NCBI GenBank assembly: GCA_002689655.1
Contig: NZHC01000136.1
Location: 1-34,062 of the forward strand
Direction: 5' to 3'
From: Rhodopirellula sp.
GTDB lineage: Bacteria; Planctomycetota; Planctomycetia; Pirellulales; Pirellulaceae
Length of the DNA: 34,062 nucleotides
Under the pieces are notes generated by a model. That model ran no database searches. It was not told the origin of the DNA and was given only the letters and a program-made list of their open reading frames with translations. Shown here piece by piece: positions 1 to 34,062 of this stretch. Positions within the stretch are counted from its first letter, which is position 1, and each line of letters starts with the position of its first letter. The translations under genes and the position numbers were made by a program.

Positions 1-75
1 CCGCCAGCCCTGAGCCCGCCAGCCCTGAGCCCGCCAGCCCTGAGCCCGCCAGCCCTGAGCCCGCCAGCCCTGAGC
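1..75 (+). repeat. Five exact copies of a 15-bp tandem repeat in the E2 linker
   Basis: The unit CCGCCAGCCCTGAGC is repeated five times without a mismatch, and the array probably continues beyond the window edge. It is in frame and encodes the pentapeptide Ala-Ser-Pro-Glu-Pro, lengthening the mobile linker before the subunit-binding domain. Perfect identity at synonymous positions points to recent slippage expansion. Confidence 0.95.
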
Positions 76-1202
76 CTGTGACTCCTGAGCCTGCCATTGC
101 GTCTGCCCCGGCTCCCGAGGCGAAAGCCGAAGCCACCAGGCCAGAACCGGCAACTCAGCCAGCTGTCGAAACACCACCGCCCGCACCGCAGCCTTCTGGT
201 GCTTCACAAGCTGTTGCCGCAGCCAGCTCAACAACCGTAATCCCAGCTGGACCGGCGATTCGTCGATTCGCACGTGAAGTGGGAGTGGACCTCAGCCAAG
301 TTCCAGGCAGCGGTGCAGACGGACGTATCACACGGGAAGACGTGCTATCCGTCGTTCGCTCGGCCAGTCAGTCTGCACGTGCCACCCCCGCATCTGCGAA
401 TCATTCCCCATCAGCGGCAAAAGACACATCCAAGATAACACCAACGACAGAAGCGGCAGCAGCGTCTTTACCGGGGACGGCCGACGTCGATGATTTTGGT
501 CCCATTCGTGTCGAACGCATGAGTAAGATCCGCAAAACCATCTCGAAACAGATGCATGCGAGTTGGTCGACCGTGCCGCGTGTAACCAACTTTGATGATG
601 CAGATATCACTGACTTGGAACACCTGCGTCAATCCAGCAAGGAAGACTATGCTGCGCAGGGGCTTAAACTCACCACGATGCCGTTCCTGATTAAAGCTGT
701 CGCGACAGCCTTACGCCACAATCCGGCGATCAATGCAGTTATCGACGAGGAAAATGAGCAGCTGATTTACAAGGACTACGTCAACGTGGGCGTCGCGGTC
801 GACACGGACCGAGGGCTGGTCGTTCCCGTCATGAACAATGCGGATGCGATGGGAATTCCAGAAGTCACCCGTGGTTTGGCCGAGATGGCTGGTAAAGTCC
901 GGGGAGGTAATTTTGGGGTCAGCGATCTCAAAGGCGGTACCTTCACGATCAGCAATTTGGGAACCATTGGTGGCCAATATTCAACACCCATCGTGAATAT
1001 CCCCGAAGTCGCAATTCTGCTTGTAGGACGAAGTCGCAAGCTACCTGTGGTCATGCCCGACGATTCTATTCAGGCCCGTCTGATGATGCCTTTGAGTCTG
1101 TCTTATGATCATCGGCTTGTAGATGGGGCCACCGCAGCTCGATTCCTTAACGATGTGATCGGATACCTGGAAGCCCCAAGTCGCTTACTGCTGGCGCTTT
1201 AA
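1..1202 (+). CDS. Dihydrolipoamide acyltransferase (E2) of a 2-oxoacid dehydrogenase complex, 3' part
   Basis: The frame is open to the left edge, so the gene begins upstream and the GTG at 78 is internal. E2 moves an acyl group from lipoyl-lysine to CoA in pyruvate dehydrogenase-type complexes in the cytoplasm. The part seen starts with a flexible linker of Ala-Ser-Pro-Glu-Pro repeats. Counting from the codon at 78, a peripheral subunit-binding domain follows at about residues 57-95 (AIRRFAREVGVDL...GRITREDV), then a second Ala/Pro/Ser linker, then the catalytic domain from about residue 142. The active-site motif DHRLVDG has its histidine at 345 and aspartate at 349, close to the C-terminus as is normal. 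The lipoyl domain or domains must lie upstream. Family assignment is firm; pyruvate versus another 2-oxoacid cannot be decided from this part, though a pyruvate complex is likeliest. Confidence 0.93.
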   Translation, partial: ASPEPASPEPASPEPASPEPASPEPVTPEPAIASAPAPEAKAEATRPEPATQPAVETPPPAPQPSGASQAVAAASSTTVIPAGPAIRRFAREVGVDLSQVPGSGADGRITREDVLSVVRSASQSARATPASANHSPSAAKDTSKITPTTEAAAASLPGTADVDDFGPIRVERMSKIRKTISKQMHASWSTVPRVTNFDDADITDLEHLRQSSKEDYAAQGLKLTTMPFLIKAVATALRHNPAINAVIDEENEQLIYKDYVNVGVAVDTDRGLVVPVMNNADAMGIPEVTRGLAEMAGKVRGGNFGVSDLKGGTFTISNLGTIGGQYSTPIVNIPEVAILLVGRSRKLPVVMPDDSIQARLMMPLSLSYDHRLVDGATAARFLNDVIGYLEAPSRLLLAL

Positions 1203-1228
1203 TCTTCGCGGCTACATCTGAACTGTCC

Positions 1229-1258
1229 GCATGCTGGGAACGAGTTTTCCCAGCGTGC
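1229..1258 (+). terminator. Stem-loop after the E2 gene, probable terminator
   Basis: Twelve-base arms at 1229-1240 and 1247-1258 pair with one G-U wobble around the 6-base loop CGAGTT, starting 27 bases past the E2 stop codon. No run of T follows, so it is not a classic intrinsic terminator; it may act with Rho or protect the mRNA 3' end. Confidence 0.5.
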
Positions 1259-1386
1259 CAAGGTGATATCAAGTGCTTGAACGCTGCCAAGCCATTCCTG
1301 CCTCAATCCGATAGGGCGATGCGGTTTGCGATGGACCGAGATGTCACAGGATTTGCTAAACTCATGCAAATCCTTACGGCATCAGC

Positions 1387-2871
1387 ATGAATGATCTGAA
1401 AATCATCGTTTTCCTATCCGACCACTGGCTGATGATCAGTGGCACAGCCACGGCACTCCTGATGTCGTTGGTCGCGTACACGGTTTCGCACGCCCTGCTA
1501 AACGTCAGGACATCTCAGGCAACCGTCGCGTGGACCGTGGGTTTGATTTCATTACCTGTCATCGCCCTTCCGCTTTACTGGGTGCTGGCAAGAAATAAGT
1601 TCCACGGCTACCGCGAGGTGATCCGTGAAGTGGAATCCCGACAACTCAACTCGGCCTTAAGCATCCAGACCGAACTGCGAACAGAAAGCTACACGCGTTG
1701 CACGTCACAGAATTCTGTCATTGAGCAAGTCGCTGACGTCATGGATACGCCTCTAAGCGATGCCACTGCTTGCGACCTGTTGATCGATGGTGAAGCATTT
1801 TTTCGATGCTTGTTCACAGAGATCGCAAAGGCCACTGAATATATCTATCTCGAATTCTTCATTTTTCGCGATGACGAGCTTGGAAACCAACTGGCCCAAT
1901 GCCTGATTGAGCGTGCTCAATCAGGTGTGAAAGTCCGCATGATCTACGATGAGGTTGGATGCATTCGGCTTTCCTATTCGTATCTGCAACGCCTGACCGA
2001 AGCAGGCGTAGAGGTACACCCATTCAACACACGGCAAGGCTGGTTCAACCGATTCCAGATCAACTTTCGGAACCACCGAAAACTGGTAGTCATTGACGGA
2101 AAAACAGCGATTATCGGTGGCTTGAATATTGGAACGGAATATCTTGGCTCCGCGAATGAGGCTCCGCGATGGCGGGATACGGGTATCAAGGTCACTGGCC
2201 CAGTCACGCGAAAAGTACAAGCCATTTTCGCTGGCGACTATTTCTGGGCCGCCAGAGAAACTCTCCCTGAGGCAAATTGGAAAAGTACAGATCATCCAAA
2301 AGCTGGCCTCAAGCAGAATTCCTCAGAGGACAGGAATTCCATTTGCTGCGCTACCGGACCAGCAGATCTTCGACCGCGGGCATCGATGATGTATTGTTCA
2401 CTAGCCAACTCGGCGAAGTCCCGGCTCTGGATTTCCACACCCTATCTGGTGCCTGACGAAGCATCCATCGTCGCCTTGCATATGGCCAAAGCCCGCGGCG
2501 TGGATGTACGTTTACTGATTCCTGACCGAGCAGACCACCTACTCGTTTACCTCGCAGGGTTTCACTACGAGAACGAATTTACAGAGGCTTCCATCCCTGT
2601 CTATCGTTATCACTCTGGATTCATGCACCAGAAGTGCATTTTGGTTGATGATCAACTTGCGATGATTGGATCGACCAATCTTGACAATCGTTCATTGCAC
2701 TTGAATTTCGAAATCATGATCGGTCTCAGTGACCCTGAACTCGTATCACAAGTCGAAGCGATGCTGAAAGACGATTTTTCACTGGCGTCACAACAGTCAG
2801 ACAAGAAACTGCGTTGGTGGTACGAGCGACTGGGAACAGCTGTGGCACGGCTCACCAGCCCCATTCTTTGA
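1387..2871 (+). CDS. cls: Cardiolipin synthase, phospholipase D family
   Basis: Condenses phosphatidylglycerol, with another phospholipid or glycerol-containing donor, to form cardiolipin at the cytoplasmic membrane. The 494-residue length is typical for bacterial Cls. Two N-terminal membrane segments are visible (about residues 13-37 and 46-68), followed by two phospholipase D domains. Each has a complete HKD motif: H230-x-K232-x4-D237 in NHRKLVVIDG and H414-x-K416-x4-D421 in MHQKCILVDD, each followed by a Gly-rich G-x2-N stretch. The ATG at 1387 has no clear Shine-Dalgarno sequence but gives the expected membrane anchor. It stands alone between E2 and a convergent acetyltransferase gene. 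Family is certain; ClsA-type is likelier than ClsB or ClsC because of the two N-terminal helices. Confidence 0.92.
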   Translation: MNDLKIIVFLSDHWLMISGTATALLMSLVAYTVSHALLNVRTSQATVAWTVGLISLPVIALPLYWVLARNKFHGYREVIREVESRQLNSALSIQTELRTESYTRCTSQNSVIEQVADVMDTPLSDATACDLLIDGEAFFRCLFTEIAKATEYIYLEFFIFRDDELGNQLAQCLIERAQSGVKVRMIYDEVGCIRLSYSYLQRLTEAGVEVHPFNTRQGWFNRFQINFRNHRKLVVIDGKTAIIGGLNIGTEYLGSANEAPRWRDTGIKVTGPVTRKVQAIFAGDYFWAARETLPEANWKSTDHPKAGLKQNSSEDRNSICCATGPADLRPRASMMYCSLANSAKSRLWISTPYLVPDEASIVALHMAKARGVDVRLLIPDRADHLLVYLAGFHYENEFTEASIPVYRYHSGFMHQKCILVDDQLAMIGSTNLDNRSLHLNFEIMIGLSDPELVSQVEAMLKDDFSLASQQSDKKLRWWYERLGTAVARLTSPIL

Positions 2872-2909
2872 GATACACAGATTTCGCCGAGGTGGATCGC
2901 AAGTCAGAC

Positions 2910-3386
2910 TCAAACCAAGGGCTTGCGGAGAAACCACACGTCTACATCGGGATGCTCGGGATCGCGTGTGAAACCGTACTTCTGGTAGGCACGTCGGGCA
3001 GAGGTATTGTCGGTATAAACCTCAAGTGTCAGACGGCAACAATCATGCTCGACCGCGATCTCCTGAACTGCGTTAAGAAGTGCTGCTGATACACCATTAC
3101 CGCGGTGTGTTTCCGTAACAATGACGTCATGAATATTGACCAGACGCCGACTTTTAAATGTAGAGAAACCAAAAAAACAGTTGATCAATCCAATGGGTGC
3201 ACTTCGACCTTGTTCATAGGCCAAGACACTAAACGCAGTCGCAAACTCGGCCAGTCGTTCGGGCAACCGGTCTAATTCGGGTGGATCGTGCCCAAGTTCA
3301 TGCATGGCATACTCACTCTGCATACAAATCAAATCGCGGCAATCCTCAGGATGCGAGTAATCAACTCGCTTGGTCGTAATCTGCAT
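2910..3386 (-). CDS. GNAT-family N-acetyltransferase
   Basis: A GNAT-fold acetyltransferase using acetyl-CoA; the acceptor is unknown. The acetyl-CoA pyrophosphate-binding motif is visible as HRGNGVSAAL (R/Q-x2-G-x-G/A pattern), preceded by the beta-4 strand VNIHDVIVTE and followed by the motif-B region with LTLEVYTDNTSARRAYQKYGF, a common ending of the fold. The start at 3386 (MQITTKRVDY) gives a normal GNAT beta-1 strand; in-frame ATGs at 3401 and 3425 would add 5 or 13 residues without recognisable structure. It is convergent with cardiolipin synthase (38-bp gap) and divergent from the PQQ-propeller gene. Small-molecule or protein-terminus acetylation are both possible. Confidence 0.85.
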   Translation of the reverse strand: MQITTKRVDYSHPEDCRDLICMQSEYAMHELGHDPPELDRLPERLAEFATAFSVLAYEQGRSAPIGLINCFFGFSTFKSRRLVNIHDVIVTETHRGNGVSAALLNAVQEIAVEHDCCRLTLEVYTDNTSARRAYQKYGFTRDPEHPDVDVWFLRKPLV

Positions 3387-3541
3387 ATTGGCATTCTTCA
3401 TTGACTTGGGGATTGGGCATGGCACCCTAGCCTAAAAGAAATATCGCTTCGAAAGTAGGATACGCCGCTATAATTCCAACAGCTGGCGATTGGTGCAAAC
3501 AGCGGCCCAGCCTTTCCTCCAAACACGATTTAAATTGAGCA

Positions 3542-4837
3542 ATGTCCCCGATTACCTGGTACCCGATGAACTGGACGAGCCTGATCCTAGCGGCCGCCTT
3601 CCTCAGCATCTCGTCAACTCTTACGGCCGATGAAAATTGGTCCCGATTTAGGGGCAGGGCAGCCACTGGTCTGGCAGGACAGCAAATACCAACTACATGG
3701 AGCGACACAGAGAATCTGGCATGGCGTACAGACTTGCCTGGCAAAGGTTCCAGCAGCCCGGTCATCCGGGGAGACAAGATTTTCCTGACAGCTTACTCAG
3801 GTTACGGACAAGCAGTCGAGTCACCGGGTAATCGTGCTCAATTAAAACTTCATGTCGTCTGCCTGTCAGTGATAGATGGCAGCATACTTTGGAACCATGA
3901 ACTGGATGCAGCAGAGGAAGAACAAGCAATCACCAAACGGGTTGCCGATCACGGCTACGCCTCTCCAACTCCGTGTGTCGACGGCAAATTAGTTTTTGCT
4001 TCGTTTGGGCCATCGGGGCTGGCGGCGTTGACTCATGATGGCGAATTCAAATGGCGTACCAGTATCGGCACTAAAACTGCTGGCTTTGGCGCTGCAGCAA
4101 GCCCTATTGAGTTCGAAGATATCGTCATCATGAATGCATCCATCGAAGATGGGGCGTTGTACGGCCTGGATAAAACAACCGGAACCGTGCGTTGGCGGAC
4201 GCCTGACATTGACCGTGCATGGACGACACCCACATTGGTCGACCTACCCAACGGAAAAAAAGAATTGGTCCTAAACCAGAAAGGAGCCATTCTGGGTCTG
4301 GACCCTGAGACTGGAAAAAAACTTTGGTCCTGTGACGCGATCCAAGACTACATCGTCCCCTGTGTGGTCGCCAAAGGTAGCACTTTGTATTGCAGTGGTG
4401 GTCGGAGCAACAAAACTTTTGCCGTCAAAGCTGGCGGTCGTGGTGACGTGACGGCAACCCATCTGATTTGGGATGTATCGAGAGGTGCGAACGTCACAAG
4501 CCCTCTTCTCCATGACGGCCATTTGTACTGGTCTCATGATAAGGCCATCGCACTATGTCTTCGGGCATCAGATGGAGAAGAAATATTCCGCGAACGCATG
4601 CCCACGCGAGGTCGCGTTTATGCATCCATCGTTGGCGATGGCCAACACTTATTCCTGACCACACGTGATGCAGGAGTGCTCGTTCTAGCTGCAAGCCCGG
4701 AATATAACGAGATTTCGATCAATCGGCTTGGAAATCCGGAAGAACGATTTAACGCAACACCCGCGATTGCGGGCGACAGTCTGTATTTAAGAAGTGATGC
4801 CGCACTGTATTGCGTGAAAAAGGAAAAGACAGATTAA
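3542..4837 (+). CDS. Exported PQQ-like beta-propeller repeat protein
   Basis: A 431-residue protein with an N-terminal signal peptide (hydrophobic stretch about residues 12-26, likely cleaved near STLTA-DEN) and then successive propeller blades of the quinoprotein dehydrogenase / BamB type. Visible blade signatures include WRTDLPGKGSSSPVI, YGLDKTTGTVRWRTP, LGLDPETGKKLWSCD and FATTRDAGV-like strands ending in VLVLAAS. Each has the usual aromatic at the end of a blade. The motif ENWSRFRG just after the signal is common in planctomycete members. No cytochrome domain is attached and PQQ binding cannot be shown from sequence, so a structural or assembly role is as possible as dehydrogenase activity. 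The ATG at 3542 is used; ATG 3566 would give a shorter, more typical signal peptide. Confidence 0.82.
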   Translation: MSPITWYPMNWTSLILAAAFLSISSTLTADENWSRFRGRAATGLAGQQIPTTWSDTENLAWRTDLPGKGSSSPVIRGDKIFLTAYSGYGQAVESPGNRAQLKLHVVCLSVIDGSILWNHELDAAEEEQAITKRVADHGYASPTPCVDGKLVFASFGPSGLAALTHDGEFKWRTSIGTKTAGFGAAASPIEFEDIVIMNASIEDGALYGLDKTTGTVRWRTPDIDRAWTTPTLVDLPNGKKELVLNQKGAILGLDPETGKKLWSCDAIQDYIVPCVVAKGSTLYCSGGRSNKTFAVKAGGRGDVTATHLIWDVSRGANVTSPLLHDGHLYWSHDKAIALCLRASDGEEIFRERMPTRGRVYASIVGDGQHLFLTTRDAGVLVLAASPEYNEISINRLGNPEERFNATPAIAGDSLYLRSDAALYCVKKEKTD

Positions 4838-4998
4838 TCCCGACCAAGATTTCTGGAAAACATGCGTAACGAGTGACAATTTGTACGTTCTTTTTGGATT
4901 GCAAGTAACTTGTATAGAAATTCGGGTAAACAACAATAGCTACATCGTCATCGGGCAACCGAGACGTATCCTGCCTCCAGCACTCTAGATACTCAAGC

Positions 4999-5029
4999 CA
5001 ACGCTGATAACATGCACCTGCAAGCGTTG
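4999..5029 (+). other. Inverted repeat upstream of the SGNH-dehydrogenase gene
   Basis: Seven-base arms CAACGCT and AGCGTTG are separated by 17 bases, about 84 bases before the start at 5113. The spacing would suit an operator or a leader hairpin. Arms this short can occur by chance. Confidence 0.22.
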
Positions 5030-5112
5030 CCCACCAACCAACTCAATTACCGGTCGCAAGTCAAAATTGGATCACTTCGGCCACTCTATTGACCCCACGC
5101 AATAAAGTTCTC

Positions 5113-7791
5113 ATGAAACGAAAAGTATTCGGCGCGGCCTTCCTGTTCGCCACTGGCTTGATTTCCTCGTTGGCAATTGCAGCCGACATAGAACTCAAAA
5201 AAGGCGACCATATTTGTCTGGTTGGCAACGCTCTTTGCGAGCGAATGCAACACCACAATTACTGGGAATCACTCTTGCAACAACGCTACCCAGAGTTGCA
5301 ACTGAGTGTCCGAAATCTTGGTTTCCCGGGTGACGAACCGTACGAACGGATTCGCTCTGAGAACTTCGGCGATCCGGACAAGCACTTGACCCACAGCAAA
5401 GCTTCCGTGGTCATGTATTTCTTCGGTTTCAACGAGTCATTTGATGGTGACGCTGGCTTAGCAAAATTCAGCGCTGAAATGAAGCAACTGGTTCAGGAAA
5501 CCAAGGCAAAAGACTTTGGAAAGGGCGTACCTCAGGTGGTACTTGTTTCACCCATCGCGTTCGAAAGTACTGAGGACCCAAATCTGCCAGATGGAAAAGA
5601 ACACAACGCTAGGTTGGCAAAATACACTCAGGCACTTGCGAACGTAGCAAAAGAAACCGACACCGACTTTGTAGATATTTTCGCTCCCACGCTGGCGCTA
5701 TTCAAAAAAAGCGAGAAGCGTTTGACATTGAATGGTGCCCACTTGAATGACGCCGGTTACGCCGAACTGGCACCCATTTTGGATGCTGCACTATTTGGTG
5801 AAGGTGGCCCCAGCTCGGTAGATACCGCTGTGAAGGTCGCAGTGGATGACAAGAGCTTTCATTGGTGGCATCGATATCGAGCGGTAAACGGATTTTCGAT
5901 TTATGGCGCACGTGGGAAAGCTGGGAGCGACGGAACGTACAACAACACGGATGTGATGGAACGAGAGCGGACCATCTTGGATCAGATGACAGCCAATCGT
6001 GATGCCCGCATTTGGGCAGTCGCGAGCGGAAAGAATATTGACAGCCCGATCGATGACTCCAACACGCTGCCCTTCATCACTCCAAAAACCAATGTAGGTG
6101 GGCCAAATGACCCCAATGCGAAGCGAGGCAAACTCGGTTCTTTGGACTACTTGACCGCTGAAGAGCAGTTGAAGCTTTTTGAAATGCACGATGGATTCGA
6201 GATCCAACTAGTCGCGTCCGAAGAGCAATTTCCTGAGCTTGCAAATCCCGTCGCTCTGAACTTTGACAATCAAGGAAGGTTGTGGGTTGCCACCATGGAG
6301 TCCTACCCACATTGGCAGCCCAAATCGAAAATGGACGACAAAATCCTGATTTTCGAAGATACAGACCAAGATGGTGACGCAGATGAGTGCAAAGTTTTTG
6401 CCGGCGGATTGCATCAGCCCACCGGCTTCGAACTGGGTAATGGTGGAGCCTACATTGCCGAACAACCAGACATTCTATTCATGAAGGATACAGATGGCGA
6501 TGATGTCGCCGACACCAAGGTGCGGAAGCTGTTTGGATTTGACACCGCAGATTCACATCATGGGATAGCGGCGTTTGAATGGGGGCCTGGTGGCAATCTC
6601 TATTTTGAAGAAGGCACCTTCAAATACTCACAGGTTGAAAGTCCCTACGGCCTGACGCGTCTCAGCGAAGCCGGCATTTGGAAATACCATCCCAAAAGTG
6701 AGAAGTTTGGTGTATTTGCAAACTTTGCGTTTGCCAACCCATGGGGTCATGTCTTTGATCGCTGGGGGCAGGATTTTATCGGAGACGCTTCACCTGGCAA
6801 CAGCTATTGGGCTGCGCCACTGAGTGGCCGAATTGACCATCCTTTGAAGCACCCCGGCGGCAGTCAGCATCGTCGCATCGCGAAAACCACAGGTGGTGAT
6901 CCCACCTACAAGTTCCCCACTTTTTATCCAAAGCGGACACGACCTTTGGCTGGATGCGCCATGGTTTCTAGCCGACACTTCCCGCCAGAAATGCAGGGTA
7001 ACTTCCTTGTGACAAACTGCATCGGAGACCGCACGATCCTCAACCATGAAGTCACTGAGGACGGTTCAGGATTCAAGGGCAAGGAGGTGGCTCCACTCGT
7101 TTCATGCAAAGATGGTAATTTCCGCCCCGTCGATCTGCAAATCGCCCCCGATGGTTCACTATATATTGTGGACTGGCACAACGCTCTGATTGGCCACTTG
7201 CAACACAATCTTCGAGAACCCAATCGAGATCACTCACATGGGCGGATCTGGCGTGTAAAACATAAAACGCGTCCCCTGGTCAAACCCGCCAAGATTGAAG
7301 GTGAGCCGATTGCCGACCTTCTTGAACTGCTAAAAGTCCCCGAGGATCGAACAAGATATCGGGTAAAACGCGAATTGGCCGCACGTGATACGGAGCAGGT
7401 GTTGTCGAGCTTGAAGGATTGGACCGCCAATCTGGACAAGGCTGACGACAATTACACACATCATCTCCTCGAATCACTCTGGATGCACCAAACCCACAAC
7501 GTCGTCAACCAGGAATTGCTCGAGACACTTCTCGCAGCAGAGGATCACCGCGCACGCGCCGCGGCTACACGCGTTCTTTCTTTCTGGCTGGACGACATTC
7601 CGAATCACAGGCAACTATTGGAAAAATGTATCGCTGACAAGCATCCCAGAGTTCGACTCGAAGGTGTTCGTGCGGTTAGTTTCTTGAGCGGCGACGAAGC
7701 TATCGAGCTTGCCCTGGGTGTTTTGGAAAATGATGTCGACGACTACACGCAGTTTACCCTCGACGAGACCATGCGTCGCCTTGAGCAGTAG
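5113..7791 (+). CDS. Exported SGNH-like / PVC-type sorbosone-dehydrogenase-like / HEAT-repeat protein
   Basis: A large (892-residue) exported protein with three parts. A signal peptide (about residues 1-24, ending near AIAA-DIEL) is followed by an SGNH/GDSL-hydrolase-like domain to about residue 230. Its block I is GNAL rather than GDSL, block III is GFNES, and block V is LNGAHLNDAGY. From about residue 355 comes a six-blade propeller of the glucose/sorbosone dehydrogenase type with planctomycete signatures: FEMHDGFEIQLVASE, LWVATMESYPHW, LIFEDTDQDGDADE with calcium-loop-like aspartates, and DLQIAPDGSLYIVDWHN. About 150 C-terminal residues form HEAT-like helices. The ATG at 5113 gives a clean signal peptide; a TTG at 5089 is possible but adds only a charged extension. 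The next gene encodes a cupredoxin-cytochrome c, a natural electron acceptor. The substrate is unknown. Confidence 0.85.
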   Translation: MKRKVFGAAFLFATGLISSLAIAADIELKKGDHICLVGNALCERMQHHNYWESLLQQRYPELQLSVRNLGFPGDEPYERIRSENFGDPDKHLTHSKASVVMYFFGFNESFDGDAGLAKFSAEMKQLVQETKAKDFGKGVPQVVLVSPIAFESTEDPNLPDGKEHNARLAKYTQALANVAKETDTDFVDIFAPTLALFKKSEKRLTLNGAHLNDAGYAELAPILDAALFGEGGPSSVDTAVKVAVDDKSFHWWHRYRAVNGFSIYGARGKAGSDGTYNNTDVMERERTILDQMTANRDARIWAVASGKNIDSPIDDSNTLPFITPKTNVGGPNDPNAKRGKLGSLDYLTAEEQLKLFEMHDGFEIQLVASEEQFPELANPVALNFDNQGRLWVATMESYPHWQPKSKMDDKILIFEDTDQDGDADECKVFAGGLHQPTGFELGNGGAYIAEQPDILFMKDTDGDDVADTKVRKLFGFDTADSHHGIAAFEWGPGGNLYFEEGTFKYSQVESPYGLTRLSEAGIWKYHPKSEKFGVFANFAFANPWGHVFDRWGQDFIGDASPGNSYWAAPLSGRIDHPLKHPGGSQHRRIAKTTGGDPTYKFPTFYPKRTRPLAGCAMVSSRHFPPEMQGNFLVTNCIGDRTILNHEVTEDGSGFKGKEVAPLVSCKDGNFRPVDLQIAPDGSLYIVDWHNALIGHLQHNLREPNRDHSHGRIWRVKHKTRPLVKPAKIEGEPIADLLELLKVPEDRTRYRVKRELAARDTEQVLSSLKDWTANLDKADDNYTHHLLESLWMHQTHNVVNQELLETLLAAEDHRARAAATRVLSFWLDDIPNHRQLLEKCIADKHPRVRLEGVRAVSFLSGDEAIELALGVLENDVDDYTQFTLDETMRRLEQ

Positions 7792-7985
7792 TCGCGGGGC
7801 TGCGACAACGGAATGGTAAGACAAATCAATTTTCGGTTCGGAAAAGATCGTCGGTAGGGTGCATGCAGCCCTCCGACGGTGCTTCGAATCGCAATCACCC
7901 ACTTTTCAAATCACGGACACCTGCAGACGCTCTATGTCACATGCGTCTGCTCTTTTTCTTGTGTTAACGAACCAATTTCAAGATC

Positions 7986-9917
7986 ATGCGTTACTTTGCT
8001 TTCTTCTATCTGCTCACAACAATTATTGCTGCTCCCACTTGGGGACAAGAACACGATCATGGAGCTGGTGACGCAGCCAGCAACCTACGCAAGATCGAAG
8101 CTCCGAAGGTGTTTCTCGATAAAAGCCCACGTATTGTTGCTTACCAGCTAAAAAGGCTGGACAATCAACGATTGCTGATGGTTGAACGTGAGATAACTGA
8201 TGCAAAGTATATTCCTGTGTACGAGGCCATCCTTGCACGAGTCGGAATGTCACCCCAGTTCCAACTCGAATCAATCAATGCCTTGGCACAACTGCAAGAC
8301 AGCGATTCAGTCACCGTCACGATGGCTACCATTGACAAGCTTGATGCATCCAACCGGGACGAGAATCGCACGGCCAGGCAATTGGCGAAGACGTTGCTCG
8401 GCATGATTCCAGAACAGCTCAAGTCCAATGCCATCGTCCTGCGTACAGCGGCACAGAGCGACAACAAACTTGCGTCAGCGATCGCAACAGCAGCTTTGCT
8501 GATTTCTGGACAAACGGACACAGAACTCGACAGACTGACTGCAGATGTATCAGGACAGCTTGCATTTCTTGAAGCGATCACACTACTTCCTGAGGCAACG
8601 CAGAGAGGGAAATTTCGATCACGCGTGGTCAGTTTACTCGAGTCCTCAAAGAATAACGTGCTGTCCAATGCCACGATCCGCGCTCTGGGCTTCATACCGG
8701 ATGAGCCTGCGGATTCGTTCTCACGCCTTGCTCCTCTGGTCTCGAACGACAAACTACGGGCCGCCACCGTCCGCACTCTGCTGACAATCCCGGTGCAGGA
8801 ACGTGAGGCAGCCGCGAGCCTGGCCGCCACCAGCTTTCTCGTGGACCTCGCAGAAAAAACTCCAGCAGAAGAACGAACAACGGCATCCTTTATTGATGCC
8901 ATGCAGCTTGCTGACCAGCTGCTTGCCATCGTCCCTTCAAAACAGGCCAAGAGCTTTCGAAAGCGGCTTAATGCGGTCACCGTTCGCGTCATCCGGATCA
9001 GAACAGTTGAGGAGGAAATGCGATATGACATCCCCTACTTTGCAGTTGAAGCGGGAAAAACGGTTCAGATTGTGCTCGAAAACCAAGACTTGATGCCCCA
9101 CAATCTCGTGATCACCGTTCCGGAAGCACTCAAAGAAGTCGCTCAACTTGGACTACAGGTAGGCCCAAATAATGGCTGGAAAAAGCTGCCCTATGTCCCC
9201 GAATCGGACAAAGTATTACACGCGACCGCAATGGTACCCGCAGATCAACAAACCACACTGACATTCACGGCTCCGAAGACTCCGGGCGAGTATCCCTATG
9301 TCTGCACCTTTCCACAGCACTGGTATCGAATGTACGGAGTGATGGTCGTAGTAGATGACCTAGATGACTGGCTGAAGAACCCCGTGGAGCCCGCTAATCC
9401 AATCGGCAGTAACCGTTCTTTTGTACAGGCATGGAAAGTGAATGACCTGAAAGATGAACTCGACTCCGGCATTCGCGGTCGCTCACCTGAAATCGGCAAA
9501 CGACTGTTCGCAGAAGCCTCGTGTGCAGGCTGCCACAAAATGGAGGGTGAAGGTGGCGCAATTGGTCCAGAGCTCACCGACGTATATGCACGCTGGAAAG
9601 GTGACCGCGTTGGTATCCTGCGAGAGGTGCTGGAGCCCTCTCACAAAGTAGACGCAAAATACGTCATGCAACGCATTCTGACCGTTGATGGCAGGACAGT
9701 AACAGGTGTTTTGATAAGTGAAGACAACGCCAAAGTTACCCTGCTGTCAAACCCCGAAGCGAAAGAACCCACAGTCATCCTGCAGGACGATATAGAAGCC
9801 ATGGTCCCCTCATCAGTGTCGATGATGCCAAAGGCTCTCATGGACCAATACACCAAAGATGAAGTCTTCGAGGTTTTGGCCTACTTGGAAAGCGTTGGGT
9901 CACCGACCAAACCTTAA
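7986..9917 (+). CDS. Exported azurin-like cupredoxin fused to a planctomycete-type cytochrome c domain
   Basis: A 643-residue periplasmic electron carrier. A signal peptide (residues 1-20, ending TWG-QEHDHG) precedes about 300 residues of helical HEAT-like sequence. A type-1 copper domain follows (about 335-457): its ligands can be read as H372 in LMPHNLVI, and C440, H445 and M449 in VCTFPQHWYRMYG, which matches the azurin Cys-x4-His-x3-Met loop. The C-terminal domain (about 500-640) has one c-type heme site, CAGCH at 513-517, with a probable distal methionine in the SMMPKALMD segment. This is the heme-binding domain type widespread in Planctomycetes and Verrucomicrobia. It follows the dehydrogenase-like gene after 194 bp, suggesting a dehydrogenase to copper to heme relay. 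All metal ligands appear intact. Confidence 0.88.
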   Translation: MRYFAFFYLLTTIIAAPTWGQEHDHGAGDAASNLRKIEAPKVFLDKSPRIVAYQLKRLDNQRLLMVEREITDAKYIPVYEAILARVGMSPQFQLESINALAQLQDSDSVTVTMATIDKLDASNRDENRTARQLAKTLLGMIPEQLKSNAIVLRTAAQSDNKLASAIATAALLISGQTDTELDRLTADVSGQLAFLEAITLLPEATQRGKFRSRVVSLLESSKNNVLSNATIRALGFIPDEPADSFSRLAPLVSNDKLRAATVRTLLTIPVQEREAAASLAATSFLVDLAEKTPAEERTTASFIDAMQLADQLLAIVPSKQAKSFRKRLNAVTVRVIRIRTVEEEMRYDIPYFAVEAGKTVQIVLENQDLMPHNLVITVPEALKEVAQLGLQVGPNNGWKKLPYVPESDKVLHATAMVPADQQTTLTFTAPKTPGEYPYVCTFPQHWYRMYGVMVVVDDLDDWLKNPVEPANPIGSNRSFVQAWKVNDLKDELDSGIRGRSPEIGKRLFAEASCAGCHKMEGEGGAIGPELTDVYARWKGDRVGILREVLEPSHKVDAKYVMQRILTVDGRTVTGVLISEDNAKVTLLSNPEAKEPTVILQDDIEAMVPSSVSMMPKALMDQYTKDEVFEVLAYLESVGSPTKP

Positions 9918-10047
9918 ACTATTAAAAACCGACTCCAAACATCACAACGAGGTGAATCCTCCACTCCTGTCAACTGCCCGCCCAATCTGATTCAAGACAA
10001 GAATGGGTTAACCTCCCGGCGGAGCAGGGCAGGGCACAATCCACGAA

Positions 10048-11745
10048 CTAGTTGGCAGTCAGCCAGCGCACTTGAAATGGCCGCATCGGAATTCCATCTC
10101 CCTGCAAGAAACGTTCCGACGCCAACTCATCATAGGCAAACATCGAATCGACTAAATCTCCTGGGATCACACGGGGGCTGTGTGTCAGGTTGGCAAGCAC
10201 AGCCAAGCGTTGTCCATCTACAGCTGTCCGGATAAAACCAAGCAGCCCATCACCCGACAGCGGTAGAACCTCCATGCTAGCCTTGGGATGAAACGCTGAC
10301 TGTGAAATTCGCACCGACAATAATCGGCGATAACCTTCAAAGACCCTACACTGCAGACCCTGCGGTCTAGCGATCACATCTTCCAGGTCCTGCCTATCAT
10401 ACTTGTGGCGATTAATCCGCCGATTCTGTCCCGTTTCACTTACCGCTCCAAGATCATTCGGAGACCCCACCAGACTGTGAAAGTAAACGGCAGGAATCCC
10501 GGGCAGAGACAACATGATTGCCTGCGTTGCGAGGAAGCATCTCGAATGATCCTGTGGCTCAACTTTGCTCGAGTCGGCAACTGCCTCCAAGTAGGTGATA
10601 TTCAATTCATAGGGACTGTCGGTACCATCCGACTGACGCCGCGTACTCACTCGCCCGCCATGCGACCTGACAATTGTCGCGAGTCGTTCCACCCTCTCCT
10701 GAGAGACAATACCTTCGAGTGGCCTGACCCCGACACCATCGTGCGATGCAGTGAAGTTAAAAAATGTCGTTGCCTCAGTAGGCGGCTGAATCGTGGACAG
10801 CCAATCTCGCAAGACACTCGTATCGGCATTGTGAATGGCATCCAGCAGCAGTGGCGGCAAACTGAATTGATACACCATGTGTGCTTCATCATGACCGTTG
10901 CCAAAATAGCTGACATTCTCCTGATGCGGGACATTCGTTTCAGTGAGCACCAAGGTTCCTGGAACAACCTTGTCGAGAATACGCCGCATCAACTTGACCG
11001 CCGCATGTGTCCGGGGAAGATGAATGCATTCAGTACCGGGCTCCTTCCACAAAAAAGCGATTGCATCAAGACGAATGATCCTGGCGCCTCGACGGGCATA
11101 TTCGACGAGCGTCTCCAGCATCAAGTACATGACGCGTGGATTCGCGTAATTCAAATCCACCTGATCAGCGCTAAAGGTGGTCCATACATTCCGTGTGCCC
11201 TTCGATGATTCAAAAGGCGTCAACAATGGTAAACTTCTTGGCCTCACAACCTTTGACAGGTCTGCCATCGGATCCTGATCAATGAAGAAGTCTTCAAATC
11301 CATCCTCGCCCCGCAGATAAGCTTGGAACCAGGCATGCTTCTGAGAAGCGTGATTAAGGACTAAATCGAACATTAAGTCAAAGTCCTGACCAAGTTCAGC
11401 GATGTCCTGCCACGTTCCTACATCGGGATCAACGGCGAGGTAATCAACGACTGAAAACCCATCATCGCTGGTGAAAGGACAAAACGGCAGCAGATGAACA
11501 CATCGGATCAACTCCTCCAAATCATGATCCAACAGAAATTGCTTTTGTGCCTGCAGCGGTGACAGCCCCGACGAGCGGACCTGATCGGCATACGTGATCA
11601 AGACCACATCACGTTCGCACCAAAGCTCATCATGCGACTGCGATTCTGGGGCCGCCGAAAGTTTCTCAAGCCCCTGAATCAAAACCTCGGGAAGTTCACC
11701 GTAGATTTGCTGAATGAGGTCACTTGTCGTTGAGTCAATTTCCAT
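10048..11745 (-). CDS. GH13_18 sucrose phosphorylase-family enzyme, probably glucosylglycerate phosphorylase
   Basis: A 565-residue cytoplasmic TIM-barrel glycoside phosphorylase, which reversibly cleaves an alpha-glucoside with phosphate to give glucose-1-phosphate. Catalytic residues are visible: nucleophile D227 in RLDAIAFLWK, acid/base E269 in LTETNVPH, and transition-state aspartate D336 in ASHDGVGVRP. Conserved segments such as VVLITYADQ, HLLPFCPFTSDDGFSV, WKEPGTECIHL and GNGHDEAHMVYQFSLPPL closely match my recollection of E. coli YcjM, a glucosylglycerate phosphorylase, better than sucrose phosphorylases proper. It is last of four minus-strand genes with two glycosyltransferases and a HAD protein, which fits turnover of a glycerate-based compatible solute. 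The subfamily is secure; the acceptor (glycerate, sucrose or other) is an inference. Confidence 0.85.
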   Translation of the reverse strand: MEIDSTTSDLIQQIYGELPEVLIQGLEKLSAAPESQSHDELWCERDVVLITYADQVRSSGLSPLQAQKQFLLDHDLEELIRCVHLLPFCPFTSDDGFSVVDYLAVDPDVGTWQDIAELGQDFDLMFDLVLNHASQKHAWFQAYLRGEDGFEDFFIDQDPMADLSKVVRPRSLPLLTPFESSKGTRNVWTTFSADQVDLNYANPRVMYLMLETLVEYARRGARIIRLDAIAFLWKEPGTECIHLPRTHAAVKLMRRILDKVVPGTLVLTETNVPHQENVSYFGNGHDEAHMVYQFSLPPLLLDAIHNADTSVLRDWLSTIQPPTEATTFFNFTASHDGVGVRPLEGIVSQERVERLATIVRSHGGRVSTRRQSDGTDSPYELNITYLEAVADSSKVEPQDHSRCFLATQAIMLSLPGIPAVYFHSLVGSPNDLGAVSETGQNRRINRHKYDRQDLEDVIARPQGLQCRVFEGYRRLLSVRISQSAFHPKASMEVLPLSGDGLLGFIRTAVDGQRLAVLANLTHSPRVIPGDLVDSMFAYDELASERFLQGDGIPMRPFQVRWLTAN

Positions 11746-11790
11746 CGAAGCATGCCATTACGAGGAGGAAGTCTGCATTACCCTTCGATG
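11743..11790 (-). other. Inverted repeat spanning the phosphorylase start codon
   Basis: Eight-base arms (CATCGAAG at 11743-11750 and CTTCGATG at 11783-11790) enclose 32 bases, and the inner arm contains the phosphorylase ATG. In the mRNA this could pair and hide the start codon. It is a weak candidate for translational control because the loop is long. Confidence 0.2.
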
Positions 11791-11916
11791 ACAAAAGTGC
11801 CAATCGACAGACAATTATCAATCCAATACTCCCGACACGATGCGTTCAGTGACACTCGTCGCATCCCCATCTTGAAAGGAATAACAAAACCAATCTGCGT
11901 TCAGAACTCGCTTACC

Positions 11917-13182
11917 TCACAAATTATCTTGACCAGTAAAGTTGGTCACGAGAGCTCTCAACTTCCGCCTCAATACACTGTAACTGAAAAATGCCTTACC
12001 AATCTCATAGTTGAAGTCAACCATCTCTTCACGATATTCTCGATCATCAATGATTCGCTGAACTTTGCTGACGACATCTTTCGTCAGGTATCCGTCCATC
12101 GCAATCACCTTTGCTCCTTTAGGTTCGATATCCGCAACGAAGATCGAATAACGATTCACGAGCACAGGTTTTCGAAAATAAAAGGCCTCCAACAAGGCAT
12201 TGCCGAATCCCTCGTAAATACTTGGATAGGTAATGAAATCTGCCTGAGAATATGCGTCAGCGAGGGTATAAATCTTGCGGCCTTCCTCCGTCAAACCACG
12301 GCGGTCACCCACTTGGTGATCACAAAGCCGAAGGTCAACGCCATGAGCGTCGGCCAACTCCCTCAAAACACTCAGGTACTCATTCCCTTCATCACCGCTG
12401 GCATGGGAGATGACCAATTTGCACTTATCATTCTTGAGTGCTGAAACCAAGGCAATCGCGTGCTCAATTCCTTTTCGCGGAACAACTCGAGTGGGTTGCA
12501 AAAACAGAATATCATCTTCACTGAGTCCAATATCTGCCCGAAAGCCTCTGGCGTAATCATCAGCCGGTTCAGGTTCATGCTCGAAATCCAACACGTTTGG
12601 CACAAGGATCGAAGATACACCACGGCGGTGTGCCAAATCCTCCTGCGCAAATGAATTGATCGTAACATTTTGGATCTGTGGCAATGCCGGTGGAAACGCC
12701 ATCCACAACAAATCCGTCACCGCTGAAACACTGAACCGGTCCCGCTCCCAATAAAAGTCATGATGGTGTGCAATTGTTGGAAATCCGGTTTCAGCAATGA
12801 AGTGTGCCAGGGCAACACCAAGCGGAATATTCATGGGAATGCACAAGGCATTTTGCACGATCAGCAGGTCAAGATCGTATCGACGCGTGAATTCATACAG
12901 CGTGCCTTTGAGATAGTCAGCCAGAGCGTAGATGCGCTGGGTCACATCGGGAGTGCGGGTCCGTGTGCCAAATGCTCGGCGATTGATCCATTCGATGTCA
13001 GGATGCCCAAAATAGGCATGAGGAACAACCATCGAAGTGTCCTCATCGCGGTCACTCAACCCCGAATACCAATGGCTGACATGTCGGTGATCCCAAAGCA
13101 CCTGCGCCCACTTAGCACTCTCAAGCGACACACCATCTGTGCCAGAAAATCGTGTACCAACAAACCCAATCTGGACACCCAT
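11917..13182 (-). CDS. GT-B glycosyltransferase (GT4-like), osmolyte cluster
   Basis: A 421-residue retaining glycosyltransferase with two Rossmann domains. The N-terminal domain begins [18 protein letters not shown], with a Gly-rich acceptor loop. The C-terminal nucleotide-sugar domain has [16 protein letters not shown] (arginine and lysine for the donor phosphates) and the E-x7-E motif in [15 protein letters not shown]. There is no membrane segment, so it acts in the cytoplasm. It lies 112 bp downstream of the HAD gene and 171 bp upstream of the GH13_18 phosphorylase. Given that phosphorylase, a role in making a glucosylglycerate-type or mannosylglucosylglycerate-type solute is plausible; planctomycetes such as Rhodopirellula baltica are known to accumulate mannosylglucosylglycerate. 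Donor and acceptor are not determinable here. Confidence 0.82.
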
Positions 13183-13294
13183 GGAGCTAATGAAACCTGT
13201 TCTGGAATTCTATTCTGTTTTTGTGATCAACCGCGATGTCTGACTTTATTATTGCAAACGCGTCGCGGCTGCATCGCTTTTTGCTGCCATGCTT

Positions 13295-14185
13295 TTAACT
13301 GATCGACAGACACTCTGGCAACTGCAGCAAGCTCGTCAGCACGAGATCTGGAGTTACCGCCTGACATCGCGTGTCGTCCTCGCGTGGACGACAACTCCGC
13401 TGATCTCCTGCAAACCAGGCAGTTCGCAAACCTGCCTTCGCTGCCGCCCACATGTCGTTTAGCATGTCATTTCCAACATAAAGAGCCTCGTTGGGAAGAA
13501 TCCCACGATTCGATAGTCCAAAAAGCAGAACCTCAAACAACCGCGGGCCTGGCTTGGCCTGTCGATAACGGTTCGAAAAAACACACAAATCCAAGTCAAA
13601 TCCAACTTTCTCCAGACGATCCTGCCCCAATAAATTGCTTACCAAGCATGGTGTGAATATTTGTGCGTTGCTAACAATTCCCAGCAAAAAATCCGCTTGA
13701 TTCAAATTCCGCAACACGTCTGCTGCGCCGGGCATCGGCCACGTGGGGTTTGCCAACGCTTCATATCTTGTTGCGACTCTCACGACCAATTCGGTCTCTG
13801 ACGGACTTGCAGTCCAACCCTTCTCCGCCAGCACCTTTCGCCAGACTTCGACGATGTCAACTTCTGGATTCGGGCAACTTGAATCACATCGTTCACGATT
13901 CAACTGCTCAACCTTCTGCCGCAACGAGTCCGGATCGGGAACGGAGACCAACTTTTCTAGCAGCTTGAATTCTTCGAGCGTTTGACCAATGAAAGCGTCA
14001 CCCCCCGCTGTGTCAGCCGATCCCACGTCACCACTGCCACTGATAACCAATGTGCCATAGATATCAAACACAACTGCTTTGATACCGGAAATTTTCTGCA
14101 GTCTCGGTTCCACATGCGTTTCCACCGGCTGCATTTCCATACGGTGGAGCAAGATACCCTCAACCCACGATTCAATTTCCATCAT
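13295..14185 (-). CDS. HAD-superfamily hydrolase
   Basis: A 296-residue HAD protein. Motif I is VVFDIYGTLV with nucleophile D41 (numbered from the start at 14185); the second catalytic aspartate of typical phosphatases is a tyrosine, the pattern of 2-haloacid-dehalogenase-like members. Motif II is GIVSNAQ, motif III the lysine in RQAKPGPRLFE, and motif IV YVGNDMLNDMWAAAKAG. A helical cap lies between motifs I and II. Tandem ATGs at 14185 and 14182 directly overlap the TGA of the upstream glycosyltransferase gene, and AGAGG lies 7 bases before the first, so translation is probably coupled. Position suggests dephosphorylation of a sugar-phosphate intermediate, but the motif I change leaves this open. 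Confidence 0.82.
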   Translation of the reverse strand: MMEIESWVEGILLHRMEMQPVETHVEPRLQKISGIKAVVFDIYGTLVISGSGDVGSADTAGGDAFIGQTLEEFKLLEKLVSVPDPDSLRQKVEQLNRERCDSSCPNPEVDIVEVWRKVLAEKGWTASPSETELVVRVATRYEALANPTWPMPGAADVLRNLNQADFLLGIVSNAQIFTPCLVSNLLGQDRLEKVGFDLDLCVFSNRYRQAKPGPRLFEVLLFGLSNRGILPNEALYVGNDMLNDMWAAAKAGLRTAWFAGDQRSCRPREDDTRCQAVTPDLVLTSLLQLPECLSIS

Positions 14186-15765
14186 CAAAGGACCTCTGTG
14201 CGGCACGGAAAGAAGGGGCGATATGTATTGACCAGATCGATACCGCGCTGTGACTCGAGAACATTTCCTGAATCAAGCACACCCTCGGAGATGCAATTGT
14301 CACTTTGTTTGCCTAAAAATTGAGTTTTGCCTAGCTGCTGATAAAGCTGAATCAATGCTTCGCCAATGCGAGTGGAGCCATAGTTTTCAGTCACTGACTC
14401 AGAATTGGAGACCAACAATGCGTTTTCAAAATCCTGATTCAAACGTGTGACCAACGTCTTTGAAAACTCCTTGGCAGCAAGTTCAAAACCACGATCATTC
14501 TCCATCCGCTGCAACACCTGAATCTGTCGTCGCGGTGTGAGCTTGGCAAAATCAAGTGTTTCAACTGACTCACTCAAAGACATGCAAATCGCTGGATGAA
14601 AAGCCTCAGGCAAATGACGCCATGCTTGCATTTGTGCATCCAAAGTCTCTCGCTGACATTCGTTGATCCATGATTTATCACCAGGGATGGGAATCGAATC
14701 ATAAAAGCTTCTCAAGTCAACGCCACAGTTTTCGAAGTCATCTGCCACAGTACTCAGGCGTCGGGCGATCACTCCTTTCCCAAGCAACCAAGGCTCAAGA
14801 AATGCCATCCCAAACCCTTCTGCAACACTGGTTGACACGACATAGTCTGCAGCTGAAATATTTTGCAGCAAAGTGAGGTCTGAACTCTCGCCGGCATCAA
14901 ATATCGTTCGATTCGAAACTTCGGCAGCGACCTGCTTCCATCGGTCGTAAGAACGCTGCTCCATGGGAGTTGTCGGCTTCAATGTCAAACCCATATAACG
15001 ATTGTCACCTCCCCACCGCGCGAGTAATAACAGTTCACCTATATTTTTCCTGCGTATCCCACGAACGGGATACAGCGTCCAACGCGCCTCACCAGGAAGT
15101 TGCAGAACTTTTAGAACCCTTTCCCTCGCATCTTCCTTGGACAAACGTTCTCCATGGGGCACTGCAACGCTGTTTGGAAGGCAATGAAGACAGTCACGGC
15201 TCACACCGATTTGTGCCAGTGCTGCCGAATCTGCCCTCGTCAGCGTTGCATAGTGAATACCGTCGTGCTGGGGATACAAATACTGATCAACCTGCCGCTT
15301 GCTCACTGCTTTCATCGCGGAGACCAAACGTCCGTAGTTCTCGGGGCGATTATCTTCTGCAAAATCGTGTACTTGCAAAAGTATTCGCCAACCCTCACTC
15401 GCCAGTGATTGAATCACCCCGGGAACAGCCGTATTCTTTCCTAGGCTGTGGTTGTGCCAATGTAATAAAGCTTGATCAATGCTCACCCCGTGATCAACAA
15501 ACTGCTGTTTCAACTCACGCAACATTTGCTGCTGACGCAGTGCCAAATCCGCAACGAGCAATACTTCAGGGTCATAGTCAAACCCATCAAGTTTGATTAG
15601 ATCAACCGATTGCAGCGTTTCCGATGAGAGGCCACTGCAGCGATCGCCGGAGGCCAAAATAATCTTTTCGCACTGCCCGGTCTCACGAATCGCACGCACA
15701 TGATTCTCGACCACCTGAGTGACTCCACCACGCTCATAATGACAGTGAAGGATCACGACGACCAC
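14185..15765 (-). CDS. GT-B glycosyltransferase, first gene of the osmolyte cluster
   Basis: A 526-residue cytoplasmic glycosyltransferase-like protein. The N-terminal domain begins VVVILHCHYERGGVTQVVENHV, the usual Gly-Gly-Val acceptor loop of GT4-type enzymes. The C-terminal domain has LYPVRGIRRKNIGELL, where arginines and lysine take the place of the R/K donor-phosphate site, and STSVAEGFGMAFLEPWLLGKG, an E-x7-E motif. About 150 residues after the catalytic core are unassigned and mostly helical. The start is GTG at 15765; no ATG lies near in frame. Its stop overlaps the HAD start, making it the translationally coupled lead gene. A glucosyl- or mannosyl-transfer step in solute synthesis is the best guess. 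The family is fairly sure, the reaction unknown. Confidence 0.78.
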   Translation of the reverse strand: MVVVILHCHYERGGVTQVVENHVRAIRETGQCEKIILASGDRCSGLSSETLQSVDLIKLDGFDYDPEVLLVADLALRQQQMLRELKQQFVDHGVSIDQALLHWHNHSLGKNTAVPGVIQSLASEGWRILLQVHDFAEDNRPENYGRLVSAMKAVSKRQVDQYLYPQHDGIHYATLTRADSAALAQIGVSRDCLHCLPNSVAVPHGERLSKEDARERVLKVLQLPGEARWTLYPVRGIRRKNIGELLLLARWGGDNRYMGLTLKPTTPMEQRSYDRWKQVAAEVSNRTIFDAGESSDLTLLQNISAADYVVSTSVAEGFGMAFLEPWLLGKGVIARRLSTVADDFENCGVDLRSFYDSIPIPGDKSWINECQRETLDAQMQAWRHLPEAFHPAICMSLSESVETLDFAKLTPRRQIQVLQRMENDRGFELAAKEFSKTLVTRLNQDFENALLVSNSESVTENYGSTRIGEALIQLYQQLGKTQFLGKQSDNCISEGVLDSGNVLESQRGIDLVNTYRPFFPCRTEVL

Positions 15766-16046
15766 ACGGACACCACTATTGAAAACCGGTGCATGAACTG
15801 CCGCTTGCCTACCAAGCGTCTGAGAGCTTAAAGACTACAGATTGACGAGATTTCGGCAACCCGATGCCGTTTTCAACCCTCGTCACCACAGCATGGCGGT
15901 GCTTTTAAGGTGTTAGAAGCCTTTCCCATTCTGCACTCAAGAGAAGGATACACGCCCAAAAATCATTTTTTTAAATGCAAACACACTTTCCCCAGCCAAT
16001 GCGCCTCTTGAAACGGATGCCTGCAAGCAAATACTCGAATGCCTGT
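15766..16046. other. Gene-free spacer between the export locus and the glycoside operon
   Basis: Separates the M50-protease gene from the glycosyltransferase gene on the same strand and so should hold the operon promoter. A 6-base stem (CGCTTG/CAAGCG, 5-base loop) lies just upstream of the glycosyltransferase start. I see no convincing terminator or convincing promoter boxes. Confidence 0.4.
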
Positions 16047-18203
16047 TTATGCGAACGCGTCACGCAGAAAACGCACGATCCGGTGAAAAATTGAAGCGTT
16101 CTGCACGTCAACTCTGGCTCGGCCTGTCAGTCTTACCGGTAGCGGGGATGCTGTTGGTTCGAGCACCACTCGAACTTCATAATAAGGGTTGTACTCCAAA
16201 TCAAGAACATGCGCATCGATTCTGCCGGGGCGATGCAATTCATCAGGTATTTCCTGACTTGGTGAGGCTGCCAATTCTGACACTCTTCCACGCACCTCAC
16301 CCCGAGCGTGATCATCTAACAGTAGGTGAACGCGTTGCCCCTTCCGTATCAACTCAATCTCCTGCTGGGAAACGAAAAGCACTGCTTCACGCGTTCTTGG
16401 ATCTCCAATCACGCACACTTTCGTTCCTTCTTCCAGCCAAGCACCCGCATTGGCAGGATCCAGTGGCGTCCCAAACCAATACGCCGACTCTCGTTCACCT
16501 GCCGTGGATTCCGCCCGTTTACCAACAGCAAATACACGCCCAGCATTGGGCGCACTCAACACCAACTCGGCAGCCAACCCTTCCCGCAATTGTTGTTCCT
16601 TCTTTGCCTCACTCAAGGACCTTTCGATCACTGGAATCTGCATTCCCGCTTCACGACTCGTCAGTCGGCGTTTTCTCAATCCGTCCAACCGCACTTCAAG
16701 TTGTTCAGCCTGCCCCCTCGCTTGAACCAACTCAAGCTCGACCGACTGATTCACCAAGGTGGCAACGACTTGCCCAGCCTGCACATCAGTTCCGTTCACG
16801 ACCGATGCAACTAACCGTCCTGAGTTGGTCACAAATACAGATTCAGCATCCCCGGGTTGAATCGTCATGTATGCGGTTGTGGTTCTTGGCATGGGCACCA
16901 AACCGATCACTGCCACAGATCCAACGATCGCAGTCACCAACAAAATAGGTCGTCGCGTTTGGAAACCTATTTGTCTCCCCCGACTAGCAGGTGGCCGTAA
17001 AACCGATCGAATTATTTTAAAAAACAGCCATGCAATTGCTATTAAAGTCAGAACACCGACTGCATCTGCCATCTCATAGCTCTCTGCAAAACGATAAATC
17101 ATGAGCATGATCAAGGCAAAAATTGCGATCCTATAAAAACCACTCAGAAGCCCGTAGCCCGCCACGAGAAAGTTACGTGTCGTGAATTCAAATGTCATGG
17201 TGTTCGGTGATGTCCAAAGGAATCGCCTCGCCCATTCCCTCAAAACACCAGTTGCTTCCGCTGACAGATTGGGAATGCCAATCGCGTCAGAAAGCATGTA
17301 GTAGCCGTCATACCTCAGTAGAGGATTCCCATTGAACAGCACTGTTGTCACCGAACACACAACCACCACCGTTGCACAAACATCCCTCACGGGGCCATCA
17401 ACCGTAAAAAACCAAATCAATGCAGCCAGAGAAGCCAGAGTCAACTCGGCCAGAATACCAGCAGCTGAAATAAAAATTCGCTGCCAACGACGCGGCAACA
17501 TCCAAGCATCTGACACGTCACAATACAGACACGGCACTCCCACCAGAAACATGAGCCCAATTTCACGGCACTCGCCACCAAACCGCTTGCATGCAGTCGC
17601 GTGTGCGAACTCGTGCACAACCTTGGTGATCGACAACACGCCGAACAGCGTTATCAATCCTGCACCCGACTGCATGCGTGCTGCTGCGACAGACAGATGC
17701 TCAGTCAGTTGGCTAAAGTTCACAACTACTCCGACCGCAGCTACAAACATGAGCACGGTGGCCAGCAGAATTGCAAAAGGAGAAAAAAGAGGAAAAAAAA
17801 GGTATGATACTGAATCCAGTATCTGATCAGGATTCAAACCCGGTACGCGGATAGCCAAAGGATTCTTCCACCAAGCTCTGGGAACACCTGATTCGGCACC
17901 TGCCTCTTCCGTGCCACATCGATCAACCAGCAACAAACCTTTCCCTCGTGCGTCAGCAAAGAAACGCACGATTGACTCAACCGAGAGATACTGAGGTGCA
18001 AAACGCGTGTTACATTCGGAAGCAATTTCTGCAACTGATCGACTACCGTCCGCCAAAATCAGGATTTCCCTTTCTTGCTCACTAAAATAGGAGAATGCCC
18101 GTGACAGGGGATCTTTTACCACCCAGACGCGTTCACTTCCCATCCAGACCACTTTCTGGATCAGATCAGGACGCAACATCAATTCGCAACTCGTAGCGTT
18201 CAC
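16047..18203 (-). CDS. PqqD-like / M50 site-2-type metalloprotease / HlyD fusion protein
   Basis: A 718-residue inner-membrane protein of the putative peptide zinc metalloprotease type. Residues about 15-95 resemble a PqqD-like winged-helix domain (VWVVKDPLSRAFSYFSEQE... VAEIASECNTRF), the fold used as RiPP recognition element. Membrane helices follow at about 133-162 and 180-200, with the zinc motif H197-E-F-A-H201 and further helices; the second metal motif NGNPLLRYDG is at 291-300. After a helix at about 419-437 the chain enters a HlyD-type barrel-sandwich/coiled-coil region to the end. The GTG start overlaps the TGA of the upstream HlyD gene by four bases (GTGA), implying coupling; ATG 18179 is an alternative. 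Together with the two adaptors and the divergent TolC-like protein this suggests an envelope-spanning complex. The substrate is unknown. Confidence 0.87.
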   Translation of the reverse strand: MNATSCELMLRPDLIQKVVWMGSERVWVVKDPLSRAFSYFSEQEREILILADGSRSVAEIASECNTRFAPQYLSVESIVRFFADARGKGLLLVDRCGTEEAGAESGVPRAWWKNPLAIRVPGLNPDQILDSVSYLFFPLFSPFAILLATVLMFVAAVGVVVNFSQLTEHLSVAAARMQSGAGLITLFGVLSITKVVHEFAHATACKRFGGECREIGLMFLVGVPCLYCDVSDAWMLPRRWQRIFISAAGILAELTLASLAALIWFFTVDGPVRDVCATVVVVCSVTTVLFNGNPLLRYDGYYMLSDAIGIPNLSAEATGVLREWARRFLWTSPNTMTFEFTTRNFLVAGYGLLSGFYRIAIFALIMLMIYRFAESYEMADAVGVLTLIAIAWLFFKIIRSVLRPPASRGRQIGFQTRRPILLVTAIVGSVAVIGLVPMPRTTTAYMTIQPGDAESVFVTNSGRLVASVVNGTDVQAGQVVATLVNQSVELELVQARGQAEQLEVRLDGLRKRRLTSREAGMQIPVIERSLSEAKKEQQLREGLAAELVLSAPNAGRVFAVGKRAESTAGERESAYWFGTPLDPANAGAWLEEGTKVCVIGDPRTREAVLFVSQQEIELIRKGQRVHLLLDDHARGEVRGRVSELAASPSQEIPDELHRPGRIDAHVLDLEYNPYYEVRVVLEPTASPLPVRLTGRARVDVQNASIFHRIVRFLRDAFA

Positions 18204-19294
18204 TGGTTCACACTCAAACTCAAACGCATACCTGGCAAAATATCGAGACTGGCATTGTCAAATTCAACCCAGAAGCGGATGTCGCCGCTAACAGGCTCCA
18301 ACTCCCGGCTGATAAACTTCACGACACCCTCACGTTGCACGGTTTTTTTTTCGCTGCGTTCGATCGCCAACTGCACTTTTTGACCAACCGCAACGCTATC
18401 CAATTGGTCTGCAGTGATAAACCCTTCCGCCCGAAGTCGATCCAACCGGATCACACGAATCACCGGCTCGCCGGCTTTGACCCAGTCGCCAAGATTCCGA
18501 TACCTCTCGACAACCACACCGTTGATAGGTGACTGAATAACCTGCTTTGACGATGCCAATTCAGCAAGTTTCAACTGATGCATTTGCAGCTGTGCCTGCA
18601 ATTCCTGTACTCTTTGCTCGACTTTTGCCTGAGCTAACTCAAGAGTGTACCTGTCAACGCCCAGTTGATGACTATTGGCGGCTTCCGCCTCAGCCTCAGC
18701 CTGTAGCCCGTCAATCACACGCTCAAATTCAGCTTGTTTGGTTTCAAGTACCGTACGTTCATAACTCAAGCGAAGATTTTCGATTTCAGATTGCGAAACA
18801 CTATCAATAAACTGTCGCCTTGCCTCAGTTGCACGATTGAGCTCATTTTCAGCAACCAACTCTGCCTTTTTTGAAGCCTGCACGCTGACATCGTTCTCAG
18901 CCTTGCGATCTGCAATCTGCTGTTTAAACTCATGCTCTTTCGCAAGTTGCTTCTCTTGTGCCAACTTCTTTTTAGCAAGTTCCGCTGACAATCCACTCTG
19001 AGCATTCTGATTCGCTATTTCCAGACGTGTCTGTGCAAGGTCCTGCTCAATTTTCGTTTTCCGGTCATCCAAACGCACCAACTCATCCCCAACACTCACG
19101 GACTCACCTTCATCAACTGTGAGCACTGCAATAGCACCATCCTGTGATGCAGGGACATCCACTGAGTCAATCAAAACCACCTGCATCTCATTCACAAAGA
19201 TTGGCTCAACCGCGTTCAAACTGAGTGCCATACTTGGAACGTAGAACAGTAGCGACGGAAGAATGAAAATGAATCTGGACATGATGTTCTTCAT
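18200..19294 (-). CDS. Periplasmic HlyD-type membrane-fusion adaptor
   Basis: A 364-residue adaptor. An N-terminal hydrophobic segment (about residues 6-24) acts as signal peptide or anchor. The first half of a biotinyl-lipoyl-like barrel (AIAVLTVDEGESVSVGDELVRLD) follows, then a long alpha-helical hairpin of about 150 residues rich in Ala, Glu, Gln and Lys (about 80-235). The second lipoyl half comes next (VIQSPINGVVVERYRNLGDW), then the beta-barrel region. Such adaptors connect an inner-membrane partner to a TolC-type outer-membrane channel. It starts 18 bp after the GAF/HlyD gene and its stop overlaps the M50 gene. It has no TM-anchored cytoplasmic domain, unlike its neighbour. The internal ATG at 19282 is an equally good start. 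Assignment is firm at family level. Confidence 0.88.
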   Translation of the reverse strand: MKNIMSRFIFILPSLLFYVPSMALSLNAVEPIFVNEMQVVLIDSVDVPASQDGAIAVLTVDEGESVSVGDELVRLDDRKTKIEQDLAQTRLEIANQNAQSGLSAELAKKKLAQEKQLAKEHEFKQQIADRKAENDVSVQASKKAELVAENELNRATEARRQFIDSVSQSEIENLRLSYERTVLETKQAEFERVIDGLQAEAEAEAANSHQLGVDRYTLELAQAKVEQRVQELQAQLQMHQLKLAELASSKQVIQSPINGVVVERYRNLGDWVKAGEPVIRVIRLDRLRAEGFITADQLDSVAVGQKVQLAIERSEKKTVQREGVVKFISRELEPVSGDIRFWVEFDNASLDILPGMRLSLSVNQ

Positions 19295-19312
19295 AAATTA
19301 ATCGTCACGAAA

Positions 19313-21238
19313 TCAAAACCACGGATTACTCCGATACCACTGGATCAATCCTCGGAATACCACAAAGCCCATTGAGTACTTACCACACTCAACTTGCGCG
19401 ATCACTGTTGCCCCATCTCTGAGGTCACCCATCTGTTCGGCTTTCAGAGCAAAGGTGGCAGGAACAACTGCCTCCCCTGTCGCCGCAAGATTCGCAACAC
19501 CCGCAATTCCTGTGATTGCTCCCTGATAGGTCCGTGTGGGGTCTGAACGAAGACGAAATGAACAACGGCATGGGGTTACCCGCTGCTGCTGCAACACATA
19601 GTTGATGTGCTGTTCCGGAAGATCCAACTCAATTGTCCAACCACCGGTTTCGGAAATAACATCTAGCAGATACTGGCCGTGTGTGACGGGCCTGGACTGC
19701 AGTGCCTGGGTCAGATCCCACCGATCCACCAAGCCATCCATGGGACTGCGAATGGTCAAATTAGCTTGTTGCCTTTCCAGGAGTACCAGTTGGGCGTTAA
19801 GCCCTTCAATTTCCTTTCGAAGAACACGTTCGTCAACCGCAACTTCAGCCTCGCGTTCACGATTTGACACCGCGTTGCCGCGGGACCGCATCGCCGTCAA
19901 TGCAACAAGGCGTGTCTCCGCAGTCGCGAGAGAGCCCTCAACAGTTCGACGCTGCAAGTCCAATGCTGGACTGCGCAAATGCATTAACACAGCACCTTTG
20001 CCTACGCTCTCACCATTCGCCACCGCTAGCGCCGAAACAACCCCCTCAGTGGGTGAAAACAGGCGACTTTGCTCAGTTGCGAGAACCCGACCTTCCACAG
20101 ATAGCCGCAACTCCATGGGCACAAAGAGAGCGGCGACTGTCAGGATAACCAGCGTCACGATCGATCCTACAATTTTCTTGCGATTCGCAGGACTCCACAC
20201 TCGAGACGCGATAAGGGCCCACCCTGAGTCCTCACGCTGCAAAGCATCTCGTACAGCGTCCTCAAGCGGAGAAAGCAAGGTTTGCATTTGTTGTTGAATT
20301 CGCTCGAACTCACTCTCCGCAGCTTGGAAACGCTCTACCACAATAACAGCAACAGGTTGGTACCTTTGTGGATCGCGTACCAAACGGATATAGATTTCAC
20401 GAAAACCTGACTGGTTACAATAGATTTCAAGTGCATCCGAAACATCTACGTCAAACTCTGCCACGTTCCCAACTTGATGTTCGAACGAATCTGACTCAGA
20501 TAAGACGACCCCAACCAGTCGCTCCATCAGACGAATCTGACGCGCCCGCCGAACCACTTTTTGTTGAGCCGATGTTGTCACTAGTCGAAAACGTTTTCCG
20601 CGACATTGCAAAAGACTCACGCGATCAAATTGGCAAGCGGATGCCAGAGTCGTCGCGATCGAACCAAACGAATCAGTTAGGCCGATTCCCTGATTCAAAC
20701 CACGAATCAGGGAATCCCGATCGGTGCGAGTATTCACGCGACGCTGCAACTCTTCCAACTCATCACGCAAAACGACCGGCGCCGTAAGATCGAGCAAGAC
20801 CTCCGCCAACTCACCAATGGGTCCTCGGACACTCAGATCCAAAGGAACCTCAAAACAGAAGTCAAGCTGCAGCCAGCGGTCAGCCTGCAAGCGTTGACAG
20901 ACATTCAATCTGGATCCGAGTTCACCATCAAACCAACGGCAATGAGAGGTAAAATCAGGTGACGCCTCATTGGTGGGAATGCCGAACAATTCAGCAGGAT
21001 TTCCATCCGCTTCAGCGGCATGCAGAATAACACCGCTGCGAGCCAACAAGACCAATTCATCACTATTACCGACGGCAAGGGTGACAGCACTCGCGCGCGT
21101 TGTGAGCCGCAACCCTCCGACAAGGTCATCAAAAAACGCAGTTAGTTCAGCGTTCCCGCGGGCAGACAACTCGACTCGCTCAATCAGTGCTTCGGCGTCT
21201 TTCCAGATGCCGTCGTTGCGATGAGTTGGATTAGACAT
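19313..21238 (-). CDS. GAF-like / HlyD fusion membrane protein
   Basis: A 641-residue protein with an unusually large cytoplasmic part. Residues about 25-165 and 185-310 look like two GAF-like sensor domains (alternating strands and helices, for example FGSIATTLASACQFDRVSLLQ), followed by an amphipathic linker. A single membrane helix lies at about 356-374. The rest is a HlyD-type adaptor: lipoyl half (SRLFSPTEGVVSALAVANGE), a short helical hairpin, second lipoyl half (LTIRSPMDGLVDRWDL), and barrel. It is first of three minus-strand genes, with 18 bp to the periplasmic adaptor, and diverges from the TolC-like gene across 219 bp. A cytoplasmic signal might gate the complex; that is inference. 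The HlyD half is secure, the GAF label moderately so. Confidence 0.83.
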   Translation of the reverse strand: MSNPTHRNDGIWKDAEALIERVELSARGNAELTAFFDDLVGGLRLTTRASAVTLAVGNSDELVLLARSGVILHAAEADGNPAELFGIPTNEASPDFTSHCRWFDGELGSRLNVCQRLQADRWLQLDFCFEVPLDLSVRGPIGELAEVLLDLTAPVVLRDELEELQRRVNTRTDRDSLIRGLNQGIGLTDSFGSIATTLASACQFDRVSLLQCRGKRFRLVTTSAQQKVVRRARQIRLMERLVGVVLSESDSFEHQVGNVAEFDVDVSDALEIYCNQSGFREIYIRLVRDPQRYQPVAVIVVERFQAAESEFERIQQQMQTLLSPLEDAVRDALQREDSGWALIASRVWSPANRKKIVGSIVTLVILTVAALFVPMELRLSVEGRVLATEQSRLFSPTEGVVSALAVANGESVGKGAVLMHLRSPALDLQRRTVEGSLATAETRLVALTAMRSRGNAVSNREREAEVAVDERVLRKEIEGLNAQLVLLERQQANLTIRSPMDGLVDRWDLTQALQSRPVTHGQYLLDVISETGGWTIELDLPEQHINYVLQQQRVTPCRCSFRLRSDPTRTYQGAITGIAGVANLAATGEAVVPATFALKAEQMGDLRDGATVIAQVECGKYSMGFVVFRGLIQWYRSNPWF

Positions 21239-21398
21239 TGAAATTCGTTGGCAATGTTACGTCAAGAAAATCGGCACTGTTGGTAAATCGAACCCACTTC
21301 CTATGGGCATCGACCAACTGCTTCGTGGAACATCATTTGTTTCACGCTGTTCCCTAAAAGTTACCGCATTTCCGCCCGTTTTGATTGGACTGACTGCA

Positions 21399-21425
21399 AC
21401 GATTAGTACGAAAAAAACGATTAGT
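21399..21425. promoter_or_regulatory. Direct repeat in the divergent promoter region of the export locus
   Basis: ACGATTAGT occurs at 21399-21407 and again at 21417-21425, 18 bases apart, in the 219-bp region between the divergent GAF/HlyD and TolC-like genes. It is a possible two-site binding element for a regulator of either gene. There is no independent support. Confidence 0.3.
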
Positions 21426-21457
21426 GGGGTCTATAACGGCTGCGGCAGCGAGTACCG

Positions 21458-23338
21458 ATGGGCACCTCAAACAGCAAAGCATGGCTTGAAATCTCGGTGA
21501 ACCAGATTCCAACACCTCCGAAACCTCGTAAAACGTGGCAAACATCAGTTGCCGCGTTCGCGTGCATGGTGACTGCAATAGGTCTTTCTGGATGCCGCAG
21601 TTACCACAACCTTCCTGAAACAATCGGTAACCGCACTGACAACATTGACAGGCTCATGCAGCGAGTAGATGCCGGGGCGCCTGCAGAGAGTATCAGTGAA
21701 CTGCCAGCGGCACCTTTCACGCTAAAGCGTCCGGAGGATCTCGACGCAGCAACCTACCGCGACATGACGCTGGACGAGGCCATTCGATTGGCCATCGAAA
21801 ACGGAGAGGTCCTGCGCAAGTTGGGCGGAATGATTCTCACTGACCCCGAAAGAATCTACACCGAACAAACAATCCCGCTTCAAGTCACTGACCCGCAAAC
21901 CGGTATTGAAGCAGCCTTATCAGCATTCGATGCAAATTTGTATGCCTTTGGCAAGTGGCAGAATAATGACCGCCGGTACAACAACCAATTCATTAGTGGC
22001 GGTGCGGATGCATTTCAGCAGGACACCCACGACTATGTGCTGCAAATGTCGAAATACACGGCGACAGGAGCACAACTGGCACTACGCAGCATCACCGACT
22101 ACGACGCCAATAACGCCACAGGCAACATCACACCCAGTGCTTGGCAGACACAGTTCCAAGCTGAGCTGCGGCAGCCACTTCTGCAGGGAGGTGGGCTAAC
22201 CTTCAATCGCATCGCGGGCCCGGGTTCAGTGCCAGGCAATTACAACGGAGTGTTGATTGCCAAGGTCAACAATGACCTGACAGCGGCGGAATTTCGACAA
22301 CAGCTAAGGGATTACATCAGCGATGTAATCACCGCGTACTGGGATCTTTACTTTGCCTACCGTTCCTTGGACTCGAAACGCGATGCCCTAGTGCGCAGCC
22401 AGACAACATGGCAGAGTTTTGCAGCCCTGAAGAACAACAACCGCCGAACCGGTACGGATGAGGCGATGGCACGTGAACAGTACTACCGATTCAAATCAGA
22501 GGTCAATGACGCGATCTCTGGACAGCTTGGTGTACAAACGATGGAACGAAACCTGCGACTGTTGATTGGCATCAGGATCACCGATGGGGTACTGCTGCGA
22601 CCTGCTGATGAACCGAACGAAGCACCGATGGTATTTGACTGGGACTCCATTGCAATTGAAGCAGTTCAACTTCGCAGCGAATTACAACAAACGCGATTGA
22701 AGGTCAAACGCAGCCAGATGGAAGTTCTCGCTGCAAAAAATTTCCTGATGCCGCAACTAGATCTTGTTTCGACCTATCGTATTCGTGGTCTGGGTAAGAA
22801 TCTGGCGGGAGATAACAGCGCATTCCGTCAACTTGGAACAGGCGATTACCAGGAGTACGAAGCCAGCGTCGAACTACGGATGCCCGTAGGGTTCCGCCAA
22901 GCCCATGCCGCAGTCCGAAATGCACAACTGAAAGTGCAACGACAGAATACACTGCTTCGTGAGCAGGAGCGACGAATCCTGCGCGACTTGACCAATGATG
23001 TTGTTGAATGCGACCGCGCCTACGTTCAAATGCAAACGAACATGAACCGCTACCTGGCAGCAACAGACGCTCTGAAAGGGATGGAAACCAATCGTGATAA
23101 TGGGCTGCCCATTAGTTTGGAACAGTTGCTTGACGCTCAACGCCGTGCCAGTGAAGCGCAGACCAAGTACTACCTGTCGCTTTCGCAATACGCAATTTCA
23201 ACAAAGAATGTGCAATATCAGCAGGGTACCCTGCTACACGCCATTCATCTGATGGTACTTGATGAGCAGCCCGATCCGATTCTCATGGAAGACATACTTC
23301 CAGAAATCGTTCCAGCCACTGCGCCCTCCAACCCTTGA
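21458..23338 (+). CDS. TolC-type outer-membrane efflux lipoprotein
   Basis: A 626-residue outer-membrane channel protein of the TolC family. A lipobox ends in LSGC with cysteine at residue 46 from ATG 21458, or 33 from the in-frame GTG 21497; the GTG start would give a more usual signal peptide (Lys/Arg-rich n-region, then a hydrophobic core). The body contains the paired helical regions expected of TolC, for example MTLDEAIRLAIENG early, AELRQPLLQGGG marking the first strand, YISDVITAYWDLYFAYR, AQLKVQRQNTLLREQERRI and LPISLEQLLDAQRRASEAQTKYYLSLSQYAIS near the end. It diverges from three genes for HlyD-type adaptors and is probably their outer-membrane exit duct. The family is clear; the exported substrate is unknown. 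Confidence 0.88.
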   Translation: MGTSNSKAWLEISVNQIPTPPKPRKTWQTSVAAFACMVTAIGLSGCRSYHNLPETIGNRTDNIDRLMQRVDAGAPAESISELPAAPFTLKRPEDLDAATYRDMTLDEAIRLAIENGEVLRKLGGMILTDPERIYTEQTIPLQVTDPQTGIEAALSAFDANLYAFGKWQNNDRRYNNQFISGGADAFQQDTHDYVLQMSKYTATGAQLALRSITDYDANNATGNITPSAWQTQFQAELRQPLLQGGGLTFNRIAGPGSVPGNYNGVLIAKVNNDLTAAEFRQQLRDYISDVITAYWDLYFAYRSLDSKRDALVRSQTTWQSFAALKNNNRRTGTDEAMAREQYYRFKSEVNDAISGQLGVQTMERNLRLLIGIRITDGVLLRPADEPNEAPMVFDWDSIAIEAVQLRSELQQTRLKVKRSQMEVLAAKNFLMPQLDLVSTYRIRGLGKNLAGDNSAFRQLGTGDYQEYEASVELRMPVGFRQAHAAVRNAQLKVQRQNTLLREQERRILRDLTNDVVECDRAYVQMQTNMNRYLAATDALKGMETNRDNGLPISLEQLLDAQRRASEAQTKYYLSLSQYAISTKNVQYQQGTLLHAIHLMVLDEQPDPILMEDILPEIVPATAPSNP

Positions 23339-23527
23339 TATGGCATCCGGAGACAGCGGTCTTCGGTACTAGCCTGCAGACGGTGAGGTAGCGGTCTTTC
23401 TTCCCACAATATATGCGTGGAAAAAATTTCGTGGGTTCTTCAAGGTGCTGACATTGCGACAATACGCGAGAAAGACACTAACAGCGTCTGATGGCAAGGT
23501 CTCTTGTCCGATGACTAGACTGGACTA

Positions 23528-23542
23528 GCCGTTCGAAACGGC
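23528..23542. other. Short perfect stem-loop before the 233-residue gene
   Basis: GCCGTT and AACGGC pair around a 3-base loop, 36 bases before the ATG at 23579 and 189 bases after the TolC-like stop. It could be a weak terminator or leader element. The rest of the 240-bp spacer shows nothing recognisable. Confidence 0.25.
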
Positions 23543-23578
23543 GGTCACCCATCCATTATCGGCCTTCATGAGAAGTCA

Positions 23579-24280
23579 ATGACACCCGAACATCTCATCC
23601 AACGTTGCCATGATCTGATTGGCTCAGTGCCAGAAAATGCAGACCAATCCAATGGTGAATCCTTGATTGGCTTCTTTCAGTCTTTTCGCCCGGACGGCAT
23701 GTCCCTGCAAGGAATGTTTGATGGCATTCCTGTCGCCACTGAACTGCAAACTCGTCTCGACAATCTGTTCATCGCGGCAGGTGAAGACCGGCGTCCGGAA
23801 GGGGGGCGTGATGCTTACTTTGTGATACGCAAACCGGAACCACTGGACCCCACAATGGCAAGTGAGCTAGCGCAACAGTGGCTCGACGGAATCCGTCAAT
23901 TTGCTGAGATCATGCATGCCTCAACGATCCTTGATGCCCTGCGACCTCAAATCAGGGTGCGCGTGTTGGAGGGGATTCCACCAAAGCACCCAAAAGACGA
24001 TACAGAGAAATCGAAACTCTTGAAGGCAATCCTGCAGGATTCCTCGCACCTTGTAGAAAAGGTTGATGCAGGGCCACTGCCCGCCGTGTTAAGGCCGGCC
24101 TATTACTTCACAGCTTGCGATACCATGCTTCGTGATTATCTGATGTGGCCGTTTTACGCTGAGGCAACCGGACTCGCTGATCCGTTCGCCCCGTACTTTG
24201 AACTTTGGCAACACCGTGTCAAATACAGAATCTTTGGGGAAACCCAAATCGATTTGTATATGCCATGGCATCTTGATTGA
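23579..24280 (+). CDS. Hypothetical protein, 233 residues
   Basis: Not recognised. A soluble protein with no signal peptide and no membrane segment. The N-terminal part is mixed helix and loop; the middle holds VIRKPEPLDPTMASELAQQWLDGIRQFAEIMH, which looks helical; the C-terminal third is aromatic-rich (YYFTACDTMLRDYLMWPFY, then FELWQHRVKYRIFGE). GAGAAG a few bases before the ATG at 23579 may be a ribosome-binding site. It is followed in the same frame by the broken sulfatase gene, only a few bases after its TGA, so the two were probably co-transcribed. Codon use is like its neighbours, supporting a real gene. No function is proposed. Confidence 0.75.
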   Translation: MTPEHLIQRCHDLIGSVPENADQSNGESLIGFFQSFRPDGMSLQGMFDGIPVATELQTRLDNLFIAAGEDRRPEGGRDAYFVIRKPEPLDPTMASELAQQWLDGIRQFAEIMHASTILDALRPQIRVRVLEGIPPKHPKDDTEKSKLLKAILQDSSHLVEKVDAGPLPAVLRPAYYFTACDTMLRDYLMWPFYAEATGLADPFAPYFELWQHRVKYRIFGETQIDLYMPWHLD

Positions 24281-24286
24281 CCTGGC

Positions 24287-25786
24287 TTGCTAGCATCAGG
24301 GAATTCAACAACAGCTTTCAGGTTCAAGGAAACGATCATCCGACTCTACGCAACGCTGACCATTACGGTGATTTTCTGTCCCGGCCCTCAATTCACTTAT
24401 GGAAGCAGCGGTCGCCCAAACATTCTATTCATTCTCGATGACGATCAGTGCTTTGATACGATCCGTGAATTGGGTACCACCGAGATACAAACGCCGCACC
24501 TCGATGAATTGGCACGGCGGGGTACCACCTTTTCGCATGCCTTCAACATGGGCTCGTGGAGCGGAGCCGTCTGTGTTGCCAGTCGCACGATGTTGAATAC
24601 AGTTGCCAGTCGCACGATGTTGAATACAGGACATTTTATCTGGAATGCCAACGCGGTTCACTCAAAATCTGAGCAGGAGCGGCAACAAGGCCGTTGGTGG
24701 AGTGAATACATGAAGGAGGCCGGTTACCGAACTTACATGACTGGAAAGTGGCAGTGCAAAGCTAATGCAGAAAAAGCTTTTGATGTCGCCCGGGATATCC
24801 TTCCCGGCATGCCCGAGGCGACCGCGGCGGGATACAACCGGCCAGCGGCTGATGGCACGGATCCTTGGTCCCCCTCTGATCCAAAATTCGGTGGATTCTG
24901 AGAAGGTGGCACGCATTGGAGTGAAGTGGTGGCGAACCACGCTCAGGACTTCATGGCAGATGCAGCCGAAAACGATTCTCCTTTCTTCATGTACTTGGCA
25001 TTCAACGCACCGCATGACCCCCGCCGGTCACCCGCTGAATATGTGGGCCGATACCCAGCAGATTCCATCCTGATTCCAGATAACTTCAAACCCCATTATC
25101 CCTACGCGAGTGAGATTGGCTGCGGAGATAGATTGCGAGATGAGCATATTGCCGCCTTTCCGCGAACCCAGAAAGCAATTCAAGTTCATCGACAGGAATA
25201 CTACGCGATCATCACACACATGGATGAAATGATTGGTCGCATCCTCAAAGCTCTCGAGGCATCTGGCAACGCTGAAAACACATGGATTTTCTTTACGGCA
25301 GACCATGATTTAGCAGTGGGGCAACACGGTCTGCAGCGTAAACAGAATATGTATGACCACAGTGTCCGCGTCCCTTTCATCGTTGTGGGCCCCGGTGTCG
25401 ACGCGGCGAAAAAAATTGCCGAGCCGATCTATCTCCAGGATGTCATGCCCACCACACTGGGAATAGCGGGTGTCAAGCATCCTGAACACGTTGAGTTCAA
25501 TAGCCTTTTCCCTCTGCTTGATGGTGCCACCAGCCCCTACAACAGCATCTACGGCTGTTATCTTTCGAAACAGAGAAGTATTCGGACAGATCGATACAAA
25601 TTGCTGGCCTACCCGGATGCTAAGGTACTGCGGTTGTACGATCTCCAACGGGACCCAACGGAGAGGCACGATCTAGCTCAGCAGGCAAAGATGAAACCTG
25701 TCGTTGCTTCGTTGTTTCGCAGCCTGATTGCCTTACAGCGAAAAATGAACGACGATCTTGAACTCAGTGCACTTGCACGACAGTAA
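24287..25786 (+). pseudogene. S1-family sulfatase broken by an in-frame TGA and a 27-bp duplication
   Basis: Two open segments (to 24901 and from 24902) lie in the same frame and together form one sulfatase of about 499 codons. Metal-binding and catalytic segments are recognisable: FILDDDQCFDT near the N-terminus, the nucleophile region WSGAVCVASR (C-x-A-x-R instead of the common C/S-x-P-x-R), and FTADHDLAVGQHGLQRKQNMYDHS late. TGA at 24899-24901 follows PKFGGF where relatives, from memory, have Trp before EGGTHWSEV, so a TGG to TGA change is likely. A 27-bp tandem duplication directly after the active-site motif inserts nine residues. No ATG exists before the signal peptide; only TTG 24287 is available, while AAGGA sits 7 bases before ATC 24338, a possible mutated start. 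Decay is likelier than recoding. The original role was presumably sulfated-polysaccharide breakdown. Confidence 0.8.
24575..24628 (+). repeat. Exact 27-bp tandem duplication in the sulfatase gene
   Basis: Positions 24575-24601 and 24602-24628 are identical. The unit is a multiple of three and encodes VASRTMLNT twice, so the arginine of the active-site motif and the following helix are repeated. Complete identity suggests a recent event. Confidence 0.97.
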
Positions 25787-25810
25787 ATTTCGAATACCTC
25801 ATACTGGCAG

Positions 25811-25835
25811 GCCGAGGCTCCCTATTGGTCTCGGC
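25811..25835 (+). terminator. Stem-loop after the sulfatase gene
   Basis: GCCGAGGCT (25811-25819) pairs with GGTCTCGGC (25827-25835) with two G-U wobbles and a 7-base loop, 24 bases after the sulfatase stop. No T-run follows. A plausible but weak transcription end. Confidence 0.35.
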
Positions 25836-25881
25836 TGGCGAGATCCGTAAAGTACTGTTATGACAGTTCGCCTGTATCAGA

Positions 25882-25904
25882 GATCCAGTATCTAAACCTG
25901 GATC
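25882..25904. promoter_or_regulatory. Operator-like inverted repeat upstream of the alcohol dehydrogenase
   Basis: GATCCAG and CTGGATC are perfect 7-base arms with a 9-base centre, ending 25 bases before the ATG at 25930. Size and position suit a dimeric repressor site, or an mRNA leader hairpin. The regulator is unknown. Confidence 0.35.
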
Positions 25905-25929
25905 AGATCCCCCCCAGCGATGACCCTAC

Positions 25930-27072
25930 ATGTTGCCATTTGACATACAAAGTCGGACCCGTTTCATCTTCGGCGAGGGTACGATTTCCAAACTCGGGGC
26001 GCTTGCCTGTGAATACAAACCTCGCTGCGTGCTTGTGGTCAGTGACCGCGGCATCATGGAGGCAGGTCATGGCTCCGCCGCTCTAACATCGCTACGTGAA
26101 GCTGGACTTGAAGTAGCGTCTTTCCACGACTTTTCCGAAAATCCAACTTCGGCCATGGTCGACGCAGGTGTGCAACGGGCCAACGAAGTAAAGCCTGATT
26201 TACTAGTTGGCCTGGGAGGAGGCAGTAGCATGGACTGCTGCAAGGGCATCAACTTTGTCTACTCGTGTGGAGGCACCATTCATGACTACCATGGTGTTGG
26301 CAAAGCAACTTGCGACATGCTTCCCATGATCGCGATCCCGACGACCGCCGGTACCGGCAGTGAAGCGCAGTCGTTTGCCTTGATCAGTGATGCTGAAACA
26401 CATACCAAAATGGCTTGTGGTGATCCCCGTGCCGCTTGTCGTGTTGCAATATTAGATCCCAAGTTGACATTGACCCAACCGCCTGCGGTGTCGGCCCTGA
26501 CAGGCATTGATGCTGTCTCACATGCGATCGAGACTTATGTTACGAAACGACGCAACGCGATTTCTACAACTTATAGCCGGCGCTCGTTTGGCATGCTGGC
26601 CCGGGGGTTTTCACGCGTTCTTGCGCGACCAGAAGATTTAGAAGCGCGCAGTTGCATGCAAGTGGGCGCCTGCTTGGCTGGAATGGCGATCGAAACATCA
26701 ATGTTGGGGGCAGCCCACGCGACTGCGAATCCGCTGACGGCACGCCATGGGATTACTCATGGTCAGGCAGTCGGTTTGATGTTGCCTGCAGTGGTCCGAA
26801 TGAATGGTTCCGAACATGCTCCTTGGTACGCTGAACTGGTACGCGAAGTCGAGCCTGAGGTACGTGTGGAAGAGGCCCCTGAGCGACTTGCTGCGATGCT
26901 CACGCAGTGGCTTAAGGAGGCCAACTTAGCCACCTCACTCGAGGAATTATCAGTCCCCCAAGACGGAATTGAGCAATTCACCGAGGATGCTTTGAAGCAA
27001 TGGACGGGAACATTCAACCCAATTCCGCTGGATTCGAAACGCGTAAAGGCCCTTTATCGGTCAGTTATCTGA
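25930..27072 (+). CDS. Iron-containing (group III) alcohol dehydrogenase
   Basis: A 380-residue NAD(P)-dependent dehydrogenase of the Fe-ADH family, the usual length. The nucleotide-binding part has the family signature GLGGGSSMDCCKGINF (about 94-109) and PTTAGTGSE (137-145). Likely iron ligands are D194 and H198 in TGIDAVSHAIE, H263 in GAAHATANP, and H277 in HGITHGQAVG, the spacing of FucO-type enzymes. It is cytoplasmic, with no signal peptide. It stands alone, downstream of the broken sulfatase and upstream of the TPR gene, with an operator-like inverted repeat before its start. The substrate could be a short alcohol, lactaldehyde/1,2-propanediol (fucose breakdown, fitting a sulfatase neighbour) or another; sequence alone does not choose. 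Confidence 0.92.
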   Translation: MLPFDIQSRTRFIFGEGTISKLGALACEYKPRCVLVVSDRGIMEAGHGSAALTSLREAGLEVASFHDFSENPTSAMVDAGVQRANEVKPDLLVGLGGGSSMDCCKGINFVYSCGGTIHDYHGVGKATCDMLPMIAIPTTAGTGSEAQSFALISDAETHTKMACGDPRAACRVAILDPKLTLTQPPAVSALTGIDAVSHAIETYVTKRRNAISTTYSRRSFGMLARGFSRVLARPEDLEARSCMQVGACLAGMAIETSMLGAAHATANPLTARHGITHGQAVGLMLPAVVRMNGSEHAPWYAELVREVEPEVRVEEAPERLAAMLTQWLKEANLATSLEELSVPQDGIEQFTEDALKQWTGTFNPIPLDSKRVKALYRSVI

Positions 27073-27204
27073 GAAAAAAGTGTGACTGGGAGCGGGCAGG
27101 ATGTTTGTCAAATTTGCGGTTTGAGCAGAAGTCGGCCACAATAAGGGAGGGCAGGAGGCCCTGTTCTCATCTTTCTATCCTCTCGAACGAGGTGTTGCCC
27201 AGCC

Positions 27205-28083
27205 ATGTCTTCTGCCACCCAAGGAACCTCACCGCCCGTTACGACCACATCCCAAGCCGGGCACGGCGAAGGTGGGCGTTGGAGGCAGGTAAGGTTCGAA
27301 GAACTAAGCAATATCCCCATCGGCGAGCCCCGTACTGAAGAGCTGAGAACGACTGCTAAACCAGACGCAGCTCCTCGCCCAAAAATACGTCTTGAACGAC
27401 GGCAGCAACTGGAGCATCGTCTCAAAGAGAGCCCAACAGATCTTGATGCGTTTATGGAGCTTGGGCGTATTTATCGAGCGAATGATCGACCGCTTGAGGC
27501 AAAGCGAATCTTTGAACAGGCAAGGCAGATTTTCCCTGACGATCAGGAGGTGCTCTGGGAATACGAAGAGGCCGTGCTCGCACGCTCTTTGCAGCAATAT
27601 CGGGAAGTGAGTGACCTTGCTGCAAGACTTGATACTCTTGAAACAGAAAGAGAGCTGAAACGCAGTCAGAACGACTGGGCACAGCGACGCATCGAGGTTT
27701 GCAGGGCGAGGCTTACGAGGGACCCAAGCTTACAGCATTTAAAAATCGCGTTGGCTGAAGCCATGTACGAGGCTGAGATGCATGAAGATGCCATCACAAC
27801 CTTGGATACGATCCTTGACCAAGATGAGCTGTCGCCAATAGCGTATTTGATCAAAGGCCGTTGCTTGTTAGCATCTGGAAACCACCTGCAAGCGATGGTA
27901 GCTTTGCGGGCAGTCGCCCTGCGCAGAGCGGTCGTGGCGCCGCTCAAAACCCGAATAATCGCCTTGAAACTTCTGTGCGAAACAGCGGAAAAAGTGGGTG
28001 TGGCTCTCACACTGGCGAAGTACAAACAACATCTTGCTCAAGCTGAGCGAGAACTGGCACAACATATTGCGTCAAGCAAGTAG
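27205..28083 (+). CDS. Tetratricopeptide-repeat protein, first gene of the WXG100-like cluster
   Basis: A 292-residue cytoplasmic protein. The first 70 residues are Pro/Ser/Thr/Glu-rich and probably disordered. TPR-like helix pairs follow: DLDAFMELGRIYRANDRPLEAKRIFEQA at about 78-105, a charged helical stretch around 130-160, then LKIALAEAMYEAEMHEDAITTLDTIL and PIAYLIKGRCLLASGNHLQAMVALRAV. The C-terminus is a helical region rich in Ala, Glu and Gln. TPR proteins serve as scaffolds or chaperones, so a partner or chaperone role for the WXG100-like protein 40 bp downstream is attractive but only inferred from position. The start ATG at 27205 comes 132 bp after the alcohol dehydrogenase. Confidence 0.8.
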   Translation: MSSATQGTSPPVTTTSQAGHGEGGRWRQVRFEELSNIPIGEPRTEELRTTAKPDAAPRPKIRLERRQQLEHRLKESPTDLDAFMELGRIYRANDRPLEAKRIFEQARQIFPDDQEVLWEYEEAVLARSLQQYREVSDLAARLDTLETERELKRSQNDWAQRRIEVCRARLTRDPSLQHLKIALAEAMYEAEMHEDAITTLDTILDQDELSPIAYLIKGRCLLASGNHLQAMVALRAVALRRAVVAPLKTRIIALKLLCETAEKVGVALTLAKYKQHLAQAERELAQHIASSK

Positions 28084-28123
28084 CTCGGCAATCATTACAC
28101 CTAGCACGTACAAGAAGCTCGCC

Positions 28124-28393
28124 ATGAACCAAGCGATCGCGGACCCCGAACAGCTTCGACAATTTGCTGCACACCTGCATCGATTTTCAGAAGAAATCAA
28201 GAATCTGTCGAGTAATTTGTCTGGCCACATGAATCAGTTGGAACAAACATGGCGAGATGAGCAACAACGTAAATTCGCTGATGATTTCAATTCCCAGATG
28301 CAGCAAATGGGACGTTTGATCAAGGTCAGTGAGGAGCACGTCCCGTACCTGCTTCGCAAAGCAGAGCAAATCGACGCTTACCTGGGACGTTGA
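28124..28393 (+). CDS. WXG100-like small helical protein
   Basis: An 89-residue protein of the size and shape of WXG100/ESAT-6 proteins: two long helices separated by a turn containing W43-R-D45, in the position of the W-x-G motif. The segment TWRDEQQRKFADDF is the form I recall in planctomycete members annotated as type VII secretion targets. There is no signal peptide or cysteine. The start is ATG 28124; an open frame extends upstream to 27998 but overlaps the TPR gene and lacks structure. Its TGA overlaps the region of the next gene's start, so the two are probably co-translated. No FtsK/SpoIIIE-type (EccC) ATPase is in the window, so secretion is not demonstrated. Glycine replaced by aspartate leaves family membership probable rather than certain. 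Confidence 0.75.
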   Translation: MNQAIADPEQLRQFAAHLHRFSEEIKNLSSNLSGHMNQLEQTWRDEQQRKFADDFNSQMQQMGRLIKVSEEHVPYLLRKAEQIDAYLGR

Positions 28394-28398
28394 TACTG

Positions 28399-28890
28399 GT
28401 GGCAAATAGCAACGTCAGAAGTATCGAATCCCTGGAAGCATTTCACGCGGGGCTCAAAAGTCTCTCGAGTGACTGGGAGAAATCGGTCCAAGAAATACGG
28501 ATGCTTGTCCAACGCGCAGAATCGCACTTTAGCGAGGAGCGGCCACATTACTGGAAGCAACAAACGCAGCTTGCCGAACGTGCGTTGAACGAAGCAAAGG
28601 ACAATCTGGCTCAAAAGCGAGCAGCCGCCCGCCCCAGTGACCGCCCAGCGGCTACCGAAGCATCCAGGCTGGTACAAAAAATGGAGCGTCGGCTGCGGCA
28701 CTGTGAATTGAAGCGAAAACAGGCTAAGGCCTGGTCGATTGAAATCTCCCATCAGTGTGATCAGCTTCTAGGGCCGCTAGCAGACGTGGCGGAACACTGT
28801 GAATTACTGCTACCTGCAGCTGCAAATGAGCTTCGACAGATGATCACAGAGCTTGAAAAGTACGCAGAGCAGGGAAAGCGAGCTAACTGA
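28399..28890 (+). CDS. Helical partner protein of the WXG100-like protein
   Basis: A 163-residue all-helical protein starting ANSNVRSIESLEAFHAGLKS after a GTG at 28399; TTG 28390, overlapping the previous TGA, is the alternative start. The central part (ERPHYWKQQTQLAERALNEA) is a charged coiled coil with a Lys/Arg-rich second half. There is no signal peptide or membrane segment. From memory, planctomycete genomes often carry a similar protein directly after a WXG100-like gene; the recurring elements are a start of the type NVRSIESLEAF and an RPxYW segment. A joint complex is therefore likely, either as binding partner or as a second, longer WXG-superfamily protein. No biochemical role is known to me. 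Confidence 0.72.
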   Translation: MANSNVRSIESLEAFHAGLKSLSSDWEKSVQEIRMLVQRAESHFSEERPHYWKQQTQLAERALNEAKDNLAQKRAAARPSDRPAATEASRLVQKMERRLRHCELKRKQAKAWSIEISHQCDQLLGPLADVAEHCELLLPAAANELRQMITELEKYAEQGKRAN

Positions 28891-28987
28891 GCGAGATTTG
28901 GATCCCTCTACGCTTTTCAGCGGTCTAAAAATGGATCAAACTCATGCCCTCATGATCAGGACTCGGGTATTTCATTCCTGTCTCACC

Positions 28988-29021
28988 ATTGTCGTGTCAC
29001 ACCAAAGTGTGACACGACAAT
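28988..29021. promoter_or_regulatory. Perfect 15-bp inverted repeat upstream of the 393-residue gene
   Basis: Arms 28988-29002 (ATTGTCGTGTCACAC) and 29007-29021 are exact reverse complements around CAAA, ending 23 bases before the ATG at 29045. It is symmetric enough for a strong dimeric operator, and as RNA it would be a very stable hairpin. Transcription termination is less likely because no T-run follows. Confidence 0.6.
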
Positions 29022-29044
29022 ACCGCCCCCACAATGAATCATTC

Positions 29045-30226
29045 ATGACCACAGCAAATCTCAACATCTTTGATCGACTTAGCAACCATCGTGGATCCCC
29101 AACCGAGATGTTGGATGAAATGGTGGCTCATTTCCGAGACGCCCGCAGCCCCATGGAATTGTTCGAATCGCTGAAAATGCGGATTCGCGATAAATTAGGG
29201 TTACCGCTGGTGTCAAGCGAAAACGAGCCGTCACGACCCGAAGACGTTGAGCGTCAACTTGAAGTAGGACTGCTGGATGCGTGCCGTGAGGCAGGCATGA
29301 TGTTGATCGAAGATGGCAGAGTCGGCGAAGGCTGGATGTACCTCCGACCCACCGGCGATACAAACTTAGCCAAGGAACTGATTTCAAAGCTCGAAATTAC
29401 GGAGGAGAACTATGAAGACATGATTCAGGTTCTGCTGCATGAAGGGATTGATGTCGCCCGCGGCTACCAGGCAGTGCTTGATCAACAGGGCACCTGCAAT
29501 AGCATCACGCTTTATGAACAAGCCTTAAACAATCGTAGCAAAACTGATCAACGAGCAGCAGCACGCTGTCTTCTAAATCACCTCCACAGCGAACTATGCG
29601 AGCTCGTACGTGGCGATATCGCACGACGGGAGCCCCCCGCCGGAGACGATGAAACTTTAGCCGAGATGATCGAGAAACGACGTTGGATATTGTCAGATGG
29701 AGGTTACCACCTAGATACGACCCACCTATCGTCAACCGTCCGGATTGCGACTGTTCTGGAAGACAAGGACAGCTTACGGAAAGCTTGGGAATTGACACAG
29801 TATGGTCGGCGTCTGCACCACCAATTCCAATATCCGGGTGATGAACCATTTGTTGATTTCTATCCCGCGTACACGGCCTTCTATGCGATTCTATTGGGTG
29901 AGAATGTCGATGCTGGCCTGAAGGTATTCGAACGCAAGGCGCGATCAGTCGACACAACCGAACACGGGACGGCAGCTGTGGAAACTTACGTCGACCTGCT
30001 AGATCGGATTGGACGCCATCAAGAGGCCATCGACATCGCTATTGAACTCGCTCCCAACAACCTGCCCCCGCAAAGAATTGTCCCAATGCTGATTGAAATT
30101 GCTTCTCGAATCCCAGAACCAACCTCTCAACATGGCTGGCAATCCATCTTAGAGTACTGCCGCAAGCATAACGACATTTTAGGCTATGCGGCTGTACTCC
30201 ATGCATCTGGCACGTCAGCAAGCTGA
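29045..30226 (+). CDS. Hypothetical helical-repeat (TPR-like) protein
   Basis: A 393-residue soluble protein, mostly helical, not assigned to a named family. The C-terminal half shows TPR-like pairs (GTAAVETYVDLLDRIGRHQEAIDIAIELAP and GWQSILEYCRKHNDILGYAAVLHASG). The N-terminal part has an acidic, amphipathic region with MFESLKMRIRDKLG-like helices and WMYLRPTGD. The ATG at 29045 is preferred because the longer open frame (from 28853) would overlap the previous gene and translate the 15-bp inverted repeat. The gene is separated from the WXG100 pair by 154 bp including that repeat, and ends 10 bp from a convergent gene. It may be part of the same cluster but could be separately regulated through the palindrome. 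Confidence 0.75.
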   Translation: MTTANLNIFDRLSNHRGSPTEMLDEMVAHFRDARSPMELFESLKMRIRDKLGLPLVSSENEPSRPEDVERQLEVGLLDACREAGMMLIEDGRVGEGWMYLRPTGDTNLAKELISKLEITEENYEDMIQVLLHEGIDVARGYQAVLDQQGTCNSITLYEQALNNRSKTDQRAAARCLLNHLHSELCELVRGDIARREPPAGDDETLAEMIEKRRWILSDGGYHLDTTHLSSTVRIATVLEDKDSLRKAWELTQYGRRLHHQFQYPGDEPFVDFYPAYTAFYAILLGENVDAGLKVFERKARSVDTTEHGTAAVETYVDLLDRIGRHQEAIDIAIELAPNNLPPQRIVPMLIEIASRIPEPTSQHGWQSILEYCRKHNDILGYAAVLHASGTSAS

Positions 30227-30236
30227 TTGAGGTAAC

Positions 30237-30716
30237 TCAAAGATACATACCAACAAAACCATCAGCTGAATCACTCTGTTCCTGAATGGCTTTGATGCGT
30301 GCCTCTGTCTGTGCCAAATCACCAGCAGCAATGTAGCGATCAAACTCTACTAACACGGCATGCTGAACACTCTCAGATAGAAACCCAACGACAGGGGCAC
30401 TCAGCCATCCGCAGGTTTCATCGTCCAACTTGACGCTGACATCAATGGCTTTGGTCTGCTGATCATCTTCCCCTGTCATCACAGTCCCCTCGAATTCAAA
30501 GCTTACTCGACCGCAACCAGGATCATTGGTTAGATGATAGGTACATCGACCTCGGTGCAGATAGTAAGTGTTATGCGATCCGTGCTGCGCCATCGCTTCC
30601 TTCACGCGCAATACAAACTGCTCATAGACCGGTGAAGCATCCATGGGAACATCCAACCGCGACACGCTACGAATTGGAAGGCAATCAAACTCTATCTCAA
30701 CCCATTGACCGGCCAT
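30237..30716 (-). CDS. Conserved planctomycete-type hypothetical protein, 159 residues
   Basis: A soluble protein with alternating strands and helices. The start MAGQWVEIEFDCLPIRSVSR and the segments DVPMDASP, HNTYYLHRGRCTYHLTNDP and VEFDRYIAAGDL match, from memory, a small family of unknown function recurring in Planctomycetes. It is convergent with the 393-residue gene, 10 bp away, so their 3' ends may interfere. No catalytic motif is evident. Upstream lies a 429-bp stretch without a convincing gene. Confidence 0.78.
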   Translation of the reverse strand: MAGQWVEIEFDCLPIRSVSRLDVPMDASPVYEQFVLRVKEAMAQHGSHNTYYLHRGRCTYHLTNDPGCGRVSFEFEGTVMTGEDDQQTKAIDVSVKLDDETCGWLSAPVVGFLSESVQHAVLVEFDRYIAAGDLAQTEARIKAIQEQSDSADGFVGMYL

Positions 30717-31145
30717 TTTCCCCCCCAGACTAGAACTATGAATTGACGAGTTGATTTCGAAAACGACGAATGCCAGAACTACACAGCATTTTCAACATCG
30801 TGACATGAAGCAGTCTACCGAAATCCGAGGGCCTTAGCGATGGAGATCCCAAATAAGCCAACAGCCGATACAACAGATGGGACTCGAAACTAATCAGCAA
30901 GACAGCTATCCATGCAACACATACAACATGGTTCACAACAGAATTTCGAAGGCTCAAAAACAAGGCTGACTCATTCTCGCTCCGCAGCGTATCGCCGCAC
31001 GCACCTTCGTCCAGCTGGAATGCACTGCGCGTCACTGAGAACATCCGAAGTGCGTTGCATCAGATTTGTCCACACTTTGCCGAGCAGTTGAAACCCATAT
31101 TCTCGAGCTACAGCGTGACACGGGATAGCAGCTATGGACAACGGT
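30717..31145. other. Gene-free stretch
   Basis: Open frames here (for example minus strand 30736-31044) lack recognisable domains and have a poor amino-acid pattern. I see no RNA gene, repeat or clear terminator. It should contain the promoter of the 159-residue gene and the 3' end of the coiled-coil gene. Confidence 0.4.
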
Positions 31146-32603
31146 TTAGGGAGTCTTTGTGAGAGCATCGAGTTGCCGCTCTATCTTCAGATGCTTCTGT
31201 TTAATCTGCTGCTCCAGCTCGGCATTCTCCTGCTCAAGCCGGTTAAGCTCGGCCACCATTGTCTGCGCCTCCTCGGTGACTTTTCCCTTGTATTCGCTGA
31301 TCGACTGTTTCTCCACCCGAAACTGCGTAAGGTCCTGCTCCAACTTTAATTTGACCTCCTGGTTGGCGACCAAGAGTTGGTCGGTCCTACGAATTGCATC
31401 CTTCAAGAGCAACTCTTCGGCGGTGAGCTCTGCTTTCTTGTCAGCTAGCGACATCAGATTCAGTCGAATTCGGCGTAACACAAACCCATAATCAGTAAGA
31501 GGACGCAGGAAGAAACTCCCTAACTCCTCGGCAACACCCTGATCAATCAACTCTGCTGCACCCTCACTTTTGAGCAACAGCTTGTCACCTTTCTTGAAGC
31601 TGATGAAGCCGTCATCAGCGCCGTGCTGCAAGGCAGCATCAAGAGCCCTACCATTTCCATCGAAGAAACCACCGTCTTCCAAAGTTCGTTCATCGGGACT
31701 GTCCACCTCGATTCGGTGATTTTGCGTAAATTGCAATTCGACCCATTTCGTCGCTGGGGGATCATCTGGCTTTGAAGCTCTTCCGTCTTCTAGGTAGGCC
31801 AAACGTGTCTCGTCAGACGCATCAACGAGCAATCTCCTCACGAGTTCCTCGTCCACAACTCCCAAACAATTTTTGTCATCTGCCTGGCTGAAGGGTTTAA
31901 TGAACGGGACGTGACCGTCAGGAGGTAACAGTTCACATAACAGCCAACTTCGTGCTTTCCCGTCGTTGATGTAGTCCAACTGATACTGTTCAAGCGTCCC
32001 AGTTGGCACCAAAGTTACTTGATTGGGGTCACTAGCCTGAACGATGAACTCACCGAGGTAATACGCTGGAACCATCATTTGATTATCATCAGCTACCTCG
32101 GAAAAACCATAGACCAACGTTTCGGCGGGTACTAATGGCTGTGCGTTCGCTGGAGGTTCGGGTGGCTGACCAGCGAGGTTGTTCACCGGTGGTGCCCCCA
32201 GTGAGATCGACATAGGGTTTTGCAGCTTGGCACCTTTCAACTGCAGGTTCCGCCAACGACGGCCCGCTTCGACTGCCAACGAGGAAAGGTCGCTTTGCAG
32301 GTCGATCAACCCCCCGCTCCGGGATGCTTCGGCGCCTACCGCCTCGCCGAGGGTGATATCCGCTTTCTCGGCTTTCACTTCTGCCAAACGCAGTTCGAGT
32401 GATTCCAGCACCTCGTGCCAAGCAGATCGACTGCGGAGCACGCCGGCAGTTGGAAACAAGAAGACAAGGGCTAACAACATCGTCAGCACGACGGCCACGA
32501 TGTTGAACCAACGCCAATTTGAGGCGGCTTTCCAAACGACGACAGCAAAGCTGACCAGTAACAGGAACAGCACGCTTGCGAGAATTATGTCGGGAAGACT
32601 CAT
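31146..32603 (-). CDS. Membrane-anchored coiled-coil protein, hypothetical
   Basis: A 485-residue protein with two N-terminal membrane helices (about 5-25 and 34-54), a helical segment, a proline-rich linker (about 135-160), a mixed strand domain (about 160-360) and a C-terminal coiled coil of about 100 residues rich in Glu, Gln, Leu and Lys (about 375-482). The latter includes the run MVAELNRLEQENAELEQQIK. The anchor plus a long coiled coil suggests a scaffold or tether at the cytoplasmic membrane. The start VWKAASNWRWFN and the segment LVFLFPTAGVLRSRS are familiar from planctomycete hypotheticals. No enzymatic motif is visible. Its closeness to the WXG100-like genes makes it a candidate membrane component of that cluster, by location only. 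Confidence 0.8.
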   Translation of the reverse strand: MSLPDIILASVLFLLLVSFAVVVWKAASNWRWFNIVAVVLTMLLALVFLFPTAGVLRSRSAWHEVLESLELRLAEVKAEKADITLGEAVGAEASRSGGLIDLQSDLSSLAVEAGRRWRNLQLKGAKLQNPMSISLGAPPVNNLAGQPPEPPANAQPLVPAETLVYGFSEVADDNQMMVPAYYLGEFIVQASDPNQVTLVPTGTLEQYQLDYINDGKARSWLLCELLPPDGHVPFIKPFSQADDKNCLGVVDEELVRRLLVDASDETRLAYLEDGRASKPDDPPATKWVELQFTQNHRIEVDSPDERTLEDGGFFDGNGRALDAALQHGADDGFISFKKGDKLLLKSEGAAELIDQGVAEELGSFFLRPLTDYGFVLRRIRLNLMSLADKKAELTAEELLLKDAIRRTDQLLVANQEVKLKLEQDLTQFRVEKQSISEYKGKVTEEAQTMVAELNRLEQENAELEQQIKQKHLKIERQLDALTKTP

Positions 32604-33022
32604 GTTCGCTTTGCAATCATCACGGCAAGAGATGGAAGTACATCTTCTGAATCGGCATCAGCACACCTGTATCAACGCACTGTTTCTCAGAGGAATGGCA
32701 AAAAGTGCCTATAAGAGATAGTAAGTTGGGCTATTTGTAACGTCAAGGATTTCTCGGCTACCACGGTGAAAGAGCAATTTTTTTGCTCTCCCGGTCCATC
32801 CTCGACGTCAAGTGCTGCCCCAACAGTCTTCTCAGAACCGACAAAACCGTCAAGTATCACCTATTCGGCGCCACCGGACTCCCTATCTTGCCCTCGATTG
32901 TAACGGAGGCGGCATATTGCTGGATTCATCGATTGAACCGGTCGAACTGAATAAAGCACGGATATAGGAATCCGTTTTTAGCAATTTTCATTAACCTGAC
33001 GAATTGTACAGTTCTGGCGATC
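32604..33022. other. Divergent intergenic region
   Basis: Lies between the coiled-coil gene (minus) and the TolC-like gene (plus), so it should carry both promoters. Two small hairpins occur: 32771-32789 (AGAGCAA/TTGCTCT, T loop) and 32958-32975 (ACGGAT/ATCCGT followed by TTTT). No gene is recognised. Confidence 0.45.
32958..32979 (+). terminator. Short hairpin with T-run in the leader of the second TolC-like gene
   Basis: A 6-base stem with a 6-base loop is followed directly by TTTT, 43 bases before the ATG at 33023. It could be an attenuator or a weak intrinsic terminator for transcripts from upstream. The stem is short and A/T-rich at its end. Confidence 0.3.
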
Positions 33023-34062
33023 ATGCGACTTATGAACCCCATCCAGCGAATTCACCTTGGAATGCTCGCCTTTCTTAGCCTGATTGCATTTAATGCGTTG
33101 GGCTGTCACCGGCAGTATTACCGTGAGCAGGCAGATATGGAAGCATATCACCTGATTGACCAGAAAGCTGCCGCAGTTGCACGACCACCCAATGTGCCGC
33201 TCAGGATTGACGTTGATCGCAGAAGCCGCATGTTCAATCCCTTTGACCTCGATTTTCAGCCCATGCCGCTGGATGATCCAGCCTCCTATCGATACATGCA
33301 GTGCGTCGATGGCCGACGAGGCTATCCCCTCTGGGAAGCAGCTGGGCTGACAAATGCGGCGGAGAGCCCTGATTGGTGGGAATTCCTCCCACTAAACGAG
33401 GACGGCGTTCTGGTGCTGAATGCCGAAAATGCCACGAAGATCGCATTATTGGAATCACCAGCCTACCAAGAACAGCTTGAGGCATTGTACTTCCTCGCAC
33501 TCGATGTCAGCGGAGAGCGTTTTCAGTTTGACACCCAATTTTTTGGGGGCGCTGAGTCCATTCTGGGTACGAACCGCGGTGGTCCAACAGAACTCAACTT
33601 CGGCGACCGCAATATGAGAATGCGCCGCAACTTTGCAACCGGGGGCAACTTACTGGTCGGTCTCGCCAACGAGATTGTATGGAACTTGGGTGACTCCAGC
33701 GCAAATGCGACTGCTAACGTTCTTGACTTTACTCTCCTGATGCCACTGCTACGCAACGCCGGCCGCGACAAGGTGATGGAGGGTCTGACACAATCAGAAC
33801 GAAAACTGCTGGCAGGGGTCCGAGCATTTGAAAGATTCCGTCGAGGCTTTTATGTGGACATCACGACTGGCAACCGCGCCAATGTGAACGTGCAGACAGC
33901 AGCTGGGAATATTTCACTCTCCCCGCGAGGTTTCACAAATGCGGGAGGATTCATCGGTCTTCTGCGAACGCAGCAAGAGATTCGCAATAGCCAGGAAAAC
34001 ATTACCCGTCAGCGTGAAATCCTGCTTGTGTTTGAAGACTCACTCATTGAATTGCTGACGAC
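33023..34062 (+). CDS. Large planctomycete-type TolC-family lipoprotein, 5' part
   Basis: The frame is open from ATG 33023 to the window end (346 codons seen). A signal peptide with lipobox ends in ALGC, cysteine at residue 28, followed by HRQYYREQADMEAYHLIDQK. The segment SRMFNPFDLDFQPMPLDDP, then GRRGYPLWEAAG and VLVLNAENATKIALLESPAYQ, matches my recollection of the very long TolC-type proteins of Planctomycetes, which carry an N-terminal extension before the channel domain. TolC-like features follow (LDFTLLMPLLRNAG, FERFRRGFYVDITTG and a helix beginning near FIGLLRTQQEIRNSQENI). It is unrelated in detail to the TolC-like protein ending at 23338. In such genomes adaptor and pump genes usually follow; here they would lie beyond the window. 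No run of overlapping ORFs competes in this frame. Confidence 0.75.
   Translation, partial: MRLMNPIQRIHLGMLAFLSLIAFNALGCHRQYYREQADMEAYHLIDQKAAAVARPPNVPLRIDVDRRSRMFNPFDLDFQPMPLDDPASYRYMQCVDGRRGYPLWEAAGLTNAAESPDWWEFLPLNEDGVLVLNAENATKIALLESPAYQEQLEALYFLALDVSGERFQFDTQFFGGAESILGTNRGGPTELNFGDRNMRMRRNFATGGNLLVGLANEIVWNLGDSSANATANVLDFTLLMPLLRNAGRDKVMEGLTQSERKLLAGVRAFERFRRGFYVDITTGNRANVNVQTAAGNISLSPRGFTNAGGFIGLLRTQQEIRNSQENITRQREILLVFEDSLIELLT

Follow-up and report, generated by a model that had tools for sequence, protein, structure and literature searches.

A divergent M50 protease, HlyD and TolC locus of Rhodopirellula and its probable role in secreting giant surface proteins across the envelope

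A set of M50, HlyD and GAF proteins encoded beside a 'secondary SecA' ATPase, with planctomycete members, has been described by Kamneva, Poudel and Ward (2015, PMC4452313); in the part of that article devoted to the locus, no ABC gene was found and an OEP gene accompanied some of the loci, SecA was proposed as the ATPase and the M50 protein as the membrane part, and the role of the locus was called 'completely unknown' and its substrate unknown. The stretch of Rhodopirellula sp. DNA analysed here (34,062 nucleotides; hereafter the window) encodes the same kinds of M50-HlyD, HlyD and GAF-HlyD proteins, the GAF part by family only, and the gene set itself is not new; unlike the locus in that part of the article, the SecA gene is unlinked, lying elsewhere in the genome, and a TolC gene is adjacent and divergent. 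What is likely to be new, judged from sequence, is the assignment of giant leader-bearing proteins as cargo and the matching of SecA and M50 clades. We propose, with a probability of roughly 0.7, that the locus would supply the components spanning the envelope in a system that secretes giant surface proteins bearing an N-terminal leader.

ORF calling on the window returned the same four ORFs, at the same positions, as the initial annotation, and the single divergent unit that it had described was borne out (Table 1): the gene for the TolC lipoprotein diverges from a tight GAF-HlyD/HlyD/PqqD-like-M50-HlyD operon, in which the first two genes are separated by an 18-base gap and the last two overlap by 4 bases. 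The domain calls stood in part; M50, HlyD and OEP were confirmed by Pfam, whereas in the window proteins the PqqD-like match was weak and GAF was unmatched by Pfam in the 641-residue protein, both being matched in relatives (PqqD, PF05402, at E<=0.05 in 18 of 45 aligned relatives of the M50 protein; GAF in 35 of 46 aligned relatives of the GAF-HlyD protein). In the model of the GAF-HlyD protein, we read the secondary structure as two alpha/beta stretches followed by a long helix and then the HlyD part. The matches listed by a Foldseek structure search were membrane-fusion proteins, so this search gave no confirmation of a GAF or a PqqD fold; the best matches of the C-terminal HlyD part of the M50 protein (AF2 model, mean pLDDT 82.7) were MacA, EmrA, AcrA and MexA chains. 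The 364-residue adaptor has a hydrophobic N-terminal segment (hydropathy 2.44 over 12 residues), and the TolC protein matched TIGR01844 at E=2.3e-13, under the cut-off of that model. A mannosylglucosylglycerate-like cluster downstream was considered as a functional partner and rejected: of the named loci, L096 and L097 alone have it too.

Residues H197, E198, H201 and D299 of the M50 protein did not vary in three alignments (20, 45 and 20 sequences), of which the third takes in plasmid copies; D299 is presumably a zinc ligand, a role known for M50 proteases. The HExxH motif and a distal aspartate, in what are predicted to be membrane helices, would class the protein as a site-2 protease, and we regard it as a putative leader-binding inner-membrane protease and adaptor.

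Table 1. Features of the four-gene locus, in positions of the window.
Feature	Position	Strand	Basis
PqqD-like / M50 site-2 protease / HlyD fusion, 718 aa	16047..18203	-	Pfam M50 E=1.5e-8, HlyD_3 E=5.4e-10
C-terminal HlyD / membrane-fusion part, residues ~438-703	16095..16892	-	Pfam HlyD_3; Foldseek
NPLLRYDG motif with likely third zinc ligand D299	17304..17327	-	D299 invariant in alignments
HEFAH zinc motif, residues 197-201	17601..17615	-	H197, E198, H201 invariant in alignments
N-terminal PqqD-like domain, ~residues 1-94	17922..18203	-	TIGR03859 E=0.0027 (residues 45-91); relatives
Periplasmic HlyD adaptor, 364 aa	18200..19294	-	Pfam HlyD_3 E=2.1e-20, HlyD_D23, Biotin_lipoyl
GAF-like N-terminal half, one membrane helix and HlyD, 641 aa	19313..21238	-	Pfam HlyD_3 / HlyD_D23; model
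GAF-like N-terminal half, residues 1-345	20204..21238	-	Model; GAF in relatives, unmatched by Pfam in window protein
Intergenic region between the divergent genes, probably a shared promoter region	21239..21457	.	Gene ends
TolC/OEP outer-membrane factor, lipoprotein, 626 aa	21458..23338	+	Pfam OEP E=1.6e-16
Lipobox-like LSGC, residues 43-46 of TolC protein	21584..21595	+	Sequence

M50-HlyD was detected at E<=1e-20 in 43 of the 148 Planctomycetota genomes. That the four genes belong together held for the adaptor genes and less well for TolC: at 80 named M50 loci, many of which sit on short contigs, an HlyD gene was also visible at 60 and a GAF-HlyD gene at 53, whereas a TolC gene of the window's kind was near only 8.

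The locus had been described as lacking a pump, and at the local level this is true; no ABC, RND or MFS family was matched by Pfam among the 20 window ORFs scanned. Around the relatives, 207 of 287 flanking ORFs were scanned as sets of 103 and 104 proteins, and ABC and RND pumps were no regular neighbours: neither ABC_tran nor ACR_tran was among the 25 families listed for each set, and therefore either occurs in at most about one protein per set. An ordinary tripartite pump, with an ABC, RND or MFS transporter encoded elsewhere and the M50 protein as an accessory, is unlikely. The adaptor and TolC parts all resemble tripartite systems, and unlinked pumps are common in general; MFS_1 and POT were each found in 3 of the 207 flanking proteins, five named loci have an ABC ATPase cluster no more than 10 kb away (at L129 on the same strand and just upstream), and a type I ABC system lies 3-5 kb from the plasmid locus H26. 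No pump family, however, recurs beside the set, and SecA does.

The view that nothing powers the system was not upheld, since a SecA-like ATPase proved to be a regular partner, present in 20 of 59 M50 regions versus 0 of 60 control regions. This genome encodes two secondary SecAs outside the window, of 579 residues (contig C111) and 827 residues (C145). In trees, the M50 clade of the window and the C111 SecA clade contain the same set of genomes (G000, which is this genome, G065 and G078), and matching genome sets were seen in the M50 and SecA trees for three further clades. The C111 SecA gene sits near a DUF4347 giant with the leader LESRFVLDASA, and the partner SecA of G065 is near an LExR frame of ~2000 residues; from this co-inheritance and linkage, the C111 SecA is probably the motor of the set, and other bacteria, by comparison, point to a SecA-like motor that is often encoded elsewhere in the genome. 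Several M50 clades (for example L177/L179, L217/L220 and L185) had no SecA partner clade in the tree, and several M50-positive genomes gave one SecA match only, in a search by which a divergent copy adjacent to the set at L212 also went undetected. The SecA tally of that search was set aside, as canonical SecA is matched as well.

The substrate had been supposed to be a peptide. This was not borne out; the genes that accompany the set code for giants sharing a leader, and the cargo probably consists of giant proteins that carry LExRx[LV][LF] as an N-terminal leader, rather than of peptides. The accompanying remark that no defined substrate was known agreed with the literature searched. At E<=0.001 NF012209 gave no match on this genome, because a model of 24 positions hardly reaches such an E-value, and it was rerun over the 148 genomes with a looser limit. 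The LEPR-8K leader exceeded its curated cut-off in 25 of the 148, and 24 of these carried M50 (Fisher p=6e-15); the overlap was 21/22 by genera, 12/12 by families and 16/17 outside the class of the window. There were 19 M50-positive genomes, out of 43, without a LEPR-8K match over the cut-off, and one leader-positive genome (G087) without M50. DUF4347 was present in 11 of the 148 genomes, ten of them M50-positive (p=1.6e-5; the exception is G029); its E-value was below 1e-20 in seven of the 11, all seven with M50, and three of the ten M50-positive genomes had weak matches (E ~1e-7; G001, G025 and G070). A DUF4347 gene lay within ~8 kb of the M50 match in five genomes (G004, G027, G069, G092 and G144). 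Against solved structures, DUF4347 gave one match, at E=0.27.

Local enrichment of the leader in Planctomycetota was modest: leader ORFs occurred in 15 of 59 M50 regions versus 5 of the 60 controls (p=0.011; 1 versus 6 for the motif read backward), and in 10 of 54 versus 5 of 60 (p=0.09) once the five DUF4347-linked loci were removed. Positions +7 and +8, which were outside the search pattern, held D/A/S/N/T in 17 and A/G in 14 of 18 leader ORFs, all from the 59 M50 regions and none picked by eye. The leaders read consist of a positively charged N-terminal stretch followed by LExRx[LV][LF][DSAN][AG], and most of them lack a Sec-type hydrophobic core; a hydrophobic stretch preceded the motif in 3 of 39 assessable leaders, and the wider collection numbered 44, of which 17 were picked by eye.

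No leader-motif ORF of at least 100 residues was found in the window or the rest of its contig (L016), and no giant leader gene adjoins the locus there or its orthologues at L096 and L097; a single antisense ORF with the motif, chance-like, is present at L096. Elsewhere in this genome, leaders on C111, C28 and C119 were recognised by motif alone, and a leader ORF on C62 scored 18.6 bits in the 148-genome search but 16.1 as a protein, against a cut-off of 17 bits. The DNA pattern LEPRxLL gave 8 matches in this genome versus 11 for the backward control and therefore carries no weight alone; it served only to point to C62 and C119. In this genome, the candidate cargo comprises DUF4347 giants (C111 and C28) and ORFs with an LExR leader (C62 and C119).

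On proteobacterial plasmids, E. coli included, a giant gene or frame lay upstream of the machine genes at 15 of 17 inspected M50 loci (the exceptions being H5 and H26), and the leader motif was present in all six of the giant N-termini read. No SecA-profile match was found near 12 of these 17 loci, E. coli included.

Another reading, near to that of the initial annotation, makes a small ribosomal peptide (RiPP, of a daptide- or epipeptide-like kind) the product that the set matures and exports, the PqqD-like domain binding the leader, M50 cutting it and the adaptors passing the product on. PqqD-like domains occur in RiPP enzymes, and residues 24-399 of the window protein, its N-terminal and M50 region, are homologous to the daptide M50 metalloprotease (NF041824). 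The window protein differs in its extra HlyD domain and falls under the curated cut-off both of that model (176.6 bits versus 300) and of NF058609 (41.9 versus 225). DUF3467 (17 loci) was the only often-recurring short family among ORFs of at least 100 residues in the named loci, a length below which precursors would escape, and it is giant genes that travel with the set; we therefore judge a peptide product improbable. Least probable of all is a signalling device in which GAF senses, M50 carries out regulated intramembrane proteolysis and the adaptors act as a periplasmic sensor, for although GAF domains and site-2 proteases are characteristic of signalling, the presence of TolC, adaptors, SecA and linked giant surface proteins argues for secretion, sigma/anti-sigma and histidine-kinase families were absent from the 25 families listed per flank set, and GAF was unmatched in the adaptors of E. 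coli L302, the one SecA-free plasmid locus scanned.

Secretion of giant proteins might then proceed as follows. The cargo would carry the positive stretch and LExRx[LV][LF][DSAN][AG] motif that the leaders read display; this leader would be bound by the PqqD-like domain of the M50 protein, as the role of PqqD/RRE domains in other systems suggests; a SecA-like ATPase, here probably the C111 copy, would push the chain, as co-inheritance and linkage suggest; and the M50 site, whose residues are intact, would cleave the leader. The conduit would, judging by the protein families, be built from the free HlyD adaptor, the TolC lipoprotein and the HlyD parts carried by the M50 and GAF proteins, and the GAF domains may, at a guess, sense a cytoplasmic signal. 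More tentatively, and with somewhat less than even odds, the set could represent a widespread, unnamed type of secretion, in which a PqqD-like domain, joined in one protein with a site-2 protease and an adaptor, reads an N-terminal LExRxLL leader, a SecA-like ATPase takes the place of an ABC motor and proteins of up to ~16,000 residues exit via TolC, with a DUF4347 branch (E. coli plasmids) that lacks any dedicated ATPase. If true, an intramembrane protease would be built into the conduit. In the literature searched, we found no explanation of the route by which giant proteins lacking an evident Sec signal get to the cell surface in planctomycetes and many proteobacteria; with a leader, a motor partner and a protease named, both this route and the role of secondary SecA become testable by a few gene removals.

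The motif of the proposed cargo leaders is that of the LEPR-XLL/LEPR-8K family (NCBIfam NF012209), whose members are likewise very long proteins; some of the leaders exceed the cut-off of that model, and several near DUF4347 fall below it. NCBIfam names the domain only, and the literature searched yielded no publication that ties this leader to the machine described here; HlyD, TolC and M50 are not mentioned in the part of the polymorphic-toxin review covered here (PMC3482391). The adjacent transporter of RND/MFS tripartite efflux pumps has no counterpart in the window and is not regular in relatives. Type I secretion (HlyB/HlyD/TolC; LapBCE) shares with the window HlyD-type adaptors and a TolC-type factor, but the window has no HlyB-type ABC ATPase, the leader is N-terminal and an intramembrane protease is part of the machine. 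The type I signal is C-terminal, and Lap systems handle large surface proteins, in which they resemble the cargo proposed here.

Open-reading-frame coordinates, together with Pfam and NCBIfam profile matches, bore out the four genes of the initial annotation. The minus-strand trio is tightly packed, with first a gap of 18 bases and next an overlap of 4, and some 220 bases separate it from the divergent gene for the TolC-type lipoprotein; the M50 protease residues are intact in the window protein and invariant across aligned relatives. The labels PqqD-like and GAF-like are valid for the families (Pfam PqqD was matched by 18 of 45 M50 relatives, Pfam GAF by 35 of 46 GAF-HlyD relatives) and weak or absent in the window's own proteins. 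In line with the claimed absence of a pump, ABC and RND pumps were not regular neighbours of the set: when 207 complete ORFs of 150-999 aa, from 287 flanking ORFs, were scanned, OEP (7), MFS_1 (3) and POT (3) were found, and ABC_tran and ACR_tran were not among the families listed (25 per set, with single cases possible). As counter-evidence, five named loci have an ABC ATPase cluster no more than 10 kb away, in L129 immediately upstream on the same strand, and a type I ABC system lies 3-5 kb from plasmid locus H26.

We propose that the set exports giant, leader-bearing surface proteins, with a SecA-like ATPase as motor; co-occurrence and linkage point to the cargo and its leader, co-inheritance suggests the motor, and the domain content is such that the set would bind and cleave the leader.

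All four profile searches covered one sample of 148 Planctomycetota genomes with a completeness of 90% or more; the M50-HlyD profile matched 43 (E<=1e-20). The leader model LEPR-8K (NF012209) exceeded its curated cut-off in 25 genomes, 24 of them M50-positive (Fisher p=6e-15; G087 is the sole exception), a relation that read 21/22 by genus, 12/12 by family and 16/17 outside the window's class; one of 14 control genomes also exceeded the cut-off. LEPR-8K above cut-off was missing in 19 of the 43 M50-positive genomes, which may in part reflect model sensitivity, because NF012209 gave no match to the first 500 residues of a giant protein encoded on contig C111 of the window's own genome. DUF4347 occurred in 11 genomes, 10 of them M50-positive (p=1.6e-5); its E value fell below 1e-20 in seven, all M50-positive, was weak (about 1e-7) in three of the M50-positive genomes, and was 4e-16 in G029, which has no M50 match. 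A genome tally of SecA (147/148) was discarded, since canonical SecA matches too.

Gene neighbourhoods were compared between 59 M50 stretches and 60 control stretches, the latter mostly at round coordinates in genomes of the M50-positive set. Each M50 stretch spans at most 20 kb about one M50 match; 59 of the 69 matches found in other genomes than the window's own were covered, and those omitted were two in G052, two in G139, three in G124, those of G077 and G084, and one in G027. The stretches were picked with the DUF4347 and SecA search results already known; L223, centred on a SecA, was excluded from the count, and L201, L206 and L233 yielded no adaptor or M50 gene in ORF picking. The M50 profile also matched 6/60 control stretches at E<=1e-8, and is thus unspecific at that level. 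Leader ORFs ([LM]E.R.[LMFVA][LMF] within the first 160 residues, at least 200 aa, core families excluded) occurred in 15/59 M50 stretches versus 5/60 controls (p=0.011), and those of at least 1000 visible residues in 11 versus 2 (p=0.007); the backward motif gave 1 versus 6. Among the 15, at least L215 looks like a chance match, and removal of five DUF4347-linked loci (L192-L196) left 10/54 versus 5/60 (p=0.09). SecA was found in 20/59 M50 stretches versus 0/60 controls.

Among 80 named loci, many from short contigs, the proposed co-occurrence of the four genes was borne out for M50 (recognised in 74), HlyD (60) and GAF-HlyD (53), and was weaker for a window-type TolC (8). Leader ORFs were present in 17 (at least one, L137, probably by chance), DUF3467 in 16, and SecA in six, one being a fragment. 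In L100, L103, L128, L144 (Rhodopirellula baltica BR-MGV) and L169, a minus-strand TolC gene is followed by GAF-HlyD, HlyD and M50 genes and then a leader ORF, all on the plus strand: the window's arrangement with a candidate cargo gene added. L177 and L179, of the window's family, join GAF-HlyD, HlyD and M50 genes to a leader giant with some 2500 residues visible, with TolC on the same strand in L177. The substrate of the window's own set is the least certain step, because no cargo gene adjoins its locus. A small DUF3467 protein, possibly a chaperone, recurs next to the machine genes (L015, L298, L301, L311 and L316), and on plasmids its gene lies between cargo and machine genes.

Positions +7 and +8 of the leader lie outside the search pattern. 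Among the leader ORFs of the 59 stretches, 18 in all and selected by pattern alone, +7 was D/A/S/N/T in 17 and +8 was A/G in 14; across a wider set of 44 leaders, 17 of them named-locus leaders picked by eye, the counts were 44 and 35, the adaptor ORF of L196 being probably a chance member. In the wider set the 40 residues upstream of the motif had a median net charge of +5 (starts were mechanical and upstream parts uncertain), and a 12-residue hydropathy of at least 1.8 was reached in 3 of 39 leaders with enough upstream sequence; the window's HlyD and TolC gave 2.4 and 2.2.

Beyond the phylum, tblastn placed M50 protein matches in 76 plasmid records; 17 of 40 listed matches, 14 of them annotated, were inspected, picked for variety. 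In 12/14 annotated loci (H35 and H36 nearly duplicate each other; H5 and H26 lack the giant) the machine genes are preceded, on the same strand, by a gene encoding more than 3000 residues, named as calcium-binding, Ig, LamG-like, beta-strand-repeat, tandem-95, DUF4347 or LEPR-XLL protein, and in the three unannotated loci an open frame longer than 2000 residues occupies that place. The leader motif was present in all six N-termini read from the 12 giants, three exceeding the LEPR-8K cut-off and the other three carrying DUF4347. A SecA-profile match was found in 5/17 loci (H8, H13, H16, H19, H23) and in none of the other 12 within 8-12 kb flanks. The E. coli locus, ordered giant, TolC, adaptor, HlyD, M50-HlyD with no SecA nearby, matched 24/5426 E. 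coli genomes, 22 with at least 80% coverage. On E. coli (L302) and Citrobacter (L317) plasmids a version lacking a nearby SecA gene adjoins a giant Ig-like protein, which in E. coli carries DUF4347.

In the own genome, where a second M50 set lies on contig C61 with no TolC gene seen beside it, SecA_DEAD exceeded its cut-off in three proteins, a canonical-looking SecA (C40) and those of C145 (827 aa) and C111 (579 aa). Between this SecA gene on C111 and a divergent giant gene lies one gene for a 324-aa protein; the giant, a 3339-residue open frame, contains DUF4347, repeats of DUF5649 and, at its N terminus, the motif LESRFVLDASA. In an M50 tree (quick method) the window copy clustered with orthologous loci L096 and L097 and genomes G065 and G078 (support 99), and the SecA tree joined the C111 protein to those of G065 and G078 alone (100/100). 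For three further M50 clades there were SecA clades holding identical genome sets among the 12 genomes sampled, except that one G144 copy was absent from the SecA tree (Fisher p 0.002 to 0.008 per clade, the clades being selected after the trees were seen); the M50 clades of L177/L179, L217/L220 and L185 had no SecA partner in this tree. Part of the agreement comes from genome relatedness, a smaller part in the window's trio, whose members span two families. Given the matching clades, and a leader frame of roughly 2000 residues close to the SecA of G065 (15.8 bits, under the LEPR-8K cut-off), the C111 SecA stands as the leading motor candidate for the set in the window.

The DUF4347 sequences (also L304, L307 and L308) have in common an SHG stretch and, after it, one of the form (G/A)C(D/N/E), features that resemble those of clan CD cysteine peptidases; judged from these residues, DUF4347 could be a self-processing domain beside the leader.

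Coordinates of features in the window and in loci of the survey
Sequence	Positions	Strand	Feature
Window	10048-15765	-	Sucrose-phosphorylase-like enzyme, mannosylglucosylglycerate-synthase-like glycosyltransferase (242.7 bits; cut-off 640), HAD phosphatase, second glycosyltransferase; among named loci common to L096 and L097 only; possibly compatible-solute metabolism
Window	24287-24901, 24926-25786		Sulfatase split into N- and C-terminal parts; pseudogene or sequencing error
L015	7455-7871		DUF3467 protein
L018 (C111)	9811-10785		324-aa protein, no Pfam match
L018 (C111)	11043-19901		DUF4347 sequence
L063 (own genome, C28)	from base 1		10,245-residue open frame with DUF4347; LEIRQVLAAA close to visible start, true start may fall past the contig end

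In the open-licence literature, preprints lying outside its scope, no paper was found that ties a substrate or the LEPR-XLL leader to the machine. In the portions of PMC10868602 and PMC9611531 consulted, LEPR-XLL serves solely as an annotation label, in one case for a giant protein of Vibrio. The M50/HlyD/GAF-HlyD set without a pump is already described by Kamneva et al. 2015 (PMC4452313), and the pump-less set as such is not new.
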